From NCBI RefSeq assembly GCF_021611515.1, contig NZ_CP090960.1, positions 1,240,001 through 1,304,000 on the forward strand: a DNA stretch of 64,000 nt, written 5' to 3'. The DNA comes from Mariluticola halotolerans (GTDB lineage: Bacteria; Pseudomonadota; Alphaproteobacteria; Rhizobiales; Devosiaceae). Positions within the stretch are counted from its first letter, which is position 1. The number at the start of each line of letters is the position of its first letter. The notes beneath the pieces are model-generated. The model saw only the letters and a program-made list of their open reading frames with translations. It searched no databases and was not told the DNA's origin. Shown one piece after another: positions 1 to 64,000 of the stretch. The position numbers were made by a program, and so were the translations under genes.

Positions 1-660
1 ACCGTCATTGGACGCCACGACTGCATCGACTTCGTTGTCGTTGGCGGTCAGGATCTGTTCCATGTTGCGCTGGGCGTTTTCAGGGATCCAGCCATCGGTA
101 TAGGCTTCGCCAACATTGACGATAGCACCGCTGTCGATCGCGTCCTTGAGCACTTCCATCTGCCCGGAGAACAGGAAGTCTGCGTTGGGATCGGATGCCG
201 AGCCCTTGATGAAGACGTAATTGCCTGTCGGCTGCGCTTCGAACACGGCGCGCGCCTGCATGCGGCCAACTTCCTTGTTGTCGAAGGTGATGTAGAACGC
301 TTCAGGGTTTTCGATGAGACGGTCATAACCAACAACCGGGATCCCCTCGTCTGCCGCTTTCTGGACAGCCGGGCCAATAGCGTCGGAATCCTGAGCCAGA
401 ACGATCAGGGCATCTGCGCCCTGAGAGATCAGGCTTTCAACATCGGTCAGCTGCTTTGCAGCAGATGATTGGGCATCTGCCGAAATGTACTTGGCACCCG
501 CAGCTTCAAGTGCGGCCTTGATCGCGGCCTCATCTGTTTTCCAGCGTTCTTCCTGAAAGTTCGACCAGGAAACGCCAACAGTAATATCCTGCGCCATTGC
601 GACGCCTACCGTGCCAAGTGACACGGCAGCGCCGAGAAGCGCTGCGTAAATCTTATTCAT
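1..660 (-). CDS. xylF: D-xylose ABC transporter substrate-binding protein, XylF-like (partial, N-terminal 220 residues)
   Basis: Periplasmic sugar-binding protein of the Peripla_BP_4/XylF type that would deliver xylose to an ABC importer. A Sec signal peptide ([16 protein letters not shown]...AMA) precedes the mature start [11 protein letters not shown], followed by the family-like stretches [12 protein letters not shown] and GYDRLIEN and the region [18 protein letters not shown]. The gene is open to the left edge, so the C-terminal third and any ATPase or permease partners lie outside. The start has a ggaggaaatc ribosome site just upstream. The divergent ROK repressor and paired palindromes in the gap support xylose control. 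Substrate is inferred from similarity to XylF. Confidence 0.85.
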
Positions 661-740
661 GATTTCCTCCCACCGAACGGCTCCCACCGCTCGTCTTGCC
701 ATTTTGCGCTGCGACCAACGCCGCAGCAGCGTGCGAGCAA

Positions 741-764
741 TAATTTCAATGCTCGAAAAAATTA
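741..764. promoter_or_regulatory. candidate XylR (ROK) operator, copy 1
   Basis: TAATTT and AAATTA form an inverted repeat with a 12-base spacer in the xylF/xylR gap. Read on the minus strand, the surrounding 27 bases match copy 2 at 18 of 27 positions, sharing the core TTTTCGAG. The site sits about 80-105 bases upstream of the xylF start, where a repressor could block its promoter. ROK xylose repressors bind AT-rich palindromes of about this size; that XylR binds here is inference. Confidence 0.45.
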
Positions 765-792
765 CTGGCATGACCGCTCAACTCATGTCAAC

Positions 793-817
793 ATTATTTT
801 CGAGAGTTAAAAATAAT
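793..817. promoter_or_regulatory. candidate XylR (ROK) operator, copy 2
   Basis: ATTATTTT and AAAATAAT form a perfect 8-base inverted repeat around a 9-base spacer. It lies 34-58 bases upstream of the regulator's GTG start. Its sequence resembles copy 1 read in the opposite direction, so one palindrome faces each divergent gene, which suggests repression of xylF and autoregulation of the repressor. Confidence 0.5.
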
Positions 818-850
818 CCAGTGCCGAACACTGGAACGGGAGGATAATAG

Positions 851-2131
851 GTGGCATACGGTCTGGGGACAGACGTGTATGAGGGAGCGAGCGTGAGGCG
901 CGTAGTCAGCGATTCCGATACGGTACGCCGGCAGAACCGCGGGTTGGTGCTTGATGCCCTCCGGCGACTCGGGCCGTTGCCGCGCACACATCTCGCGCGG
1001 GAAACCGGCTTGTCACACGCCACCATTACCGCAATCACCAGCGACATGGTGGCGCAATCGGTGCTTTGCGAGTTGGTGGAAACCAATCCGGACACAAAAG
1101 GCCGCGGCCGCCCCGCTATTCGTATCGGTTTTGAGCGGCATGCCGGTTACGCCTTGCTGATAGAAATCGACGTGAACAAGGTCCGTTGTTCCCTGATCGA
1201 CTATGGTGGCACGTTGGTGGACCGGGTTGAAAGTCTGCTGACGCCCGAGACTTTTGATGAGGTTACGCCGACTGATTTTCTCGATGCCCATATCGCCAAT
1301 ATTCAAAAGCGCAATCCGGATGCGGCAGCGCGTATTCTGCGCATTGCCGTGTCGGTGCAAGGCATTCTGGACAGGGGCAGCCAGAGCCTGAAATGGTCGC
1401 CAGTGCAGCATTTCGCCGGCCATAATCTGGTTGCGGGGCTTGAAGAACGTTTTCAATTACCAGTTGTATTGTTCAAGCGCGGCCGGCTGTTGGCGGAGGG
1501 CATGCACTGGCTGTTTCCCGAAATGCACGATGCCAACACCGCGACCGTTTTCGTGGGCGCTACGGTTGCCATGGGCATTTCGTTGCAATCGCAAAGCGGC
1601 ACGCGCGAGGGGGACACCGCAACCGAATTCGGCCATATGAACCACATACCGAATGGCGCACTCTGCCGGTGCGGCATGCGGGGCTGTATCGAGGCCTATG
1701 CCTCAGACTATGGTCTTTTGCGCAGCGCTTATGGTGTGCCGGATAAAACGCCCCCTGCCCCCGCTGTCCCTGCCAATCAATATGCGCAACTGATCGCGCG
1801 CGCGCAGCAGGGCGATCGCGATGTCATTCACGCGTTCAACCTGGCGGGCAACGCCCTTGGCACCGGCATCAACCGACTGATGGCGGTATTTGATCTCACG
1901 CATATTCTGATCGTTGGCCCGGGTGCCCGGGCCTTTCCTTTTATGCGCCCGGAAATGGAGGCCAGCATTGCTGCCTCTCTGACCGCGCGCGTGCATGGGA
2001 TACCGCAAATCATGACACATGAAGATGAGAGTGAGCCAGTGTTCAAAGGCTTGCTGATGAAGGCTTTGGTGAGCCTGGATCAAAATGATTTTGCCGGTAT
2101 GCCTGCAAGCAATTTGAGCATGGTGCCATGA
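851..2131 (+). CDS. xylR: ROK-family transcriptional repressor, XylR-like
   Basis: A 426-residue ROK regulator. Residues about 22-70 form the winged-helix DNA-binding domain (RRQNRGLVLDALRRLG..LARETGLSHATIT). The rest is the sugar-kinase-like ROK fold with the structural zinc motif C272-R-C-G-M-R-G-C279-I-E. The GTG start is chosen because ggagg lies 8-12 bases upstream and no in-frame ATG sits earlier. It is divergent from xylF and probably senses xylose. The stop codon overlaps the next gene's start (ATGA), so it is translationally coupled to two secreted-protein genes of unrelated type, which is unusual for a xylose repressor. A NagC-like specificity is the main alternative. Confidence 0.8.
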   Translation: MAYGLGTDVYEGASVRRVVSDSDTVRRQNRGLVLDALRRLGPLPRTHLARETGLSHATITAITSDMVAQSVLCELVETNPDTKGRGRPAIRIGFERHAGYALLIEIDVNKVRCSLIDYGGTLVDRVESLLTPETFDEVTPTDFLDAHIANIQKRNPDAAARILRIAVSVQGILDRGSQSLKWSPVQHFAGHNLVAGLEERFQLPVVLFKRGRLLAEGMHWLFPEMHDANTATVFVGATVAMGISLQSQSGTREGDTATEFGHMNHIPNGALCRCGMRGCIEAYASDYGLLRSAYGVPDKTPPAPAVPANQYAQLIARAQQGDRDVIHAFNLAGNALGTGINRLMAVFDLTHILIVGPGARAFPFMRPEMEASIAASLTARVHGIPQIMTHEDESEPVFKGLLMKALVSLDQNDFAGMPASNLSMVP

Positions 2132-3558
2132 TATTTCGATCTGCCTGGGCGGTTGCGCTCGTCCTTATCCCCTCTGTTACGCTGGCTGGACCTGTGACCT
2201 TTATCGAACGTGCGCCGGCGGATCCGGCGGCGATCAGTGTTGCCGTCGATCAGGCGCAATTACAGGACACACTGCCGTTTGCGGATCTGACAGATTTGAT
2301 AGAGGCCGGACGGTTGTTGTTTGCGGCACGATTTACCGGTGCTGATGGTGCGGGACGGCCCCGCGCCACGCAGGCGATCATCCCCACCCATTTCAAGCAT
2401 GCACGCGAGATGACGTTTCAACGTGCCTCCGGGCCTGATGCCAATAGCTGCACCTCCTGCCACCTTGACCCCATCGCTGGGGGTGCGGGGGATTTTACCA
2501 CCAATGTGTTCACCTCGGAGGGAACCGAAAGCGCCGATTTTGACACGGTGGATGCGCAGTTTTCCAATGAGCGCGGGACGAACCACTTGTTTGGATCGGG
2601 ACTTGTCGAATTGCTGGCGCGGGAAATGACCGTGGATTTGCAGACCCTGCGCGACGATGCGGTGCGTGCGGCCCGACAGACATCGGAACCGGTAACGGTG
2701 ACGCTGGAAAGCAAGGGGATCAACTTTGGCACGCTGACGGCCGCGCCGGATGGCCTACTCGATTTAAGCGGCATTGCGGGTGTCGATATTGACTTGAAAG
2801 TCAGGCCTTTCAGCCAGAAAGGCGTGTTTCCGTCTTTGCGCATGTTCACGATCAATGCTCTCAACGCCCATCACGGCATGGGCGCGGATGAGCGGTTTGG
2901 CGCGGCGATGACAGGTGAAGCGGATTTTGATGGCGACGGGTTTGCCGACGAGTTCAGTCCGGGGCTGGTATCGGCCCTGGTGGCCTATCAAGCCAGTCTT
3001 GAGCCGCCGCTGCAGACGCCGTTTGAAAATGCTGAATGGCAAGCGGCTGCGGAGGCCGGTGAGACGGTTTTCACGGCAACAGGCTGTGCTGCCTGCCACG
3101 TGCCTAGTCTGCCGCTCAGCAGCCTTTCTTTTGCAGATCCGGGGCCACTTGATACGGCGGGCACGCTCTCGGCCGCCGATGTCGCCATGCCGGCGATCTA
3201 TGATCTGGGTCAGCTGGAATGGGCAAAGTCCCTACCCCGGAATGCCGATGGCGATGTGATGGTGCCGTTATTTGGCGATCTGAAGCGGCATGTGATCGCC
3301 GATAACCAGAACCCGCATTTTGCCAATGAGTTGATGGGACAGAGTTTTGTGGCGCGGGATGCGTTTATGACTTCGGAACTTTGGGGCGTGGCGGACACAG
3401 CGCCGTTCGGGCACCGGGGTGATCTGATGACGCTGGATGAAGTGATACTGGCGCATGGGGGCGAAGCCGTCGATGCGCGGGATATCTACGCCGCCCTGCC
3501 CCGGCAAGACCGGGACAACCTGATTACCTTTTTAAAGACGCTGAGGATGCCGCAATGA
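2128..3558 (+). CDS. Di-haem oxidoreductase-like secreted cytochrome (DUF1111/DHOR family)
   Basis: A 476-residue exported cytochrome. Residues 1-20 form a signal peptide (MIFRSAWAVALVLIPSVTLA). Two c-type haem sites follow, CTSCH at 108-112 and CAACH at 320-324. This spacing fits the di-haem thiol-oxidoreductase-like or peroxidase-like family once called DUF1111. A DFDGDGFADEF loop at about 266-276 looks like a calcium-binding motif. The start overlaps the upstream regulator by four bases, and the stop overlaps the next gene in the same way. Probable role is periplasmic electron transfer or peroxide reduction; the real substrate is unknown. Confidence 0.8.
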   Translation: MIFRSAWAVALVLIPSVTLAGPVTFIERAPADPAAISVAVDQAQLQDTLPFADLTDLIEAGRLLFAARFTGADGAGRPRATQAIIPTHFKHAREMTFQRASGPDANSCTSCHLDPIAGGAGDFTTNVFTSEGTESADFDTVDAQFSNERGTNHLFGSGLVELLAREMTVDLQTLRDDAVRAARQTSEPVTVTLESKGINFGTLTAAPDGLLDLSGIAGVDIDLKVRPFSQKGVFPSLRMFTINALNAHHGMGADERFGAAMTGEADFDGDGFADEFSPGLVSALVAYQASLEPPLQTPFENAEWQAAAEAGETVFTATGCAACHVPSLPLSSLSFADPGPLDTAGTLSAADVAMPAIYDLGQLEWAKSLPRNADGDVMVPLFGDLKRHVIADNQNPHFANELMGQSFVARDAFMTSELWGVADTAPFGHRGDLMTLDEVILAHGGEAVDARDIYAALPRQDRDNLITFLKTLRMPQ

Positions 3559-5207
3559 ACCGCTTCGCCTTGATGTTGAGCTTGGCAATTGCCGCATTTT
3601 CTGTGCCCGCGCTGGCTGACGAGCGGGCAGATGCGCTGGGGTTGCTCGCGGTGCCGCAATTTGTCGAACAGGCGGAAAGTGCGGGGATTACACAGAGTTA
3701 CACCGGGGGTTGGGAGTTTTTTGTCGGCGGTGGCGGCAGCTCGTTTGACTGCAATGGAGATGGGATGCCCGATGTCGCGCTGGCGGGTGGCACCAGTGCG
3801 GCGGGGCTTTTTGTCAACGTGAGCCGGGTTGGCGGTGAATTGGCGTTTAGTCCGGAAACGCTGGGGATCGAAGACAGGCTGGCGCAGAATGTGCTGGGGA
3901 TTTATGCGCTTGATATCGACGCTGACGGGCATGACGATCTGGTGTTGTTGCGGCTTGGCGAAAACATTGTGCTGCGCGGCCTTGGGGAGTGCCGGTTTGA
4001 GCGGGCGGACCGGGCCTGGAACATTGATGGCGGGACTTCATGGAGCACGGCATTTGCGGCGAACTGGGAAACGGGCAATCGCTTTCCGACGCTGGCGTTT
4101 GGCAATTATGTGGACCGGACAGCACCGGGCGCGCCGTGGGGGACTTGCGCGGACAACTTTTTGATGCGGCCACGCGGTGACAGTGACACCCCGGATTACT
4201 CAGATATTTCAACGCTCTCTCCGGGCTATTGCAGCCTTTCCATGCTGTTTACAGACTGGAACCGTTCGGGCGAACGGGCACTTAGAATTACCAATGACCG
4301 GCAATATTATCGCGGGGGCGAGGAGCAGCTGTGGCGGGTTGAAACGGGCCGTGCGCCGCGACTTTATCGACGCGGGGATGGCTGGGAGCATTTGACGATC
4401 TGGGGGATGGGGATTGCGGAGGCGGATTTGAATTCGGACGGGTTGCCGGAATATGCGCTGACCTCGATGGGGGATACCAAGCTGCAATCGCTGGATGACC
4501 CGGCAGACCCTTCGCAACCGCAATATACTGATATTGCATATGAAAAAGGCGCAACAGCCCAGCAGCCCTATATGGGACCGGACAAATTGCCCTCGACGGG
4601 ATGGCATGCGGAATTTGCGGATTTCAACAATGACGGGCGCGAGGATTTGTTTATCGCGAAGGGAAATGTTGAGGGAATGCAAGACTTTGCGGGGTTTGAT
4701 CCGGACAATCTGTTGTTGCAGGGGGTGGATGGGACGTTCGTTGAGAGCGGGGATATGGCCGGGATCGGGCAGGAAACCTCCGGACGCGGGGCGATTGTGG
4801 ATGATTTCAACCGCGACGGACTGCTGGATTTGCTGGTGATCAACCGCAAGGCGAATGTGTCGCTGTTTCGGAATATGGGGCGGCAAACCGAGTGGGGGCA
4901 TCGGCCGCTTGGGAACTGGGTTGAAATTTCATTGCAGGATCAAGACGGTAACACGCATGGCGTCGGTGCGCGGCTTTTGGTGAAGACCGGGACCGTGTCG
5001 ATGAACCGGACGATACGGGTCGGTGGCGGGCATGCTTCGGGTCAATCGGGGGCGGTGCATGTGGGGTTGGGGATGCTGGACCGGGGGATTGTGCGGGTGC
5101 AATGGCCGGACGGTTCCTGGAGCCATGATTATCGATTTCTCGCCAATCAGCATATTATCATCCGGCGGGACGCCAAGGATATAATATACCGGCAATTCGT
5201 TGAATAA
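3555..5207 (+). CDS. CRTAC1-family secreted protein with FG-GAP/VCBS repeats and ASPIC/UnbV domain
   Basis: A 550-residue protein with a signal peptide (MNRFALMLSLAIAAFSVPALA). It has five calcium-loop FG-GAP-type repeats: DCNGDGMPDVAL, DIDADGHDDLVL, DLNSDGLPEYAL, DFNNDGREDLFI and DFNRDGLLDLLV. These predict a beta-propeller. The C-terminal part (NTHGVGARLLV...RVGGGHASGQSG...VQWPDGSW) is the ASPIC/UnbV domain. It overlaps the di-haem gene by four bases (ATGA), so the two proteins probably work together in the periplasm. Biochemical function is not known for this family in bacteria. Confidence 0.82.
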   Translation: MNRFALMLSLAIAAFSVPALADERADALGLLAVPQFVEQAESAGITQSYTGGWEFFVGGGGSSFDCNGDGMPDVALAGGTSAAGLFVNVSRVGGELAFSPETLGIEDRLAQNVLGIYALDIDADGHDDLVLLRLGENIVLRGLGECRFERADRAWNIDGGTSWSTAFAANWETGNRFPTLAFGNYVDRTAPGAPWGTCADNFLMRPRGDSDTPDYSDISTLSPGYCSLSMLFTDWNRSGERALRITNDRQYYRGGEEQLWRVETGRAPRLYRRGDGWEHLTIWGMGIAEADLNSDGLPEYALTSMGDTKLQSLDDPADPSQPQYTDIAYEKGATAQQPYMGPDKLPSTGWHAEFADFNNDGREDLFIAKGNVEGMQDFAGFDPDNLLLQGVDGTFVESGDMAGIGQETSGRGAIVDDFNRDGLLDLLVINRKANVSLFRNMGRQTEWGHRPLGNWVEISLQDQDGNTHGVGARLLVKTGTVSMNRTIRVGGGHASGQSGAVHVGLGMLDRGIVRVQWPDGSWSHDYRFLANQHIIIRRDAKDIIYRQFVE

Positions 5208-5236
5208 TAACGTGTTTTTGGCAAAGTAGAGTGTAA

Positions 5237-5291
5237 CTTACAAACCCCTAAAACAAGCCTTCGTGAAGGCTTATCCAAGGGGTTTTGTAAG
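5237..5291. repeat. Nested stem-loop between convergent genes
   Basis: An outer 13-bp stem (CTTACAAACCCCT with AGGGGTTTTGTAAG, one bulged T) encloses symmetric 5-base internal loops. An inner 7-bp stem, AAGCCTT/AAGGCTT, has a CGTG tetraloop. It lies between the converging CRTAC1 and nagA genes. No T-run follows on either strand, so it is not a textbook terminator, but a bidirectional transcription or mRNA 3'-end role is plausible. Confidence 0.6.
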
Positions 5292-5305
5292 GGGATTGTC
5301 AGGCT

Positions 5306-6454
5306 TTATAAGGGCTGACCCGCAATCCATGTCCGGCGCGCCTCGAGCCCCTCGCTGAGCCAGACGAAGTCGGCGCGGCTTTGGGGGGCCAAAATGCCGG
5401 CGCCGGTCCGCCCGATGGTTTCAGCCGGATAGAGCGTGGCCATGCGCAAAGTCTCATCGAGGTCGATACCGACTTTGGTGTGCAGAACACGGATGGCGGT
5501 GGCCATGTCGAGGTCGGCGCCGGCGAGCGTGCCATCCTCAAGCGTGAGTTTGCCCCCTGCCCGCAGGATGCGGCGGCCATTGAGCATGAACTCGGTCATG
5601 TCGGTGCCAATGCTGGACATGGCGTCGGTGACAAGGAAGATGCGGCCCGGCCCCTGTTTGGCGCGGATCGCCAGTGCCATGGCTTCGGGGTGTACGTGGA
5701 AGCCATCGGCAATCAACCCGACATTGAGGCTGCCGGTATTGAGCGCTGCGCCAACCATGCCCGGCTCGCGCCCGGTGAACTGGCTCATGGCGTTGAACAG
5801 ATGGGTGATCATGGTGGCACCGGCATCGGCCAGCGCCCTGACGTCATCATAGCCTGCATCGCAATGGCCGATGGAGACCTTGATCCCCGCATCGACAAGC
5901 GCCCGCACCTGCGCCGGTGTGACGGATTCGGCGGCGACGGTTGTCATGAGGGCCGGCAATTGGGCGCGGGCGGCAATGAGCCTGTCGCTGTCGGCATCGG
6001 TCATTGGGCGGATCAAGGCGGGATCATGCGCGCCTTTGCGGGCGATGGAGAGATGCGGCCCCTCAAGATGCAGACCGGCGAAACCGGGCACACCCGCTTT
6101 GGTGGCTTCAATGCCCGCGGCTATGGCCGCGTCTGTGACCTCGGGCGTGTCAGTGATCAGGGTTGGCAGCAAGGCGGTGGTGCCGTATTTGGCGTGCGCT
6201 GCGCAGATGGTGTGAATGCCAGAGACCGTCAGGTCGTTATTGAGCAGCACCCCACCGCCACCATTGACCTGAAGATCGACAAAGCCGGGCACCAGAAAGC
6301 CATCGGCAAGCTGCTCGACCGCCATTGCGGCGGGCAGATCCGCGCGCGGCATGATTCGGGCGACCTCGGCATCGTCGAGCACCAAAGCGGCGTCTTCATG
6401 CCAGGTCTTGCCATCGAAAATCCGCGATGCGGTGACGGCGCTGGGGGTACTCAT
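5306..6454 (-). CDS. nagA: N-acetylglucosamine-6-phosphate deacetylase
   Basis: Cytoplasmic amidohydrolase (382 residues) that converts GlcNAc-6-P to GlcN-6-P and acetate. Family motifs are in order: PGFVDLQVNGGGG, the metal-ligand segment GLHLEGPHLS, IGHCDAGYDD, THLFNAMSQ and the catalytic-Asp segment FLVTDAMSS. Length is normal for NagA. The start codon is one base after the stop of the upstream SIS-domain gene, so the two are coupled. It is the last gene of the leftward murQ operon and its product feeds the SIS deaminase. Confidence 0.93.
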   Translation of the reverse strand: MSTPSAVTASRIFDGKTWHEDAALVLDDAEVARIMPRADLPAAMAVEQLADGFLVPGFVDLQVNGGGGVLLNNDLTVSGIHTICAAHAKYGTTALLPTLITDTPEVTDAAIAAGIEATKAGVPGFAGLHLEGPHLSIARKGAHDPALIRPMTDADSDRLIAARAQLPALMTTVAAESVTPAQVRALVDAGIKVSIGHCDAGYDDVRALADAGATMITHLFNAMSQFTGREPGMVGAALNTGSLNVGLIADGFHVHPEAMALAIRAKQGPGRIFLVTDAMSSIGTDMTEFMLNGRRILRAGGKLTLEDGTLAGADLDMATAIRVLHTKVGIDLDETLRMATLYPAETIGRTGAGILAPQSRADFVWLSEGLEARRTWIAGQPL

Positions 6455-6455
6455 A

Positions 6456-7487
6456 TCAGTGTGTCTCCGTCACCTTGCGCAGACGCGGCGGCTGATCGGG
6501 GTTGAGACCGCGATGACGGGCATAGCCCTCGACAAAGGCATAGAAAGGCACAACGAGACACAAGGCGTCGGTCAGCGGGTGGCCGGTGGCGACGAAGGGC
6601 AGTTTGCGGCTTTTGTCTGTACCGTCAGCGGTAATGAAGGCGGCGGCACCACCTGTTGCCAGCTTTTCGGCGGCGGCAAGGCATGCGGCCTCTGCCGCAT
6701 CACGGGCGGCCAGTGTGAGGACCGGGAAACCGGCATCAACCAGGGCAACCGGGCCATGCATGACTTCGGCAGCGCTATAGGCTTCTGCGTGCAGGCCGCA
6801 GGTTTCCTTGAACTTGAGCGCGACTTCGCTGGCAATGGCCATGGTGGGACCGCGCCCGAGCACGAACAGCGAATTGTCGCCATCGATAACATCGGTCAAG
6901 GCATCCCAATCGCATTCCAGCGCCTGACGAATTTGGCCGGGCAAGGCTTTCAAGCCCTGACGCAAGCCATCATCGTCCTGCCATTCGGCGAGAATGGCGA
7001 GGCCCGCAACGATTGAGGTGAAAAAGCTTTTGGTGGCGGCGACGCTCAGCTCCGGCCCGGCAGCAATGTCTATGGCGTGATCAGCGCCCTTGCCGAGCGG
7101 CGATTGCAACTTGTTGGTGAGGGTCAACGTCAGCGCCCCACCCTTTTTGGCCATATCGGCGATGGCAACAATGTCGGGGCTTTCGCCGGACTGCGACACC
7201 GCGATGGTGGCGGCATTGGCCAGCTTCAGTTGCGCGCCATAAATGGAGGCAACGGACGGAGCCAGGGACGCAACCGGCACGCCAGCGGTCAATTCGATCG
7301 CGTATTTGAGGAAGGCAGATGCATGGTCGGAAGAACCACGGGCAATGGTTGCAATCATCTGCGGATTTTTGGCGGCAAGCGCGGCCGCTGCGGCCTTTAC
7401 CGCACCCTCCGACCCTTTCAGAAAACGTTCAACCGCGACCGGAATCTCTTCGATTTCAGCGCGCATATGGGTGGTGTTCTCAGCCAA
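6456..7487 (-). CDS. SIS-domain glucosamine-6-phosphate deaminase (NagB-II type)
   Basis: A 343-residue double-SIS protein (ARGSSDHAS, SQSGESPDI and ELSVAATKSF in the first SIS; GRGPTMAIASEVALKFKE and AEVMHGP in the second). It resembles the isomerase half of GlmS but lacks the N-terminal glutaminase domain, as expected for a NagB-II/AgaS-type deaminase that makes fructose-6-P from GlcN-6-P. A TTG start is chosen because aaagagga lies about 7 bases upstream; the next in-frame ATG is 21 bases further in. No hexameric NagB-I gene is seen nearby, so this is the likely deaminase of the pathway. Confidence 0.85.
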   Translation of the reverse strand: MAENTTHMRAEIEEIPVAVERFLKGSEGAVKAAAAALAAKNPQMIATIARGSSDHASAFLKYAIELTAGVPVASLAPSVASIYGAQLKLANAATIAVSQSGESPDIVAIADMAKKGGALTLTLTNKLQSPLGKGADHAIDIAAGPELSVAATKSFFTSIVAGLAILAEWQDDDGLRQGLKALPGQIRQALECDWDALTDVIDGDNSLFVLGRGPTMAIASEVALKFKETCGLHAEAYSAAEVMHGPVALVDAGFPVLTLAARDAAEAACLAAAEKLATGGAAAFITADGTDKSRKLPFVATGHPLTDALCLVVPFYAFVEGYARHRGLNPDQPPRLRKVTETH

Positions 7488-7609
7488 TTCTATCCTCTTT
7501 CCTGACTTCTGCGCGGCGGATCAATTGAATCCGTTTCGCACGCCAAGTCATTGTTTTTGAATCACGACCGGACTGTGCCAGTGCGTGGTTCGAGATGTTT
7601 CATGCGTCG

Positions 7610-8683
7610 CTAGTCGAGACGCTTACCGGTGGCGGCATCGAACAGATGAATGGCCGCCGGGTCCATTTCTATGGTGACGCGCGCGCCGGGCGCATGGCGC
7701 TTGGCCGGGTCTTCGCGCACGACGATGTTCTCGCCGCTATCGAGCCGCACATGCACATAGGTGGCATCGCCCAGATATTCTTCAAGGAGCACTTCGCCGG
7801 CCATGCCTTTGGTCTTGCTGGTAGCGCCGAGAATTTTGCAGCCACCGGGCCGGACACCAAGGGTTGCCGCGCCGTGGGTTTTGGGCAGGCCTGCTGGCAG
7901 GACCTGCGAAGCGCCGCTGACCAGAACCGCGCTGCCACCGGCAATCTTTTCGATGGCGACAAAATTCATGGCAGGGGAACCGATGAACCCGGCGACAAAC
8001 AGGTTGGCGGGATGCTCGTAAAGATCGCGCGGGGTGCCGATTTGCTGGATCTCGCCGCCATTCATGACGACGATCCGGTCGGCCAGGGTCATGGCCTCCA
8101 CCTGATCATGGGTGACATAGACCATGGTGGCGGAAAGCCGCTGGTGCAGCTGGGCGATTTCGAGGCGCACCTGCCCGCGCAAGGCGGCATCGAGATTGGA
8201 GAGCGGCTCATCGAACAGGAAGACCTTTGGATCGCGCACAATGGCGCGGCCAATGGCGACGCGCTGGCGCTGACCGCCCGAGAGTTCGGAGGGTTTGCGG
8301 TCCATCAGGGGTTCAAGCTCAAGAGCGCGGGCACTTTCGGCAACGCGTGCCTCAATTTCCTCTTTGGAATAGCCGGCCTGTTTGAGCACCAGAGCCATAT
8401 TGCCGCGCACGGTGAGATGCGGATAAAGCGCATAGGACTGGAACACCATGGCAATGCCGCGCTTGGCGGGCGGCAGATGGGCAATGGACTTGCCATCGAT
8501 CAGCACATCGCCGGCGCTTTCATCTTCCAGCCCGGCAATGATGCGCAACAGGGTGGACTTGCCGCAACCCGATGGCCCGAGCAGAACAAGAAACTCGCCA
8601 GAGGCGATATCGAGATCGATACCGTCGAGCACTTTGACGTTGCCATAGGATTTATGCAGCGCTGAGACTTGGAGATTGGCCAT
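7610..8683 (-). CDS. Carbohydrate ABC transporter ATP-binding protein (UgpC/MsmK type)
   Basis: A 357-residue ATPase with Walker A GPSGCGKST, signature LSGGQRQRVAIGRA, Walker B VFLFDEPLSNLD and H-loop YVTHDQVEA, followed by a C-terminal regulatory MOBE/TOBE-like domain. This is typical of CUT1-family oligosaccharide importers. Two bases separate it from the oxidoreductase gene upstream. It energises the two permeases encoded just before it. A 122-base gap to the SIS gene contains no clear promoter or terminator. Confidence 0.92.
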   Translation of the reverse strand: MANLQVSALHKSYGNVKVLDGIDLDIASGEFLVLLGPSGCGKSTLLRIIAGLEDESAGDVLIDGKSIAHLPPAKRGIAMVFQSYALYPHLTVRGNMALVLKQAGYSKEEIEARVAESARALELEPLMDRKPSELSGGQRQRVAIGRAIVRDPKVFLFDEPLSNLDAALRGQVRLEIAQLHQRLSATMVYVTHDQVEAMTLADRIVVMNGGEIQQIGTPRDLYEHPANLFVAGFIGSPAMNFVAIEKIAGGSAVLVSGASQVLPAGLPKTHGAATLGVRPGGCKILGATSKTKGMAGEVLLEEYLGDATYVHVRLDSGENIVVREDPAKRHAPGARVTIEMDPAAIHLFDAATGKRLD

Positions 8684-8685
8684 GT

Positions 8686-9753
8686 TTATAAGTCCAGTTT
8701 CTGGGGCTTGCCCGTGCGCACAGACGCATCGGCGGCAAGCACAACGGCAAGGGAATTAACGGCGTCGTTCATGTGATCGCCAAGGTCGATATCTTCGGTG
8801 ATTGCTTTCAGCACAAAGGCCTGTTCGCGTTCACAAAGGTCCTGATGCCCCGGCTCATCATCCATTTGCAGCAATGTATCGGGCTGGGCGAAACCGCCGT
8901 CGGCACCGGTTGCGGCGTGATGAATGCGAATGGTGGAAGTTTTGGTGTGCACATCGATATCGTCGGATTTGGCGTCCGCATCGACAACGATGGAGACCGA
9001 GCCTTTGGGGCTCATGATGTCTTTGACAAAGAATGCCGTCTCGGAAATCATCGGTCCCCATGCCGCCTCGTACCAGCCGACGGAACCATCGGCGAACAGC
9101 ACCTGAAGGTGACCGTAATTATACATGTCAGGAGCGATATCTTCGGAAAGACGCACGCCCATGCCGCGCACTTCAACCGGTTTGGCATCAGTGATCTGGC
9201 ACATCACATCGAGATAATGCACGCCGCAATCGACGATTGGCGATGTGGTTTGCATCAATTGCTGATGGGTTTTCCAGGTATCGCCGGACGATTGCTGGTT
9301 GAGGTTCATGCGGAAGACGTATGGTCCGCCGAGCGCCCGCGCCTCCCCGATCAGGGTTTGCCACGAGGGGTGATGGCGCAGGATATAGCCGACGACCAGT
9401 TTGCGGCCATTGGCTTTGGCGGCGGCGACAACACGCTTTGCATCTTCAACACTTGTGGCCAGCGGCTTTTCGACAAAGACATGCGCCCCTGCCTCCATCG
9501 CCTTGATGGCATATTCGGCATGGCTGTCTGAATAGGTATTGACCGCCACCAGATCCGGCTTGAGGTCGGCCAAAGCCTCATCGAATGAAGGGATTATGGG
9601 GTAATGCGCAAGGCTTGAATCAAGCCCTTTGGGGGCCGAACGATTGACCAGACCGGCAATCTCGAAACCGGGATTGCGCTCATAGGCGAGCGCATGGGAG
9701 CGCCCCATATTGCCCAGACCGGCGACCAGAACACGAATTGGAGACTGGCTCAT
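8686..9753 (-). CDS. Gfo/Idh/MocA-family NAD(P)-dependent oxidoreductase
   Basis: A 355-residue protein with a Rossmann fold at the N terminus (VLVAGLGNMGRSHA) and the family's EKPLA motif (HVFVEKPLATS), then the C-terminal alpha/beta substrate domain with DCGVHYLDV. Such enzymes oxidise or reduce sugars, sugar acids or inositols. It sits between the permease and ATPase genes and overlaps the permease by four bases, so it is an integral part of the amino-sugar operon. Its substrate cannot be read from sequence; a modified amino sugar or anhydrosugar is a guess. Confidence 0.85.
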   Translation of the reverse strand: MSQSPIRVLVAGLGNMGRSHALAYERNPGFEIAGLVNRSAPKGLDSSLAHYPIIPSFDEALADLKPDLVAVNTYSDSHAEYAIKAMEAGAHVFVEKPLATSVEDAKRVVAAAKANGRKLVVGYILRHHPSWQTLIGEARALGGPYVFRMNLNQQSSGDTWKTHQQLMQTTSPIVDCGVHYLDVMCQITDAKPVEVRGMGVRLSEDIAPDMYNYGHLQVLFADGSVGWYEAAWGPMISETAFFVKDIMSPKGSVSIVVDADAKSDDIDVHTKTSTIRIHHAATGADGGFAQPDTLLQMDDEPGHQDLCEREQAFVLKAITEDIDLGDHMNDAVNSLAVVLAADASVRTGKPQKLDL

Positions 9754-10595
9754 TTGACGGCTCCCGAAGTCAGGCCGCGGATAAGCTGGCGCGAGAAGAT
9801 GGTGTAGAGCACCAGAACCGGGATGATGGCGAGGGCCATGGCCGCGAGAATGGCGTTCCAGTTATTGACGAACTGGCCGACGAAGACCTGGGCCCCGAGG
9901 GTCAGGGTTTTGGTGGCTTCGGACGGCGCGAGAATGAGCGGGAACCACAGATCGTTCCAGATCGGGATCATGGTGAAAACCGCAACGGTGGCCAGCGCCG
10001 GACGGACCAGCGGCACGACCAGCCGGAAGAAGATTGAATATTCCGACAGACCATCTATGCGCCCGGCGGCCTTCAAATCCTTGGAGACCGTGGCCATGAA
10101 CTCGGAGAGAATGAAGATGGCAAGCGGCAGGCCTTGCGCTGTGTAAACAAGGATCAGCGCCCAATGGGTGTTGACCAGTTTGGTGGCGACCATGAGCGTG
10201 AGAATGCCGACCGTGCCGAGGCGGATCGGGATCATGATGCCAAGCGCCAGATAAAGCCCTGTCAGCCGGTTGAAGGGGAATTTGTATTCGCTCAGGGCAA
10301 AAGCGGCCATGGCCCCGAACAGCAGCACGAAGAACAGGCTGCCGACGGTGACGAGGACCGAATTGGTGAAATAGAGCGGAAAATTGCCTTGTGTGAAGAC
10401 GGTTGTGTAGCCCACCAGATCGAACGATTCCGCGTTTGGCAGGGAAAGGGGCGACTTGAAGATCGCCTTCTTGGTTTTGAACGAATTGATGATGATCAGA
10501 ATGACCGGGAACATCGCAATCACAGCGAAGGTCAGCAGGATGGCGTGAGCCATCAGCTCTGAGACACGATTACGGCGGGCGCGGGAAATAGCCAT
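9750..10595 (-). CDS. Carbohydrate ABC transporter permease (MalG type)
   Basis: A 281-residue inner-membrane permease with about six hydrophobic segments and the EAA-type loop AAGRIDGLSEYSIFFRLVVP that contacts the ATPase. It belongs to the binding-protein-dependent BPD_transp_1 family. It follows the MalF-type gene by 10 bases and overlaps the downstream oxidoreductase gene by four bases. It forms the channel with the other permease. Confidence 0.9.
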   Translation of the reverse strand: MAISRARRNRVSELMAHAILLTFAVIAMFPVILIIINSFKTKKAIFKSPLSLPNAESFDLVGYTTVFTQGNFPLYFTNSVLVTVGSLFFVLLFGAMAAFALSEYKFPFNRLTGLYLALGIMIPIRLGTVGILTLMVATKLVNTHWALILVYTAQGLPLAIFILSEFMATVSKDLKAAGRIDGLSEYSIFFRLVVPLVRPALATVAVFTMIPIWNDLWFPLILAPSEATKTLTLGAQVFVGQFVNNWNAILAAMALAIIPVLVLYTIFSRQLIRGLTSGAVK

Positions 10596-10605
10596 GATCT
10601 CAGCC

Positions 10606-11553
10606 TTACATTTCGTAGCGGGTCAGCTTGCGCTGAATGAAGAACAGGTAGACGGCGACGCCGGCGAGAATGATGAAGAACATTATCGTGGCGATGGCTG
10701 CGCCCATGTTTGGATCCCCCGGCTGGGTTTGTTGCCCATAGAAGGTTCGGTAAAGAATAGTGCCGAGCAGATCGGTGGAAAAATCCGGCCCGGCGAGCGG
10801 ACCCTGGGTGGTATAAATCAGATCGAAGGCATTGAAATTGCCGACGAATGTGAGAATGGAGATGATGCCGATCGTTGGGAGAATGAGGATCAACTTGATC
10901 TTGAAGAACTGGGCCAGACCCGTGACGCCATCGCATTCAGCGGCCTCGATCACCTCTTCGGGGATCGACAGCAGCGCGGCGTAAATCAGCATCATGGGGA
11001 TGCCGATGAACTGCCAGACGGAAATCAGCGACAGGGTGGTGAGGGCCGTTTCTTCCTTGCCGAGGAAGGGCATGAACAAATGGCCGATGCCGACATCGGT
11101 CATCATGCCTTTGGAGACGCCCCAGAGCGGCGAGAGAATGAGCTTCCAGACAAAGCCGACGATGACGAAGGACAAAAGCGTCGGCATGAAAATGGCCGTG
11201 CGATAGAGCTTCTTGCCGGGCAGATGCACCATGGAGAGCAAGGCGGCAATGAGAATGCCGATGGGGTTTTGCAGCAGCATGTGCATGACAAAGAAGAAGA
11301 AATTGTTGCCCAGCGCGTTGAAGAACGGGCCGACCCAGAACGGATCGAAGAACAGGCGGAGGTAATTTTCCAGACCTACCCATGAGACGGCCTGGGTGAC
11401 GCTGTCGCGCTGGAAAAGCGAGAGCCGCAGGGTTTCGGCCAGCGGCAGGATCATGATGGCGGTGTAAACGATGACCGCGGGGGCCATGAACACCAGAATG
11501 TGCCAGGGGAACGGCTTTTTCTTACGCGCGGTGGTGAGTGTCGTATCCTGCAT
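10606..11553 (-). CDS. Carbohydrate ABC transporter permease (MalF type)
   Basis: A 315-residue permease with an N-terminal cytoplasmic tail (TARKKKPFPW), a first membrane helix and five further ones. The coupling loop is IEAAECDGVTGLAQFFKIKL. The ATG start has a purine-rich ggggcaggg stretch just upstream. It is separated from the binding-protein gene by about 140 bases holding two strong hairpins. It pairs with the MalG-type permease. Confidence 0.9.
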   Translation of the reverse strand: MQDTTLTTARKKKPFPWHILVFMAPAVIVYTAIMILPLAETLRLSLFQRDSVTQAVSWVGLENYLRLFFDPFWVGPFFNALGNNFFFFVMHMLLQNPIGILIAALLSMVHLPGKKLYRTAIFMPTLLSFVIVGFVWKLILSPLWGVSKGMMTDVGIGHLFMPFLGKEETALTTLSLISVWQFIGIPMMLIYAALLSIPEEVIEAAECDGVTGLAQFFKIKLILILPTIGIISILTFVGNFNAFDLIYTTQGPLAGPDFSTDLLGTILYRTFYGQQTQPGDPNMGAAIATIMFFIILAGVAVYLFFIQRKLTRYEM

Positions 11554-11623
11554 TGCCCTGCCCCAGCTGTAACCTTGGTCGGTTGACCCCTGCCCGCATG
11601 CGGGCGCCGATATTTTTTGTTGG

Positions 11624-11686
11624 TGCGGACGCCCGGCGACCGGGCATCCGCAAAATTGAAAGGGGTCAGGCCCGTGGGCCCGACCC
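11624..11686 (-). other. Intercistronic mRNA hairpins after the binding-protein gene
   Basis: Two stem-loops lie between the binding-protein stop and the MalF-type start. One, at 11624-11652, has 12 of 13 bases paired around a CGA loop. The other, at 11663-11686, has 10 pairs and one mismatch. There is no T-run. Such structures usually stabilise the upstream binding-protein mRNA or attenuate the permease genes, giving excess binding protein. A perfect 14-base palindrome also lies at 11592-11605. Confidence 0.6.
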
Positions 11687-11693
11687 GGTCAGC

Positions 11694-12947
11694 TTATTTC
11701 TGCTGCGGTGCATACCAGGCTTCGAGACCAGTCTGCAGCTGGGCTGCGGCCTCTTCAGGGGTCTGCTTGCCGTTCATGACATTGGCGGAAACGCCCCACA
11801 TTTCGCTCCACATGTTCGGTGTGCCACGCGACAGGATCTGTGCGGCGGACCGGATGGTGGAATCGCAATCCTTGCGCCAGGAGATGAACTCGTTGGCAAG
11901 CGGATCGTCGAGGGTGATTTCGTGGCTGGCGAGCGAGAAGAAGCCCGGCAGTGCGTTGGAATAAAGCTCGGCGAATTCTTTCGAGCCCATCCATGTCAGG
12001 AAGGTCTTTGCTGCTTCAACATTGGGGGAAGCAGGGTTGAGACCCATGGCGATGTCGTTGTGATCGGAAATGTAGCACTTGTCGCCGGCTTCAGGCAGCG
12101 GCGGCGGGAAGGCACCCATTTCGAAATCAGCATCGCGGCGGAAGGGGGAGATTTCCCACGAACCGGACGGATAGATGGCGGCACGGCCAAGGGTGAACAT
12201 GGTCTGGCTGTCGGGATAGGCCTGGGCCTGGTAGCCGTCGCCCATGTAATCGGCCCATTCAGCGATGACTTCGTAAGGCTTGACCCAGCCTTCGTCGGTC
12301 ATTTTGCCGGTGCCATCGATGATGGCCTTGCGGCCTTCTTCACCCTTCCAGTACATCGGACCGATGTTCTGGTAGGCCATTGTTGCAGCTTCCCACTGGT
12401 CGAGCGTGCCCATGGCGAGGGGCACATAGGTGCCGTCTTCCTTGACGGCCTTGAGCACGTCCATGAACTCGGCCTGTGTGGTCGGCTCGGTCAGGCCCAG
12501 CTCGTCAAAGGCGTCCTTGTTGTAGATGAAGCCGTGGATAACGGCGGCCATGGGGACGCAGAAGGTGGCGGAGCCATCATCTGTGGACCAGGCGGCCTTG
12601 GCGACATCGGAGAAGTTCTCCATGCCCTCGAGATCGGACAGATCAGCGAGATAGCCCTTGTTGTAGAGATCAAGCGAGGCATCGAAAGGCCGGCAGGTGA
12701 TCAGATCGCCACCGGTGCCGCCATCGAGCTTGGCGTTGAGGGCCGCGTTGTACTGGGTCGGCGCGGTTGGGGAGAATTTGACCTTGATGTCCGGATGCTG
12801 GGCTTCAAAGGCGGGGATGATGCTGTCCTGCCAGATGCTGAGATCGTCGTTGCGCCAGCTTTCGATCGTGAGATCGACAGCAAATGCGCTACCAACGGTT
12901 CCGAGCATCAGTGCGGAGACGAGACCACTGACGATTGCATTTTTCAT
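11694..12947 (-). CDS. Carbohydrate ABC transporter substrate-binding protein
   Basis: A 417-residue exported binding protein (SBP_bac_1 fold). The signal peptide is MKNAIVSGLVSALMLGTVGSAFA. The mature part starts VDLTIESWRNDDLSIWQD. An aggagg site lies immediately upstream of the ATG. It is the second gene of the murQ operon and probably captures GlcNAc, chito-oligosaccharides or muropeptide-derived sugars; that substrate is inferred only from the neighbouring murQ, nagA and nagK-type genes. Confidence 0.88.
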   Translation of the reverse strand: MKNAIVSGLVSALMLGTVGSAFAVDLTIESWRNDDLSIWQDSIIPAFEAQHPDIKVKFSPTAPTQYNAALNAKLDGGTGGDLITCRPFDASLDLYNKGYLADLSDLEGMENFSDVAKAAWSTDDGSATFCVPMAAVIHGFIYNKDAFDELGLTEPTTQAEFMDVLKAVKEDGTYVPLAMGTLDQWEAATMAYQNIGPMYWKGEEGRKAIIDGTGKMTDEGWVKPYEVIAEWADYMGDGYQAQAYPDSQTMFTLGRAAIYPSGSWEISPFRRDADFEMGAFPPPLPEAGDKCYISDHNDIAMGLNPASPNVEAAKTFLTWMGSKEFAELYSNALPGFFSLASHEITLDDPLANEFISWRKDCDSTIRSAAQILSRGTPNMWSEMWGVSANVMNGKQTPEEAAAQLQTGLEAWYAPQQK

Positions 12948-13021
12948 GTTAGTCCTCCTGTTATCGTTCGATCATAGTTCAGCGGCCGGATGGGCTGGCC
13001 GCCGCCGGGGGCATTTGGCGC

Positions 13022-13963
13022 TCAGGATGTGACCGCATCGAGAGCTGCACCCAGATTGCCGTCGTGCTGCGCCAGCAAGAGCTGGGCTGCCGATTTCTCC
13101 ACACCATTGACCAGCAAGACGGCCAGCTTGATGTGATTTTCTGCTGTGGCCAGCGCGGTGCGCGCTGTGTCGAGATCGCATTTGGTGATCTTCATCACCA
13201 TGCGCTCGGCCCGCAGGACCAGCTTTTCATTGCTGGTCTGCATGTCCACCATGTAGCCGCGATAGACCTTGTTGAGGCCAATCATCAGCGTGGTGGAGAA
13301 AAGATTGAGGGTGACCTTCTGGCTGGTGCCGGCGGCCAGACGGGTGGACCCGGCCAGCACTTCGGCCCCGGAGCGCAGGAGAATGCCGATTTCGGCATCG
13401 TCGAGCAGCGGGCTGCCGGGATTGTTGGCCAGGGATATGGTGAGTGCGCCATTTTTGCGGGCGGCGGTGATGGCGGCGCGGGTATAGGGCGTGGTGCCGC
13501 TGGCAGCGAGGCCAATGACCACATCATCCGGCCCGGCGGCTATTTCGGCAATCGAGGCCTCGGCGGCGGCGGCATCATCCTCGGCCCCTTCCTGGGCGCG
13601 GCGCAGGCCGGCATCGCCCCCGGCGAACAGATAGACAATGCGCTCTTTCGGCCAGCCGAAGGTTGGTGTCAGCTCCACCCCGTCGAGCGTGCCGAGACGG
13701 CCCGATGTGCCGGCCCCGACATAAACGAGGCGGCCATTGGAGCGGGCCAGACGCGCCACGGCGGCGGCGACAGCCTTTTCGATTTGCGGCAGGGCACCCC
13801 AGACGGCGTGCAGCGCCTGATGCTGGCCCCCGAGAAGGGCTGAAAGGACTTCGCCCGCGCCCCATGTTTCGAGATTTTCGTAGCGGGGGCTGCGAAACTC
13901 TGTCTCGCGCCATTCCCCACTTTGGGTTTCTGTTTCAGTGCGGCTGGTAACGTCTTGCGGCAA
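13022..13963 (-). CDS. murQ: N-acetylmuramic acid 6-phosphate etherase
   Basis: A 313-residue SIS-domain lyase that cleaves the lactyl ether of MurNAc-6-P to GlcNAc-6-P and lactate. It shows RLVYVGAGTSGRLG, the long conserved ELTPTFGWP segment, GLAASGTTPYT and AAGTSQKVTLNL as in MurQ. The TTG start has a ggggag site seven bases upstream; no better in-frame ATG precedes it. It is the first gene of the leftward operon, so the promoter with phased TACC repeats upstream probably drives everything to nagA. Confidence 0.9.
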   Translation of the reverse strand: MPQDVTSRTETETQSGEWRETEFRSPRYENLETWGAGEVLSALLGGQHQALHAVWGALPQIEKAVAAAVARLARSNGRLVYVGAGTSGRLGTLDGVELTPTFGWPKERIVYLFAGGDAGLRRAQEGAEDDAAAAEASIAEIAAGPDDVVIGLAASGTTPYTRAAITAARKNGALTISLANNPGSPLLDDAEIGILLRSGAEVLAGSTRLAAGTSQKVTLNLFSTTLMIGLNKVYRGYMVDMQTSNEKLVLRAERMVMKITKCDLDTARTALATAENHIKLAVLLVNGVEKSAAQLLLAQHDGNLGAALDAVTS

Positions 13964-13980
13964 AATAGCACTCCCCTGAA

Positions 13981-14006
13981 TACCAAAACGCTACCAAAAG
14001 CATACC
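13981..14006. promoter_or_regulatory. Three phased TACC repeats upstream of murQ, candidate GntR/HutC operator
   Basis: TACC occurs at 13981, 13992 and 14003, exactly 11 bases apart; the first two copies continue as TACCAAAA. They lie 18-43 bases upstream of the murQ TTG. The complement TGGTA recurs upstream of the kinase and of the GntR gene, which points to one regulator for the locus. Confidence 0.45.
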
Positions 14007-14116
14007 TCATCGGCAATGCCCTTTTTAATATTTTGATCACATTCACACAAACCACTGTTTTATAACATGTAATTCGGCCACGCTTGCCAAAACGGCGGCA
14101 ATGTGAGAATGATAAT

Positions 14117-14138
14117 TGGTATCACTTAGAGTCTACCA
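14117..14138. promoter_or_regulatory. TGGTA/TACCA inverted repeat upstream of the kinase gene
   Basis: TGGTA at 14117-14121 and TACCA at 14134-14138 are an inverted pair with a 12-base spacer, 21-42 bases before the kinase GTG. GntR/HutC regulators of amino-sugar genes, such as DasR or NagQ types, bind TGGT...ACCA palindromes, so this is a plausible half-degenerate site. Confidence 0.4.
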
Positions 14139-14158
14139 CAACTGCAGCGGAGGGGTGT

Positions 14159-15079
14159 GTGCAGGTCTTTTGCCTTGACATTGGCGGCACGGAAACGCGC
14201 GGCGCGCTGTTTGCCGAAGATGGCGCGCTTAAAGCCCGTGCGCGCGGTGCCGGCGGCGCGCTGTCGCTGGGCGCAGCGCAGGCAGAACAGGCCATTCGCG
14301 CCGTGTGGGAAGCGATTTGCGCTGAACTGGCGCTGGGGCCGGACGCTGCCGGCAAAACCCGGCTTTGCGCCGGAATTGCGGGCCACAGCCTGACCGAGCG
14401 GGAAGACGCGCTGGCGGCCAGCCTTGATGATTTTGAAAGCTGCCAATTTGTCGGCGACGGATATACGGCGCTATTGGCGGCGACGGCGGGCCAGCCGGGG
14501 GCGCTTATTTCTGTTGGGACCGGGGTGACGGCGCAACGGCTGTTGCCGGGCGGGCAAACGCTGGCGCTGAGCGGCTGGGGGTTTCCCGCAGGGGACCTGG
14601 GCGGCGGGGCCTGGCTGGGGCTTAAACTGACCGGGCTGTTGACCAAACATCTGGACGGGGTGCCGCTGGACCCGCCCCTGCCCCGGACATTGTGCAATGA
14701 TGTCATGGTGATAGCGGGGAATACGACGAAAGAGATTCAGGCCTGGCAATCCACCGCCCGGCCCGCCCAATATGGCGCGCTGGCGCGGCCGATTGTGGCG
14801 CATGCAGCGGCGGATGACCCGTTTTGCCGGGGATTGCTGCAGATGGCGGCGGGCGAAATCATCGATCTGGCAGAGGCGCTTTACAAGGACAAGCCGGGCA
14901 TTGTGGTGCTGGCGGGTGGCCTTGGCGCGGTGCTGATGCCGCTTTGCAAGGCGGCGGCACCCGGCTTTGACTGGCAAATCAACACAGCAGACCCATTGGT
15001 GGGCGCGTTTTTGTTGGCCAGCGGGCAAGCGCCGGACGAAAAACTGATCATGCGGCCCGGATTTGCCGCGTCCGACTAG
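14159..15079 (+). CDS. BadF/BadG-type N-acetylglucosamine (amino-sugar) kinase
   Basis: An ASKHA-fold kinase of about 306 residues: phosphate-1 loop FCLDIGGTETRGALF, phosphate-2 region GALISVGTGVTAQRL and a WGFPAGDLGGGAWLG segment, then the adenosine region VVLAGGLGAVLMP. It would phosphorylate GlcNAc, and possibly MurNAc as MurK-type enzymes do. The GTG at 14159 is preferred over an ATG at 14084: ggagg lies at 14149-14153 and the extra N-terminal residues do not fit the family. It is divergent from murQ and just upstream of the GntR gene. Confidence 0.82.
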   Translation: MQVFCLDIGGTETRGALFAEDGALKARARGAGGALSLGAAQAEQAIRAVWEAICAELALGPDAAGKTRLCAGIAGHSLTEREDALAASLDDFESCQFVGDGYTALLAATAGQPGALISVGTGVTAQRLLPGGQTLALSGWGFPAGDLGGGAWLGLKLTGLLTKHLDGVPLDPPLPRTLCNDVMVIAGNTTKEIQAWQSTARPAQYGALARPIVAHAAADDPFCRGLLQMAAGEIIDLAEALYKDKPGIVVLAGGLGAVLMPLCKAAAPGFDWQINTADPLVGAFLLASGQAPDEKLIMRPGFAASD

Positions 15080-15120
15080 GAGGCCGGGCACCCCTTTTTG
15101 GGTGCGCTGGCGGGAGGAAT

Positions 15121-15137
15121 TGGTATTATGATGGTAT
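15121..15137. promoter_or_regulatory. Two phased TGGTAT repeats upstream of the GntR gene
   Basis: TGGTAT occurs at 15121 and again at 15132, 11 bases apart, as in the murQ promoter. It lies about 60-75 bases before the GntR start and suggests autoregulation. A weak hairpin GCACCC/GGGTGC sits at 15088-15105, just after the kinase stop. Confidence 0.4.
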
Positions 15138-15195
15138 GGCACTTATTGCCGATTATTGGCCTTGCCGGCAGCGCCCAAAAGCCTGATGGGGGCCG

Positions 15196-15978
15196 GTGAT
15201 GGAAAACGCCAGTGGCGGCATTAAACGGATCATCGGCTTTCGGGCCAATGGATCGGACCCGACCCCGCTTTACCTGCAATTGGCCAATGTGCTGCGGCAG
15301 CTGATTGAGGAAGGGGCAATGCGCGAGGGCGAGGCCCTACCCTCTGAACGCCGGATCATGGAGCAGACCAGCCTGTCGCGGGTGACCATTCGCAAGGCGC
15401 TGGACCTGTTGGTGAAGGAAGGGCTGCTGCGGCAAAAGCGCGGCTCTGGCACATTTGTGGCCGGGGGCCTGCCGCAAATCGAGCAGCCGCTGACCCGGCT
15501 ATCGAGCTTTACCGAGGAAATGATTGACCGGGGGCGCACCCCAAGCGTGCAATGGCTGGAGAAAAAACTGGCCTATCCCACCTCGGAAGAGGTGATGCTG
15601 TTTGGCCTGTCGCCGGGAGACAAGGTGTTGCATCTGCATCGCTTGCGCTCTGGCGACGGGGTGCCGCTGGCGGTGGAATTTGCCACGGTGCCCGCCCGCT
15701 ATCTGCCGGACCCGGAACTGGTGGACCATTCGCTTTATGCCGCGCTTTCGGCGGTGAGCGCCATGCCGGTGCGCGCCACACAAAGGCTGAAAGCCCGCGC
15801 CCTGCCCCGGCGCGAAGCCGATTTGCTGGGCGTGACCGCGGGCGACCCCGCCCTTTATATCGAACGCGCCTCCCGGCTGAGCGACGGCACGCTGGTGGAA
15901 TTCACCCGCTCCTATTATCGCAGCGATACCTATGATTTTGTCTCGGAACTGTCGATTGCACCGGCTGAGGTGGTTTAG
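15196..15978 (+). CDS. GntR/HutC-family transcriptional regulator (NagR/NagQ type)
   Basis: About 260 residues. The N-terminal winged helix (PTPLYLQLANVLRQLIEEG...LPSERRIMEQTSLSRVTIRKAL..L..EGLLRQKRGSGTFV) is followed by a UTRA effector domain (VLHLHRLRSGDGVPLAVEFATVP...YIERASRLSDGTLVEFTRSYYR). HutC members next to nag genes usually sense GlcNAc-6-P or GlcN-6-P. Start may be GTG 15196 or ATG 15199; the latter adds no change beyond one residue. It probably controls the murQ operon and the kinase through the TGGTA repeats. Confidence 0.85.
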   Translation: MMENASGGIKRIIGFRANGSDPTPLYLQLANVLRQLIEEGAMREGEALPSERRIMEQTSLSRVTIRKALDLLVKEGLLRQKRGSGTFVAGGLPQIEQPLTRLSSFTEEMIDRGRTPSVQWLEKKLAYPTSEEVMLFGLSPGDKVLHLHRLRSGDGVPLAVEFATVPARYLPDPELVDHSLYAALSAVSAMPVRATQRLKARALPRREADLLGVTAGDPALYIERASRLSDGTLVEFTRSYYRSDTYDFVSELSIAPAEVV

Positions 15979-16027
15979 GGGGGAAGGATGCAGCCGTCAA
16001 AATTGACCAGACCACCGAGCGGCTGGA

Positions 16028-17587
16028 CTATATTGATGAGGCTATCAGAGCGTTAATCTCTGAATGGCCACGCCAAGCCTTCTTCATCACCGATTTATCC
16101 GCGCCAACAAAAAACTGCCCCGAATATAGGATCGCAGCTTTGACATAAGGCGACGTGTCGTCATACATATCCCTGACGCTTCGCTTGTCTTGCACTCCAC
16201 CAAATTTTGAAACAAATATGGCGGCGATCGCTCGTGTTGGATCTCCAATCCTGCCATCTTGAAGCCAGTTGAGCGCGTGTCTAACTGTAGCGCTATCAAC
16301 CCCATCACAGGACATCACGCCAGCAAGATAGTACATGCGCTGGTAATCCAAATAAAAGCCGTTGGCACGTATCATCCCCTCTATTCGGCTCCTGACATCA
16401 GGATTGGTTCTGGCAAAATGGTTCAGATAAGAAAAATAATGCCTAATAAGGTGGGGACGTTCAACAAGACCAGAGAATGCTCTCTCAATTCCATAATCAT
16501 CACCGACAGATCGTAGGTAAGGCAAACAAAATCGGTCGATTTTTTCTGCCAAATCCGGGGTGTCAGCCGGGTAATCAAGTAGCGCGCGGACAGCGAGAAG
16601 TTCTTCGTCAACACCTTGGTACAGAGCATCTTCAAGGTCGTCGGAATTAATCCAATCGCCCTGAAAGCCATAACCGCCCTGCTCCACCAAATCTTTGGTC
16701 CCTGCTATCTCTGCCCTAGCGGCGTCAAACAATAAATCAACCTCCTTTTGTTCAAAAAGGAGGGCGTCCGAAGCTTTGATATGGGTCTTAACAGGATTGA
16801 GGTTGAGACCTACTTTTCTGAGTTTCTCGATCAAAGTATTGAGAAATATTTTTGCATCTAGCTCAGTCGCAAAGCCTATATAGATGTCATCAACGTAGCG
16901 AGCGGACGGAAGTCCCTTCAAGGCACAAAGCCCATCGATATCCGTCAAATAGAAATTCCCTAAAACATCCGACGGGAAAACCCCTTGGATAATGCCTTGA
17001 GAAACACTTTGTTTGAAGCTCGTCAGCATCTTTTCTAATAGGCGAACAGACTCGGTTCTGCATCCACTCCCTTCCAATGCATTGATGAGAGGGTGTTGGG
17101 GGAGCGTTTCAAAAAAATTAGCGACATCGCATTGAAGGATAAAGTTACACTCGCCACAAATTTGTTCAACTCTTTGCTGGAACGCATTCCATGTATCAAA
17201 TGACGGCGCAAAAAGATGATCGGCATCGTCTGCGGGCACATGACTAAATGTACGCCCTCGGTCCATTTGACCTTCCAATTGGCCGATTATATCCTCGATA
17301 ATACCTTGATAAAGAAGCCGGTCCTGGGGGAGCAAAATGCTTCCTGGCCGAGAGAGAATACCCTGCTTGGGAACGCTCATTTGGATCGGCAACTGAGGTT
17401 CATAAATGCCACTAGAAAGCGCCGCCGTGAGCTGTTGAACCAACTCATCGCTTTTTTCGCGAAAAATAATATCGAAGTGAGGCGCTAGTATGAAATCAGA
17501 CCGATTATCGACCAGAATATTCCTTGCAGCCTTTGCCCAATTTATTTCGCCGATAACTTTTTTGTCTAATCCAGGCACTGAGTACAA
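16028..17587 (-). CDS. Abi/UG-type reverse transcriptase, probable phage-defence protein
   Basis: A 519-residue protein with an intact RT palm: CDVANFFE (Asp154), QGIIQGVFPSDVLGNFYL around 198-214, catalytic YVDD at 231-234 and LRKVGLNLNPVKT at 256-268. No endonuclease, maturase or integrase domain is fused. Instead residues about 300-519 form a long, probably helical C-terminal region, as in AbiA/AbiK/Abi-P2 and other UG (DRT) defence RTs. The TTG start has an aaggtg ribosome site five bases upstream. The gene is AT-richer than its neighbours, which suggests transfer. Its exact UG class, and whether it needs an RNA partner, cannot be told from sequence. Confidence 0.82.
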   Translation of the reverse strand: MYSVPGLDKKVIGEINWAKAARNILVDNRSDFILAPHFDIIFREKSDELVQQLTAALSSGIYEPQLPIQMSVPKQGILSRPGSILLPQDRLLYQGIIEDIIGQLEGQMDRGRTFSHVPADDADHLFAPSFDTWNAFQQRVEQICGECNFILQCDVANFFETLPQHPLINALEGSGCRTESVRLLEKMLTSFKQSVSQGIIQGVFPSDVLGNFYLTDIDGLCALKGLPSARYVDDIYIGFATELDAKIFLNTLIEKLRKVGLNLNPVKTHIKASDALLFEQKEVDLLFDAARAEIAGTKDLVEQGGYGFQGDWINSDDLEDALYQGVDEELLAVRALLDYPADTPDLAEKIDRFCLPYLRSVGDDYGIERAFSGLVERPHLIRHYFSYLNHFARTNPDVRSRIEGMIRANGFYLDYQRMYYLAGVMSCDGVDSATVRHALNWLQDGRIGDPTRAIAAIFVSKFGGVQDKRSVRDMYDDTSPYVKAAILYSGQFFVGADKSVMKKAWRGHSEINALIASSI

Positions 17588-17615
17588 TCACCTTTTAAAA
17601 ACAGACCTTAGAACA

Positions 17616-17643
17616 ACTATAATTTATTCATTACATCCGTAAA
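17616..17643 (-). promoter_or_regulatory. Candidate promoter for the reverse transcriptase gene
   Basis: On the minus strand TTTACG (-35-like, four matches) and TATAGT (-10-like, five matches) are separated by 16 bases. Transcription would begin about 20 bases upstream of the TTG start. Confidence 0.3.
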
Positions 17644-17799
17644 TTTCTTGACATCTTTCCGACCATTGTCAACATCGAAACTAATTGTTTCTGGCCATAA
17701 TGTCGGCACTCACGATGCAGCAACACATGCACATCTACGAATGAGCACGATAAAATTGGTTAGGACGTTAGTCGAGTAATCAGGCGGCCCATTTAACCA

Positions 17800-17831
17800 G
17801 CCGTCCAGTTTTTTTGGATTTCGTGGACGGC
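17800..17831. repeat. Stem-loop with T-run in the loop
   Basis: GCCGTCCA and TGGACGGC pair perfectly (8 bp) around a 16-base loop that contains seven consecutive T. It could be an RNA structural element for the RT locus or simply a regulatory hairpin; it overlaps the small frame described next. Confidence 0.4.
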
Positions 17832-17962
17832 AGACTTAGCATCTTGAACCCTTTTCTAATAACGACGTGGGCTCAATACCTGTTGTGCCAAGAGCAACGC
17901 ATGACCATCGACGATGCCGATATCGCGGCGGCTATCAAGGGCGAAGTAGCGACCAGTGTCTA
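17824..17962 (+). CDS. Possible small ORF overlapping the DUF4238 start
   Basis: A GTG-started frame of about 45 residues (or 20 residues from the ATG at 17903, ending IKGEVATSV). Its TAG stop overlaps the DUF4238 GTG start in the sequence GTGTCTAG. Upstream purines are weak in both cases. The frame stays open back to 17772. It matches nothing I recognise and may be a leader for translational coupling, the tail of a decayed gene, or chance. Confidence 0.25.
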
Positions 17963-18876
17963 GGTCCGGCAGTCATAAAACACAGCATTACATTCCACGT
18001 AGCTATTTGGCCGCTTGGTGCGACCCCGACACGCCCGCGCGCATGCAGCCCTATGTGTGGACGTTTGATCCGTATGGTGGCGCGGGAAGAAAGCGTGCGC
18101 CCAAGAACCTCTTTACTGAGACGGATATCTACACAATCCAGAGACCCGATGGGGCCAGAGATTTACAGATTGAGCATGAACTGTCGAGACTAGAGAAAGG
18201 CCTGAAAACTCTTGTCACGGATTTTGTCGCCCAATACCGTCAGTTGCCGCTTCACCGACAATCTAGGTTGATTGAGTTCATCGCGGCGATGCACGCTCGA
18301 ACGCCCCATGCTCGCGAGATCCAAAGTATGCTGTGGCAAGATGAGTTGAATGCTATCGAGCAGCAAGAACGCGATGTCGTGACACCGAGCGCCTCAAAGC
18401 CTGAGCGAACGGCTGAAGGCCCGCCTCTGCCCCCAAGCCCTCAAAAGAGGCTAGACGGCCTTCGAACAGCTCTAGCAACACCCATGAAGTTCTTGCTGCC
18501 GGGGGCAATAGCCGATGTGCTGCCCATGCTAAGGCAGATGACGATGACCATCATGTGCACCGACGAACCGAGCTTCATAACCTCAGACAGTCCGGTGACA
18601 TGGGTTGATCCAACAGTGCCCAGGGACAAATATCTGACTCACAAGAAATCACTGACGGACAAAGGCATCGAAGTCGTGATGCCGCTGTCGCCGCGGCACT
18701 CGATCATACTGCATCATCCAGCGACGCCATTTGTGAAGCCGGTGAGATATGTGAGTGCCTGCACGTCAACTACGGCTGCACTTAACCGTCGCACAGCTCA
18801 TTTTGCGGACAAGGCCATTGTGTCTTGGAAAGACGGGTTTGATCCGGCGTGGCTACTAGCACCTCCTCCTCGATGA
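17956..18876 (+). CDS. DUF4238 domain-containing protein
   Basis: A 306-residue protein with the DUF4238 N-terminal signature HKTQHYIPRSYLAAW and a downstream FITSDSPV motif. The fold and function are unknown. The GTG start lacks a clear ribosome site, but moving to the next ATG (18043) would remove the conserved QHYIPRSYL segment, so coupling to the small upstream frame is the best explanation. It is divergent from the defence RT and converges on the WYL regulator with a 16-base gap. A defence role is suggested only by position. Confidence 0.7.
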   Translation: MSRSGSHKTQHYIPRSYLAAWCDPDTPARMQPYVWTFDPYGGAGRKRAPKNLFTETDIYTIQRPDGARDLQIEHELSRLEKGLKTLVTDFVAQYRQLPLHRQSRLIEFIAAMHARTPHAREIQSMLWQDELNAIEQQERDVVTPSASKPERTAEGPPLPPSPQKRLDGLRTALATPMKFLLPGAIADVLPMLRQMTMTIMCTDEPSFITSDSPVTWVDPTVPRDKYLTHKKSLTDKGIEVVMPLSPRHSIILHHPATPFVKPVRYVSACTSTTAALNRRTAHFADKAIVSWKDGFDPAWLLAPPPR

Positions 18877-18892
18877 GGTGGCACTACCAGCC

Positions 18893-19615
18893 TTAATTGC
18901 GCCCCGTATCCTGCACCGGGCGGACGGTGTCGTCGAAGGGGACGGTTCGGCGGCGGAAGGGGGTGTTTTCGAGATATTCGGGGGCGGTTATGCGGTCCAT
19001 GCGGAAATGGCGGAAATCGTCGCGGGACGGGTCCCAGGCGACCAGATACCACAGGGGGGGCAGGATCAGCATGGCTTGTGGTTCGACATGGCGGTGGGTG
19101 ACCGCCCCTTTTGCGTCGCGATAGCGAAAGCGCAGGTGCTGGCGCTGGAGAAAGGCCCGTTCGAACGCCGGCAGGAGGGCCGGTTCCATCGTGCCCAGAT
19201 CGGATATATCGACCTGAGGGGCGAGCGTGCCGACATAGAGGCAATCCAGAAAGCGGCGCAAATCGCGGACCTTGTCGTTTGGCAGGGCTTTTTCGATTTT
19301 GGCGAGCCCGGCATCGGCGAGGCCTGAAAATGGCAGGTTGCCGGCGGCGCGCATGCTGGCCACGCTGATGAGCAGCGCAAAGATTTCGGCCACGGAGAGG
19401 CGCGCTGTGGTTTGCACAGACTGCGGATCGAGATAGAGCCCGCCGCCCCGGCCCGGCTCTGAATGAATGACAAAACCTTCATCGCGCAGGGCGGCAATGT
19501 CGCGCAGGATTGTGCGCCGGGATGCGCCGACATCCTGCGCTATTTCGGCAATGGTTGCGGTGCCCTGGCGGCGCAGGCTGCGCACGATGGCATCTTGGCG
19601 GCGGCGAATGTTCAT
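18893..19615 (-). CDS. YafY-type HTH regulator with WYL domain
   Basis: Residues at the N terminus (RRQDAIVRSLRRQGTATIAEIAQDVGASRRTILRDI) are a DeoR-like HTH. The C-terminal half is a WYL ligand-sensing domain (LRFRYRDAKGAVTHRHVEPQAML...WYLVAWD). The frame is open to 19657, but starting at ATG 19613-19615 keeps the 19-base palindrome at 19637-19655 outside the gene. It is divergent from the epoxide hydrolase and probably controls it. WYL regulators often border defence loci, but here the operator argues for control of the hydrolase. Confidence 0.8.
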   Translation of the reverse strand: MNIRRRQDAIVRSLRRQGTATIAEIAQDVGASRRTILRDIAALRDEGFVIHSEPGRGGGLYLDPQSVQTTARLSVAEIFALLISVASMRAAGNLPFSGLADAGLAKIEKALPNDKVRDLRRFLDCLYVGTLAPQVDISDLGTMEPALLPAFERAFLQRQHLRFRYRDAKGAVTHRHVEPQAMLILPPLWYLVAWDPSRDDFRHFRMDRITAPEYLENTPFRRRTVPFDDTVRPVQDTGRN

Positions 19616-19636
19616 CTGCACAGGCTCGCATACAAA

Positions 19637-19655
19637 GGTGCCAGAATTTGGCACC
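19637..19655. promoter_or_regulatory. Perfect palindromic operator between WYL regulator and hydrolase
   Basis: GGTGCCA and TGGCACC form a perfect 7-base inverted repeat around GAATT, placed 22 bases before the regulator's ATG and 42 bases before the hydrolase. A single site between divergent regulator and target is the usual layout for joint control. Confidence 0.6.
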
Positions 19656-19696
19656 ATTTGATTTTAGACAGCGGCTGACCCATTCAACAAGGAGAA

Positions 19697-20644
19697 ATGC
19701 CCATGTTCAGCCCTGCCGATTTTCCCGTGCCCACGCTTGTTGCCGTGAACGGCGTGGAGCTTGAAGTTTTTGAAGCCGGACAAGAGAATGCCGGCAACCC
19801 GATTGTTTTGTGCCACGGGTGGCCCGAGCATGCCTTTTCGTGGCGGCACCAGATGCCCGCGCTGGCCGCGGCGGGCTATCATGTGATCGTGCCGAACCAG
19901 CGGGGGTTTGGCCAATCATCCTGCCCGGCGGAGGTGAGCGCTTATGACATTGCGCATTTGACGGGGGATCTGGCCGGGCTGCTGGATCATTATGGCTATG
20001 AGGACGCGGTTTTTGCGGGCCATGACTGGGGGGCCAATGTGGTTTGGGGGCTGGGGCTGTTGCATGCCCAACGGGTGAAAAAGATCATCAACCTGGCCCT
20101 GCCCTATCAGGCGCGCACGCCCACGCCATGGATTGAATTCATGGAGGCGGTTTTTGGCAGCGACAATTATTTCGTGCATTTCAACCGGCAGCCGGGGGTG
20201 GCCGATGCGGTGCTGGATGCGAACACGGCGCGGTTTTTGCGTAATTTGTTCCGTCGCGACCTGCCCCCCGTGCCGCCCGCGCCCGGCATGATGATGATCA
20301 ACCTCGCCCTGGCAGAAACGCCCGCTGGTGCGCCGGTGATGGGGGAAGATGAACTGGCGGTTTTAATCTCGGCATTCGAGAAGACGGGGTTTACGGGCAG
20401 TATCAACTGGTACCGGAATCTGGATCGTAACTGGCACATTCTGGCGGATGTGGACCCGGTGATCAGAAAGCCGGCGCTGATGATTTATGGCGAGCGGGAC
20501 ATGATCCCGAAATCGGAAAACCTGACGGATTTCGTGCCGAATGTTGATGTGATCAGCCTTGATTGCGGCCACTGGATTCAGCAGGAAAAGCCGGACGAGA
20601 CGACAGACGCGATGTTGCGCTGGCTGGCGGGGCCGGCGGCTTAG
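19697..20644 (+). CDS. Alpha/beta-fold epoxide hydrolase-like enzyme
   Basis: A 315-residue hydrolase. HGWPEHAFSW supplies the oxyanion-hole motif of epoxide hydrolases, GHDWGANVV the Asp nucleophile, and DCGHWIQQE the catalytic His; the acidic partner is probably in the segment GERDMIP. A cap domain lies between. An aaggaga site precedes ATG 19697; ATG 19703 is also possible. It is likely regulated by the divergent WYL protein. Dehalogenase activity is the main alternative, though the HGWPE motif favours epoxide hydrolysis. Confidence 0.82.
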   Translation: MPMFSPADFPVPTLVAVNGVELEVFEAGQENAGNPIVLCHGWPEHAFSWRHQMPALAAAGYHVIVPNQRGFGQSSCPAEVSAYDIAHLTGDLAGLLDHYGYEDAVFAGHDWGANVVWGLGLLHAQRVKKIINLALPYQARTPTPWIEFMEAVFGSDNYFVHFNRQPGVADAVLDANTARFLRNLFRRDLPPVPPAPGMMMINLALAETPAGAPVMGEDELAVLISAFEKTGFTGSINWYRNLDRNWHILADVDPVIRKPALMIYGERDMIPKSENLTDFVPNVDVISLDCGHWIQQEKPDETTDAMLRWLAGPAA

Positions 20645-20665
20645 GAAACGCGCCTTTCCCGGCCC

Positions 20666-21442
20666 CTAGCCGCGTGACACGTCGACCGTCTGGTTGGCGA
20701 GTTGGGCCCATTGGGTGGTTTCGAGGAAGGCCACGTCGCCGGCGTCGCGGCCGGCGGCGATGACGACAAGGCCATCGGCGGCACTCATGCCTGTTGCGTC
20801 GACGAAATGCCAGGCATCCGCCAGCCAGACCTGCGCCACGGCGTGGAAATCGGGCGGGGTGACGCCGAGGCCATAGACCGATGTGTAGCGCGCGGGAATG
20901 CCGGCGGCGCGGGCGAGACTGCACATCAGGTGCGCGAAATCGCGGCACACCCCTTCGCGGGAGATGAATGTATCAATGGCGCCGGTTGCAGCGCCCGAAC
21001 TGCCCGGGACATAGGCGATTTCAGCATTGACCCAATCGCGCATGGCGGCGATTTTTGCGCCGCCCTCCAGATCGCCGAACTGTTTGGCAACGATATTGCC
21101 GAACAGATCCGCCTCGCAATAGCGCGAGGCGCGCAGATAGGTGGCCACCTCACCGGACAGCGCATGAAGAGGCGTGGCCTTCAGGTTTTGCAGCGGGATG
21201 GCGGGGCGGGTGACATCCACCTGGGCGCGGTAGCGCAGGTTCAGCCGCTGGCTTTGCACATGCGCCCAGACCCGCTGGCCCAGCCCGCCCTCGCCGCTGA
21301 CCCGGCTCAGCGTGGCATTTTCGATATCGAGCTGGCTCTCGATAATGGTCTGGCCATCGGTTCTGGCGGCTTCAATGGTCAACAGCGCCGGCTCTTCGCC
21401 GTTAAGCTGATATGCCATGGTGACATCGATAGCGATGCGCAT
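20666..21442 (-). CDS. Transglutaminase-like (SLT) family protein
   Basis: About 258 residues: an N-terminal beta domain, then a transglutaminase core with catalytic Cys in REGVCRDFAHLM, His in PPDFHAVAQVWL and Asp in WHFVDATGM. The ATG at 21440-21442 is preferred to an upstream extension because MRIAIDVTMAY is the natural start of this family. It converges with the hydrolase (21-base gap). Probably a cytoplasmic cysteine protease or amidase; substrate unknown. Confidence 0.8.
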   Translation of the reverse strand: MRIAIDVTMAYQLNGEEPALLTIEAARTDGQTIIESQLDIENATLSRVSGEGGLGQRVWAHVQSQRLNLRYRAQVDVTRPAIPLQNLKATPLHALSGEVATYLRASRYCEADLFGNIVAKQFGDLEGGAKIAAMRDWVNAEIAYVPGSSGAATGAIDTFISREGVCRDFAHLMCSLARAAGIPARYTSVYGLGVTPPDFHAVAQVWLADAWHFVDATGMSAADGLVVIAAGRDAGDVAFLETTQWAQLANQTVDVSRG

Positions 21443-21780
21443 GCGTTGGTCTCTTTTGTTTTGGGGTGGCGGGACGGCAACGCGATGGGGCACGCGGCTT
21501 CACCCAATCTAGGGGAAAAGCTGGGCGGCTTAAAGGCGGATTTCGGGGTGGGGTGTGTGGGATGCCGGGGCGAGTCCCGGCACAAGGACTTAAAAGACGC
21601 TATTCTGATGAAAAGCGGACATTCGATGGTTTGAGTTTGGTATCTGGGCAAACTCCAGCACCTAAAATCAGCCGGCATTGATAGTTTTTGTGGCAAAATA
21701 AATATAACTCATATTCCGTTATAGACTTCAGAATATTCCGATTATATTTTTATGATACTTAAATTCCCGGGCGGCCAGCA
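21443..21780. other. 338-base gap before the OLD-family nuclease gene
   Basis: The first part is GC-rich and carries a short palindrome (TGCCGGG/CCCGGCA at 21563-21582) of the dispersed intergenic type. From about 21650 the base composition turns sharply AT-rich, marking the left edge of the nuclease-helicase locus. No gene is supported here. Confidence 0.5.
21711..21746. promoter_or_regulatory. Direct repeats in the nuclease-helicase promoter region
   Basis: ATATTCCGTTATA (21711-21723) and ATATTCCGATTATA (21733-21746) are near-identical direct repeats 22 bases apart, two helical turns. A -10-like TATGAT follows at 21751. They may bind a regulator on one face of the DNA and control the downstream pair. 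Confidence 0.4.
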
Positions 21781-24006
21781 ATGAAAATTGTTTCTTTTCA
21801 TATCAAAAACTACCGAAGACTCTTCGATATAGATTTGGCTCTATATGATAAAAAGACAATTCTAGTCGGCGCAAATAATAGCGGAAAGACCTCGTGCATT
21901 GGCGCCCTTCACACGTTTCTAGCAAGGCCGGAAAACCTTCGGATTCGTGATGTTTCCAAGCAGCATTGGAAGTCAATTTCCGACATCGGGGCACGTCTTG
22001 AGGTCAAGGAAATTACCACCGAGGACCTTGTGACACTAAGCGAAAGGTTGGCCGGTTTGCTTCCTTGTTTGGATTTGGTCATCACAGCCGATGCCTCTGA
22101 GGCGTACAAGGCTCGAGACATACTCCCTCATCTTGGCTGGCGCGGCGGGCCACTAGGTGTTCGGATCGCTTACGAGCCTGAAAACATGGCTGCTTTAGCC
22201 GCAGACTTCAAGCAAGCAAGAAGCGTTGTTGCAGGCCACAGCGGTGCATCGCTCTGGCCAAAGAACCTATTCGAATTCTTGGAGAAAGGCAGAAATTTCA
22301 ACAAATATATAAACTTGAAGCACTATATTCTCGGCGTAGAAGCTCACTATGCCAGAGACGATGAAAAACCTTCAGAAGCAGAAGAGAAGGCGGAGATCTT
22401 AGAAGCGGTTAAAGACGCCGGACAAGTAGAAGGTCAGGCCCCGCAACTTCAGCCTTTGCCTTCTGGCGCATTGAAGAAACTGATCCGCGTGGACGTGATC
22501 TCGGAGCAGCGCGGACTTGGCATCGAAGACAGCTCCGACCCAAGGGGACCATATTCCGAAAAACAGCAGTTGAATAAACTGCTACGTGACTACTATGAGC
22601 GCTTTCTGAATCCTGAGGACTTTCCCGAAGCCGGCGATCTTGAAGTGCTGGCAAAGCAGCAGGAGATGGAGCGAAGTTTTACCAGGCGTCTTGAGCAGCA
22701 ATTTAGAGCCCCGCTCGATGAGCTGGAACAAATGGGGTATCCGGGCATTGGCGGCAATCCAAGCGTAGAAATTGCAGCCAAAGTTAGTGGGGCAGATGCT
22801 CTGCAGAGGCCCTCGTCAGTACGTTATCGCTTTGACAAAGACCAAGATGACAGCCTTCCGGAAAGCTACCTTGGGTTGGGATATCAGAACCTGATATATC
22901 TTACTTTTCGGCTGCTTGGATTTCGCGAAAAATGGATGCGAACGGGCAAGTCAGTATCGTCTGATGGCGAGTTGAACGCGCAAATCGAACCCATTCATCT
23001 GGTGTTGGTGGAAGAGCCAGAGGTGAATTTGCACGCCCAGGTGCAACGTGTGTTCATCGCAAAAGCCTACGAAACATTACGGAAACACCCGATGCTAGGG
23101 GCGAATACTGAGTTCCAAACCCAACTCGTAGTTAGCACCCACTCTAGCCACATCGTCAATGATGTTGATTTCAAAGACCTTCGCTACTTCCGGCGGAGTT
23201 CTGCCAATGACGAAATCAAGATGGATCACTCGTCGGTCGAGAATATGTCAGACCTATTCGCTGACGAAAAAAACGAGCTAAAATTTGTCAGCAAGCACCT
23301 TAAACTGACCCACTGTGACATTTTCTTTGCCGATGGGGTAATTTTCGTCGAGGGCCAAGCCGAACGCCTGCTGGTTCCGGAATTTATTGCCAGAAATTTT
23401 AAAGACCTCTCGAAACGCTATTTGTCTATACTGGAAGTTAGTGGCGCTCACACCCACAAGTACAAAGCGCTTGTCGAAAAACTAGGAATAATAACACTTA
23501 TCATAACCGACTTGGACACGTTAGACACCGGCGGCAAAAAATGCGCCCCTAAATTGCAACAAAGCCAAATTACCAATAATTACACACTCATCAATTGGCA
23601 CCCTAAGCATTCTTCAGTCGATGATTTGGTGAATCTTAGCAAAGAAGATTGCGACACCAAAAAAGGTAAAACTTCGGCATTATTCGTTGCTTTCCAGAAA
23701 AAAATTAAAATTAACGGAACTGAGGTACTTAGCCGAACTTTTGAAGACTCGCTCATTCTCGCAAATTTTGACAAACCGTATTTCCAAAATATCCCGCAGA
23801 TAAAGGAGGCGAAAGAAGCATTCAACAGCAATACCAAACCACTCGAAATTTCACTGTTTAACTATGTGCAGAAACTGACGAAGGGCGATTTCGCTTTTAG
23901 CTGCCTTTTCTACATCTCAGAAGATGCCGAGAACTCCTTCAAAACCCCGCCTTATATAAGCGAAGGACTTGAGTGGTTGCAGACTCAATTGTCCCCTGGT
24001 TTGTGA
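21781..24006 (+). CDS. OLD-family ATP-dependent nuclease, GajA-like
   Basis: A 741-residue protein with an SMC/ABC-type ATPase and a TOPRIM nuclease. Walker A is GANNSGKT (30-37), the ABC signature-like ESYLGLGYQN (361-370), Walker B HLVLVEEPE (406-413) and the H-loop STHSSH (452-457). TOPRIM shows IFVEGQAE (Glu524) and ITDLD (Asp577, Asp579). This is a class 2 OLD nuclease; with the adjacent UvrD helicase it matches the Gabija arrangement, where GajA cuts DNA when nucleotides are depleted. It is clearly longer than the roughly 580-residue GajA first described, with extra sequence in the ATPase insertion. The gene is AT-richer than the surrounding genome. Confidence 0.88.
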   Translation: MKIVSFHIKNYRRLFDIDLALYDKKTILVGANNSGKTSCIGALHTFLARPENLRIRDVSKQHWKSISDIGARLEVKEITTEDLVTLSERLAGLLPCLDLVITADASEAYKARDILPHLGWRGGPLGVRIAYEPENMAALAADFKQARSVVAGHSGASLWPKNLFEFLEKGRNFNKYINLKHYILGVEAHYARDDEKPSEAEEKAEILEAVKDAGQVEGQAPQLQPLPSGALKKLIRVDVISEQRGLGIEDSSDPRGPYSEKQQLNKLLRDYYERFLNPEDFPEAGDLEVLAKQQEMERSFTRRLEQQFRAPLDELEQMGYPGIGGNPSVEIAAKVSGADALQRPSSVRYRFDKDQDDSLPESYLGLGYQNLIYLTFRLLGFREKWMRTGKSVSSDGELNAQIEPIHLVLVEEPEVNLHAQVQRVFIAKAYETLRKHPMLGANTEFQTQLVVSTHSSHIVNDVDFKDLRYFRRSSANDEIKMDHSSVENMSDLFADEKNELKFVSKHLKLTHCDIFFADGVIFVEGQAERLLVPEFIARNFKDLSKRYLSILEVSGAHTHKYKALVEKLGIITLIITDLDTLDTGGKKCAPKLQQSQITNNYTLINWHPKHSSVDDLVNLSKEDCDTKKGKTSALFVAFQKKIKINGTEVLSRTFEDSLILANFDKPYFQNIPQIKEAKEAFNSNTKPLEISLFNYVQKLTKGDFAFSCLFYISEDAENSFKTPPYISEGLEWLQTQLSPGL

Positions 24007-24016
24007 GTAAAACGCC

Positions 24017-25984
24017 ATGACCCATGACGGATTCTTGGCGGCGACAAAGCCGATAGATCATGACAAATCTGTCGATGACGGCATCCGCAGTTGCCTACAA
24101 TTGGCTTCGGGTAAGAGCTTTATTACGTTTGCTGGTGCCGGTTCCGGGAAGACCTACTCGCTCGAGAAGGCTCTGGATTATCTAAAGGGGCAATACGCAG
24201 CAGATTTTTCAAAACTCGGAAAACAGGTTGCCGTCGTCACATTCACCAATAATGCGGCCAATGAGATCATAGATCGCGTTGCGCGAGACCCAATTTTTGC
24301 AATCTCCACCATACACAGCTTTTGTTGGCTCTCCATCGCTGGCTTCAACGAAGATATTCGGAAATGGTACTTGGCGACAATACCGGATGAAATTAGCGAC
24401 TTGGAAGGTAAAGAACATCGTGGGCGCGCAGGTGCGGCATCGGAAGCAAGGAAACGAAATATTGCCCGGCTTACCGACAAGATGGAATGGTTAGTGCAGC
24501 CACGCAGTTTCATTTATGATCCCAATGGGGTCAACTCAGCGCAAAATGCGCTCTCGCACTCAGATGTGCTGAAGATTTTCGCGCATTTTCTGACTACTAA
24601 ACCGATGATGGGTGAAATTCTTGCCAACAAGTATCCGTTTATCTTTGTTGATGAAAGCCAAGACACCGACAGATCCGTTATCAATTCACTGTTTGATCTG
24701 CAAAAAAAGCAAGCCAACACGACAGTAATTGGCTTGTTCGGCGACACGATGCAGCGCATTTTCTTTGGTGGTGAGCCACAACTTGGCATATCCCTGCCGG
24801 AAAACTGGACAGAGTTTGATAAACACCTGAACCATCGCTCCGGGCGCCGTATTGTTGGGTTGGGAAACACCATCCGCAATGACGACGACTGTAGAATTCA
24901 ATATGCCAAAGATGGCGCTGAGGACGGCTTAGTACGCTTTTTCCTAATTCCTCACGGAATCCAAAACAAGGATGAGATTGAGCAAAGCATTCGGGAAAAG
25001 ATGGCCGAATTGGACTGTGACCCCGCTTGGAATTCCCCCAGAACCGACGAGACGGCGGTTTTGCTACTTGAGCATAAAATGGCCAGTCGCCGCCTCGGCT
25101 TTGAACACCTCATTGAAGCGCTGTCCATATCAGTCCGAATCAAAGATCATATTTTTGATGGTGACAGTTCGGACCTGAACTACTTCTCGAATATCATCTT
25201 GCCCTTGGTGGAAGCTGGCGAAGCCAAAGATGAGTTCCAAGTGATGACCATCCTGCGGTCGAATAGTTCGCCACTATTGGAGGAATCCACATTCTCTGAG
25301 GGCGTAGGTGATCCTTTGCTCGCCGCGCGCACGGCGGAGCGAGCATTTCGATCTAAAATGCTGAAGAACAATGTTACGTTTCAGGAAGTGTTGGAGGTTA
25401 TCGCCGAACACAACCTTTTGCCCATACCAACCAAACTTAGATCATTCGTATCATCGCAAGAGGATGTTGACCCGGGAACTGGTCCCAAATTCGACTTTAG
25501 CGCTCTCGAAGCGGACACCACTATTTCCTCTGATGCGACGCAAAAGGATGATGAGATTGACGCATGGGCAGCGGCGCTTAAAACGCCTTTTCAACAAGTT
25601 AGGGGTTATCGGGACTACGTCAATGACAATTCGATTTACCGAACGCATCAAGGCGTTAAGGGGAACGAATTCGAGCGAGTTATGGTAATCATGGATGATG
25701 AGGAAGCTGGCGGCTTCTTGTTCTCTTACGAACAGTATTTCGGCGCAAAAGATCCGTCTCCAAGCACCATCGCGAAGATCAAAGCCGGTGAAGAAACGGG
25801 GTTGGATCGAACCAGACGGCTGTTCTATGTGACCTCTACACGAGCTAAAAGTAGTCTTGCTCATGTGATCTATTCAGCCGACGTGGATAAGGTGCGGCAG
25901 AACCTTCTAACGCGAAAGTTAGCAAAAAAAGAGGAGATTTTGGTTTTCCCTTTTGCCAAGATTAGCGACAAAGAACCAACGTGA
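24017..25984 (+). CDS. UvrD/Rep-like superfamily 1 helicase, GajB-like
   Basis: A 655-residue SF1A helicase. Motif I FAGAGSGKT is at 38-46, Ia AVVTFTNNAANEI at 72-84, II VDESQDT at 211-217, III GLFGDTMQRI at 239-248, V THQGVKGNEFERV at 543-555 and VI RLFYVTSTRAK at 601-611. All catalytic motifs are intact. It starts 10 bases after the nuclease stop, so the two are one operon. It is longer than the roughly 490-residue GajB originally described, as the nuclease also is. Probable role is to sense or process phage DNA ends with the nuclease. Confidence 0.88.
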   Translation: MTHDGFLAATKPIDHDKSVDDGIRSCLQLASGKSFITFAGAGSGKTYSLEKALDYLKGQYAADFSKLGKQVAVVTFTNNAANEIIDRVARDPIFAISTIHSFCWLSIAGFNEDIRKWYLATIPDEISDLEGKEHRGRAGAASEARKRNIARLTDKMEWLVQPRSFIYDPNGVNSAQNALSHSDVLKIFAHFLTTKPMMGEILANKYPFIFVDESQDTDRSVINSLFDLQKKQANTTVIGLFGDTMQRIFFGGEPQLGISLPENWTEFDKHLNHRSGRRIVGLGNTIRNDDDCRIQYAKDGAEDGLVRFFLIPHGIQNKDEIEQSIREKMAELDCDPAWNSPRTDETAVLLLEHKMASRRLGFEHLIEALSISVRIKDHIFDGDSSDLNYFSNIILPLVEAGEAKDEFQVMTILRSNSSPLLEESTFSEGVGDPLLAARTAERAFRSKMLKNNVTFQEVLEVIAEHNLLPIPTKLRSFVSSQEDVDPGTGPKFDFSALEADTTISSDATQKDDEIDAWAAALKTPFQQVRGYRDYVNDNSIYRTHQGVKGNEFERVMVIMDDEEAGGFLFSYEQYFGAKDPSPSTIAKIKAGEETGLDRTRRLFYVTSTRAKSSLAHVIYSADVDKVRQNLLTRKLAKKEEILVFPFAKISDKEPT

Positions 25985-26067
25985 ACCATCATTGTTTTTT
26001 CTGGATTAGAACGTCCTAGTCCCGTGCCGTACATTCGAGCAACTTGCCCCGCTTTTAGTACAACCCC

Positions 26068-27069
26068 TCACACATACCCACCCATCAACCGCTCCACCTC
26101 TTCAGCTGACCCCAGTGCAAGGGGGACGCGTTGGTGGAGGGATTTGGGGGTGATGGTGTTGAGGGGGGCTTTGCCGGCTATGGCTTTGCCGCCCGCGGCT
26201 TCCACCAGCATGGCCATGGGGATGGCCTCGTAGAGGAGGCGGAGTTTGCCGTTGGCGCCGCCGGGGGTTTGGAGGGCGGGGTAGATGAAGATGCCGCCGC
26301 GTACGAACAGGCGGTGCACATCGGCGACCATGGAGCCGGCCCAGCGCATGTTGAAGGGTTTACCGCGCGGGCCGGTTTCGCCTGCGACCAGCGCATCAAT
26401 ATATGCTGTGACGGCCGGTTCCCAATGGCGGCGGTGGGCCATGTTGATGGCGAATTCGGAAGCCTTGCGGGCAATGGTGATATTGTCGCGCACCAGCACG
26501 AACTCGCCGTTTGCCGCATCTTCAGCAAACATGGCGACGGTTTTGCCGAGGGTGAGGACCAGCAAGGTGGCCGGGCCATAGAGCACGTAGCCGGCAGCGC
26601 GCTGGGCGTTTGTGGCGGCGAGCACGGCGGCCTCTGTGACCGGGCGGGCGGCAGAACTGGTGGCCAGAACCGAGAAGATGGTGCCGATGGCGCTGTTTGT
26701 TTCGATGTTTGAGGACCCATCGAGCGGATCGAGGCAGACGACCAGCCCTGCCCCGGCACCGGCATTGGGGTTCTGGATGACGTCTTCAATCTCTTCGGAG
26801 ACGATGGCGGCGACATGGGGTGATGCGCTTAGAGCCGCGACGCTGATATCGTTGGAAATGACATCGAGCAATTTCTGGTCTTCGCCCTGCACATTGACGG
26901 CATTGGCGGCACCTGTCTGGCCCAGAAGCGGGGCGGTGCGGATGGTTTTGGCGATTTTGAAGGCGGCATCGGCCAGCGCCTCAAGCGCGGAGACCAGGGC
27001 CGGATCAGTTTTTGCCTGATCCAGCCAATTGCCAAGCGTTATGCCGTTTTTATCCGCCTGCACACTCAT
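26068..27069 (-). CDS. fbp: Fructose-1,6-bisphosphatase class I
   Basis: About 333 residues. Metal and substrate motifs are present: VSEEIEDV, CLDPLDGSSNIE, NMRWAGSMVADVHRL and GKLRLLYEAIPMAMLVE. It removes the C1 phosphate in gluconeogenesis. The frame is open upstream to 27222, but the start MSVQADKNGITL at 27067-27069 fits the family; the extra residues overlap the aldolase gene. It is the last gene of the pckA-fba-fbp series. Confidence 0.92.
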   Translation of the reverse strand: MSVQADKNGITLGNWLDQAKTDPALVSALEALADAAFKIAKTIRTAPLLGQTGAANAVNVQGEDQKLLDVISNDISVAALSASPHVAAIVSEEIEDVIQNPNAGAGAGLVVCLDPLDGSSNIETNSAIGTIFSVLATSSAARPVTEAAVLAATNAQRAAGYVLYGPATLLVLTLGKTVAMFAEDAANGEFVLVRDNITIARKASEFAINMAHRRHWEPAVTAYIDALVAGETGPRGKPFNMRWAGSMVADVHRLFVRGGIFIYPALQTPGGANGKLRLLYEAIPMAMLVEAAGGKAIAGKAPLNTITPKSLHQRVPLALGSAEEVERLMGGYV

Positions 27070-27094
27070 CCCCTGTTCCTGGTTTGCGCCGTTG

Positions 27095-28159
27095 TCAGGC
27101 GACTTTAGTGTTGAACAGGCCGGCGGCATAGCGATCTGCCATGGCGTGCAGCGTGGAGGGGCGGATGCGGCTGGCCATGCCGGCGGCACCGAAACGCTCG
27201 AAGCGCTCAAGGCAGAGGGCAATGGTGCGCTCGCGGCCCGGCTTGAGAATGGCGCGCAGATCGAAGGAGGAGCGGTTCTCGTCGAGGAATTTGCGGATGG
27301 AACCTGTCATCGCCATGCGGATATCGGTGTCGATATTGACCTTGCGGACGCCGTGGCGGATGCCGCGCTCCACCTCTTCCAGCGGGACGCCGAATGTGCC
27401 GGGGATCTCGCCGCCATGGGCATTGATGAGATCCTGCAAATCCTGGGGCACGGTGGAGGCCCCGTGCATGACCAGATGGGTGGCGGGCAGACGGGCGTGG
27501 ATGGCCTCGATCACTTCCATGGCGAGAATATCGCCATCTGGGCGGCGCGAGAACTTGTAGGCACCATGCGAAGTGCCGACAGCGACGGCGAGCGCGTCCA
27601 CACCGGTGGCACGGACGAATGCTTCGGCTTCGGCAGGATCGGTGAGCAATTGCTTCTTCTCGAGCTTGCCTTCAAAGCCGTGCCCGTCTTCTTTTTCGCC
27701 CTCGCCTGTTTCCAGAGAACCCAGCACGCCGATTTCGCCTTCTACGGAGACACCGCGCGCATGGGCCTGTTCAACAACAGAGGCCGTTACTTCGACATTG
27801 TAATCGAAATCGGACGGCGTTTTTGCGTCGGCCATCAGCGAGCCATCCATCATCACCGAGGAAAAGCCGTTTTCCATGGCGGAGAGACAGGTGCTCAACT
27901 CATTGCCGTGATCAAGATGCACACAGACCGGAATATGCGGGTAACGCTCAATAGCGGCCTGGAACATGTGTTTGAGAAAGACATCATCAACATAGGAACG
28001 GGCACTGCGGCTGGCCTGCACCAGAACCGGGCTGCCGGTTCTGTCAGCTGCAATCATCACGGCCTGAAGGGTTTCCAGATTGGTGATGTTGAAAGCGGGC
28101 ATGCCGTAACCGTGTTCAGCAGCGTGATCGAGAAGCTGGCGCAGGGTGATCAAAGCCAT
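27095..28159 (-). CDS. fba: Class II fructose-bisphosphate aldolase (Calvin-cycle type subfamily)
   Basis: A 354-residue zinc aldolase: CVHLDHGN, MMDGS, EGEIGVLGS, VAVGTSHGAYK and VMHGAST supply the zinc ligands and base, and KVNIDTDIRMA the phosphate site. It joins DHAP and G3P in gluconeogenesis. It follows pckA by about 96 bases with a strong hairpin between, and precedes fbp by 25 bases. The length and GFSSVMMDGSLM region place it with the CbbA-like group; no RuBisCO is in the window. Confidence 0.92.
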   Translation of the reverse strand: MALITLRQLLDHAAEHGYGMPAFNITNLETLQAVMIAADRTGSPVLVQASRSARSYVDDVFLKHMFQAAIERYPHIPVCVHLDHGNELSTCLSAMENGFSSVMMDGSLMADAKTPSDFDYNVEVTASVVEQAHARGVSVEGEIGVLGSLETGEGEKEDGHGFEGKLEKKQLLTDPAEAEAFVRATGVDALAVAVGTSHGAYKFSRRPDGDILAMEVIEAIHARLPATHLVMHGASTVPQDLQDLINAHGGEIPGTFGVPLEEVERGIRHGVRKVNIDTDIRMAMTGSIRKFLDENRSSFDLRAILKPGRERTIALCLERFERFGAAGMASRIRPSTLHAMADRYAAGLFNTKVA

Positions 28160-28221
28160 GGTGCGTCCTTTACAATGAAATCAGCGGGCAGCGGCGCAAA
28201 CGCGCCGCGGGCATAACGATT

Positions 28222-28246
28222 GGCGGGCGCTTTGGTTGCGCCCGCC
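28222..28246. terminator. Strong hairpin downstream of pckA
   Basis: GGCGGGCGC and GCGCCCGCC pair over 9 bp around a 7-base loop, 9 bases past the pckA stop. There is no U-run on the pckA strand, so it is probably an mRNA 3'-end stabiliser or partial terminator before fba. Confidence 0.5.
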
Positions 28247-28255
28247 TTTATGGGA

Positions 28256-29854
28256 TCAGGCCGCTTTTGTGCGGGTGGCGCGGACCGAGGTGAGCGCACC
28301 GGCAGCGGGGCCGAGCTTTTGGAAATTATCCTCGAACAGCTGCAGCAAACGGTCTGCCTGGGCATCATAGGCCCCGGCATCGCTCCAGGTTTCGACGGGG
28401 TTGAGGATCTTGTCTTCAACGCCTTCGACATGGAGGGGCACTTCGAAATCGAAATGCGGATCGCGCCGGAATTCGCCCTCGTTCAACTCACCGGCCAAAG
28501 CTGAATCGAGCAGGCGGCGGGTGGTGGACAGGGGCATGCGGTGGCCGGTGCCGTAGGCGCCGCCGGTCCAGCCGGTGTTCAACAGCCAGCAATTGGTGTC
28601 GCCCTCGGACAGGCGCTTGGCCAGCAGCTTGCCATATTCAGCCGGATGACGGGCCATGAAGGGCGCGCCGAAACAGGCGGAGAATGTGGCCTGCGGCTCG
28701 GTGACGCCGCGCTCGGTGCCGGCAACTTTTGCGGTGTAGCCGGACAGGAAGTAGTAAATCACCTGCTCGACATTGAGCCGGGCGATGGGCGGGAGGACGC
28801 CAAAGGCATCGGCAGTGAGCAGGACGACATTGCGCGGCGCGGGGGCAACCCCCTCCTCCACCCGGTTGGGGATGGCGGTTAGCGGGTAGGCAATGCGCGT
28901 GTTCTCGGTGGCCGAGAGATCGGCATAATCGGGCTCGCCGGTTTTCGGATCGAGCACGACATTTTCGAGCACTGAGCCGAACTGACGGGCAGCCTCGAAA
29001 ATCTCGGGCTCGCCCTTTTCGGTGAGATTGGCGGCCTTGGCATAGCACCCACCTTCCAGATTGAAGACGCCGGTGGGGCTCCAGCCATGTTCGTCATCGC
29101 CGACAAGGGCGCGGCCCGGTTCGGTGGACAGGGTGGTTTTGCCGGTGCCCGAGAGGCCGAAGAACAGCGTTGTGTCGCCATTGGCGGCGAGATTGGCCGA
29201 GCAATGCATAGGCAGGATATCAGCGTCCGGCGCATGGTAGTTGAACAGCGAGAAGACCGATTTCTTCATCTCGCCGGCATAGGCCGTGCCGCAGATCAGG
29301 ATGATGTTGCGGGTCAGATCGAGCGCGATGCAGGTGGTGGTTTTGGTGCCGTGACGGGCCGGATCGGCCTCGAAATTGGGCATGTGCACCATGGTGACAT
29401 TGGCCTCAAAGCCCTTGAGGTCAGCTTCTGCGGGGCGAATGAGAAGGTTGCGGATGAACAGCGCGTGCCAGGCGTTTTCGGTGAAAACATCGACACTGTA
29501 GCGCACGGCCGGATCTGCCCCGGCAAACAGCTGCTGCTGGAAGATCGACTTGCCGGCAGCATAATCGAGCATATCGGCAAGGAGGAGGTCGAACTTGGCG
29601 CTGTCCATCCTGTTGGTGTTGTCCCACCAGACCGTATCCTGCGTCGTCTGGTCTTCGACAATGTATTTGTCGCTGGGTGACCGGCCGGTGAACTTGCCGG
29701 TATTGGCGACAATGGCGTTTTGCGGGGTGGTTTTGATGGCGGCATCGCGCATCGCATGGGTCACCAATGGGCGGGTGACCTCGTTGAGGCGGAGCGTTTT
29801 TGCATTGGTGGTGACAGCGATGGCGACATCGCGGTTAAGCAACTGAGCAGTCAT
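28256..29854 (-). CDS. pckA: Phosphoenolpyruvate carboxykinase (ATP)
   Basis: A 532-residue cytoplasmic enzyme that makes PEP from oxaloacetate. P-loop GLSGTGKTTLS, LVGDDEHGWSP, CGTAYAGEMKKSVFSL and MHCSANL are diagnostic. The start MTAQLLNRDVAIAV is supported by family length. Upstream lie a small frame, a hairpin and two palindromic operators, and then a LacI-type gene comparable to pckR of Sinorhizobium, so control by that regulator is likely. Confidence 0.95.
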   Translation of the reverse strand: MTAQLLNRDVAIAVTTNAKTLRLNEVTRPLVTHAMRDAAIKTTPQNAIVANTGKFTGRSPSDKYIVEDQTTQDTVWWDNTNRMDSAKFDLLLADMLDYAAGKSIFQQQLFAGADPAVRYSVDVFTENAWHALFIRNLLIRPAEADLKGFEANVTMVHMPNFEADPARHGTKTTTCIALDLTRNIILICGTAYAGEMKKSVFSLFNYHAPDADILPMHCSANLAANGDTTLFFGLSGTGKTTLSTEPGRALVGDDEHGWSPTGVFNLEGGCYAKAANLTEKGEPEIFEAARQFGSVLENVVLDPKTGEPDYADLSATENTRIAYPLTAIPNRVEEGVAPAPRNVVLLTADAFGVLPPIARLNVEQVIYYFLSGYTAKVAGTERGVTEPQATFSACFGAPFMARHPAEYGKLLAKRLSEGDTNCWLLNTGWTGGAYGTGHRMPLSTTRRLLDSALAGELNEGEFRRDPHFDFEVPLHVEGVEDKILNPVETWSDAGAYDAQADRLLQLFEDNFQKLGPAAGALTSVRATRTKAA

Positions 29855-29910
29855 AAGAATTTACCTGAATTGGATGAGTAACAGACGCTGGCGCGCCGGG
29901 AGAAAAACGG

Positions 29911-30009
29911 TTAGCGCCAGGAAGACGCGCGACAGGCGCGCACATCCGACGCGGTGATATATGAATACCAAAGCCCAGCACCAAAAAGCGGCGTGTTGTG
30001 CTTGTTCAT
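29911..30009 (-). CDS. Small ORF in the pckA leader (32 residues)
   Basis: Runs from an ATG with a strong aggggac ribosome site five bases upstream (MNKHNTPLFGAGLWY...) to TAA, ending CRASSWR. Its last codons form one arm of a hairpin with sequence just downstream (TGGCGC/GCGCCA, 29891-29918 region), 56 bases before the pckA start. The arrangement resembles a leader peptide for translational or attenuation control. I do not recognise the peptide; it could also be a conserved small protein. Confidence 0.4.
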   Translation of the reverse strand: MNKHNTPLFGAGLWYSYITASDVRACRASSWR

Positions 30010-30055
30010 AATCGTCCCCTTTTTCTGCGCATCCAAAAACGGCTTACGCTTCTCC

Positions 30056-30083
30056 GGTTCCCTGCACCTCGGCCAAGGGAACC
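30056..30083 (-). other. Leader hairpin upstream of the small ORF
   Basis: GGTTCCCT and AGGGAACC form a perfect 8-bp stem around a 12-base loop between the operators and the small frame. It would be in the 5' leader if transcription starts near the operators, and may shield or stabilise the mRNA. Confidence 0.5.
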
Positions 30084-30124
30084 TTGCATGCGCATGCATT
30101 AGACAGTTTTGCATACGCATGCAA
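30084..30124. promoter_or_regulatory. Two LacI-type palindromic operators upstream of pckA
   Basis: TGCATGCGCATGCA (30085-30098) is a perfect palindrome. TTGCATACGCATGCAA (30109-30124) matches its own complement at 7 of 8 positions per half. Both have the central CG typical of LacI/GalR operators and their centres are 25 bases apart. On the minus strand TTGCAT and TAATGC with a 17-base spacer overlap them, a possible promoter that the regulator would block. Presumed target of the adjacent LacI protein. Confidence 0.65.
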
Positions 30125-30133
30125 GAGCCGATT

Positions 30134-31195
30134 TTATTGTTGCCAGATTTTTTTGCCGTCAGCTTCAATGATGCCGGTGGATGGCAGGCGGGCGGAGCCG
30201 CGCACGATCAGCTGTCCCCGCACCTCACGGCGCTGGGCACGCCGCCCCGGTTCGGCAATCATGGTGTCGACGATTTTGATCGCCTCTTCCACCAATGCGG
30301 CGGCGGGCTGGGAGAAAGTGGTCAGGTCATAACCGGAATGGGCAGCTTCGGGCACATCGTCGAAACCGACAATGGAGAGATCCTGGGGCACCCTGAGCTT
30401 GTATTCGCGCCGGGCGACATCGGACACGGCAAAAGCCATATAGTCTGAGGCGCAGAAAATGGCGTCGGGCGGGGTTGGCCCTTCCAAAAGCTTGCGGGCG
30501 GCGGCGGCGGCGCCCTCGAAGGTGTAATTGCCGAAAGCGACCTCAACCTCATGGCCACGGGCCTTGAGGTAATTGGTGAAGGCATCGCGCCGGGTGCGGC
30601 CGGTGCTGGAGGTTTCGGTGCCGCCGAGAAAAGCGAACTGCTTGTGGCCACCGGCCTCGAGAAAGGCGGCAACCATCTCCCCTGCCCGCTGGTTCTCGCC
30701 CCTGACGGTGGAAATGCCGGGGAGTTTTGATTCGCGGTTGATCTGGACGATGGGCACGCCCGCCTTCTGGCATTGCAGGGCCAGTTCCAGCGAAGCGGTG
30801 GTTGCTGTCATGACAAGGGCATCGACCTGATAGGACAGCACCCGCTCGAGCGCCGGATCGGCATCCTGATTGGGCGGCGTGGTGAAGAGGAGAATGTGGC
30901 GGCCCGTATCGCGCAAACGGTCGGAGAGTTCCTTGACGACCTGTGCATAAAACGGGTTTTCGAGATAGGAAATGGCCAGGGCGACAATGTTGGAGCGCCT
31001 TGTGGCCAGGGACCGGGCCATCAGATTCGGCTGATAGCCGAGGCTCTGGGCGGCGAGCAGGATTTTTTTACGGGTCGCTTCCGCAACACTGGCACCGGGC
31101 GTGAAGGCGCGGGATACAGCGGATTGCGACACACCAGCCAGTTTGGCTACATCGCTTTCGGTGGGCGCGCGGCGGGCGCTTTCCTTTTTAGTCAA
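30134..31195 (-). CDS. LacI-family transcriptional regulator, PckR-like
   Basis: A 353-residue regulator. The N-terminal HTH reads SDVAKLAGVSQSAVSRAFTP and the hinge helix NLMARSLATRRS. The remainder is a periplasmic-binding-protein-like effector domain (FCASDYMAFAVSD, SIVGFDD). The position upstream of pckA, fba and fbp matches the role known for PckR in Sinorhizobium meliloti, a LacI regulator of gluconeogenic and glycolytic genes. In this window it is on the same strand as pckA and its operators lie just after its stop. The identity is inferred from context. Confidence 0.8.
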   Translation of the reverse strand: MTKKESARRAPTESDVAKLAGVSQSAVSRAFTPGASVAEATRKKILLAAQSLGYQPNLMARSLATRRSNIVALAISYLENPFYAQVVKELSDRLRDTGRHILLFTTPPNQDADPALERVLSYQVDALVMTATTASLELALQCQKAGVPIVQINRESKLPGISTVRGENQRAGEMVAAFLEAGGHKQFAFLGGTETSSTGRTRRDAFTNYLKARGHEVEVAFGNYTFEGAAAAARKLLEGPTPPDAIFCASDYMAFAVSDVARREYKLRVPQDLSIVGFDDVPEAAHSGYDLTTFSQPAAALVEEAIKIVDTMIAEPGRRAQRREVRGQLIVRGSARLPSTGIIEADGKKIWQQ

Positions 31196-31350
31196 GGCGT
31201 CATCCAGATTAAGGGTGGTGGCGACATGTTAGCCGACATTTACATGCTGTGCATCCATGATGCACGGGGTTGGACAAATGATCCCCTGTTAGGGCATGCC
31301 TCAATACGCTTTGATGACCCCGATGCGCTTTTCGCACATCAAAACGCAAA

Positions 31351-31372
31351 GAGGCGGGGCTAACCCCGCCTC
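31351..31372 (-). terminator. Rho-independent terminator of acs
   Basis: GAGGCGGGG/CCCCGCCTC forms a perfect 9-bp stem with a 4-base loop, followed on the acs strand by TTTGCGTTTT. It lies 26 bases after the acs stop. Confidence 0.75.
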
Positions 31373-31397
31373 ATGCAACCGGATTTTTATATGTCGG

Positions 31398-33341
31398 CTA
31401 TTTGTTCTGGCGGTTCTCGACCAGATCGTCGACGACGCCGGGATCGGCCAGGGTCGAGGTGTCGCCCAGGGACCCATAATCGTTTTCAGCGATCTTTCTG
31501 AGAATGCGGCGCATGATCTTGCCGGACCGCGTTTTGGGCAGGCCGGGGGCAAACTGGATCAAATCGGGCGTGGCGATGGGACCGATTTCCTTGCGGACCC
31601 ATTGCACGAGCTCTTTTTTGAGATCATCGGTTACCGCTTCGCCCGCCATCAGGGTGATGTAGCAATAAATGCCCTGCCCCTTGATGTCGTGCGGATAGCC
31701 GACAACAGCGGCTTCGGACACTTTTGGATGCGCGACGAGCGCGCTTTCCACTTCGGCGGTGCCGAGGCGGTGGCCGGAGACATTGAGCACGTCATCGACG
31801 CGGCCCGTGATCCAGTAATAGCCATCCTTGTCGCGGCGACAGCCATCGCCGGAGAAGTAGTAGCCCTTGTACTGCTCGAAATAGGTGGAGACGAAGCGGT
31901 CATGATCGCCATAGACCGTGCGCATCTGACCCGGCCAGCTTTCCTTGATGGCGAGAACGCCTGATACCTCGGTATCGGTCAGTTCCTCGCCGGTATTGGG
32001 ATCGAGAATGACCGGCTGCACGCCAAAGAACGGCTTGGTTGCCGAACCGGGCTTTGTTGGTGTGGCGCCGGGGAACACGGAGATCATGCCCGCCCCTGTT
32101 TCGGTTTGCCACCAGGTATCGACAATGACACAGCGGCCACGGCCAACTTTTTCGTGATACCACATCCATGCTTGCGGGTTGATCGGTTCACCGACCGTGC
32201 CGAGGATTTTGAGCGAGGACAAATCCGCCTTTTCGACGAATTCATCGCCAGCGCCCATCAATGCGCGGATGGCGGTGGGGGCGGAATGGAAAATGTTGAT
32301 CTTGTGCTTGTCGACAACCTGCCAGAAGCGCGAGGCATCCGGATAGTTCGGCACGCCCTCGAACATGACCGTGGTCGCCCCATTGGCGAGCGGACCATAA
32401 ATGACATAGGAGTGACCGGTGACCCAGCCCACATCGGCGGTGCACCAGTAAATCTCGCCCTTGTTGTAGTCGAAATTCATCTCATGGGCGAGCGCGGCAT
32501 AAACCAGATAGCCACCCGTGGTGTGCAGCACACCCTTGGGGGTGCCGGTGGAGCCGGAGGTGTAAAGGATAAACAGCGGATCCTCGGCATTCATCGGCTC
32601 GGGATCGCAGAAGCTGTCGACACCATTGGCGGCTTCGTGCCACCAGACGTCGCGACTGCCCTTCATATCGATATCGGCACCGGTATTCTTGACCACCAGT
32701 ACCTTGGTGACGCCTGCCGCATCGGCCAGGGCGATATCGACATTTTTCTTCAAGGGGATGGTTTTGCCGCCGCGACGACCTTCATCGGCAGTGATGACGA
32801 GGGCAGAATCACAATCATTGATGCGGCCGGCCAGGGCGTCGGGCGAGAAACCGCCGAAAACGACGGAGTGCACAGCACCGATACGGGCACAGGCCAGCAT
32901 GGCATAGGCGGCTTCGGGAATCATTGGCAGGTAAATGGTAACCCGATCACCCTTTTTGACACCGAGACCCTTCAACACATTGGCGAAACGGCAGACCCGA
33001 TCAAACAATTGCTGATAGGTGATCTTGTCATCTGTACCCGGCTCGTCACCTTCCCAGATGATGGCGACATCATCGGCCCGCTCGGGCAAATGGCGGTCAA
33101 TGCAGTTGGCGGCGACATTAAGCGTGCCATCCTCAAACCATTTCACCGACACACCCGGGTAGGCAAAGGTGCTGTTTTTGACCTTGGTGAACGGTTTGAT
33201 CCAGTCGAGGCGCTTGGCCTGCTCGCTCCAGAACCCTTCCGGATCGTTGACAGAAGCGGCGTACATCTCTTCGTATTGTTGCGTCGTGACGTGGGTCCGC
33301 TCCAGAATATTCGCTGGCGGATTAAAGATTTTATCGTCCAT
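31398..33341 (-). CDS. acs: Acetyl-CoA synthetase
   Basis: A 647-residue AMP-forming ligase that activates acetate. Motifs are P-loop [24 protein letters not shown], the hinge and C-terminal [20 protein letters not shown], and the acetylatable lysine in [16 protein letters not shown]. Length is typical of Acs. Downstream of a 255-base gap from livF, with its own terminator. The position beside pckA and an ScfR-type regulator fits growth on acetate. Confidence 0.95.
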
Positions 33342-33548
33342 GACGAGCCTCCCTCAGAAACTGTTTTGCTACATATAGGATATGCAACCGGACCATGTCA
33401 CGCTTTGAAACTGTCAAAACGCGACACAAACCAAGTCTTTGATTTTCTGCGCTTTATGCCCGTGCGCACCCCTGCTGGTGCCCGCGAAAGCGCCCGAAAG
33501 CCAACAGGACACGGGTGGACCGCGCCCCTTTTCCCATCATGATTTCAT

Positions 33549-33573
33549 CGCGCCCCGGCTGTGCCGGAGCGCG
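33549..33573 (-). terminator. Hairpin after livF, probable terminator
   Basis: Ten base pairs with a single mismatch around a TGT loop, 24 bases past the livF stop. No U-run follows, so function as a terminator is likely but not certain. The rest of the gap to acs (33342-33548) shows no gene. Confidence 0.5.
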
Positions 33574-33596
33574 ACAGGCGTGATGGCAGCGACCTG

Positions 33597-34361
33597 CTAG
33601 ATCGCCAGATATTCCTGGCGCAGTTCGGCACTGTCGAGCACCTCTTGCGCCGTGCCGGTGAAGGCAACCTGACCTGTATCGAGGATAACCGCCCGATCGC
33701 TCAGCCGAAGCGCTGCGACCGCGTTCTGTTCCACAATGATCGTGGTGATGCCCAGCTTTTTGATGCCATGCAGGATGCGTTCGATCTCCTGAACGATGAC
33801 CGGCGCGAGACCTTCATAAGGCTCATCGAGCAGGAGCAGCTTGACCTCGCGGCTGAGAGAGCGGGCAATGGCGAGCATTTGCTGCTCGCCGCCGGACAAG
33901 GTTGTGCCCTCCTGCTTGCGGCGCTCGCCGAGCCTTGGGAAATGCTCATAAACCTCTTCAGGGGTCCAGCCATGGCCGGGCGCGACCTGGGCCAGTTGCA
34001 GGTTTTCCTCAACGGTGAGGCCCTGAATGATGCGGCGGTCTTCAGGCACAAGCTGCACGCCGGCCCGCGCCGACTGATAGGCGCTCATGGTGTGCAGGGC
34101 GTGATCGCCCAGCATGATTTCGCCGGAGCGCAACTCGGGATTGTCCGCCCGGGCGATGGCCCGAAGCGTTGAGGTTTTGCCTGCGCCATTGCGCCCGAGA
34201 AGCGCGAGAATTTCGCCCTCGTTGATATCGAAGGAAACACCCTGCACGATATAGCTTTCGCCATAATAGGCATGGATATCGTTGACCGAGAAATAAGGTG
34301 CGGTTGTCAATGTCGTTGCCCCCCTGGCGATGTGGGTTTCCAGGACCATCTCATTCATCAT
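33597..34361 (-). CDS. livF: Branched-chain amino acid-type ABC transporter ATPase (LivF)
   Basis: About 254 residues: Walker A GRNGAGKTST, LSGGEQQMLAIARSL, Walker B LLLLDEPYEGLAP. The start MMNEMV at 34359-34361 has a gggagg site and overlaps the end of livG by 11 bases; the open frame further upstream is not used. One of two ATPases of a HAAT-family importer whose substrate is uncertain. Confidence 0.9.
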   Translation of the reverse strand: MMNEMVLETHIARGATTLTTAPYFSVNDIHAYYGESYIVQGVSFDINEGEILALLGRNGAGKTSTLRAIARADNPELRSGEIMLGDHALHTMSAYQSARAGVQLVPEDRRIIQGLTVEENLQLAQVAPGHGWTPEEVYEHFPRLGERRKQEGTTLSGGEQQMLAIARSLSREVKLLLLDEPYEGLAPVIVQEIERILHGIKKLGITTIIVEQNAVAALRLSDRAVILDTGQVAFTGTAQEVLDSAELRQEYLAI

Positions 34362-35127
34362 GCGACCCTCCCAGGTAGGCTTCCTGAACCTTGGGATTGG
34401 CGCGCACCTCGTCGGGCGCCCCTTCCGCAATGATCCGTCCGCCTGCGAGTACCGAAATCTTGTCGGCGAGCGAGAATACCACGTGCATGTCATGCTCGAT
34501 GATAATCTTGGTCATGCCGCGCGCCTTGATCTTTTTCAAAAGATCAATGGTGGTGTTGGTGTCATGCCGCGACATGCCCGCTGTCGGCTCGTCGAGCAGG
34601 AGAAGCCGCGGATGCTGGATCAGGCACATGGCCAGTTCCATGCGGCGCTTGTCCCCCCGGCTGAGCGCGCCGGCATGGGCATCGCGCCGGTGATAAAGCC
34701 CCACATCGTCGAGAATCTCCTCGGCTTCCTGACGCACCTCTCGCTCACTGTCGAGGGATTTGAGGAAGTTGAGGGTGAAGGCCCCGTCGCGCTTGGCGAA
34801 GGCCGGGGTCATCACATTGTGCAGGACCGTAAGCTCGGGGAAAATTTCCGGCGTCTGGAAAACGCGGGCGACCCCGATCTGGTTGATTTCGTGCGGGGCC
34901 TTGCCGGTCAACACCTGACCATCGAAGACGACGGCGCCACGGCTGGGGGCAAGACGCCCGACGATGACATTGAGCAGCGTGGATTTGCCGGCACCATTGG
35001 GGCCGATAATCGCGTGGGTCTTGCCCTCTTCCACCGCCAGATCGATGTCTGACAGGGCATGCAGGCCGCCGAAGGTTTTGTGCACATCATCGACATGCAG
35101 AACGATGTTTTTGTCGCTGGTACTCAT
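34351..35127 (-). CDS. livG: Branched-chain amino acid-type ABC transporter ATPase (LivG)
   Basis: About 258 residues with GPNGAGKSTLLNVI and LLLLDEPTAGM. The signature is LSRGDKRRMELAM rather than the usual LSHGE-type, as in some urea or short-chain-acid importers. Start MSTSDKNIVLHV at 35125-35127 is preferred to a longer N terminus overlapping livM. Translationally coupled to livF. Confidence 0.88.
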   Translation of the reverse strand: MSTSDKNIVLHVDDVHKTFGGLHALSDIDLAVEEGKTHAIIGPNGAGKSTLLNVIVGRLAPSRGAVVFDGQVLTGKAPHEINQIGVARVFQTPEIFPELTVLHNVMTPAFAKRDGAFTLNFLKSLDSEREVRQEAEEILDDVGLYHRRDAHAGALSRGDKRRMELAMCLIQHPRLLLLDEPTAGMSRHDTNTTIDLLKKIKARGMTKIIIEHDMHVVFSLADKISVLAGGRIIAEGAPDEVRANPKVQEAYLGGSHDE

Positions 35128-35146
35128 TTTTATGGCCTTCCGATCA

Positions 35147-36289
35147 TCATTCTGCGGGCTGGGTGCGGGCATCGCCGCTGGCTTCATCCGGCGGGCTTCG
35201 CCGCCGGAAAAGATCGCCGATGCGCCGGAACCCTTCCATCATGCCGCCGGGCAGGAAGACCACGACAAGCACGAAGACCAGGCCCAGGGTGAGATGCCAG
35301 CCTTCGCCCACAAATTGCGAGGTGACGGCGACGACGATTTCGCGCAGCCCCTCGGGCACCCAGGAGAAGATCTGGGCGAGCAGATCATCGTTGAAGGCGG
35401 AGAAGATGTTTTCGAAATACTTGATGATCCAGGCACCAAAGACAGGACCCAGCAAGGTGCCGACACCCCCCAGAATGGTCATGAGCACCACCTCGCCCGA
35501 GGCGGTCCATTGCATGCGCTCGGCACCGGCCAGAGGATCGGCCACAGCGAGCAGACCACCGGCGAGACCGGCATACATGCCCGAGATGACGAAGGCCGCC
35601 AGTGCATAAGGCTTGGTGTTGAAGCCGGTATAGTTCATGCGGGTCTGGTTGGACTTGATGCCCTTGAGCATCATGCCAAAGGGTGACCCGGCAATGCGCA
35701 TGGACAAAAAGAAGGTCAGCAGCATGATGACCGCGCAGACATAAAAGCCTGTGTAGCCGCCCATATCGAGACCAAGGAAAGTTGTGGCGGGCAGCCCTGC
35801 CCCGGCTTCCCCAAACATGCGATCGATAATGCGCGGGTCCTGCAGGGTGAGCTGGAGACCGGTTTCGCCATTGGTGATCGGGGTCAGCACCGAATAGGCC
35901 AGCTTGTAGCTCATTTCGGCGAAGGCCAGGGTGAGGATGGAGAAATAGATGCCCGAACGCCGGAGGCTAATGAAGCCGACAATCAGGGCGAACAGGCCCG
36001 CCGTGATGACCGAAAGCAGCAGCGCCAGCGACCCATCCATGGTGAACAGCTTGAACGACCAGACCGCCGTGTAGGAGCCGACGCCAAGGAAGGCTGCGTG
36101 GCCGAAGCTGAGATAGCCGGTGAGCCCGAACAGGATGTTGAAGCCAATCGCGAGGATGGCATAGATCATGAAACGCTGCAGCAGATCGGGATAGGCCGCG
36201 CCAAAGGGCGACAGCCAGATCGGCATGGTGAGCACGGCCAGGGTGAACAGACCAAATGTGAGAATGTCCTTACGGTTCATGGTGAGCAT
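35147..36289 (-). CDS. livM: Liv-type ABC transporter permease (LivM)
   Basis: A 380-residue membrane protein with about ten hydrophobic segments and the LivM core ([31 protein letters not shown]). It starts two bases after the livH stop. C-terminal polar tail of about 30 residues. Forms the channel with LivH. Confidence 0.9.
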
Positions 36290-36291
36290 GA

Positions 36292-37320
36292 TCAGTTCTC
36301 CATAACGCCGCGGCGGCCAAGCAGCCCGCGGGGCATTGCCAACAAGACGACAACGGCCACCAGGTAGATGATGATCTGGTCAATGCCGGGAATAATGGCC
36401 TTGATTTCGTTCATCGAGGCGAAGCTTTGCAGGATGCCGAGCAGGAAGCCGGCTGCCACGGCACCGGGCAGAGAGCCCATGCCGCCAACAACGACCACCA
36501 CGAAGCTGAGCACCAGAAAATCCATGCCGATATGGAAATTGGGCGGCAGCAAGGGCGTGTACATGACCCCGGCAAGGCCGGCGACGACGGCAGCGACACC
36601 GAACATGATGGTGAAGCGTCTGTCGATATTGATGCCGAGCAGCCCCACTGTCTCGCGATCTGCCATGCCGGCACGCACAACCATGCCGAATGTGGTGAAT
36701 TGCAGGAAGGCAAACACACCGCCGATGATGACCACCGAGAAGAGGAAATAGACCAGACGCCACCAGGGATAGGTGAGAATATTTGGATCCATGCCGAGCC
36801 AGAGCCCGATATCTGCCGCGCCGGACATGGCCGAGGGCATGGGCTGGGGCAAGGGATTTGCGCCGAAAATGGCCTTGATGATTTCCTGCAGCACAATGGC
36901 AAGGCCAAAGGTGACAAGAATCTGTTCGGCATGGGGGCGCTTGTAGAAATGCTTGATCAACCCGCGCTCCATGACCACGCCGACGACCAGCATGACCGGG
37001 ATGGCGACAAGTATGGATACGGGGACCGAATAATCGACCAGCACATTACCGAAATCACCAAACCAGGTGTTGATATAGGGAACGCGCACTTCGAGCGCTG
37101 TGCCCCATGGGGTTTTTTCGGTTTCGCTGAGGGTGACGCTTTCCAGAGTGAGGAAGCGGCGCACGGTGACGGCGCAGAACGCGCCAAGCATGAAGAGCGC
37201 CCCGTGGGCGAAATTGACCACGCCAAGGGTGCCGAAAACAAGGGTCAGGCCAAGCGCGATGAGCGCATAGGCGCCGCCCTTGTCCAAACCGTTCAGAAAC
37301 TGCAGAAGAATGGCATCCAT
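36292..37320 (-). CDS. livH: Liv-type ABC transporter permease (LivH)
   Basis: A 342-residue permease: [20 protein letters not shown] near the N terminus and [17 protein letters not shown] near the C terminus are LivH signatures. It is longer than typical LivH (about 300) because of an insertion around residues 50-80 ([14 protein letters not shown]), perhaps a periplasmic loop. First permease gene after the binding-protein gene. Confidence 0.9.
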
Positions 37321-37410
37321 ATTGGCCTCCCACCACCGGCAGATACGCCGTAAGCCACAAAAACGAGAGGGTTGGCCGGAGAGAACCCGGCCAACCGTTG
37401 GTTCAAACCG

Positions 37411-38766
37411 CTAGCAGACCGAAGCCGGCTCGTAGGGGCCGAGTTCGCCGCCAAAGATTGAGGCGTCGTATTCGACCTGCGAACGCGGAACCTGCTGCAC
37501 AACTTCGAGAAGATCGAACTGTGAGGAAGGTGCCTGTTTACCGCGCACCACAAAGACATCCTTGAAGCACTGATGATCTTCGGCACGGTATTCGGTGGGA
37601 CCATTGCCCAGACCATCGAACTTGAAGCCTTCAAGCTGCTTGATGATTTCGGGCGGATAGAACGTGCCCGCCATTTCGCAGGCGTTTGCATAAAGCAGAG
37701 CCTGGACGTAGCAGGTGTGAGCAGCCTGGGAAGGCGGCTGGCCATATTCGGCACCGAAGGATTTAACGAAGGCCTTGGACCCTTCATCCTGCAGTGACCA
37801 ATGCCAGTTGGTTGTGCCCAGAATGCCCTTGATCGCCTCGCCGGCACCCTGTGCCATAAGACGCGAAAAGAGCGGCACCACAACCTGGAACTGCTTGCCG
37901 TTGACCTGTTTGTCGAGCAGACCGAACTGCACGGCCTGGGTCAGCGAGTTCACCATGTCGGCACCGTAGTGGTTCAGAATGAGCACGTCTGCGCCCGAGT
38001 TCAGAACCGGTGTCAGATATTGCGAGAAATCGCCCGCGCCAACCGGTGTGCGCACCGCAGCCTGGGTTTTCCAGCCCAGAGCTTCAGTGGCGTTCTTGAT
38101 CGATTCTTCCTGTGTCCAGCCCCAGGTGTAATCGGCCGTCAGATGGTAGGCGACGCGATCATTGCCATATTCCTGGCTGAGCACGGGCGCCAAGGCGGCG
38201 CCGGACATATAGGCATTGAAGAAGTGCCGGAAACCGTAGCGCTTCTTGTCCTTGCCTGTGGTGTCGTTCGAGTGGGTCAACCCGGCCATGAACATGATGC
38301 CCATTTCCTGGCAGAGACCCTGAACAGCAACGGCCACGCCCGAAGACGAACCGCCGGTGATCATGATCGCCCCATCGCGCTCAACCATGCGCTTGGCACT
38401 GTCACGGGCTGCATCGGACTTGGTCTGGGTATCACCGGTTACATAGGCAACCTTTTTACCCAGAATGCCGTTACCTTTGAGCTGGCCACCGACAAATGTG
38501 CTGAGCATGCCGCCGTCGCCTTCACCATTGAGGTGCTTGACGGCCAGCTGGTAAGCCTTGAGCTCGTCGCCGCCTTCGGCAGCGTAGGGCCCGGTCTGCG
38601 GCACGTTGAACCCGAGGGTTACGGTGTCGCCTGTTGGATTGTTGCAGAACTCCTGAGCCCAGGCACCGCGTACAAACACGGTTGGGGCGAGGCCAGTGCC
38701 GATCAAACCGGCTGCTGTCCCTTTGAGCACCTTACGCCGGCTGAAGCCGCTATCGCGTTCGCTCAT
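37411..38766 (-). CDS. livK: Liv-type ABC transporter substrate-binding protein, Tat-exported
   Basis: About 451 residues. A twin-arginine signal (FSRRKVLKGTAAG) leads to AWA|QEFCNN. The Peripla_BP_6 fold follows (LGFNVPQTGPYAAEGGDELKA). The start MSERDSGF has an aggagaga site; a longer frame upstream is rejected. A ligand other than leucine is likely: the protein is longer than LivK and sits with acs and an ScfR-type regulator, so a short-chain acid or amide is possible. Tat export suggests folding before secretion. Confidence 0.85.
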   Translation of the reverse strand: MSERDSGFSRRKVLKGTAAGLIGTGLAPTVFVRGAWAQEFCNNPTGDTVTLGFNVPQTGPYAAEGGDELKAYQLAVKHLNGEGDGGMLSTFVGGQLKGNGILGKKVAYVTGDTQTKSDAARDSAKRMVERDGAIMITGGSSSGVAVAVQGLCQEMGIMFMAGLTHSNDTTGKDKKRYGFRHFFNAYMSGAALAPVLSQEYGNDRVAYHLTADYTWGWTQEESIKNATEALGWKTQAAVRTPVGAGDFSQYLTPVLNSGADVLILNHYGADMVNSLTQAVQFGLLDKQVNGKQFQVVVPLFSRLMAQGAGEAIKGILGTTNWHWSLQDEGSKAFVKSFGAEYGQPPSQAAHTCYVQALLYANACEMAGTFYPPEIIKQLEGFKFDGLGNGPTEYRAEDHQCFKDVFVVRGKQAPSSQFDLLEVVQQVPRSQVEYDASIFGGELGPYEPASVC

Positions 38767-38848
38767 TCTCTCCTCCTTTTGATGCGGTGTGCGCCGATCT
38801 CCTCCGACGTTCTTCACCGCGTGTTAAAATAGGGAAGGTTTGAAAATG

Positions 38849-38864
38849 AATGCAATAGCGCATT
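38849..38864. promoter_or_regulatory. Short palindrome in the livK/ScfR divergent gap
   Basis: AATGC and GCATT with a six-base spacer, in an AT-rich divergent region of 178 bases. A candidate site for the ScfR-type regulator; weak evidence. Confidence 0.25.
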
Positions 38865-38944
38865 GTTATATATGGACTTTTTTGTAAAATTATGTACTAT
38901 CATCGCACATATTCTGTAAATTCTTTGACAGATCGAGATAAAAC

Positions 38945-40573
38945 ATGCGTGCGCCGATTGGCTTGAAAATCCGCAACTACCGGAAATCATTGGGGCTTTC
39001 CCAGTCTGGTTTGGCGCGGACAATCGGCATTTCGCCGAGCTATCTGAACCTGATCGAGGGGAATAAACGCGATGTCGGTGGCGTGCTTTTGCAGAAAATC
39101 GCCGCGTCACTGTCTATCGAGCTGGAAGAGCTGACCGGCGAATCGGAACAAAGGCTGATTCAGGAGCTTGAAGAGGCGTTTACCGATCCGGTGTTTGATG
39201 CAACGCATTTCAGCAATGCCGATGCGGTGGCGCTGGTGGCGCAATTCCCCGGTGTGGCCAATGCCCTGACCCGGCTGTTTCGCGCCTATGGCGATGTGAA
39301 TGCCCTGCTGGAAGCGCAGAGCAACCGTTTGCGCTCGGACCCGCTGTTTTCAGCCCTGTTGCACCAGATTCTCAGCCATATCACTGCCCTGCGCTCGAGC
39401 GCGGAAATTCTTGAAGATGAAGGCGATCTGTCGGAAGCGGAAAACCAGCGGTTTCTGTCCTCGATCAACCGTGAGGCGCGGGCGATGTCGGATGTGGGGC
39501 AGACGCTGATCCAGCATTTTGACCAGACCGCCGATCATCGCCGCTCGATCTCTCCGGCGCGCGAACTGGATGACCTGATTTTCAATGAGCGCAATCATTT
39601 TCCAGCGCTCGAGGATGCCGCCGCGCAATTGCGGCAGGGATTTGATGGCGGCAGGGGCTTTGGCGAAGCGGCGCTGGCCGAGGTGCTGGATGCACGGTTT
39701 AATGTGCAGGTGGAGCGTGGCCGCTCGCCGGATGCCAATGAAAGCGGGTTTCCCGGCCAGAGCTATTTTGATGCCAACCGGCGGGTGATGTGGTTTCAGG
39801 GTTCGACCACGGCCGCGACCCGGCAGTTTCAGCTTGCCCAGCTTTTGGCCGAACTGGCCGCCCCCGATGTCATCAACGCGCAAATCAACGATCCGCGGCT
39901 AACCTCCCCCGCGGCAAGGCGGCTGGCCCATCGCGCCATGAGCGCCTATCTGGCGGGGGCGCTGGTGTTTCCCTATGCGGCATTTCTGGAGGATGCGGAG
40001 AACCACGCCTATGACATTGATTTTCTCAGCCAGACCTATACGGCGAGTTTTGAACAGGTAGCGCACCGGCTGGTGACGCTCAGGCGTGAGGGCGAGGAAG
40101 GGATACCTTTCGGGTTTTTGCGCTCGGACCCGGCGGGGCGGCTGACCAAGCAATTCCCCCTGCCCGGCCTGTTGCTGCCCAATTCGGGCCACGCGTGTCC
40201 GCTTTGGGCGATTTATGCCGCCTTCCGCTCGCCCGGACAGGCGGTGCGGCAGGTGGTGCAATTTGCCGATGGTTCGCGCTATCTGTTTGTTGCCAAAACG
40301 GTTTCCAAGCGGCTGGCGACGTTCAAGGACCAGCCTTTTCATTCCTCGGTGATGCTGGCTTGCGATATTTTATATGCGGATCGCACGATTTATGGCCAGG
40401 GGCTGGATCTGGACGACCCGACCGCTGATGTGCCCGTGGGGCCGGCCTGTCGCTTGTGTGTCCGGCGGGCCTGCGCCTATCGGCAGGAAGAGGCCTTGAG
40501 CCCCGGCGCTGAAGGCACGACTATGCGCTCATCACTGGTGCCGCAAAGGTTTGAGCTTGGCGAAAGCAACTGA
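38945..40573 (+). CDS. ScfR-type (XRE/IrrE) transcriptional regulator with an embedded HisKA-like helix pair
   Basis: A 542-residue regulator. XRE HTH: KIRNYRKSLGLSQSGLARTIGISPSYLNLIEGNKR (residues 8-42). The C-terminal half resembles the IrrE-like plus DUF2083 part of short-chain fatty acyl-CoA regulators (RamB, MccR, PccR), with a cysteine-rich end (CRLCVRRACAY). Residues about 135-192 are unlike a plain linker: they align ungapped with the DHp helices of the sensor kinase downstream (LRSSAEIL, DLS, RF, SI), with His140 opposite the kinase's His684. It is longer than usual ScfRs by about this segment. Divergent from livK. It probably controls acs or the transporter. Confidence 0.78.
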   Translation: MRAPIGLKIRNYRKSLGLSQSGLARTIGISPSYLNLIEGNKRDVGGVLLQKIAASLSIELEELTGESEQRLIQELEEAFTDPVFDATHFSNADAVALVAQFPGVANALTRLFRAYGDVNALLEAQSNRLRSDPLFSALLHQILSHITALRSSAEILEDEGDLSEAENQRFLSSINREARAMSDVGQTLIQHFDQTADHRRSISPARELDDLIFNERNHFPALEDAAAQLRQGFDGGRGFGEAALAEVLDARFNVQVERGRSPDANESGFPGQSYFDANRRVMWFQGSTTAATRQFQLAQLLAELAAPDVINAQINDPRLTSPAARRLAHRAMSAYLAGALVFPYAAFLEDAENHAYDIDFLSQTYTASFEQVAHRLVTLRREGEEGIPFGFLRSDPAGRLTKQFPLPGLLLPNSGHACPLWAIYAAFRSPGQAVRQVVQFADGSRYLFVAKTVSKRLATFKDQPFHSSVMLACDILYADRTIYGQGLDLDDPTADVPVGPACRLCVRRACAYRQEEALSPGAEGTTMRSSLVPQRFELGESN

Positions 40574-40594
40574 TTGCTGTTTAGTCGGGTCAAG

Positions 40595-40615
40595 ATTCCG
40601 GGCTTGAACCGGAAT
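40595..40615 (+). other. Hairpin just before the response-regulator ribosome site
   Basis: ATTCCGG/CCGGAAT with a 7-base loop ends one base before the ggaggggg ribosome site of the response regulator, 20 bases past the ScfR stop. It may modulate translation of the downstream genes. Confidence 0.4.
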
Positions 40616-40629
40616 GGAGGGGGACATTG

Positions 40630-41004
40630 ATGATTGACGTGCTCATTGCGGAGGATGAGCCGGGCATTCTGGAATCACTCGATTTCATTTTGAAACGCGC
40701 CGGCTGGACTATTCAAACCGTCACAGATGGTGACGCTGTTTTTGACGCTATACGGAAGCTTGCGCCCCGGGTGCTTGTGCTTGATGTCATGCTGCCCAAA
40801 CGCTCGGGCTTTGAGGTGCTCAAGCAAATCAAATCGGAGAGCGCGACAAGCGGGTTGCCGGTGCTGATTCTGACCGCCAAGGGCCAGCAACAGGACCGGC
40901 GGATTGCTGAAGAACTGGGAGCGGACGGCTTTGTGACCAAACCCTATGCCAATGCCGAGGTGGTGGAGGCCGTGCGGCGTCTGCTCGGCACCGCCGCGCC
41001 CTGA
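40630..41004 (+). CDS. Single-domain (REC-only) response regulator
   Basis: A 124-residue receiver: acidic pocket E8/D9, phospho-acceptor D52 in VLVLDVMLP, LILTAKG and the invariant lysine in FVTKPYA. There is no output domain. ATG 40630 is used because ggaggggg precedes it; a TTG one codon earlier is possible. Its stop overlaps the start of the small membrane protein gene (TGATG). Probably phosphorylated by the downstream kinase. Confidence 0.9.
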   Translation: MIDVLIAEDEPGILESLDFILKRAGWTIQTVTDGDAVFDAIRKLAPRVLVLDVMLPKRSGFEVLKQIKSESATSGLPVLILTAKGQQQDRRIAEELGADGFVTKPYANAEVVEAVRRLLGTAAP

Positions 41005-41252
41005 TGGGCGACCGGCGCAAACTGGAGAACGCGGCTTTTGTGCTGCCGCTGTTTGGCGCCATTTTGCTGATTCCGCCGCTGGCGAATGTGTTCAACAAGG
41101 ATCTGACGATTTTTGGCGTTCCGCTTGAAGTGCTTTATCTTTTTGCTATCTGGTGCATTCTCATTGTGGCGACATTCTTTTTGTCACACCGGATGAGCGA
41201 GACGCCTGCCGCGTCCCGGTCTGATGCGGAAAAGACCGGGGACGAAAGCTGA
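41004..41252 (+). CDS. Small two-helix membrane protein, symporter small-subunit-like
   Basis: An 82-residue protein with two hydrophobic segments (about residues 11-28 and 38-60) and a charged C-terminal tail. It resembles the small subunits that precede solute:sodium symporters (DUF4212/DUF485 type) in size and placement. It overlaps the response regulator and the kinase by one base each, so it is probably a partner of the kinase's symporter domain. Exact family uncertain. Confidence 0.65.
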   Translation: MGDRRKLENAAFVLPLFGAILLIPPLANVFNKDLTIFGVPLEVLYLFAIWCILIVATFFLSHRMSETPAASRSDAEKTGDES

Positions 41253-44017
41253 TGCTGTCAGCCAATTTCGTCATTTTCATCGCTTTTGCCTATGTGTGCC
41301 TATTGTTTGTGCTGGCCTATTTTGGGGACAAGCGCGCCCGGGACGGCAATGCCGGGTTTTTGCGGTCCCCCCTCGTCTACACGCTATCGATTTCGGTTTA
41401 CTGCACCAGTTGGACCTTTTATGGCGCGGTTGGTTCGGCGGCGCGTAACGGGCTGGAATTTTTGACCATCTATATGGGGCCAACACTGGTTTTTGTCGGC
41501 TGGTGGTTCATTTTGCGCAAGCTGGTGCGCATTGGCCGGACCCAACGCATTACCTCGGTGGCTGACCTGTTGTCCTCGCGCTTTGGCAAATCGGGACGGC
41601 TGGCAGTGCTGGTGACACTGATCGCGGTGATTGGCACCACGCCTTATATCGCGCTGCAATTGAAGGCGATCACCTCCTCGATCCGGGTGATCAGTGCGGC
41701 TGATGTGGCGGGCGGGCTCTCCTCGTTTGATGATGTGACGCTGGCGCTGGGGGTTGCGGCCGGCATGGCGTTGTTCACAATTTTGTTCGGCACGCGCAAT
41801 GTGGATGCGAAAGAACAACACCACGGGGTTGTGGCCGCGATTGCCTTTGAAGCGGTGATCAAGATGCTGGCGCTGCTGGCGGTGGGCATTTTTGTGGTGT
41901 TTGGCGTTGGTGGCGGGTTTGAAGAGATTTATGTGCGGGCCGTGGATGCGGGGATTTCCATCCATTCCGAGGACACGTTCGGGCCGCGCTGGGTCGCGAT
42001 ACTGGTATTGTCGGCGGCGGCGGTTTTGTGTTTGCCGCGCCAGTTCCAGATTACCGTGGTCGAGAATTCGAACGAGGACCATTTGCGCACGGCGGGCTGG
42101 GCGTTTCCCACCTATTTGCTGCTGATGAGCGTTTTCACCATGCCGATTGCGCTTTACGGGCTGACCACCCTGCCCAATGGCTCGAACCCGGACATGTTCG
42201 TTTTGACGCTGCCGCTGGCGACGGGCAATACCTGGCTGGCGCTGTTTGCGTTTATCGGTGGGTTTTCCAGCGCAACATCGATGATCATTGTGGCGACGAT
42301 TGCCCTCTCCATCATGGTGTCGAACCATATTGTGATGCCGATTGCGCTTTCCAGCTCGGAGACGCTGGGCACCGGCGACGGGCGCGGGGTGACGCAATTG
42401 CTCTTGAACAGCCGGCGGATTTCCATCGCCTTTGTGCTGTTTCTGGGCTTTTTGTATTTCTGGCTGACCGGCAATTCCGACGCGCTGGCGGCGATCGGGC
42501 TGATCTCGTTTGCCGGGGTGGCGCAATTCCTGCCCGCGATGATCGCAGCGCTCTACTGGCGGGATGCGACGGTGAAAGGTGCGATCTGGGCGACGCTGAC
42601 CGGGTTCAGCGTTTGGGCCTGGACGATGTTTTTGCCCAGTTTCGGTTCGGCCAGCCCATGGATCAGCGCGATCATGGAACACGGACCCTGGGGCATAACG
42701 CTGTTGCGGCCTGAAGCACTGTTTGGGCTGGAAGGCATGGACCCGCTGGTGCATTCGGTGTTCTGGAGCCTGTTTCTGAACAGCGCCATTCTGATCCTTG
42801 TCTCGATTTTCACATCGCAATCAACACTGGAACGGGTGCAGGCAACGCTGTTTGTCGATGTGTTCCGCCGCCATTCGGCTGATCAATCGAACTTTATCCG
42901 TGGTTCGGCGACGGTGAATGACCTGTTTTTTGTGGCGCAGCGGATTTTGGGGGGTGAGCGCACCTATGCCCTGTTTGAAGGGTTTGCGCGCGAACGCGGC
43001 GTGCCGCGCGGCGATGTGGAACCGAACCCGGAACTGATCGGGCAACTGGAACGGGAACTGGCCGGCTCGATCGGGGCGGCTTCGGCCCATGTCATGCTCT
43101 CGAAAGTGGTTTCGGGCAATGAGGTTTCGCTGGAAGAAGTGATGCAGATTGCCGATGAGACGCAGCAGGTGATCGAATATTCCCAAAGGCTGGAGCAGAC
43201 TTCAGAGGAATTGCGCAATACCGCGGCGCAATTGCAGGAAGCCAATGAGCAGATGCGCAAGCTGGACCAGCAAAAGGACGAGTTTTTGTCGCAGGTGAGC
43301 CATGAGGTGCGCACGCCAATGACCTCGATCCGCTCATTTGCTGAAATTCTGCTGGAGCATCGCGATTTGTCGGGCGACCAGCGCACCCGCTTTACCTCCA
43401 CCATTCATCAGGAAAGCCTGCGGCTGACGCGGTTACTGGATGAAATTCTGGATTTGAGCGCGCTGGAACGGGGCGAACGGGAATGGGTGAATGCGCCGAT
43501 TGACCCCAATATTGCCATCGCCCGCGCCATTGAGGTTTGCGAACCGCTGTTGCAGCAGCGCGACATGCAGCTGAACCTGGGGGAGACGGTGGCCGAGGTG
43601 ACGGTGGCGGCGGACCCCGACAGGCTGGCGCAGGTGTTTATCAACCTGTTGTCCAATGCCATCAAATATAATGACGATGCCAACCCCTACGTGCGCCTGA
43701 GCGCTTCGGTGACAGGCAAAGATTTCATCGTGCATATTGAGGATAACGGGCCGGGCATTGATGTGTCGGACCAGCGGCTGATTTTCGAGAAATTCTCGCG
43801 CGGCCGGCGACGCGGCAACCGGGACGAAGCCGGCTCGGGCCTGGGGCTGGCGATCAGCTATCAGATTATCACCCGCATGAACGGGCGGCTTGACCTTGTG
43901 AGCGGCCGCGGCCGTGGAGCCTGTTTTCGGGTGACCTTGCCGCTGGTGCCAGCCGAGGCGCAAAAGAAGAAGCGGCGGCCAAGATCCAAAAAGGATCAAC
44001 AGGGGGCGGTGGACTAA
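41252..44017 (+). CDS. Solute:sodium symporter-histidine kinase fusion (CbrA-like)
   Basis: A 921-residue membrane sensor. About 13 hydrophobic segments of the SLC5/PutP fold occupy residues 1-540, followed by a STAC-like linker and a coiled segment (about 630-680). The kinase core has the H-box QVSHEVRTPMTSIRSFAEIL with His684, N-box NLLSNAIKYN, G1 HIEDNGPGID and G2 GSGLGLAISYQII. CbrA/CrbS-type proteins sense carbon or acetate status. The upstream receiver is the likely partner. The charged tail is KKKRRPRSKKDQQG. Confidence 0.9.
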   Translation: MLSANFVIFIAFAYVCLLFVLAYFGDKRARDGNAGFLRSPLVYTLSISVYCTSWTFYGAVGSAARNGLEFLTIYMGPTLVFVGWWFILRKLVRIGRTQRITSVADLLSSRFGKSGRLAVLVTLIAVIGTTPYIALQLKAITSSIRVISAADVAGGLSSFDDVTLALGVAAGMALFTILFGTRNVDAKEQHHGVVAAIAFEAVIKMLALLAVGIFVVFGVGGGFEEIYVRAVDAGISIHSEDTFGPRWVAILVLSAAAVLCLPRQFQITVVENSNEDHLRTAGWAFPTYLLLMSVFTMPIALYGLTTLPNGSNPDMFVLTLPLATGNTWLALFAFIGGFSSATSMIIVATIALSIMVSNHIVMPIALSSSETLGTGDGRGVTQLLLNSRRISIAFVLFLGFLYFWLTGNSDALAAIGLISFAGVAQFLPAMIAALYWRDATVKGAIWATLTGFSVWAWTMFLPSFGSASPWISAIMEHGPWGITLLRPEALFGLEGMDPLVHSVFWSLFLNSAILILVSIFTSQSTLERVQATLFVDVFRRHSADQSNFIRGSATVNDLFFVAQRILGGERTYALFEGFARERGVPRGDVEPNPELIGQLERELAGSIGAASAHVMLSKVVSGNEVSLEEVMQIADETQQVIEYSQRLEQTSEELRNTAAQLQEANEQMRKLDQQKDEFLSQVSHEVRTPMTSIRSFAEILLEHRDLSGDQRTRFTSTIHQESLRLTRLLDEILDLSALERGEREWVNAPIDPNIAIARAIEVCEPLLQQRDMQLNLGETVAEVTVAADPDRLAQVFINLLSNAIKYNDDANPYVRLSASVTGKDFIVHIEDNGPGIDVSDQRLIFEKFSRGRRRGNRDEAGSGLGLAISYQIITRMNGRLDLVSGRGRGACFRVTLPLVPAEAQKKKRRPRSKKDQQGAVD

Positions 44018-44384
44018 ATTGGTGGGGCTCCCAAACACAAATCCCTCGCCTTCATTGCGAGCGGCCAAGCCGCGCGGCAATCCAGAGCGGGATGCACATA
44101 ACCTGGTGACCTTTTTCTCCCTCCCCCTTGTGGGGAGGGAAAAGGAGTGAGCCCGCTCATCGTCATCCCCGCGCAGGCGGGGATCCAGTGCACCGCGTCG
44201 GCGGTGCGAGGGATGTCTCTCGCGGGCAGGACTGCCCGCTGCTGGATTCCCGCCTGCGCGGGAATGACACTGTGGGTGGAACTGGATCTTCCCAAGCCCT
44301 CGCCCTAAGCTTGTCGAAGGACGAGGGGTTTAACACCGCGCTCGCAATGACGGCGCGGCGTTTCGGCAAACGGCCGAAAAGGCC
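44018..44384. repeat. Intergenic repeat mosaic, left copy
   Basis: 367 bases with no supported gene. Units: an ATTGCGAGC...GGCAATCC element (about 44050-44090), a GGGGAGGG hairpin, a long unit from 44162 to 44268 with outer palindrome arms around an asymmetric core, a CGAAGGACGAGGGG unit near 44310-44333, and CTCGCAATGACGG at 44341. The same units occur at 50277-50714 in opposite order and orientation. They resemble the dispersed REP-like palindromes of Hyphomicrobiales. Confidence 0.7.
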
Positions 44385-46277
44385 CTAGCTGAAGATACGC
44401 GCGTAGAGTTCTTCTGCCAGGTCTTCGGGCGACTTCTCGCCGCCGTGCAGGACGATGTCGGCGTGTTCGGGCGGCTCGAAGGGGGAGCTGATGCCGGTGA
44501 AATTCTTGATCTCGCCGCGACGGGCCTTGGCGTAAAGACCCTTGGGATCGCGCGCTTCGCAATCCTCGAGCGGAGTATCGACATAGGCCTCGATGAATTT
44601 GAGGTCGCCGACGATTTCGCGGGCCAGACGCCGTTCATTGCGGAAGGGCGAGATGAACGAGACCAGAACGATCAGCCCGGCATCACCCATCAATTTGGCG
44701 ACTTCGCTGACCCGGCGGATGTTTTCAATCCGGTCGGTATCGGTGAACCCGAGATCGCGGTTGAGACCGTGGCGGACATTGTCGCCATCGAGAATGTAAG
44801 CGTGCTTACCCTCGGCGGTCAGGCGCTTTTCGATGAGGTTGGCAATGGTCGACTTGCCGGAGCCGGACAGGCCGGTGAACCAGACGATTTGCGGTTCCTG
44901 CCCCTTGAGTTTGGCGCGGACGGCGCGGTTCACGTCAAAGCTTTGATAGGTCAGGTTCTGGGCGCGGCGGAGGCCGAAATCGATCACCCCTGCCCCAAGG
45001 GTCGCATTGGTGATGCGATCGATGAGGATGAAGCCGCCGGTATTGGCATTGGCACCATAGCTATCAAAGGCAATCGGCTTGTCGGTGGCCATGGTGACGG
45101 TGCCGACTTCGTTCAGTTCGATATTGTTGCCGGGGATTTTTTCCAGCGTGTTCACATTGGTGCAATGCTTGAGATTGGTGATGGTGGCGGGGACCACCTG
45201 GCTGCCGATCTTGAGCAAATAGGAACGGCCGGGATGGGCCGGTTCCTCATGCATCCAGACGAGGCGGGCCTGCATCTGGTTGGAGTATTCGGGCGTGGAG
45301 CCGGGATGGGTCAGCATGTCGCCGCGCGAGATATCGAGTTCCCGGTCGAGCACGAGGGTGACCGCCTGGCCGGTTATGGCCTCGGGCAGATCGCTATCCA
45401 TGGTGACAATGCGCGAGACAATGGCGGGTTTGCGGGACGAGGCCACAAGAACCTCGTCGCCCACCTTGACCGTGCCGGAAGCGACGGTGCCGCTTAAACC
45501 CCGGAAATCGAGGCTGGCGCGGTTGACCCATTGGACGGGAAAGCGCAGCGGCAGGCCGGAATGATCGACGGAGACATCGATGGTTTCGAGATAGGGGACG
45601 AGCGGGCTGCCCGAATACCAAGGGGTATTGGGGCTGGCGCTGACAATATTGTCGCCCTTGAGCGAGGAAACGGGGATAGCGACCAGCGTGTCAAAGCCGA
45701 GGCGTTCGGCGAAACTGCGATATTCGCTTTCAATCCGGTCGAAAACTTCCTGATCGTAATCGACCAGATCGATCTTGTTGATGACCAGCACCACATGGCG
45801 CACGCCAATGAGGGAGAGAATGAAGCTGTGGCGGCGGGTCTGGGTCAAAAGGCCCTTGCGCGCATCGACCAGCACCACGGCCAGATCGGCATTGGAAGCG
45901 CCAGTGGCCATGTTGCGGGTATATTGTTCGTGGCCGGGGGTGTCGGCGACGATGAATTTGCGCTTGTCGGTTGAAAAGAAGCGGTAGGCCACATCGATAG
46001 TGATGCCCTGCTCGCGCTCGGCGGCGAGACCGTCGACCAGAAGCGAGAAATCAATGCCCTCGTCACCGGTGGTGCGGTTGCGGCTTTCCTTTTTCAGGCT
46101 GGCGAGCTGATCGTCGAGAATGAGCTGGCTGTCATAAAGCAGCCGGCCGATCAGGGTGGATTTGCCATCATCGACGCTGCCGCAGGTGAGAAAGCGCAAC
46201 AGGCCTTTCGAGGTCTGCTGTTCGAGCCAAAGGGCTGTGTCGGGGCTGATATCGTCGCGGTTCAGAAGGTTTGTCAT
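44385..46277 (-). CDS. cysNC: Bifunctional sulfate adenylyltransferase subunit 1/APS kinase (CysN-CysC fusion)
   Basis: A 630-residue fusion. The N-terminal GTPase half has GSVDDGKST, ADTPGHEQY and NKIDLVDY with elongation-factor-like beta domains. The APS kinase half has P-loop GLSGSGKSTIAN, DGDNVRHGLNRDLGF and SFISPFRNERR. This NodQ-like fusion is common in Rhizobiales. It starts 7 bases after cysD stop and makes APS then PAPS. Confidence 0.95.
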   Translation of the reverse strand: MTNLLNRDDISPDTALWLEQQTSKGLLRFLTCGSVDDGKSTLIGRLLYDSQLILDDQLASLKKESRNRTTGDEGIDFSLLVDGLAAEREQGITIDVAYRFFSTDKRKFIVADTPGHEQYTRNMATGASNADLAVVLVDARKGLLTQTRRHSFILSLIGVRHVVLVINKIDLVDYDQEVFDRIESEYRSFAERLGFDTLVAIPVSSLKGDNIVSASPNTPWYSGSPLVPYLETIDVSVDHSGLPLRFPVQWVNRASLDFRGLSGTVASGTVKVGDEVLVASSRKPAIVSRIVTMDSDLPEAITGQAVTLVLDRELDISRGDMLTHPGSTPEYSNQMQARLVWMHEEPAHPGRSYLLKIGSQVVPATITNLKHCTNVNTLEKIPGNNIELNEVGTVTMATDKPIAFDSYGANANTGGFILIDRITNATLGAGVIDFGLRRAQNLTYQSFDVNRAVRAKLKGQEPQIVWFTGLSGSGKSTIANLIEKRLTAEGKHAYILDGDNVRHGLNRDLGFTDTDRIENIRRVSEVAKLMGDAGLIVLVSFISPFRNERRLAREIVGDLKFIEAYVDTPLEDCEARDPKGLYAKARRGEIKNFTGISSPFEPPEHADIVLHGGEKSPEDLAEELYARIFS

Positions 46278-46284
46278 GAGAGCC

Positions 46285-47196
46285 TCAGAAGTAGCCTTCC
46301 TGCTTTTTCTTTTCCATCGAACCGGACTGATCGCTGTCGATCAGGCGGCCTTCACGCTCGGAGGTGCGGCTGGCCTGCATCTCCATGATGATTTCGGGCA
46401 GTGTTGCCGCATCGGACTGGATGGCACCGGTAAGCGGGTAGCAGCCAAGGGTGCGGAAGCGGACGACCTTGTCCTTGGGCTTTTCGCCCTTTTCAAAGAC
46501 GAAACGCTCGTCATCGACCATGATCAGGGTGCCGGAACGTTCAACCACCGGGCGTTTGGCGGCGAAATAGAGCGGCACAATGGGGATGTTTTCGGCATAG
46601 ATATAGGTCCAGATGTCGAGCTCGGTCCAGTTGGAGAGCGGGAAGACGCGCATGCTCTCGCCGGGATTAAGGCGGGTATTAAAGGTGTGCCAGAGTTCGG
46701 GGCGCTGGTTTTTCGGGTCCCAGGCGTGCTGGGCATTGCGGTGCGAGAAAATGCGCTCCTTGGCGCGGGATTTTTCCTCGTCGCGGCGCGCGCCGCCAAT
46801 GGCGGCATCATACTGGCCGCTGGTGAGCGCCTGACGGAGGGCCGCGGTTTTCATGATGTCGGTATAGGCCGCGCCATGATCGAAGGGGTTGATCTTGTCG
46901 CGGACGCCATCGGCATTGGTGTGCACGATCAGATCGAGATCATATTCTACGGCCGTACGGTCGCGAAAGGCGATCATTTCCCTGAACTTCCAGGTCGTAT
47001 CGACGTGGAGCAAGGGAAAGGGAATGCGCGAGGGATAAAAGGCCTTGCGCGCCAGATGCAACAGCACGCTTGAATCCTTGCCCACCGAATACATCATCAC
47101 CGGCCGTTCAAAGGCGGAGGCGACTTCGCGGAAAATTTCGATACTTTCAGCTTCAAGAGCCTGAAGGTTCGACAATCGGGAAATGGATGCGCTCAT
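46285..47196 (-). CDS. cysD: Sulfate adenylyltransferase subunit 2
   Basis: About 303 residues. PP-loop [22 protein letters not shown] and [16 protein letters not shown] are diagnostic, and the C terminus [20 protein letters not shown]-like (here EREGRLID) matches CysD. The start [11 protein letters not shown] at 47194-47196 is chosen over a longer frame. Works as a complex with the CysNC GTPase. Confidence 0.94.
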
Positions 47197-47592
47197 GATG
47201 TTCCGGTCCGTTACGGGTTTGGTTGAAATACGCGGGCGCCGGGTGAATCTCAAGTGATCGAAATCGCCAGCGGCGCAAAGCACTTGGCCAGATTTCGCCG
47301 TTGCGCCAGATGGTAACCGGGGATTGCGCCGAGACCGGCACAATGAGGATGAGCCTCGCGTTTTGCGGGCAAATGGACAAAACTATTTCACACAACCGAC
47401 ATATGGGCCCTGCTGCACCTGATCGGGCGCCCAATACGGGTATCAGCTTGCACCGCTTTGCACGGTGGCGCGATAGATTTGCCTGAAAGCGCCACGAGAA
47501 GAAAAAGCCATGCGCAGTGCAGCCTTATCCCTTGTCGCCATCAGGCAGGGAGCCTAGGTTCTGGGCTCAGGTTATCAAATCCGGATTGTATA
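47197..47592. other. 396-base divergent promoter region, cysD/cysK
   Basis: Contains the promoters of two divergent sulfur genes. A short CACCG/CGGTG hairpin lies near 47450-47466. No strong palindrome, riboswitch or small gene can be supported. The frame of cysK stays open upstream to 47458 but lacks family similarity there. Confidence 0.4.
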
Positions 47593-48642
47593 ATGACCCG
47601 CCATAAAGACGTTATTTCGCTCATCGGCAACACGCCGCTGGTTCGCCTCAACCGGGTATCGGACATGACCGGCTGCGAGATTTTGGGCAAGGCGGAATTT
47701 CTCAATCCCGGCCAGTCGGTCAAGGACCGGGCCGCACTGTTCATCATCCGTGATGCGGTGAAGCGCGGGTTGCTGCGCCCCGGCGGCACGATTGTTGAGG
47801 GCACGGCGGGCAATACCGGCATCGGGCTTTCCATGGTGGCCAATGCGATGGGCTTTAAATCGGTCATTGTTATTCCCAATACGCAATCGCAGGAAAAGAA
47901 AGACGCCCTGCGCCTCAATGGAGCCGAGCTGATTGAAGTGCCGGCGGTGCCTTATCGCAATCCCAATAACTATGTGAAAATCTCCGGGCGACTGGCCGAG
48001 AAGCTGGCGAAAGAACTGCCCGAGGGCGCCATCTGGGCCAACCAGTTCGACAATGTGGCGAACCGGCAGGCGCATATCGAGACGACCGGGCCTGAGATTT
48101 TCGAGCAGACCGATGGCAAGGTGGACGGGTTTATCTGCGCTGTTGGCTCTGGCGGCACGCTGGCCGGTGTGGCCACGGGGCTGAAAGAGCGCAACCCGGA
48201 TATCAAGATCGGGCTTGCCGACCCTGAGGGTGCGGCGCTGTTCAACTATTACAAGAATGGCGAACTGAAATCCAACGGCGGCTCGATTACCGAGGGGATC
48301 GGTCAGGGGCGGATTACCGCCAATCTTGAAGGGCTGGATGTGGACATGCCGTTCCAAGTTCCTGACAGCGAGGCCCTGCCCTATATCTTTGACATGCTGC
48401 AATATGAGGGCCTGTGCCTTGGCGGCTCGAGCGGCATCAATATTGCCGGTGCTGTGCGCATGGCCAAGGAAATGGGTCCGGGCAAGACGATTGTCACCGT
48501 GCTTTGCGACTATGGCAATCGCTACCAGTCAAAGCTGTTCAACCCGGCTTTCCTTAAATCCAAGGATTTGCCGGTTCCGGGCTGGCTCGAACAGTCGCCA
48601 AGTGTCAATATCGAGACTGTGATGGAGACAGTCGAGGGTTAG
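47593..48642 (+). CDS. cysK: Cysteine synthase A-type O-acetylserine sulfhydrylase
   Basis: A 349-residue PLP enzyme: IGNTPLVRLNRVS, NPGQSVKDRAA (PLP lysine), EGTAGNTGIGL, AVGSGGTLAG and LGGSSGIN. It makes cysteine from O-acetylserine and sulfide. ATG 47593 fits the family start (MTRHKDVISLIGNTP). Divergent from cysD and followed two bases later by alaX. Confidence 0.92.
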   Translation: MTRHKDVISLIGNTPLVRLNRVSDMTGCEILGKAEFLNPGQSVKDRAALFIIRDAVKRGLLRPGGTIVEGTAGNTGIGLSMVANAMGFKSVIVIPNTQSQEKKDALRLNGAELIEVPAVPYRNPNNYVKISGRLAEKLAKELPEGAIWANQFDNVANRQAHIETTGPEIFEQTDGKVDGFICAVGSGGTLAGVATGLKERNPDIKIGLADPEGAALFNYYKNGELKSNGGSITEGIGQGRITANLEGLDVDMPFQVPDSEALPYIFDMLQYEGLCLGGSSGINIAGAVRMAKEMGPGKTIVTVLCDYGNRYQSKLFNPAFLKSKDLPVPGWLEQSPSVNIETVMETVEG

Positions 48643-48644
48643 GC

Positions 48645-49376
48645 ATGAGTACGGCATTTCTGTTTCGCGATGATGCCTATTTGAAAACAGCAACAGCGAC
48701 GGTCGCCGGGATGAATGATCTCGGCGGCATTTTGCTGGACCAGACCATTTTTTACGCCAATTCAGGCGGCCAGCCCGGCGATAGCGGCAGGCTGATGACT
48801 GCCGACGGGCGTGAGATTGTGATTGCGACGACCGTGCACCCGGATGGCGACAAAACGGCCATTGTGCATGTGCCCGCCCCCGACCAGACATTGCCCGCGA
48901 TTGGCGAGACCGTGACGCTGGTGCTTGACTGGGACAAGCGCTACCGGCTGATGCGCATGCACACGGCGCTGCATCTACTTTCGGTGGTATTTCCCTTTCC
49001 GGTGACCGGCGGCTCTATTGGTGCGGACAAGGGGCGACTGGATTTCGACATGCCGGAAGTGCCTGAGGATATCCCGGCGCTTGAGACGGCCTTGAACGAT
49101 TTTGTGCGCGGTGAACATGACGTGACGGCCGAATGGATTACTGACGCCGAGATGGCAGCGCAGCAAGACCTGATCAAGACCATGAAGGTGAAGCCGCCAA
49201 TGGGCCAGGGCCGGGTGCGGCTGATCCGGATTGGCGCTGGGGAAACACAGGTGGATTTGCAACCCTGCGGCGGCACGCATGTGGCCAATACCCGAGAAAT
49301 CGGGCCGCTACGGATTGGCAAAATCGAAAAAAAGGGCAAGGAAAACAGGCGTGTGAGCCTGTTCTTTGCCGAATAG
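48645..49376 (+). CDS. alaX: Free-standing alanyl-tRNA editing protein (AlaX)
   Basis: A 243-residue homologue of the AlaRS editing domain with zinc motifs MHTALHLL (HxxxH) and QPCGGTHV (CxxxH). It hydrolyses Ser-tRNA(Ala) or Gly-tRNA(Ala). The FANSGGQPGDSG-like segment (here YANSGGQPGDSG) is conserved. It lies two bases after cysK and 13 bases before sseA, so it is in a sulfur-amino-acid operon. Confidence 0.9.
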   Translation: MSTAFLFRDDAYLKTATATVAGMNDLGGILLDQTIFYANSGGQPGDSGRLMTADGREIVIATTVHPDGDKTAIVHVPAPDQTLPAIGETVTLVLDWDKRYRLMRMHTALHLLSVVFPFPVTGGSIGADKGRLDFDMPEVPEDIPALETALNDFVRGEHDVTAEWITDAEMAAQQDLIKTMKVKPPMGQGRVRLIRIGAGETQVDLQPCGGTHVANTREIGPLRIGKIEKKGKENRRVSLFFAE

Positions 49377-49389
49377 AAAGAAGCCGTTG

Positions 49390-50229
49390 ATGACCTCCCC
49401 ACTCGTTTCGACTGACTGGCTGGCCGCCCGGCTGGATGCACCGGATGTGAAAATCGTCGATGCATCCTGGTATATGCCGCAAATGGACCGTGACCCGCTG
49501 GCGGAGTTTGAGGCAGCGCATATTCCCGGCGCTGTGCATTTCAACCTGGACAGGATTGCGGACACCTCCAGCGGCCTGCCGCATATGCTGGCGGACGCGG
49601 CGACATTCAGTGCGGCTGTGGGGGCTATGGGAATTTCCGAGACCGACACGATTGTCGTTTATGACGGGATGGGTTTGTTTTCGGCACCACGTGTGTGGTG
49701 GAATTTCCGGGTGATGGGCGCCAAAAATACCTTTGTTCTGGCGGGTGGCCTGCCGAAATGGCAGGCCGAAGGGCGACCGGTGGAAACCGGCGCGGCGCGC
49801 CCTGCCCCAGCGCAATTCAAGGCTGAGCCACGCGAAAATGTGACGGCGGATGCCGAGGCGATGCTGGCGATCAGCCAAAGCACCGACGGGCCGCAAATTG
49901 TTGATATGCGCGGGGCTGCCCGTTATCGCGGTGAAGCGCCGGAACCGCGCGCCGGCTTGCGCTCGGGGCGAATTCCGGGGAGCCTCAACCTGCCGTTCAA
50001 CGAACTGGTGGTGGATGGCACGCTGGTGGATGACGCGGCGTTGAAGGCGCGGCTTGAAGCTGCCGGGATCGATCTGGCACGGCCGGTTATTTCTTCGTGC
50101 GGCTCGGGGGTGACGGCGACATTTCTCAATCTGGCGCTGGCTCAGCTCGGGGTTGACGCCATGCAGATTTATGACGGGTCGTGGACCGAATGGGGTGGCA
50201 TTCCCGATCTGCCGATTGAACGGGGCTAG
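49390..50229 (+). CDS. sseA: 3-mercaptopyruvate/thiosulfate sulfurtransferase
   Basis: About 279 residues with two rhodanese domains. The active loop SSCGSGVTA in the second domain (CGSGVT) marks a 3-mercaptopyruvate sulfurtransferase. Start MTSPLVSTDWL at 49390 is favoured over an upstream in-frame ATG. Fits cysteine catabolism or sulfane-sulfur transfer next to cysK. Confidence 0.9.
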   Translation: MTSPLVSTDWLAARLDAPDVKIVDASWYMPQMDRDPLAEFEAAHIPGAVHFNLDRIADTSSGLPHMLADAATFSAAVGAMGISETDTIVVYDGMGLFSAPRVWWNFRVMGAKNTFVLAGGLPKWQAEGRPVETGAARPAPAQFKAEPRENVTADAEAMLAISQSTDGPQIVDMRGAARYRGEAPEPRAGLRSGRIPGSLNLPFNELVVDGTLVDDAALKARLEAAGIDLARPVISSCGSGVTATFLNLALAQLGVDAMQIYDGSWTEWGGIPDLPIERG

Positions 50230-50746
50230 GGCGTTTTACGGGCTTGCCCGCATCGCGAGCGGGTTGCAGGTGCGGGGTTAAAACCCTCGTGGTTCGACAG
50301 GCTCACCATGAAGGGTTCGGTGCCACGGTGTCATTCCCGCGCACGCGGGAATCCAGCAGCGGGCAGTCCTGCACGCATAAGGCTTCTTCGCACCGCCGAC
50401 GCGGTGCACTGGATTCCCGCCTTCGCGGGAATGACATTGTGGCCGCAAGCCCTCCAGCAGCCAAACAAGCCACCCTCCCCCAGGATCGTCACCCTCGGGC
50501 TTGACCCGGGGGGCCATGACCCATCATCCACACCGGCAGAGGGCGGGACAAAGCCACCCCATGCCCACCTGAAGCGCAGCAATATCGCATGGGTACTCGG
50601 GTCAAGCCCGAGTATGACGATTTGGGGGGATAGGGCTATCGGGGGCATGTGATCGTTTGCAAATTGCACGCGCCGCTTCTGGATTGCCGCGCGCCTTTGG
50701 CGCTCGCAATGACGGCAGAGCGTTTCCGGGGAAGCCGGGGACGGCT
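50230..50746. repeat. Intergenic repeat mosaic, right copy
   Basis: 517 bases without a supported gene. It carries the D (near 50281), C (50330-50435) and A (about 50677-50714) units seen at 44018-44384 but inverted in order and strand. It also has two CTCGGGCTTGACCCG-type palindromes at about 50486-50521 and 50590-50621 that are inverted copies of one another. Frames crossing it are fortuitous. Confidence 0.7.
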
Positions 50747-51787
50747 CTAGCGGATAGCCGGGGCGAACATCAGGCCGCCCTTGGTCCAGGAGGCATTGAG
50801 GCCGCGCAGGAGCGCGGCGCCGGTCTGGGGGCCGAAATTGCGATCGAACATTTCGCCATAATTGCCGACAGCGGCAATGACGTTCCGCATCCATTTCGGA
50901 TCGAGGCGCAGGGCGGTGCCATAATCGCCCTCAAGCCCGAGCAGGCGGCGAATGGCGGGGGTGCGTACGGCGGCCATTGAATCGAGATTGCGCTGGGTGA
51001 CGCCCAGTTCCTCTGCATTGATCTGGGTGAACAGCGTCCATTGCACGATGTCGAACCATTCGTCATCCCCCTCGCGCACGACGGGGCCGAGCGGTTCGCG
51101 GGAAATGCGCTCTGGCAGAATGCGGTAGGTGGCCGGTTCTGCAAGGCCGCGCTTGATGCCATAGAGCCAGCTGGCGGGCGCGGTGACGACATTGCACAGA
51201 CCTGCCTGATAGGCGACGCTGAGGTCCTCGCGATCCTCATAGGTCACCTCGGCATAGGTGGCCTGAGTTTCGAAGAAGAATTCGCGGACATTGTTGATTT
51301 CGTCACCACTGTCGAGCACGCAGACGGTGACGTTATCCAGCTCGTAGGCGGAGACAAAGCCGAGAGACTGGGCGACCATGAAGGCCTGCCCGTCATAAAA
51401 AGAGGTGGCGACGAAATGGGCGCCATAGCCTGTGTCCCGGCGCACGGTCCAGGCGGCATTGCGGGTGATGACATCGATCTCGCCATTCTGCAGCTGGGCA
51501 AAGCGGCTGTCGCCGCTGAGGGGACGGAATTCGACGAGATCGGGATTGCCAAAGACGGCGGCGGCAACGGCGCGGCAGAAATCGACATCGAAGCCGGACC
51601 AGAGACCGGCGGGACTTTGTTGCGAAAAACCGGGAAGCGGATTGGCGGCAGCGCAGACCAGATGGCCCCGCTCGCGCACATTATCCAGCGTGGCGGCATT
51701 TGCCGAAATGCCAGACCCCATGGCTCCGAGTGCGCCGATGAACAGACAAGCGATTTTCAGCCACAGCGACCGGATACTCTTTACCAC
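50747..51787 (-). CDS. Amino-acid ABC transporter substrate-binding protein, AapJ paralogue
   Basis: A 346-residue exported protein (signal MVKSIRSLWLKIACLFIGALG...SANA) with SBP_bac_3 features: RGHLVCAAANPLPGFS, GFDVDFCRAVAAAVFG and EPLGPVVREGDDEWFDIV. It closely parallels AapJ at 55231-56250, including the C-terminal NYGEMFDRNFGP. GTG start. It is not adjacent to a permease; it may present other amino acids to the same AapQMP channel. Confidence 0.85.
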   Translation of the reverse strand: MVKSIRSLWLKIACLFIGALGAMGSGISANAATLDNVRERGHLVCAAANPLPGFSQQSPAGLWSGFDVDFCRAVAAAVFGNPDLVEFRPLSGDSRFAQLQNGEIDVITRNAAWTVRRDTGYGAHFVATSFYDGQAFMVAQSLGFVSAYELDNVTVCVLDSGDEINNVREFFFETQATYAEVTYEDREDLSVAYQAGLCNVVTAPASWLYGIKRGLAEPATYRILPERISREPLGPVVREGDDEWFDIVQWTLFTQINAEELGVTQRNLDSMAAVRTPAIRRLLGLEGDYGTALRLDPKWMRNVIAAVGNYGEMFDRNFGPQTGAALLRGLNASWTKGGLMFAPAIR

Positions 51788-51898
51788 GAAACCGTATCGG
51801 CCTTTTGAGCCGCCCCTTCAATTTCCCACTATAGTGGCATGGCGGGGCGGCAGGTCAAGCAGAACACCATGAAGTTGGGGCCTATCCCCGATAAACGG

Positions 51899-51924
51899 CC
51901 TCCTGCCCCCGTGGGCGCAGGAGG
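51899..51924 (-). terminator. Hairpin after aapP
   Basis: CCTCCTGC/GCAGGAGG forms an 8-bp stem with an inner CCC/GGG stack, 9 bases past the aapP stop. Probable transcription end of the aap operon; the U-run is poor. Confidence 0.55.
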
Positions 51925-51933
51925 CGTATGTGC

Positions 51934-52728
51934 CTAGTGCAGGATCTGGCTGAGGAACAGCTTGGTGCGTTCGTGCTGTGGATTGGAGAAGAAGGCTTCG
52001 GGCTCATTCTGCTCGATGATCTGGCCCTGATCCATAAAGATCACGCGATTGGCGACCTGACGGGCAAAGCCCATTTCATGGGTGACGCAGATCATGGTCA
52101 TGCCTTCCTCGGCCAGGTTGACCATCACGTCGAGCACTTCCTTGATCATTTCCGGATCGAGTGCCGAAGTCGGCTCATCAAACAGCATGACCTTGGGGTT
52201 CATGCACAGGGAGCGGGCAATAGCCACGCGCTGCTGCTGACCACCGGACAACTGACCGGGGAACTTGTGTGCCTGCTCGGGGATCTTGACCCGTTCCAGA
52301 TAATGCATGGCCGCCTCTTCCGCCTCGGCCTTGGGGGTGCCACGGACCCAGATGGGGGCCAGGGTGCAGTTCTCAAGGATGGAGAGATGCGGGAACAGGT
52401 TGAAGTGCTGGAACACCATGCCCACTTCGCGGCGCACCACATCGATCTTTTTGAGATCATTGGTCAGTTCAACGCCATTTACAAAAATATGGCCTTGCTG
52501 ATGCTCCTCAAGGCGGTTGACGCAGCGGATAAGGGTGGACTTGCCCGACCCCGAAGGGCCGGCAATGACGATGCGCTCGCCCTCCATCACCTTGAGATCG
52601 ATGTCACGCAGGACGTGGAAATCACCGTACCATTTGTTCATGTCGATGATTTCGATGGCGACGTTGGTCTCCGAGACTTCCATCTTCTGGCGCTGCGGGG
52701 CGCTGGATGTTGCGGTTTCAGTGCTCAT
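51934..52728 (-). CDS. aapP: General L-amino acid ABC transporter ATPase
   Basis: A 264-residue ATPase: [49 protein letters not shown]. It closes the aapJQMP operon, 11 bases after aapM. Confidence 0.94.
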
Positions 52729-52739
52729 AATTTTACCTC

Positions 52740-53918
52740 TTAAGACCTATGTCCAGTGTCCAGACGCCGCTCCATGAAGATGGAATAGCGCGACATGGAG
52801 AAGCAGAAAATCCAGAAGACCAGCGCGGCAAAAAGATAACCCGTGACGGCCTGGTTTTCAGAACCCCAGTTCAAATCCGAGTTGGCGGACTGGACGGTAT
52901 TCAACAAATCGAAAATACCCACGATGGAGACCAGCGACGTATCCTTGAACAAGGAAATGAAGCTGTTCACGATGCCGGGGATCACGTGCTTGAGCGCCTG
53001 GGGCAGGATGATAAAGACCATCGATTTCCAGTAGTTCAGGCCCATGGCCGCCGCGGCTTCATACTGACCCCGGGGCAAGGCCTGCAGACCGCCGCGCACC
53101 ACCTCAGCCATATAGGCTGCGGAAAAGAGCGACACGCCAACAAGGGCACGCACCAGTTTGTCGACCGTGACATCGGGCGGCGCAAACAAGGGCAGCATGA
53201 CCGAGGCCATGAACAACACGGTGATCAGCGGCACCGCGCGCCATATTTCAATGAACATGATGCACAGCGACTTGATGATCGGCAGCTTCGACTGACGGCC
53301 CAAAGCGAGCACAATGCCGAGCGGCAAGGAAACCACGATGCCGACCAGCCCGATAATCAAGGTGACGGTGAGACCGCCCCATTGTTCTGTCGGCACTTCG
53401 GGAAGACCGAAAACGCCGCCATTGAGCAGGAAGAACACGATCACCGGGAAAACCACGAAGAACAGTAAAGCGTTGGTGGCCTTGTATGGCAGATCCGGCC
53501 AGAGCAGCGGCACGAGCAGGACGATGCCGATCAGAAAGACCAGATTGACCCGCCAGTAGGACATCACGAGGGCAAAGAACCCTTCCTGATCGACCCAGGC
53601 GGGATCCCTTGGGTAGAAACCATAGATGAAGAAGTTCATCCGGTCCCAAATGTAAGCCCAGCAGGCACCGGCACTTTCAATACGGCAATCGGCGCCGGTA
53701 ACATCGGCACCCGGCCATACGGCGTGGCCGATGAGGAAGTTGAAAACCGGCGGTGTTGCCCACCAGAGAAACAGGATCGCCAGAATTGTCATCAGGGCAT
53801 CGGAAGGGGTGGAGAACAGGTTCTCCCGCGCCCAGGCGATTGGTCCGCGCACAGTGCTCGGGGCCGGTTTGGACTCCGATATTTCCTGGCGGACAAAAAC
53901 GAGATCAGAATTAGCCAT
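52740..53918 (-). CDS. aapM: General L-amino acid ABC transporter permease
   Basis: A 392-residue permease with a long N-terminal extension (about 60 residues before the first helix, then a periplasmic loop [15 protein letters not shown]) typical of AapM. The EAA loop is [22 protein letters not shown]. It starts 11 bases after aapQ ends. Confidence 0.93.
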
Positions 53919-53929
53919 TGTCTATCCCC

Positions 53930-55120
53930 TCACCTTTCCACCAGCGAAACGCGGGCATTGTACCAATTCATAAATGCCGAGGTGCTGAGTGAGAGTGTCA
54001 GATAAACCAGCATGGTAATGAACACGACTTCGATGGCGCGCCCTGTCTGGTTGAGGGTTGTGCCCATGAAGACGGACACAAGCTCGGGATAGCCGATAGC
54101 GGCAGCCAGTGACGAGTTTTTCGTCAGGTTCAAATACTGGCTGGTCAACGGGGGCACAATGACGCGCATTGCCTGGGGTATAACCACCAGACGCAGCCGG
54201 TCATTATCCTTCAGCCCGAGAGACTGTGCCGCCTCGGTCTGGCCGGAACTGACAGCGTTGATGCCGGCCCGAACGATTTCGGCGATAAAGGCTGCCGTAT
54301 AAAGGGTCAACCCAAGCGCAAGGGCCATGAATTCGGGCGGCAGCGACAAGCCACCCCGATAATTGAACCCGGCAAGAACCGGCAATTCAAAGGTCATGTG
54401 CGTGCCGGACAAAAGCCAGGCCAGCAGCGGCAAAAGAACAATCACCCCGATTGCTGTCCACAGAACAGGGAACCGTTTGCCTGTTGCTTCCAGCCGGCGC
54501 AGGGCCCAATGCCTTAGAATGAAGCTGCCGACAACGGCAATCAGAAGCGCAATGACGACGAAGATGAACTTGTCATCCGGTTGCGGTGCGGGGAGATAAA
54601 GACCGCGACGGTTGAGAACGATTGCACCCAGCCATTCATAGCTTTGCTTGACCCCGGGCATGGCCTTGAGCACCGCGAAATACCAGAAGAACAGCTGCAG
54701 CAGCAACGGGACATTGCGGAGAATTTCAACATAGAGCATGGCGAGGCGCGACACGATCCAGTTTTTGGACAGGCGGGCAACGCCGACCAAAAAGCCCAGA
54801 ATGGTGGCAAAGAAGATGCCAATCACCGAGACGAGCAGCGTATTGAGCAGGCCAACAAGAAAGGCTTCCCAATAATAAGAAGCGCGGCCATAGGGAATGA
54901 GGGTGAAGAAAATATCGAAACCGGATGTCGACCAGAAGAAGTCAAACCCGGTGGATTTGTTCTGCCGTTCCAGATTTGCGGCCGTGTTGACGGCGATCAT
55001 GTAAAAGGCAGAGAGAACTAAAGCGGCGACCAGCACCTGATAAAAGATGCCTCGTATCTTTGGGTCGTTAAAAAACGACGCTTTCGGTGCAACTTCCGGC
55101 GTTGCGTCCTGATTGGCCAT
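53930..55120 (-). CDS. aapQ: General L-amino acid ABC transporter permease
   Basis: About 396 residues with the AapQ pattern: a first helix, a large periplasmic segment (SFKQSYEWLG-like, LPAPQPDDKF), several helices, and the EAA loop EAAQSLGLKDNDRLRLVVIPQAMR. Start MANQDATPEV at 55118-55120 has a gggggt site; the frame further upstream is not used. Confidence 0.92.
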   Translation of the reverse strand: MANQDATPEVAPKASFFNDPKIRGIFYQVLVAALVLSAFYMIAVNTAANLERQNKSTGFDFFWSTSGFDIFFTLIPYGRASYYWEAFLVGLLNTLLVSVIGIFFATILGFLVGVARLSKNWIVSRLAMLYVEILRNVPLLLQLFFWYFAVLKAMPGVKQSYEWLGAIVLNRRGLYLPAPQPDDKFIFVVIALLIAVVGSFILRHWALRRLEATGKRFPVLWTAIGVIVLLPLLAWLLSGTHMTFELPVLAGFNYRGGLSLPPEFMALALGLTLYTAAFIAEIVRAGINAVSSGQTEAAQSLGLKDNDRLRLVVIPQAMRVIVPPLTSQYLNLTKNSSLAAAIGYPELVSVFMGTTLNQTGRAIEVVFITMLVYLTLSLSTSAFMNWYNARVSLVER

Positions 55121-55186
55121 GGAACCCCCGATTTCCAATAGGCGAAAACTAAAAGCTGCGCGGCTTCAACCGCGTTCAGCGAAGTG

Positions 55187-55215
55187 CCCGGCGCCTCTTA
55201 CGAGGAAGCGCCGGG
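55187..55215 (-). other. Intercistronic stem-loop aapJ-aapQ
   Basis: CCCGGCGC/GCGCCGGG (8 bp) with an inner CCTC/GAGG stack and a TTAC loop, 15 bases past the aapJ stop. Typical of binding-protein genes that need higher mRNA levels than permeases. Confidence 0.6.
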
Positions 55216-55230
55216 ACTGATAGTCAGCTC

Positions 55231-56250
55231 TTAGCGAACCGGAGGTGCGTACTGAATGCCGCCCTTTGTCCAAAGCGCATTGATGCCGCGCTCCAGGCCG
55301 ATTGCCGTGTTCGGGCCAACATGACGTTCGTACATTTCGCCATAATTGCCGAGGTGCTTGATGATGTTGTAGGCCCAATCCTTGTCGAGACCCAACGGTG
55401 TGCCGAAGTCGCCTTCAACGCCAAGCAGACGCTTGATCGAGGGATTGTCGGAACCGAGCATTTCATCAACGTTTGCCTGGGTTACACCAAGTTCTTCAGC
55501 GTTGAGGATTGCGAAATAGGTCCAGCGTGCAATGTTCAACCAGGTATCATCACCCTGGCGCACGGAGGGGCCGAGCGGCTCTTTCGAGATGATTTCCGGC
55601 AGAATGATGTGCTCGGAGGGATCGGATGTCTTGACCGCACGCTCGGAAGCGAGTGCCGAGGAGTCTGTGGTGTAAACATCGCAACGGCCATCGAGGTAAG
55701 CTGCGAACACTTCGTCCTGAGCGACAAATACGATCGGATTATATTCCATACCGTTTGCAGCAAAGTAGTCAGCGGCGTTCAATTCGGTTGTTGTGCCCTG
55801 CTCGATGCAGATAGCTGCACCGGAAAGGTCTTTTGCCGAGCTAATGCCGTCAGCTGCACGCACCATGAAGCCCTGACCATCATAGAACATGGTACCGGCA
55901 AAGTTGATACCCAGCTGGGTATCGCGGCTCATGGTCCAGGTTGTGGTACGGGAAAGCACGTCGATTTCACCAGAGGACAGGGCGGCGAAACGCTCTGTCG
56001 AGGTCAGCGGGGTGTAACGAACCTTGTCCGGATCGTTAAAGATGGCTGCTGCGACGGCGCGGCAATAATCAACTTCCAGACCAGTCCAGTTGTTGTTTGC
56101 GTCCGGCGCAGAAAAACCGGCAACGCCGCCGGTGACACCACACTGAAGATAACCCTTGGCCTTGACGTCTTCCAGCGTGTCAGCAAAAGCTGCAGTCGCT
56201 GTAAAACCCATCGAAGCGGCAAGGGCAAGTGATACGAGTTTTTTGTGCAT
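55231..56250 (-). CDS. aapJ: General L-amino acid ABC transporter substrate-binding protein
   Basis: A 339-residue protein with signal MHKKLVSLALAASMGFTATA and SBP_bac_3 motifs (GYLQCGVTGGVAGFS, LEVDYCRAVAAAIF, SKEPLGPSVRQGDDTWLNI). The start at 56248-56250 is chosen because the upstream frame lacks a signal peptide. Heads the aapJQMP operon; binds a broad range of amino acids in Rhizobium. Confidence 0.93.
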   Translation of the reverse strand: MHKKLVSLALAASMGFTATAAFADTLEDVKAKGYLQCGVTGGVAGFSAPDANNNWTGLEVDYCRAVAAAIFNDPDKVRYTPLTSTERFAALSSGEIDVLSRTTTWTMSRDTQLGINFAGTMFYDGQGFMVRAADGISSAKDLSGAAICIEQGTTTELNAADYFAANGMEYNPIVFVAQDEVFAAYLDGRCDVYTTDSSALASERAVKTSDPSEHIILPEIISKEPLGPSVRQGDDTWLNIARWTYFAILNAEELGVTQANVDEMLGSDNPSIKRLLGVEGDFGTPLGLDKDWAYNIIKHLGNYGEMYERHVGPNTAIGLERGINALWTKGGIQYAPPVR

Positions 56251-56472
56251 TTGAATGCCTTTTTTCCTAACCCTATTATCTTCCAAAACGATTTGCCTAG
56301 TTTGCGTCCGTTTTGAATGCATCTACTGTTTTGTCCAAACAGAGACGATGCTGGAAGGTATCGAAGCCTATTATTGACCATTAGGTCAAGCGTTGACTTG
56401 AAACTTACTGAAATTGACTACCCAGTTACCCGCATCGCCCTAAAGAATACACGCAAGTGCAGAGAGTATTGA

Positions 56473-57660
56473 ATGACAAAAGCGCCTATAGAACAGCATG
56501 ATAAGCCTTCAATGGAAACCATACTGACCCATTCCGGGCGCTGGCCAGAAGAGCATCATGGCTTCGTGAATACTCCAGTCACACGCGGCTCTACAGTCGT
56601 CTTTCCGACACTCGACGCCCTTGAAAAAGGCACCCAGCCCTACCGCTATGGCCGCACAGGAAATCCGAGCGCACACAGCGTGGAAACCCTTGTTAGCGAA
56701 CTGGAGGGTGCTGCGGGCACCGTACTGACCCCATCGGGACTTTCGGCGATCACGATTGCGCTTTTGAGCTGCCTGAAAGCGGGGGATGAGCTGCTGATGA
56801 CAGACAGCGCCTATGAGCCGACGCGCAAGCTGTGCAATGGCGTGCTGGCACGCATGGGAATTACCACGCGGTATTACGATCCGCGTATTGGCGCAGGCAT
56901 TGCAGATCTCATTTCGGACAATACCAGCGCGATTTTTACCGAGAGCCCCGGCTCGCTGACCTTTGAGGTGCAGGATCTGCCCGCGATCACCGCCGTGGCA
57001 CGGGCCCGCGGGATAACGACACTCGTGGACAATAGCTGGGCAACACCACTTTATTACCGGCCGCTGGAGCTGGGAGCCGACATCGTGGTGCATGCGGGCA
57101 CCAAGATGTTTGTGGGGCATTCCGATGCGATGTTCGGGACAATTTCGGCCAATGCAGACTGGTTTGGCAAGTTACGGGAAACCCACCTGCTGACGGGCAC
57201 ATGCGCTTCGCCGGATGACGCGTTTCTTGCCGCCCGTGGATTGCGCACACTGGCGATCCGGATGAAGGAGCATGAAGCACGGGCCCTGGAACTGGCAAGC
57301 TGGCTGGAGCGCCAGCCGGGCGTGCGCCAGGTATTGCACCCGGCCCTGCCCTCGCACCCTGATCATGACCTGTTCAAACGCGACTTCACCGGATCGGGCA
57401 GCCTGTTCAGTTTTGTGCTGAAGCCGGCACCGCGCGCGGCGCTTCAAGCAATGCTGGATGACATCGAGCTTTATGGGATGGGCTATTCGTGGGGCGGATA
57501 TGAAAGCCTGATCCTGCCCGTCAATCCGGCCCGTATCCGCACTGCTGTGCCCTGGCGTGAGGACGGCAATTTGCTGCGCATCCATACCGGGTTTGAAGGC
57601 ATGGACGATTTAAAGGCTGACCTTAAAGCGGGACTGGAACGCTATATGGCTACGGCCTAG
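56473..57660 (+). CDS. metC: Cystathionine beta-lyase-type PLP enzyme
   Basis: A 395-residue Cys/Met metabolism PLP enzyme: YRYGRTGNPSAHSVE, TPSGLSAI, LVDNSWATP and the PLP lysine in HAGTKMFVGHSDAM. It would make homocysteine from cystathionine. Its stop shares CTAG with the converging PAP2 gene. A methionine gamma-lyase is less likely given the MetC-like start and end. Confidence 0.88.
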   Translation: MTKAPIEQHDKPSMETILTHSGRWPEEHHGFVNTPVTRGSTVVFPTLDALEKGTQPYRYGRTGNPSAHSVETLVSELEGAAGTVLTPSGLSAITIALLSCLKAGDELLMTDSAYEPTRKLCNGVLARMGITTRYYDPRIGAGIADLISDNTSAIFTESPGSLTFEVQDLPAITAVARARGITTLVDNSWATPLYYRPLELGADIVVHAGTKMFVGHSDAMFGTISANADWFGKLRETHLLTGTCASPDDAFLAARGLRTLAIRMKEHEARALELASWLERQPGVRQVLHPALPSHPDHDLFKRDFTGSGSLFSFVLKPAPRAALQAMLDDIELYGMGYSWGGYESLILPVNPARIRTAVPWREDGNLLRIHTGFEGMDDLKADLKAGLERYMATA

Positions 57661-58370
57661 GCGCGGGGCCACTTCAAAGCGGGCACAAATCGCCCGTCTT
57701 CGGTCTGGATGAAGAGCCAGCCCCTCTCCGCGCAGAAATTGCGCACGGCATAGGCACCGAAAGTGCCCAGCAGCAGGCCGCCATAAACGTCGGTGGGGAA
57801 ATGCACGCCCAGAACGATGCGGGCGAACCCCACCAATGCAGCACCAATGAGCAGGAGACGGCCCCATTTGGGCCAGAAGAACATAACGACCGCGGCTGTT
57901 GCGAAAACCGTTGTGGTGTCGCCCGAGGGGAAGGATTGATACGACCAGTCGCTAAAGGGCCGGAAATGGGCAATGCCCAACTCGTCGAAATGCACCGGGC
58001 GCGCGCGCCCCAGAATGCGTTTGATGAAATTGCTGATAATGCCGGGCAGCGCCACGCCCGCGAACAGGAAAGTGCTTACCGAGGCGATGGTCGTCATCTG
58101 AACCCGGCGAACGCCTTCGGGCAAAAGCCGGCTGACGCCGAAGGCCAGAATCATCAGAACCAGTAGCGGGACCAGGGTCCATTTGGAATTGCCCGGAATG
58201 GTGACGATCTCGAAAATGGGCCGCCAGCCGATGAGATTTTCATGCGCCCAGATGGTAACCGGCGCGTCCAACGCCAGAAGAACCAGAAAAATGGCCACGA
58301 GAGCAGCCAGATAAACCGGCAGCGCGACGCGGGAAAAGGCCAGAGGCCATTTATTTTGGGCGTTTAACAT
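57657..58370 (-). CDS. PAP2-family membrane phosphatase
   Basis: A 237-residue integral membrane protein with about five or six helices and the phosphatase signature KRILGRARPVHF, SFPSGDTTTVF and RIVLGVHFPTDVYGG. It probably dephosphorylates undecaprenyl pyrophosphate or a lipid phosphate. It converges with metC; their stops overlap in the palindrome CTAG. Confidence 0.88.
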   Translation of the reverse strand: MLNAQNKWPLAFSRVALPVYLAALVAIFLVLLALDAPVTIWAHENLIGWRPIFEIVTIPGNSKWTLVPLLVLMILAFGVSRLLPEGVRRVQMTTIASVSTFLFAGVALPGIISNFIKRILGRARPVHFDELGIAHFRPFSDWSYQSFPSGDTTTVFATAAVVMFFWPKWGRLLLIGAALVGFARIVLGVHFPTDVYGGLLLGTFGAYAVRNFCAERGWLFIQTEDGRFVPALKWPRA

Positions 58371-58483
58371 ACGGAATGCATGCCTATTTTGGCGATTAGG
58401 GTCAACTGTTGATTATAGTCGTCTGGTAAGGCTTGCCCTTCTTCCCCAGAATGTGTAATCGGAGCGCACGACACCGCAATGTC

Positions 58484-58560
58484 CGGGGCATAGCTCAGCC
58501 TGGTAGAGCACTGGTTTTGGGAACCAGGGGTCGCAAGTTCGAGTCTTGCTGCCCCGACCA
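58484..58560 (+). tRNA. tRNA-Pro (anticodon TGG)
   Basis: A 77-base cloverleaf: acceptor CGGGGCA/TGCCCCG, D-arm AGCTCAG...TGGTAGAGC, anticodon stem CTGGT/ACCAG with loop TTTGGGA (anticodon TGG), T-arm with GTTCGAGTC, discriminator A and an encoded CCA end. The run TTCGAGT is normal. Confidence 0.95.
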
Positions 58561-58691
58561 TGCGGTAACGTTTTGTGTTTTTGGCACCTCCCCTTGGGGG
58601 AAACCCAAAAAAGCTGGCGTATTATTGTGGTATTGCCGATAGCGAAGCGGCTAGGCTTTGATCGCAATACTTCAGTTGACGAGGAATAACG

Positions 58692-58997
58692 ATGACAGCT
58701 CGCATCTACCGGCCCGCACGCAATGCCATGCAGTCTGGCAAAGCCAAGACCCGGCAGTGGATTCTGGTGCATGAGCCGAGCGTTGCCCGCGAAGTGGAGC
58801 CGTTGATGGGCTACACCTCTTCATCCGACATGAAATCGCAAGTGGAACTGAGCTTCGATACCCTGGCGGAAGCTGAAGCCTATGCCCGCAATGCCGGGCT
58901 TGCCTATCAGGTGCAGCCGGACCATCAGCCGACGACAAAGCGCGTCTCCTATCCGGACAATTTCCGCAATGACCGCAAGGCGCCCTGGACGCATTAG
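58692..58997 (+). CDS. NADH dehydrogenase complex I accessory protein (NDUFS4/ETC_C1 family)
   Basis: A 101-residue protein like the 18-kDa NDUFS4 subunit found in alphaproteobacterial complex I: ARIYRPARNAMQSGKAKTRQ, then MGYTSSSDM and NFRNDRKAPWTH. A gaggaa site precedes the ATG. It follows tRNA-Pro by 131 bases that hold only a short hairpin. Confidence 0.92.
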   Translation: MTARIYRPARNAMQSGKAKTRQWILVHEPSVAREVEPLMGYTSSSDMKSQVELSFDTLAEAEAYARNAGLAYQVQPDHQPTTKRVSYPDNFRNDRKAPWTH

Positions 58998-59081
58998 GCG
59001 CTTCGGGCTGGTTCGCCTGTCAGCGGAACGAAAAGTGGCGGCCAGTGGCCGCCACATGCATTTTTGCTTGCCGGATTATCT

Positions 59082-60215
59082 CTAAACGTCAGACAAACGG
59101 GTCCATTTGCTGTCGTTCTGGCTCGAGTGCACAGCGGCGACGATGAACTGCATGCCCTCGACACCATCGGCCAGCGTGGGCAGAAGCGCATTGTCCTTGC
59201 CCGACCGGATGACCTCGGCGAAATCGGCATAAAGCGTGGCAAAAGCTTCGAGATAGCCTTCGGGATGACCGGCGGGAATGCGGACCGCTGCCCCCTCGCC
59301 GCCTGAGATTGCCCCGCCACGGGTTAAAAGCTGTTTGGGCTGGCCAAATTCGGTGAACCACATTTTGTTCGGTTCATCCTGACGCCATTCAAGACCACCC
59401 TTTTCGCCATAAACGCGCAACAGCAAACCATTCTCGTTGCCGACTGCCACCTGTGACGCCCAGAGCATGCCGCGTGCGCCACCTTCGAAGCGGAGCATGA
59501 TATTGACATTGTCATCGACCTGACGGCCCGGGACAAAGGTTGAGAGATCAGCGCAGATGGCCTCGGTTTGCAGACCGGTGACGAAACGGGCGAGATTATA
59601 GGCATGGGTGCCAATATCGCCGATGCAGCCGCCAATGCCGGACTTTTCCGGATCGGTGCGCCAGTCGGCCTGCTTGTTATGCACTTCTTCGGCCAGCCAG
59701 TCTTGTGGATATTCGGCCTGGACCAGACGCAGTTTGCCCAGCTTGCCGCTGGCGACCATATCGCGGGCCTGCCGCATCAACGGATAGCCGGTATAGTTGT
59801 GCGTCAGCAGGAATTTCGCACCGTTTTTGGGCTTGATACCCGCAAGTTCGCGGGCGTCTTCGAGCTTTGAGGCAAGCGGCTTGTCGCAAATGACATGAAT
59901 GCCCGCTTCCAGAAAAGCCCTGGCCGCGCCGACGTGGACGTGGTTGGGCGTGACAATCGCCACCGCCTCAATGCCATCTTCCCGGACGGATTCAGCGGCC
60001 GCCATATCTGCATAGCTGGTGTAGGAACGATCCTCGGCGAGGCCAAGATTTTTACCGGATTCCTTTGCCGTGGCCGGATTGGACGACAAAGCGCCTGCTA
60101 CCAGTTCATAATCGCCATCAATGCGGGCCGCGATGCGGTGGACATAACCGATAAAGCTGCCTGTGCCGCCGCCCACCATGCCGAGGCGGATACGCCTTGC
60201 GCCTGTTTCTGCCAT
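59082..60215 (-). CDS. Gfo/Idh/MocA-family oxidoreductase
   Basis: About 377 residues. Rossmann start IRLGMVGGGTGSFIGYVHR, then TPNHVHV and the EKP-type motif ICDKPLAS with D for the usual E, and GGCIGDIGTHAYNL. The start MAETGARR at 60213-60215 has a gaggagaa site, and a 33-base palindrome lies 28 bases upstream. It follows the isomerase-type gene at 60338 by 122 bases. Substrate is likely a sugar or inositol. Confidence 0.85.
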   Translation of the reverse strand: MAETGARRIRLGMVGGGTGSFIGYVHRIAARIDGDYELVAGALSSNPATAKESGKNLGLAEDRSYTSYADMAAAESVREDGIEAVAIVTPNHVHVGAARAFLEAGIHVICDKPLASKLEDARELAGIKPKNGAKFLLTHNYTGYPLMRQARDMVASGKLGKLRLVQAEYPQDWLAEEVHNKQADWRTDPEKSGIGGCIGDIGTHAYNLARFVTGLQTEAICADLSTFVPGRQVDDNVNIMLRFEGGARGMLWASQVAVGNENGLLLRVYGEKGGLEWRQDEPNKMWFTEFGQPKQLLTRGGAISGGEGAAVRIPAGHPEGYLEAFATLYADFAEVIRSGKDNALLPTLADGVEGMQFIVAAVHSSQNDSKWTRLSDV

Positions 60216-60242
60216 GGGATTTCTCCTCGAAGTTATAGTTGA

Positions 60243-60275
60243 AGCCAATCTTTTGAGTAGCTCAAAAGATTGGCT
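60243..60275. promoter_or_regulatory. Perfect 33-base palindrome upstream of the oxidoreductase gene
   Basis: Fifteen bases pair perfectly across a 3-base centre (CTTTTGAG tag CTCAAAAG core). No U-run follows on either strand. The position just before the ribosome site suggests an operator or an mRNA hairpin controlling this gene. Confidence 0.6.
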
Positions 60276-60337
60276 ATAAGTCTTTGAAATGTCTCGTTTC
60301 CGAACCCTAAAAGCGGGCCTTTTATTCCGGAAATACC

Positions 60338-61393
60338 CTAGCCCAGACCGAGCATTTTACGGTTTGCCGCCTTGTCGCTGCCGCCATCGGCGAAATCATC
60401 GAAGGCTTTTTCTGTCACGCGGATGATGTGATCAGCAATGAACTGTGCCCCTTCACGCGCGCCGTCTTCTGGGTGCTTCAGGCAGCATTCCCATTCCAGT
60501 ACGGCCCAGCCATCGAAATCATTGGCGGCCATTTTGGAGAAAATGCCGGCGAAATCAACCTGACCATCGCCAAGCGAGCGGAAGCGCCCGGCGCGGTCTA
60601 CCCAGGACTGGAAGCCGCCATAAACGCCCTGCCGCCCTGTGGGATTGAACTCGGCATCCTTGACGTGGAACATTTTGATCCGGTCTTTGTAGATGTCGAT
60701 AAAGTCAAGATAATCAAGGCATTGCAGCACGAAGTGGCTGGGATCATAGAGGATGTTGGCACGGGTGTGATTATTGACGCGCTCGAGGAACATCTCATAG
60801 CTGACCCCGTCATGCAGGTCTTCGCCGGGGTGAATTTCGTAGCAGACATCGATGCCCAGTTCGTCGAACTGGTTGAGAATCGGCGTCCAGCGACGGGCCA
60901 GTTCATCAAAAGCTTCTTCAACCAGGCCTGCGGGGCGCTGGGGCCAGGGATAGATATAGGGCCAGGCAAGCGCGCCGGAGAAGGTGGCGTGCTCGGTGAT
61001 ACCGAGATGTTTTGAGGCCTTGCCCGCCTTGAGCACCTGATCCACGGCCCAGGCCTGACGGGCCTTGGGATTATTGCGCACTTCGGGCGCTGCAAAGCCA
61101 TCGAAAGCAATGTCATAGGCAGGATGTACGGCGACGAGCTGACCCTGCAAATGGGTCGACAATTCGGTGATCTCAATGCCGTGGCTTTTGGCGGTGCCGG
61201 CGAGTTCGTCGCAATAATCTTTGGAGGATGCGGCCTTATCCAGATCAATCAGGCGCGCGTCCCATGTGGGAATTTGTACGCCCTTGTAGCCAAGGCCTGC
61301 GGCCCATTTGCAAATGGCGTCGAACGAATTGAAGGGTGCCTCGTCTCCGGCAAATTGCGCAAGGAACAGTGCCGGACCTTTGATCGTCTTCAT
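60338..61393 (-). CDS. Sugar phosphate isomerase/epimerase-type TIM barrel
   Basis: A 351-residue AP_endonuc_2 (xylose isomerase-like) protein: ITELSTHLQGQ, ITEHATFSGALAWPYIYPW, CYEIHPGEDLHDG, LYDPSHFVLQ and MFHVKDAEFNPTG supply the expected metal-site Glu, His and Asp. It lies between the two oxidoreductase genes of the right-hand sugar cluster. Product unknown. Confidence 0.85.
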   Translation of the reverse strand: MKTIKGPALFLAQFAGDEAPFNSFDAICKWAAGLGYKGVQIPTWDARLIDLDKAASSKDYCDELAGTAKSHGIEITELSTHLQGQLVAVHPAYDIAFDGFAAPEVRNNPKARQAWAVDQVLKAGKASKHLGITEHATFSGALAWPYIYPWPQRPAGLVEEAFDELARRWTPILNQFDELGIDVCYEIHPGEDLHDGVSYEMFLERVNNHTRANILYDPSHFVLQCLDYLDFIDIYKDRIKMFHVKDAEFNPTGRQGVYGGFQSWVDRAGRFRSLGDGQVDFAGIFSKMAANDFDGWAVLEWECCLKHPEDGAREGAQFIADHIIRVTEKAFDDFADGGSDKAANRKMLGLG

Positions 61394-61451
61394 TTTCTAG
61401 TCTCCCAAGCGCCCTGTTTGACGAATGCATGCCCGCCAGCGCCTTGTTTTT

Positions 61452-61489
61452 TTGTTCGGGGATTGCGGGCCGAACAACCGCCCCGCAAT
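61452..61489. other. Overlapping alternative hairpins between cluster genes
   Basis: TTGTTCGG/CCGAACAA (61452-61477) and ATTGCGGG/CCCGCAAT (61462-61489) share bases, so only one can form at a time. They lie in the 114-base gap between two sugar-cluster genes. Either chance GC-rich pairing or an RNA switch-like element. Confidence 0.35.
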
Positions 61490-61507
61490 ATCGTGTTATT
61501 GTATCCG

Positions 61508-62650
61508 TTACTTCATCAAGGCCCGTGCCGCTGCCGGATCAAGCGCTGCGGGACGTTCGCAAGTGGTGGTGAGGGTCATCACCTGCCCGGTTTCACCGGC
61601 CTTGAGCAAAGACGTCATCACATCAACCGCATGCAAAGCAACATCGAGCCCGCACCGCGCCGGGCGGCCGGCATCAACTGCGGCGATCATGTCCGCCAAA
61701 CCTGCCGTGCGATAATTGGCACGGGGAACGTCCTTGTCCAGATCCTGATTGGCGACGCCAAAAGGATGATCCCAGGGGGTGACCTTTTGCTTGGTGCCAG
61801 CAATATCGGTGATGGTCAGGTCGCCGCCGAAGAAGTTCGGATCGGGTACATAGATGCTGCCCTCGGTGCCGTATAGTTCGATATTGTTATGGCCATGGCT
61901 GGCCACGTCCCAGCTGGTGCCGATGGTGACAATCGCACCATTGTGGAACTCCAGCACACCGTGAATGGTGGTGGGCGTGCCCACCTTGATCATGGTGCCC
62001 TTGAGGGGCGAATCCGGGGTGGTGATTTCACGCTCGGCGCGGGCCATGTTGGTAAAGGCCGTGACACGTTTTACCGGACCGATCAGGTGGATCAGATCGG
62101 TGACATAGTATGGACCAATATCGAGAATTGGGCCGGCGCCAACCTGAAAGAAGAAATCCGGGTTGGGATGCCAATGCTCCATGCCTCGGCTCATGACGTG
62201 GGTGGTGCCGGACATGATGGTGCCCAGCTTGCCGCTGTCGATGATATCCCGCGCCTGCTGATGCGCGCCGCCAAGGAAGGTGTCGGGCGCGCTGCCCACG
62301 GCGACGTTGTTCGTCTCCGCTGCCTTTTTCAGCGCTTCACCCTCTTCAAGGCTGAGCACGAAAGGCTTTTCGGAATAGGAGTGTTTGCCCGCCGAGACGA
62401 TATCCATCGAGACCTGATAATGGGCTGCGGGAACCGTGAGATTGACGATAACATCAATCTCCGAGTTCTTGAGCAGCTCGTCAGGCGTTTGGGCGGCGAC
62501 ATTAAATTCGTCGGCGCGCTTTTGGGCAGCGGCCGGCATAATATCGGCCACCGCACGCACCTCGAGCCCTTTGAACAGAGGCGCGAGACGCAGATAGGCC
62601 GCGGAGATATTGCCGGCACCAAGGATGCCGACACCATAGGTTTTACTCAT
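61508..62650 (-). CDS. Gfo/Idh/MocA-family oxidoreductase (second copy type)
   Basis: A 380-residue protein: YGVGILGAGNISAAYL, VPAAHYQVS, YSEKPFVLSLEEG and DIGPYYVTDLIHL. It differs clearly from the 59082 protein. It starts two bases after the stop of the TIM-barrel gene upstream, so they are coupled. Similar to ThuB-like or glucose/sugar oxidoreductases in rhizobia; not assigned. Confidence 0.85.
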   Translation of the reverse strand: MSKTYGVGILGAGNISAAYLRLAPLFKGLEVRAVADIMPAAAQKRADEFNVAAQTPDELLKNSEIDVIVNLTVPAAHYQVSMDIVSAGKHSYSEKPFVLSLEEGEALKKAAETNNVAVGSAPDTFLGGAHQQARDIIDSGKLGTIMSGTTHVMSRGMEHWHPNPDFFFQVGAGPILDIGPYYVTDLIHLIGPVKRVTAFTNMARAEREITTPDSPLKGTMIKVGTPTTIHGVLEFHNGAIVTIGTSWDVASHGHNNIELYGTEGSIYVPDPNFFGGDLTITDIAGTKQKVTPWDHPFGVANQDLDKDVPRANYRTAGLADMIAAVDAGRPARCGLDVALHAVDVMTSLLKAGETGQVMTLTTTCERPAALDPAAARALMK

Positions 62651-62652
62651 AT

Positions 62653-63402
62653 TCAGGCTCCGAGCTTTTTGAGCGCGTCAATCGACCGGCTGGCAAAACG
62701 GCTGACATCCGAGGGATTGTCATGCTCCATGACGAAATACTGGCATTTCGTTTTGGCGCGGACGCCATCGAGAATGGCCTGCCAGTCCATGGTGCCATGG
62801 CCAACGTCTGCCCAACCGTCTTCATCAACGCATTCGCCTGCCGGCGCGATATCCTTGACGTGAATGGCGGGAACACGATCGGCGTAACGATCGATCCATG
62901 TCAGCGGATCGTGCCCGCCCTTTACGACCCATGCCACATCGCATTCCCACTGAATGTCGCTGGCGGTGTCGAGCAGGATCTCCATGGGGAGCTTGCCGGA
63001 CGCTGTCGGTTTGAACTCGAAATCGTGGTTATGCCAGCCGAAGCCGAAGCCAGCCTTTTTGTAGGTCTCGCCGAGGGTGGCCAGTTTTTCGGCCAGCTTG
63101 ACCCAGTCGGCCTCGTCCTGGCTGCGCTGTTCGGGGGGAATGGCCGGGCAGAACAGGGTTTTGATGCCAAGGATTTCGGCGGTTTTCATGGCGGTCGCGG
63201 TGTCCTCAAGCATATCGAGCCCGAAATGACCGGTGGGCATGCTCAGGCCATTCGCTTTCAAGGCGTTGGCGAGGCTGGCGGCGTCAGCATAGAGGCCGCC
63301 AAAGCCTTCAACCTGATTGTATCCCAACCGCGCAAGATTGGAGAGTGTGTCGGTCAGCGGCGGAAAATTGCGCGCGCTATAAAGTTGGAACGAGATGTCC
63401 AT
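62653..63402 (-). CDS. Sugar phosphate isomerase/epimerase-type TIM barrel (shorter)
   Basis: A 249-residue AP_endonuc_2 protein with GHFGLDMLED, FGWHNHDFEF, ECDVAWVVKGGHDP, IHVKDIAP and the WADVGHGTMDW end. It resembles IolE/hydroxypyruvate isomerase-like proteins. Coupled to the downstream oxidoreductase gene (two-base gap) and preceded by the partial ABC ATPase gene. Confidence 0.87.
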   Translation of the reverse strand: MDISFQLYSARNFPPLTDTLSNLARLGYNQVEGFGGLYADAASLANALKANGLSMPTGHFGLDMLEDTATAMKTAEILGIKTLFCPAIPPEQRSQDEADWVKLAEKLATLGETYKKAGFGFGWHNHDFEFKPTASGKLPMEILLDTASDIQWECDVAWVVKGGHDPLTWIDRYADRVPAIHVKDIAPAGECVDEDGWADVGHGTMDWQAILDGVRAKTKCQYFVMEHDNPSDVSRFASRSIDALKKLGA

Positions 63403-63480
63403 TGTTCTCAGCCTTGTTTGGTGCCCTGCGGCACATATTCAATTCAGGGGGAATGCCCCTCACTCTTTGGACGGCGGCCG

Positions 63481-64000
63481 CTAGATGCGGTCGCCGGTCG
63501 TCTCGTCAAAAATCGATCCGCGGCCGGGATCAAAGCCGATCTTGATTTTCTGACCCGGCTTGAGATCAACCTCTGAATCGCAACGGAAGGTGACCGCCGT
63601 GCCGCCAATGCGTGTCCAGGCCAGGGTATCGGAACCAGTGGGCTCGACAATTTCGACCTCGACATCAAGGGTCACCGGCATGGCAGTGGCAGCCTCCTCG
63701 ATGAACACATGCTCGGGACGGACACCGAGCACGACACGCTGACCAGCACCTTCTGTCTTTTTCTCGAATTTGTAACCGTCGACAGCAATCGTATCGCCGC
63801 CGGTAACCACAACGGGGCTGCTGCCCCCTTCGAGCGTGCCGTGGAGGAAGTTCATCGACGGAGAGCCGATGAAGCCTGCCACATAGAGATTGACCGGCTT
63901 GTTGTAGATCATGTGCGGTGTATCAAGCTGCTGGATGATACCGCCCTTCATGATCGCGATCCGGTCTGCCAGGGTCATGGCTTCCACCTGATCATGGGTC
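63481..64000 (-). CDS. Carbohydrate ABC transporter ATPase, UgpC-like (partial, C-terminal 172 residues)
   Basis: The C-terminal part of a CUT1 ATPase: TLADRIAIMKGGIIQQLDTPHMIYNKP is followed by the regulatory domain (GFIGSPSMNF, LGVRPEHVF, PTGSDTLAW). The N-terminal half with Walker A lies beyond the right edge. It closes the sugar cluster on this side. Confidence 0.9.
   Translation of the reverse strand, partial: THDQVEAMTLADRIAIMKGGIIQQLDTPHMIYNKPVNLYVAGFIGSPSMNFLHGTLEGGSSPVVVTGGDTIAVDGYKFEKKTEGAGQRVVLGVRPEHVFIEEAATAMPVTLDVEVEIVEPTGSDTLAWTRIGGTAVTFRCDSEVDLKPGQKIKIGFDPGRGSIFDETTGDRI

What the first reader, a model, noticed from the sequence alone, without database searches (positions are those of the whole stretch)
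21781..25984. Oversized Gabija-like nuclease-helicase pair
A class 2 OLD nuclease and a UvrD-like helicase, 10 bases apart, match the Gabija layout. Both are about 150 residues longer than the founding GajA and GajB. Catalytic motifs are intact. This may be a separate branch, since OLD-UvrD pairs outside Gabija exist.
Basis: partly seen in the sequence, partly recalled or inferred. Interest (0 to 1): 0.55.

Follow-up and report, generated by a model that had tools for sequence, protein, structure and literature searches.

The report
Ordinary long-branch Gabija defence operon
Two neighbouring genes encode a DNA-cutting enzyme and a helicase-like partner that match the well-known Gabija anti-virus system of bacteria; they are longer than the first-studied example, but dozens of measured relatives share that size, so this is a normal member of a large, little-studied branch.

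Summary
Window 21781-24006 encodes a 741-aa OLD nuclease (ABC ATPase + Toprim); after 10 bases, 24017-25984 encodes a 655-aa UvrD-like helicase. They exceed B. cereus GajA (578) and GajB (494) by 163 and 161 residues; catalytic residues are intact. 'Oversized' holds only against that founding pair: the best PADLOC profiles, GajA and GajB of 736 and 625 positions, match almost end to end (778 and 715 bits), and complete relatives measured are 716-801 and 610-653 aa. The extra GajA length is spread over ATPase lobes and loops; no extra domain was found. The helicase adjoins GajA in 93 of 95 scored relatives; the other two stop at a contig end. The two proteins diverged together (r = 0.97) and no third gene recurs. 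The predicted GajA fold matches B. cereus GajA best among the PDB chains compared. Trees place the pair in a well-supported long branch apart from the other Gabija proteins sampled, but inside what PADLOC calls Gabija: the 'separate branch' is real as a subclade; 'outside Gabija' is not supported. New member of a known kind. Defence, assembly and substrate were not tested. A DRT-type reverse transcriptase (UG20) lies 4.2 kb away on another low-GC segment.

The parts
21781..24006 (+). gajA: class 2 OLD nuclease, 741 aa, split ABC ATPase (Walker A 30-37, EEPE 411-414, H454) and C-terminal Toprim (E524, E528, D577, D579, E655, K701)
   Evidence: PADLOC PDLC00093 GajA 778.5 bits, profile positions 1-723 of 736; Pfam AAA_15 and OLD-like_TOPRIM; AlphaFold2 pLDDT 85.2, best structural match B. 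cereus GajA 8x5i_D Z 19.6, 508 residues aligned; catalytic columns 50 of 50
24017..25984 (+). gajB: UvrD/PcrA/Rep-like SF1 helicase, 655 aa, motif I AGAGSGKT (39-46), DESQD box (212-216), motif VI (600-610)
   Evidence: PADLOC PDLC00111 GajB 714.9 bits, profile positions 5-623 of 625; Pfam UvrD-helicase; AlphaFold2 pLDDT 88.5, best structural match D. radiodurans UvrD 4c2t_A Z 26.1; 13 of 14 checked motif columns 51 of 51
24007..24016 (+). 10-base intergenic gap, consistent with one operon
   Evidence: sequence; start and stop positions listed for relatives are likewise close or overlapping
21494..21780 (.). upstream low-GC intergenic stretch that would carry the promoter; one weak sigma-70-like match at 21727-21756, no better than chance
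   Evidence: composition; 2 promoter-like sites found in 21450-26150 against a mean of 4.1 in shuffles

Best explanation
This is a complete two-gene Gabija anti-phage operon of the long GajA/GajB branch. Most likely GajA assembles through its ATPase domain into an oligomer that holds the Toprim nuclease in check, and GajB docks on it as an SF1 motor or nucleotide sensor. When phage DNA presents a suitable substrate, such as free ends not occupied by the host's RecBCD/AddAB machinery, or when nucleotides run low, the complex cuts or blocks that DNA. Shown here: gene content, order and domains, active-site residues, co-divergence of the two proteins, fold match of GajA to B. cereus GajA, and low GC that suggests acquisition by transfer. 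Inferred from studied Gabija systems: oligomeric assembly, trigger, substrate and protection of the cell.
For: PADLOC GajA and GajB profiles matched almost end to end. The helicase is next to GajA in 93 of 95 scored relatives and in the other two GajA runs to a contig end. Mantel r = 0.97 between GajA and GajB distances over 35 pairs, 0 of 999 permutations as high. Same two-branch split in GajA and GajB trees. Toprim spacing E524-E528-D577-D579 equals B. cereus E379-E383-D432-D434. B. cereus GajA is the best structural match (Z 19.6). No third recurrent gene: the largest flanking family occurs in 8 of 95 loci and looks by eye like an integrase. GC is 0.47-0.48 against 0.60-0.64 for the four neighbouring genes between 19697 and 28159, and the five closest relatives are spread over Gamma- and Alphaproteobacteria at 61-62% identity, which indicates transfer. 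A pair of this branch in a filamentous Pseudomonas phage record is annotated as Gabija. The host encodes AddA (1071 bits, cut-off 861); AddB was not sought.
Against: No defence assay exists for this pair, and I found no assay of a system shown to lie on this branch. B. cereus GajA and GajB are very distant from it: 31 and 33 bits in single-sequence search, and B. cereus GajA sits on a tree branch of 4.79 changes per column. Interface residues of the B. cereus complex were not compared. No GajB structure is among the 50 entries shown for the GajB model, which matches UvrD, Rep and PcrA best, so its role may differ from that of the inactive B. cereus GajB. A published OLD tree found class 2 nested within class 1 (PMC12796447, passage), so the class border is soft.
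Confidence: 0.88

Rival explanations
1. The long branch is a separate nuclease-helicase system that shares ancestry with B. cereus-type Gabija but works differently, for example with a GajB that really unwinds DNA and feeds single strands to GajA.
For: Strong split from the other branch in both trees (100/99; 99). GajB keeps the checked SF1 motif residues and matches full UvrD, Rep and PcrA structures at Z 22-26. B. cereus GajB showed no helicase activity and lacks UvrD elements (PMC10681800, passages). No Q-motif glutamine column in 51 long-branch GajBs, against 7 of 11 in the other branch.
Against: Same gene order, active site and GajA fold as Gabija. B. cereus GajB also lacks the Q motif (PMC10822852, passage). 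The branch carries Gabija labels in PADLOC and in a deposited phage record.
Confidence: 0.2
2. [quoted passage not shown]
For: Schiltz et al. 2019 proposed a repair or replication role from the helicase association (PMC6755086, passage). An archaeal OLD relative acts in the cell cycle (PMC12796447, abstract start and passages).
Against: Patchy distribution: 8 of 385 genomes of the class and 16 of 398 of the phylum at E <= 1e-60, own genome included in each; of 60 other genomes sampled around the host only one has a strong match, two more have weak ones. Presence on plasmids and phages. Integrase, recombinase or restriction genes annotated near several relatives and near other-branch pairs. Low GC here.
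Confidence: 0.05
3. A decayed, non-functional Gabija.
For: Some relatives have a broken partner (short helicase frames in L090, L119 and L131), and one other-branch pair has an IS256 gene between its genes (L193).
Against: Both frames are full length, with every checked catalytic residue kept.
Confidence: 0.04

Closest known systems
Long-branch Gabija, PADLOC profiles PDLC00093/PDLC00095 (GajA) and PDLC00111/PDLC00143 (GajB)
   Same: Near full-length match, same lengths, same order. Nearest: Pseudoalteromonas sp. XMcav2-N, Vibrio sp. Y2-5, Oceanospirillaceae MAG SP177, Halocynthiibacter sp. and Kangiella sp. at 61-62% identity.
   Different: No difference in kind found.
Gabija of Bacillus cereus VD045 (GajA 578 aa, GajB 494 aa)
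   Same: Gene order, OLD nuclease plus SF1 helicase, Toprim residues E/E/DxD and their spacing, ATPase-Toprim fold over the full chain.
   Different: 163 and 161 aa longer; very low sequence similarity (31 and 33 bits). The extra GajA length lies between Walker A and the EEPE motif (83 + 39 aa), between EEPE and the Toprim Glu (22 aa) and after DxD (18 aa).
BpOLD and XccOLD class 2 OLD nucleases
   Same: Class 2 Toprim domain.
   Different: They match the other Gabija branch far better: 177 and 165 bits with profile A4, against 54 and 46 bits with the long-branch profile A2.
Class 1 OLD (T. scotoductus OLD), retron Eco8 nuclease (class 3), PARIS AriA (its filing as class 4 is recalled)
   Same: ABC ATPase, and Toprim in class 1 and 3.
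   Different: No adjacent UvrD helicase, or other partners; NCBIfam Eco8 score 53.7 bits against a cut-off of 250.

Membership tests
Gabija | GajA: N-terminal ABC ATPase plus C-terminal Toprim of the OLD family | tested here: met
   PADLOC GajA 2.2e-234; Pfam AAA_15 142.7 bits and OLD-like_TOPRIM 70.2 bits, both above cut-off
Gabija | Complete Toprim active site (E, E, DxD, second acidic site, Lys) | tested here: met
   E524, E528, D577, D579, E655, K701 identical in 50 of 50 rows. E/E/DxD match B. cereus E379, E383, D432, D434. E655 and K701 are set against the B. cereus second acidic site and K541 by alignment only; K541 was outside the B. cereus letters I had
Gabija | GajB: UvrD/PcrA/Rep-like SF1 helicase encoded directly downstream on the same strand | tested here: met
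   10-base gap; PADLOC GajB 2.4e-215; pairing kept in 93 of 95 scored relatives
Gabija | GajA folds like the solved B. cereus GajA | tested here: met
   AlphaFold2 model; 8x5i_D Z 19.6, rmsd 5.2, 508 aligned of 557; 8sm3_A Z 18.4; retron Eco8 17.0 and TsOLD 16.9 follow. Foldseek TM-score by query length is only 0.44
Gabija | GajB folds like the solved B. cereus GajB | tested here: inconclusive
   No GajB chain among the 50 entries shown; UvrD, Rep and PcrA lead at Z 22-26. This does not exclude it.
Gabija | 4:4 GajA-GajB complex | not testable with these tools
   single-chain predictions only
Gabija | Protection against phages needing both genes | not testable with these tools
   needs an experiment
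Class 1 OLD | Stand-alone gene without helicase | tested here: not met
   helicase adjacent; the tree separates the window from the two stand-alone rows L165 and L184, both on very long branches
Retron Eco8 (class 3 OLD) | Effector over the NCBIfam cut-off, with a retron reverse transcriptase beside it | tested here: not met
   53.7 bits against 250. The reverse transcriptase 4.2 kb away matches DRT-type RT_UG20 best (662 bits); its NCBIfam matches, retron St85 among them, are all below cut-off.

The most novel reading that the evidence does not exclude
The long branch is a mechanistically distinct Gabija subtype. Its GajB, unlike the inactive B. cereus GajB, is a working UvrD-like motor with no conserved Q motif and so perhaps relaxed nucleotide choice, and its enlarged GajA ATPase lobes form a different docking or DNA-end-sensing platform.
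Probability: 0.2. Interest if true: 0.45.

Novelty: new member of a known kind. Interest (0 to 1): 0.2.

Why it matters
Gabija is reported in more than 15% of sequenced prokaryote genomes (PMC10781630, abstract start). In the PDB searches here the full-length GajA and the GajB chains are length variants of what appears to be the one B. cereus pair, besides Toprim domains of BpOLD and XccOLD. This locus belongs to a branch with GajA proteins of mostly 716-801 aa, seen here in at least five phyla and on plasmids and phages, for which I found no solved structure. Conclusions drawn from B. cereus, such as an inactive GajB or nucleotide gating, may not hold for it. The relatives at 61-67% identity offer an easy comparative set.

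Tried and rejected
A single-sequence scan of genome contigs gave 28 pattern matches and no relative; the alignment-based scan worked. I looked for a third conserved gene among 1053 flanking ORFs of at least 80 codons in the 95 loci (80 of which have 2 kb or more upstream): the largest family is in 8 of 95, the next in 6, 6, 5, 5, 5 and 5; by eye they look like integrases, recombinases, restriction subunits and others. Smaller genes would be missed. I tried to show an empty insertion site: the flanking transglutaminase-like and fructose-bisphosphatase genes lie far apart in the nearest genome (G001, 3.24 Mb and 0.90 Mb), so none could be shown. The retron Eco8 family search found 0 of 150 genomes and its control rang nowhere, so it says nothing. 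The class 1 Old search found 1 of 120 genomes at E <= 1e-80, so class 1 is thinly sampled. In some searches the 14 control genomes gave no match either; the host itself is the positive. No Rfam family at gathering threshold in 16000-31000. Only short two-copy repeats in 21200-26400. Promoter and terminator scans gave fewer sites than shuffles. A profile comparison of long GajB with other-branch GajB aligned 250 columns of the N-terminal part only. No GajB structure is in the structural list shown; this absence proves nothing. NCBIfam RecB stayed below its cut-off in the host.

Counts: the 84 GajA and 76 GajB proteins behind the length ranges are the complete ones with a detected helicase out of the 95 loci L051-L145; loci with cut, broken or undetected frames were dropped. 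Searches fetched 100 loci; L146-L150 (weak viral matches) are outside the 95. Of all 145 rows, 137 have a helicase; the other 8 are L092, L140, L187 and L188 (gene at or near a contig end), L147 (34-bit match), L184, and L165 and L186 (one gene fetched twice). Those rows hold other repeats too (for example L032 and L089, L039 and L057). Trees used subsets that I chose: 55, 37 and 35 rows. One search missed helicases on minus-strand loci because of a coordinate slip in my script; one search corrects this. In the B. cereus chain residue 513 reads E where the paper passage lists D513.
Full report
What is there. Two plus-strand genes, 21781-24006 (741 aa) and 24017-25984 (655 aa), are separated by 10 bases. 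The first carries an ABC ATPase domain and an OLD-type Toprim domain, the second an SF1 UvrD-like helicase. PADLOC's best profiles are GajA PDLC00093 (778.5 bits, positions 1-723 of 736) and GajB PDLC00111 (714.9 bits, 5-623 of 625); the second-best are also GajA and GajB. A DNA search of its genome (G000, 3.45 Mb, 2 contigs) finds the pair once.

Catalytic residues. In GajA, K36 (Walker A), E411/E412, H454 and the Toprim set E524, E528, G555, D577, D579, E655 and K701 are identical in 50 of 50 aligned rows. In GajB 13 of 14 checked SF1 residues are identical in 51 of 51 rows, and E551 in 47 of 51. The distances from the first Toprim Glu to the second Glu and to the DxD (4 and 53 residues) equal those of B. 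cereus GajA (E379, E383, D432, D434, listed in PMC10822852, passage; letters seen). E655 and K701 are set against the B. cereus second acidic site and K541 by alignment only. Schiltz et al. 2019 tie full class 2 activity to two metals and a conserved lysine (PMC6755086, passage).

Is it oversized? Against B. cereus GajA (578 aa) and GajB (494 aa) it is 163 and 161 aa longer. Against its own relatives it is not. In 84 complete GajA proteins from the 95 loci scored out the range is 716-801 aa (median 749.5); in 76 complete GajB proteins it is 610-653 aa (median 628). Other-branch pairs from plasmids are also longer than B. cereus: GajA 592-714 aa in rows L151-L155, L159-L162, L193 and L194, with GajB of 585 aa or more (starts set by script or annotation). 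B. cereus is the shortest seen here. Landmark spacing places the extra GajA length at 83 aa between Walker A and a central strand, 39 aa from there to EEPE, 22 aa from EEPE to the Toprim Glu, 0 aa from Glu to DxD and 18 aa after it. The central strand was matched by eye. Three short stretches inside the first interval and just after it have pLDDT under 50 (189-194, 216-221, 248-257). Pfam shows no extra domain.

Structure. AlphaFold2 models of GajA (pLDDT 85.2, pTM 0.85) and GajB (88.5, 0.86) were built from alignments of 50 and 51 sequences. For GajA, B. cereus GajA leads by Foldseek (8x5i_D, E 5.8e-18, but TM-score by query length only 0.44) and by VIA-align (8x5i_D Z 19.6, rmsd 5.2, 508 aligned; 8sm3_A Z 18.4), ahead of retron Eco8 (17.0) and TsOLD (16.9). 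These margins are modest. GajB matches UvrD, Rep and PcrA best (Z 26.1, 22.9 and 22.3); no GajB structure is among the rows shown, which proves nothing. B. cereus GajB is reported to lack helicase activity and several UvrD elements (PMC10681800, abstract and passages). No column with a Q-motif glutamine exists in the 51 long-branch GajBs, while 7 of 11 other-branch GajBs have one; B. cereus GajB is also reported to lack the Q motif (PMC10822852).

Family and phylogeny. The helicase is adjacent in 93 of the 95 scored loci; in the other two (L092, L140) GajA runs to the contig end. In a few loci the helicase frame is short or broken. The five nearest relatives (61-62% identity by tblastn, up to 67% over the tree columns) come from Pseudoalteromonas, Vibrio, an Oceanospirillaceae MAG, Halocynthiibacter and Kangiella. 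In a 37-row maximum-likelihood tree the window lies in a 26-row branch separated with support 100/99 from 11 rows that include B. cereus GajA and the rows most similar to BpOLD/XccOLD (similarity). B. cereus GajA has a very long branch and only residues 1-519, so its exact place is unsure. A 55-row tree with two stand-alone OLD proteins gives the same grouping. The GajB tree shows the same split, and GajA/GajB distances over 35 pairs correlate at 0.97 (0 of 999 permutations as high). Shared descent of whole operons explains this too, so it shows co-inheritance, not contact. A published OLD tree finds class 2 nested within class 1 (PMC12796447, passage).

Is the branch already called Gabija? 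Yes in PADLOC, whose first release covered the Doron systems, Gabija among them, and allows several profiles for one protein family (PMC8565338, passages). A filamentous Pseudomonas phage record with a pair of this branch is annotated as Gabija. Akritidou and Thurtle-Schmidt propose that all class 2 OLD proteins are GajA and the reverse (PMC10568477, section headed 3). One paper sorts 18 Gabija systems (14 lactic acid bacteria, 2 B. cereus, 2 E. coli) into different clades (PMC13304284, passages). In the library searches I made (listings with the start of abstracts, some papers opened by passage) I saw no description of a long subtype; that is not proof that none exists. The branch of the Gabija from P. 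aeruginosa PA14 was not determined.

Surroundings. The neighbouring genes at 19697-21493 (alpha/beta hydrolase, transglutaminase-like) and 26068-29854 (fructose-bisphosphatase, aldolase, PEPCK) look chromosomal. GC is 0.47-0.48 in the Gabija genes, against 0.60-0.64 in the four neighbouring genes between 19697 and 28159 and 0.578 in the window. PDLC00093 at E <= 1e-60 is found in 8 of 385 genomes of the class and 16 of 398 of the phylum, the host included in each. Of 60 other genomes near the host one has a strong match (1.4e-52) and two have weak ones. This is a patchy, transfer-like pattern. An empty site could not be shown.

Mechanism. By analogy, GajA would be the DNA-cutting core and GajB the motor or nucleotide sensor docked on it. 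Published triggers differ: nucleotide depletion in B. cereus, and DNA ends not occupied by RecBCD in PA14 (PMC10568477, section headed 3; PMC12407980, one section and passages). The host encodes a clear AddA (1071 bits, cut-off 861), so the second model has a RecBCD-like counterpart here; AddB was not sought. Which trigger applies to this branch is unknown.

Verdict. It is a new member of a known kind with modest interest. The open point is whether the long branch behaves like the structurally solved short pair.

Noticed in passing
window 16028-17587 (-): 519-aa reverse transcriptase matching PADLOC RT_UG20 (DRT) at 662 bits over nearly its full length, on its own low-GC segment (0.46), 4.2 kb from Gabija: a second likely defence gene.
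   Followed up: partly
window 17956-18876 (+): DUF4238 protein (128 bits) divergent from the reverse transcriptase; GC 0.55, between island and host values; no PADLOC match at E <= 1e-5.
   Followed up: no
L158:2315-8219 (Haematobacter massiliensis plasmid pOT1-2): A reverse transcriptase matching PADLOC RT-Protease type XI (616 bits) lies directly upstream of a long-branch GajA-GajB pair. In a single-sequence search of the loci held, this RT found only itself and the window RT found nothing; the RT of L195 is cut there and would be missed.
   Followed up: partly
L195:5001-12238 (Rhizobium leguminosarum plasmid pR132503): Another annotated reverse transcriptase about 2.7 kb downstream of a long-branch Gabija pair.
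   Followed up: no
L193:3149-8107 (Rhizobium sp. BT03 plasmid): An IS256 transposase gene sits between gajA and gajB.
   Followed up: no
L152:6966-7841 and L154:1544-2953: Shedu-type genes adjacent to other-branch Gabija pairs on Priestia and Citrobacter plasmids.
   Followed up: no
L191:3501-7423 (Pseudomonas filamentous phage PfAC02b): An inovirus record of 13.7 kb carries a Gabija pair of 647 and 660 aa that groups with the long branch.
   Followed up: partly

Follow-up and report, generated by a model that had tools for sequence, protein, structure and literature searches.

A DHp-like helix pair in an ScfR-type regulator encoded beside a receiver-only protein and a symporter histidine kinase

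Described systems closest to the locus

Transcriptional regulators of the ScfR family, such as RamB, PccR and MccR/PrpR, respond to fatty acids and combine an XRE-type HTH, an IrrE-like domain and a C-terminal domain of PF09856. The regulator analysed here is encoded in a 64,000-nucleotide stretch of the Mariluticola halotolerans genome (hereafter the window), and it has all three parts and four cysteines in common with the family. In contrast to the family, it carries about 70 extra residues that seem to form a DHp-like hairpin, which the canonical paralogues lack, and regulators with this segment are nearly always tied to a stand-alone receiver (REC) protein and a symporter kinase.

In the Spo0F-Spo0B and CckA-ChpT-CtrA systems, His-Asp-His steps proceed via a DHp-like protein without kinase activity, and in relays of the Spo0B/ChpT type the DHp-like protein hands the phosphate to another REC. 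The DHp-like part of the present locus lies instead inside a transcription factor and would terminate the relay. The activity of the PRD factors (BglG, LicR) is set by His phosphorylation from the PTS; control by phospho-His would be a common feature, whereas the donor here would be a REC and the acceptor a DHp helix pair.

The kinase resembles the sensors of the SLC5/STAC systems CrbS/CrbR, RpuS/RpuR and CbrA/CbrB in the fusion of a symporter to a histidine kinase, and the proposed control by a carbon source is also alike. RpuS/R has a DUF3311-type small gene nearby, as does the set in the window. The response regulator of Sinorhizobium RpuS/R and CrbS/R belongs to the LuxR family (PMC9100948), whereas in the window the receiver lacks an output domain and the DHp-like segment belongs to a separate ScfR protein.

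The first-pass annotation, made from the DNA letters alone, had known of no pathway in which a kinase, a REC-only protein and an ScfR-type regulator are joined. Our search, of a literature collection that includes few subscription papers, found no account of a DHp within an ScfR or XRE protein. One paper comes close: a passing remark in PMC10370305 mentions Pden_1785 of Paracoccus denitrificans as an ScfR-network gene clustered with two-component genes, and the same paper lists Pden_2985 as one clustered with an isocitrate-lyase-family gene. The main text of that paper is silent on any histidine or DHp segment, and Pden_1785 was not studied there.

A segment of the regulator related to the partner kinase

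Besides the HTH, Pfam detected an IrrE-like (M78) domain at residues 252-376 (PF06114, E 5e-10) and a ScfRs C-terminal domain at residues 378-519 (PF09856, E 4.4e-42), and by these three domains the regulator is classified as an ScfR protein (Table 1). The first-pass annotation had listed only the HTH and the IrrE-like part as typical of ScfR; both are present, and it had omitted the C-terminal domain. PrpR of M. tuberculosis is the nearest solved structure and matches residues 204-514 (sequence E 4e-51, Foldseek 1.8e-26). Cys418, Cys502, Cys505 and Cys510 are invariant in alignment A4. As summarised in PMC10370305, PrpR needs a [4Fe4S] cluster for CoA ester binding. The RamB equivalog NF038139 did not reach its cut-off on the regulator (310 bits against a curated 700), and its best stretch covered residues 180-530.

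Table 1 Positions of the features discussed, in window coordinates unless a locus is named
Feature	Position	Strand	Details
Acetyl-CoA-synthetase-like AMP-binding enzyme (ACAS_N + AMP-binding)	31398..33341	-	Downstream of ABC genes
LivH, LivM, LivG, LivF-type permease and ATPase genes	33597..37320	-	
Periplasmic binding protein, liv-type ABC transporter	37411..38817	-	PF13458 E 3.8e-69; divergent from regulator
TTGTAAA box 1, divergent promoter region	38882..38888	+	Conserved motif
CTGTAAA box 2, in direct repeat with box 1 (32 bp apart)	38914..38920	+	Conserved motif
ScfR-type transcriptional regulator	38945..40573	+	542 aa; Pfam, AlphaFold2
XRE-type HTH, residues 9-63	38969..39133	+	PF01381 E 1.2e-9
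Long helix, residues 102-131	39248..39337	+	AlphaFold2; leads into hairpin, at the kinase signalling-helix position
DHp-like helix pair, residues 133-158 and 164-200	39341..39544	+	HisKA matches, AlphaFold2, HK853/EnvZ register, cassette-kinase homology
His140, candidate phospho-acceptor	39362..39364	+	Aligned with kinase His684; H in 56/61 homologues
Cys stretch: Cys418, Cys502, Cys505, Cys510	40196..40474	+	All four aligned with PrpR Cys
Stand-alone receiver protein (REC only)	40630..41004	+	PF00072 E 1.7e-25
Asp52 of REC, counted from ATG at 40630	40783-40785	+	Invariant in 57/57
Small membrane protein, weakly DUF3311-like	41004..41252	+	82 aa; overlaps both neighbours by ATGA
CbrA-like symporter histidine kinase	41252..44017	+	921 aa; HisKA 674-741, HATPase 788-898
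Kinase DHp	43271..43474	+	Phospho-acceptor His684 at 43301-43303
PAS/DHp-like/exonuclease proteins	L231:2534-4663, L232:2999-5113, L234:8494-10641, L229:8303-10363, L230:2153-4210		

The part of the regulator beyond the usual ScfR domains covers about residues 126-200. Canonical ScfR paralogues from the same and other genomes align on either side of residues 116-204 or so, and not across them, and the HisKA model matched no other ScfR protein in the window's genome. Pfam gave no match to a HATPase (CA) domain in the regulator, where the IrrE-like domain comes after the segment; this bears out the earlier statement that the kinase N-box and G-boxes are missing.

The segment aligns without gaps with the DHp of the kinase encoded in the same set. 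In RSSAEILEDEGDLSEAENQRFLSSINREARAM of the regulator and RSFAEILLEHRDLSGDQRTRFTSTIHQESLRL of the kinase, 14 of the 32 positions from RS onward are identical, and His140 and His684 each sit ten residues ahead of these stretches; the number of identities and the pairing of the two His are those of the first-pass annotation. The alignment scores 86 (BLOSUM62, ungapped), whereas 2000 shuffled versions of the segment averaged 27 and never exceeded 54. The Pfam HisKA model matched residues 135-183 of the whole regulator with E 0.0025 (18.3 bits) and the segment alone with E 2.4e-4 (21.5 bits), both under the cut-off of 26.9; it matched 17 of 21 homologous segments, the best with E 8.6e-7. CreC, a curated kinase model of NCBIfam, matched residues 136-190 (E 3.3e-6). 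Chance similarity to a DHp was considered and is ruled out by the shuffles together with the profile matches. These comparisons, made at the sequence level, confirm homology between the segment and the partner kinase's HisKA/DHp helices, and the proposal of a HisKA-type domain in the regulator is thus backed by the HisKA, CreC and kinase profiles.

When a profile of the segment was run against whole genomes, the cassette kinase ranked best of all kinases in each of the 23 carriers (E 2e-10 to 2e-15), and the other kinases of these genomes reached E 2e-9 or weaker. The window's genome encodes 21 HisKA proteins, the regulator not counted; there, the cassette kinase scored 61.7 bits and the next kinase 24.9. 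Since the cassette kinase is the top match in each carrier, the segment is specifically related to its partner. The likeness may reflect descent from the kinase, a requirement on both proteins to bind one REC, or the two together. A search of PDB sequences placed HK853 first with one alignment (E 0.027) and gave mixed weak matches with another.

Being nearest to the cassette kinase's DHp within the genome is also what hetero-association would require. In such an arrangement, the catalytic domain of the kinase would phosphorylate the regulator's DHp directly, or the two proteins would form mixed DHp bundles, with the REC as a phosphate sink. We consider this most improbable, as the kinase sits in the membrane and the regulator binds DNA, and the acidic residue next to the histidine (H+1), needed for HisKA autophosphorylation (PMC3510030), is mostly replaced in the segment.

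The AlphaFold2 model of the full regulator, built with 45 homologues, has three helices (102-131, 133-158 and 164-200) between the HTH and the IrrE-like domain, and the segment predicted alone forms the same hairpin. AlphaFold2 is moderately confident of the hairpin, with pLDDT about 52-73 when the whole protein is modelled and 76-85 over most of the segment when it is modelled alone. A prediction without a DHp bundle had been named as evidence against the idea, and the models yield a helix hairpin. In a Foldseek search of the PDB, the HK853 DHp ranked first and more HK853 entries ranked high, with a best E of 0.11 that is not significant. VIA-align paired model residue 31 with HK853 residue 248 and EnvZ residue 231. 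As derived from the ends of the aligned ranges, His140 (model residue 43) then falls on HK853 H260 and EnvZ H243, both of which are phospho-acceptors. Helical hairpins matched many unrelated folds in VIA-align, including the focal adhesion targeting domain and ING4, and we therefore do not accept the structural match alone as proof. The sequence profiles and the His register weigh against a coiled-coil coincidence as the cause of the likeness.

Order and distribution of the gene set

The regulator gene is followed by genes for the REC-only protein with Asp52, which the first-pass annotation had recognised, for a membrane protein and for the kinase. The regulator, REC and kinase genes lie where that annotation had placed them. 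The catalytic residues of the REC and the kinase are invariant across the sets, and kinase His684 was found in 54 of 54. The symporter half of the kinase (41252-43201) and the STAC region matched no Pfam family, and Pfam found no receiver domain within the kinase. Residues 6-527 match a solved chain, 10ed, titled 'histidine kinase' (E 5.7e-74). With a symporter domain, recognised by this match, fused to HisKA-HATPase, the kinase resembles SLC5/STAC kinases of the CbrA/CrbS type. The small membrane gene, which we add to the first-pass description together with the divergent liv-type operon upstream, is translationally coupled between REC and kinase, and its product is possibly a subunit of the symporter kinase. 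This gene is conserved in nearly all sets. No Rfam family was found in the region.

The order of regulator, REC-only protein, membrane protein of ~80 residues and kinase is contiguous in 21 of 21 loci of the order, and the homologue search that the first-pass annotation had proposed thus shows the set recurring across loci of the order and the class. With the segment as the query, 29 of 40 further class-level loci had a contiguous set. In five (L102, L115, L123, L124, L125), all parts were in the fetched stretch, rearranged or apart; in another five (L088, L094, L106, L113, L114), the kinase and an adjoining REC were elsewhere in the genome; and in one (L118), the REC was missing from the fetched stretch. 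The regulator, small gene and kinase of L118 (genome G228) have no REC between them, and a different contig carries the closest REC-only gene, with 43% identity. The kinase gene lies in two reading frames at L139:9897-12705 (Devosia algicola) and also in L151 and L172, reflecting either sequencing error or decay.

Among 150 genomes of the order, the segment-bearing regulator and a kinase of ~900 residues that matches over its full length occur in the same 23, beyond which the fragmented genome G128 gave partial matches. In about 95 other genomes of the order, the kinase is present only in a longer form (mostly about 1170-1400 residues) that aligns over the first ~650 residues alone, and these genomes have no segment-bearing regulator. 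In 398 sampled genomes of the phylum, no segment-bearing regulator was seen outside Alphaproteobacteria. By name, the carriers include Devosia, Maritalea, Pelagibacterium, Cucumibacter, Microvirga, Neorhizobium, Amorphus, Marivibrio and Paracoccus; Devosia and its allies are the nearest named relatives of the window's organism, and P. ferrooxidans has the four-gene set with the His in the segment. Since the genes of the set are tightly linked, their co-occurrence alone cannot tell which of the products signals to which.

DHp domains are dimerisers. The segment might thus be a relic, a kinase-derived helix pair that now merely pairs regulator subunits, and canonical ScfR proteins indeed work without it. 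This explanation seems very unlikely to us, as it leaves unaccounted for the conserved His, the strict co-occurrence with a REC-only set and the likeness to that set's own kinase.

In other proteobacterial classes, and in L234 of the same order, a PAS/DHp-like/3'-5' exonuclease protein is encoded between the REC and the small membrane gene. When the regulator's profile was searched against just five of these proteins, the DHp-like part matched with E 2e-11 to 2e-5, one of the five not being among the matches; by alignment, this part has E, M or T at the His position. A second DHp-bearing partner may be a wider trait of REC-only kinase sets, as this arrangement suggests, and the exonuclease protein is a possible second, unrelated output of the same kind of set.

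The conserved histidine and the proposed signalling chain

The conservation of His140 was counted over 61 loci picked by similarity of the regulator or the segment, not by the His itself; 60 loci from another search were excluded from this count because their search pattern contains the His. Position 140 is H in 56 of the 61, Q in three and F in two, and the flanking positions 138, 139 and 141 are widely variable. H+4 is T, S or N in 60 of the 61, and H+1 is acidic in few (E in 7, D in 2). Positions R150, S151, E154, I155 and L156 are nearly invariant and correspond to the commonest residues of the kinase there. The regulator in the window has Q141 at H+1 and H145 at H+5. Since both the acidic residue and the Pro of HisKA are missing, the geometry near His140 may differ. 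In HisKA kinases, the acidic H+1 is required for kinase activity and Thr/Asn at H+4 for phosphatase activity (PMC3510030). The segment has thus mostly lost the kinase residue at H+1 and kept the His and H+4, a pattern to be expected if the domain exchanged phosphate with a REC, or acted on one, without autophosphorylation.

The His is absent from five of the 61 regulators. One of these, L046, belongs to an intact set, whereas in L113, L114, L124 and L125 the regulator and the kinase are separated. Among contiguous sets, 1 of 50 has lost the His, and among separated sets 4 of 11 have (Fisher p 0.003), a difference that stems from about two independent events only. In the four regulators that have gone from the kinase set, Q or F takes its place. 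Loss in the detached regulators hints that the His may serve the link to the REC or kinase. Homologous regulators with neither a conserved His140 nor a REC or kinase gene nearby had been named as evidence against the relay; both are nearly always kept.

We favour, with somewhat better than even confidence, a reading in which the regulator is an ScfR factor that gained a kinase-related DHp as a two-component input port, so that signals would run from kinase to REC to regulator. The CbrA-like symporter kinase (SLC5) would sense a small carboxylate or related solute and phosphorylate the REC-only protein at Asp52, a step we expect because histidine kinase-REC chemistry is established and all catalytic residues are conserved. 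Since the REC has no output domain, it would act through the regulator's DHp, docking there on a surface similar to the kinase's own. It would then most likely pass the phosphoryl group to His140. The His-less regulators, one of them in an intact set (L046), and the L118 regulator with no REC beside it speak against this reading.

Docking might also suffice by itself. The segment would in that case be a REC-binding surface, and contact with phosphorylated REC would change DNA binding or the dimer state, with His140 retained for the interface or for phosphatase chemistry rather than for carrying phosphate. The loss of the acidic H+1 and the Pro and the better conservation of H+4, the phosphatase position, than of His140 itself are consistent with this. 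The His-less pseudo-DHp encoded between REC and small gene in related sets beyond the class provides a further hint. On the other hand, His140 is kept in most homologues amid freely varying neighbours (138, 139, 141) and is lost mainly where the regulator has left the set, and we regard docking without transfer as rather unlikely, if worth keeping in view.

Transfer to His140 is favoured over docking because the His is conserved. The pathway drawn in the first-pass annotation is strongly supported in its DHp homology, its four-gene set and its link among REC, kinase and regulator; the relay to His140 is what we infer, on good grounds. As to the full form of this chain, we put at about even the chance that it is a His-Asp-His relay ending on an ScfR protein that senses acyl-CoA and FeS, with a DHp derived from the kinase's own and a partner surface kept since. 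Both the ligand domain of PrpR and its four Cys persist in the regulator, which would therefore join an outside signal, the phosphate, with an inside one, acyl-CoA and FeS.

In 112 of 121 loci, a gene for a periplasmic binding protein of the liv type points away from the regulator gene. (C/T)TGTAAA boxes occur in 102 of the 112 intergenic regions, compared with 7-12 in shuffles, and the window's region (38820-38944) has two; the 32-bp direct repeat of boxes was counted 28 times among the 112. The PrpR/RamB site TTTGCAAA was tried as the promoter motif and rejected, as it was not enriched (5 of 112 regions versus 2 in shuffles). The boxes are a candidate binding site, unlike that of PrpR/RamB. 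ScfR sites usually comprise two near-identical boxes (PMC10370305). Phosphorylation would alter the activity of the regulator at this divergent promoter, and the switch would control the operon for liv-type ABC carboxylate uptake and the acyl-CoA synthetase. From the divergent liv-type operon, the synthetase gene and the shared boxes, the output of the regulator is likely the uptake and activation of a short carboxylate. Sensor, shuttle protein and regulator probably make up one chain that governs the import and activation of short carboxylic acids.

The segment-bearing ScfR protein with its kinase set is a real and conserved architecture, apparently undescribed, and a variant of two-component wiring. 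Many REC proteins stand alone, and what they act on is often not known; here, the target can be read from the sequence because the transcription factor contains helices related to those with which the kinase binds the REC. If the proposal holds, a two-component system has been wired to an unrelated family of transcription factors by grafting of a DHp, which would be a new route and, in Alphaproteobacteria, a widespread one. It would assign an output to transporter-kinases whose receiver has no DNA-binding domain, and it becomes directly testable whether a transcription factor is phosphorylated on the His of a DHp.
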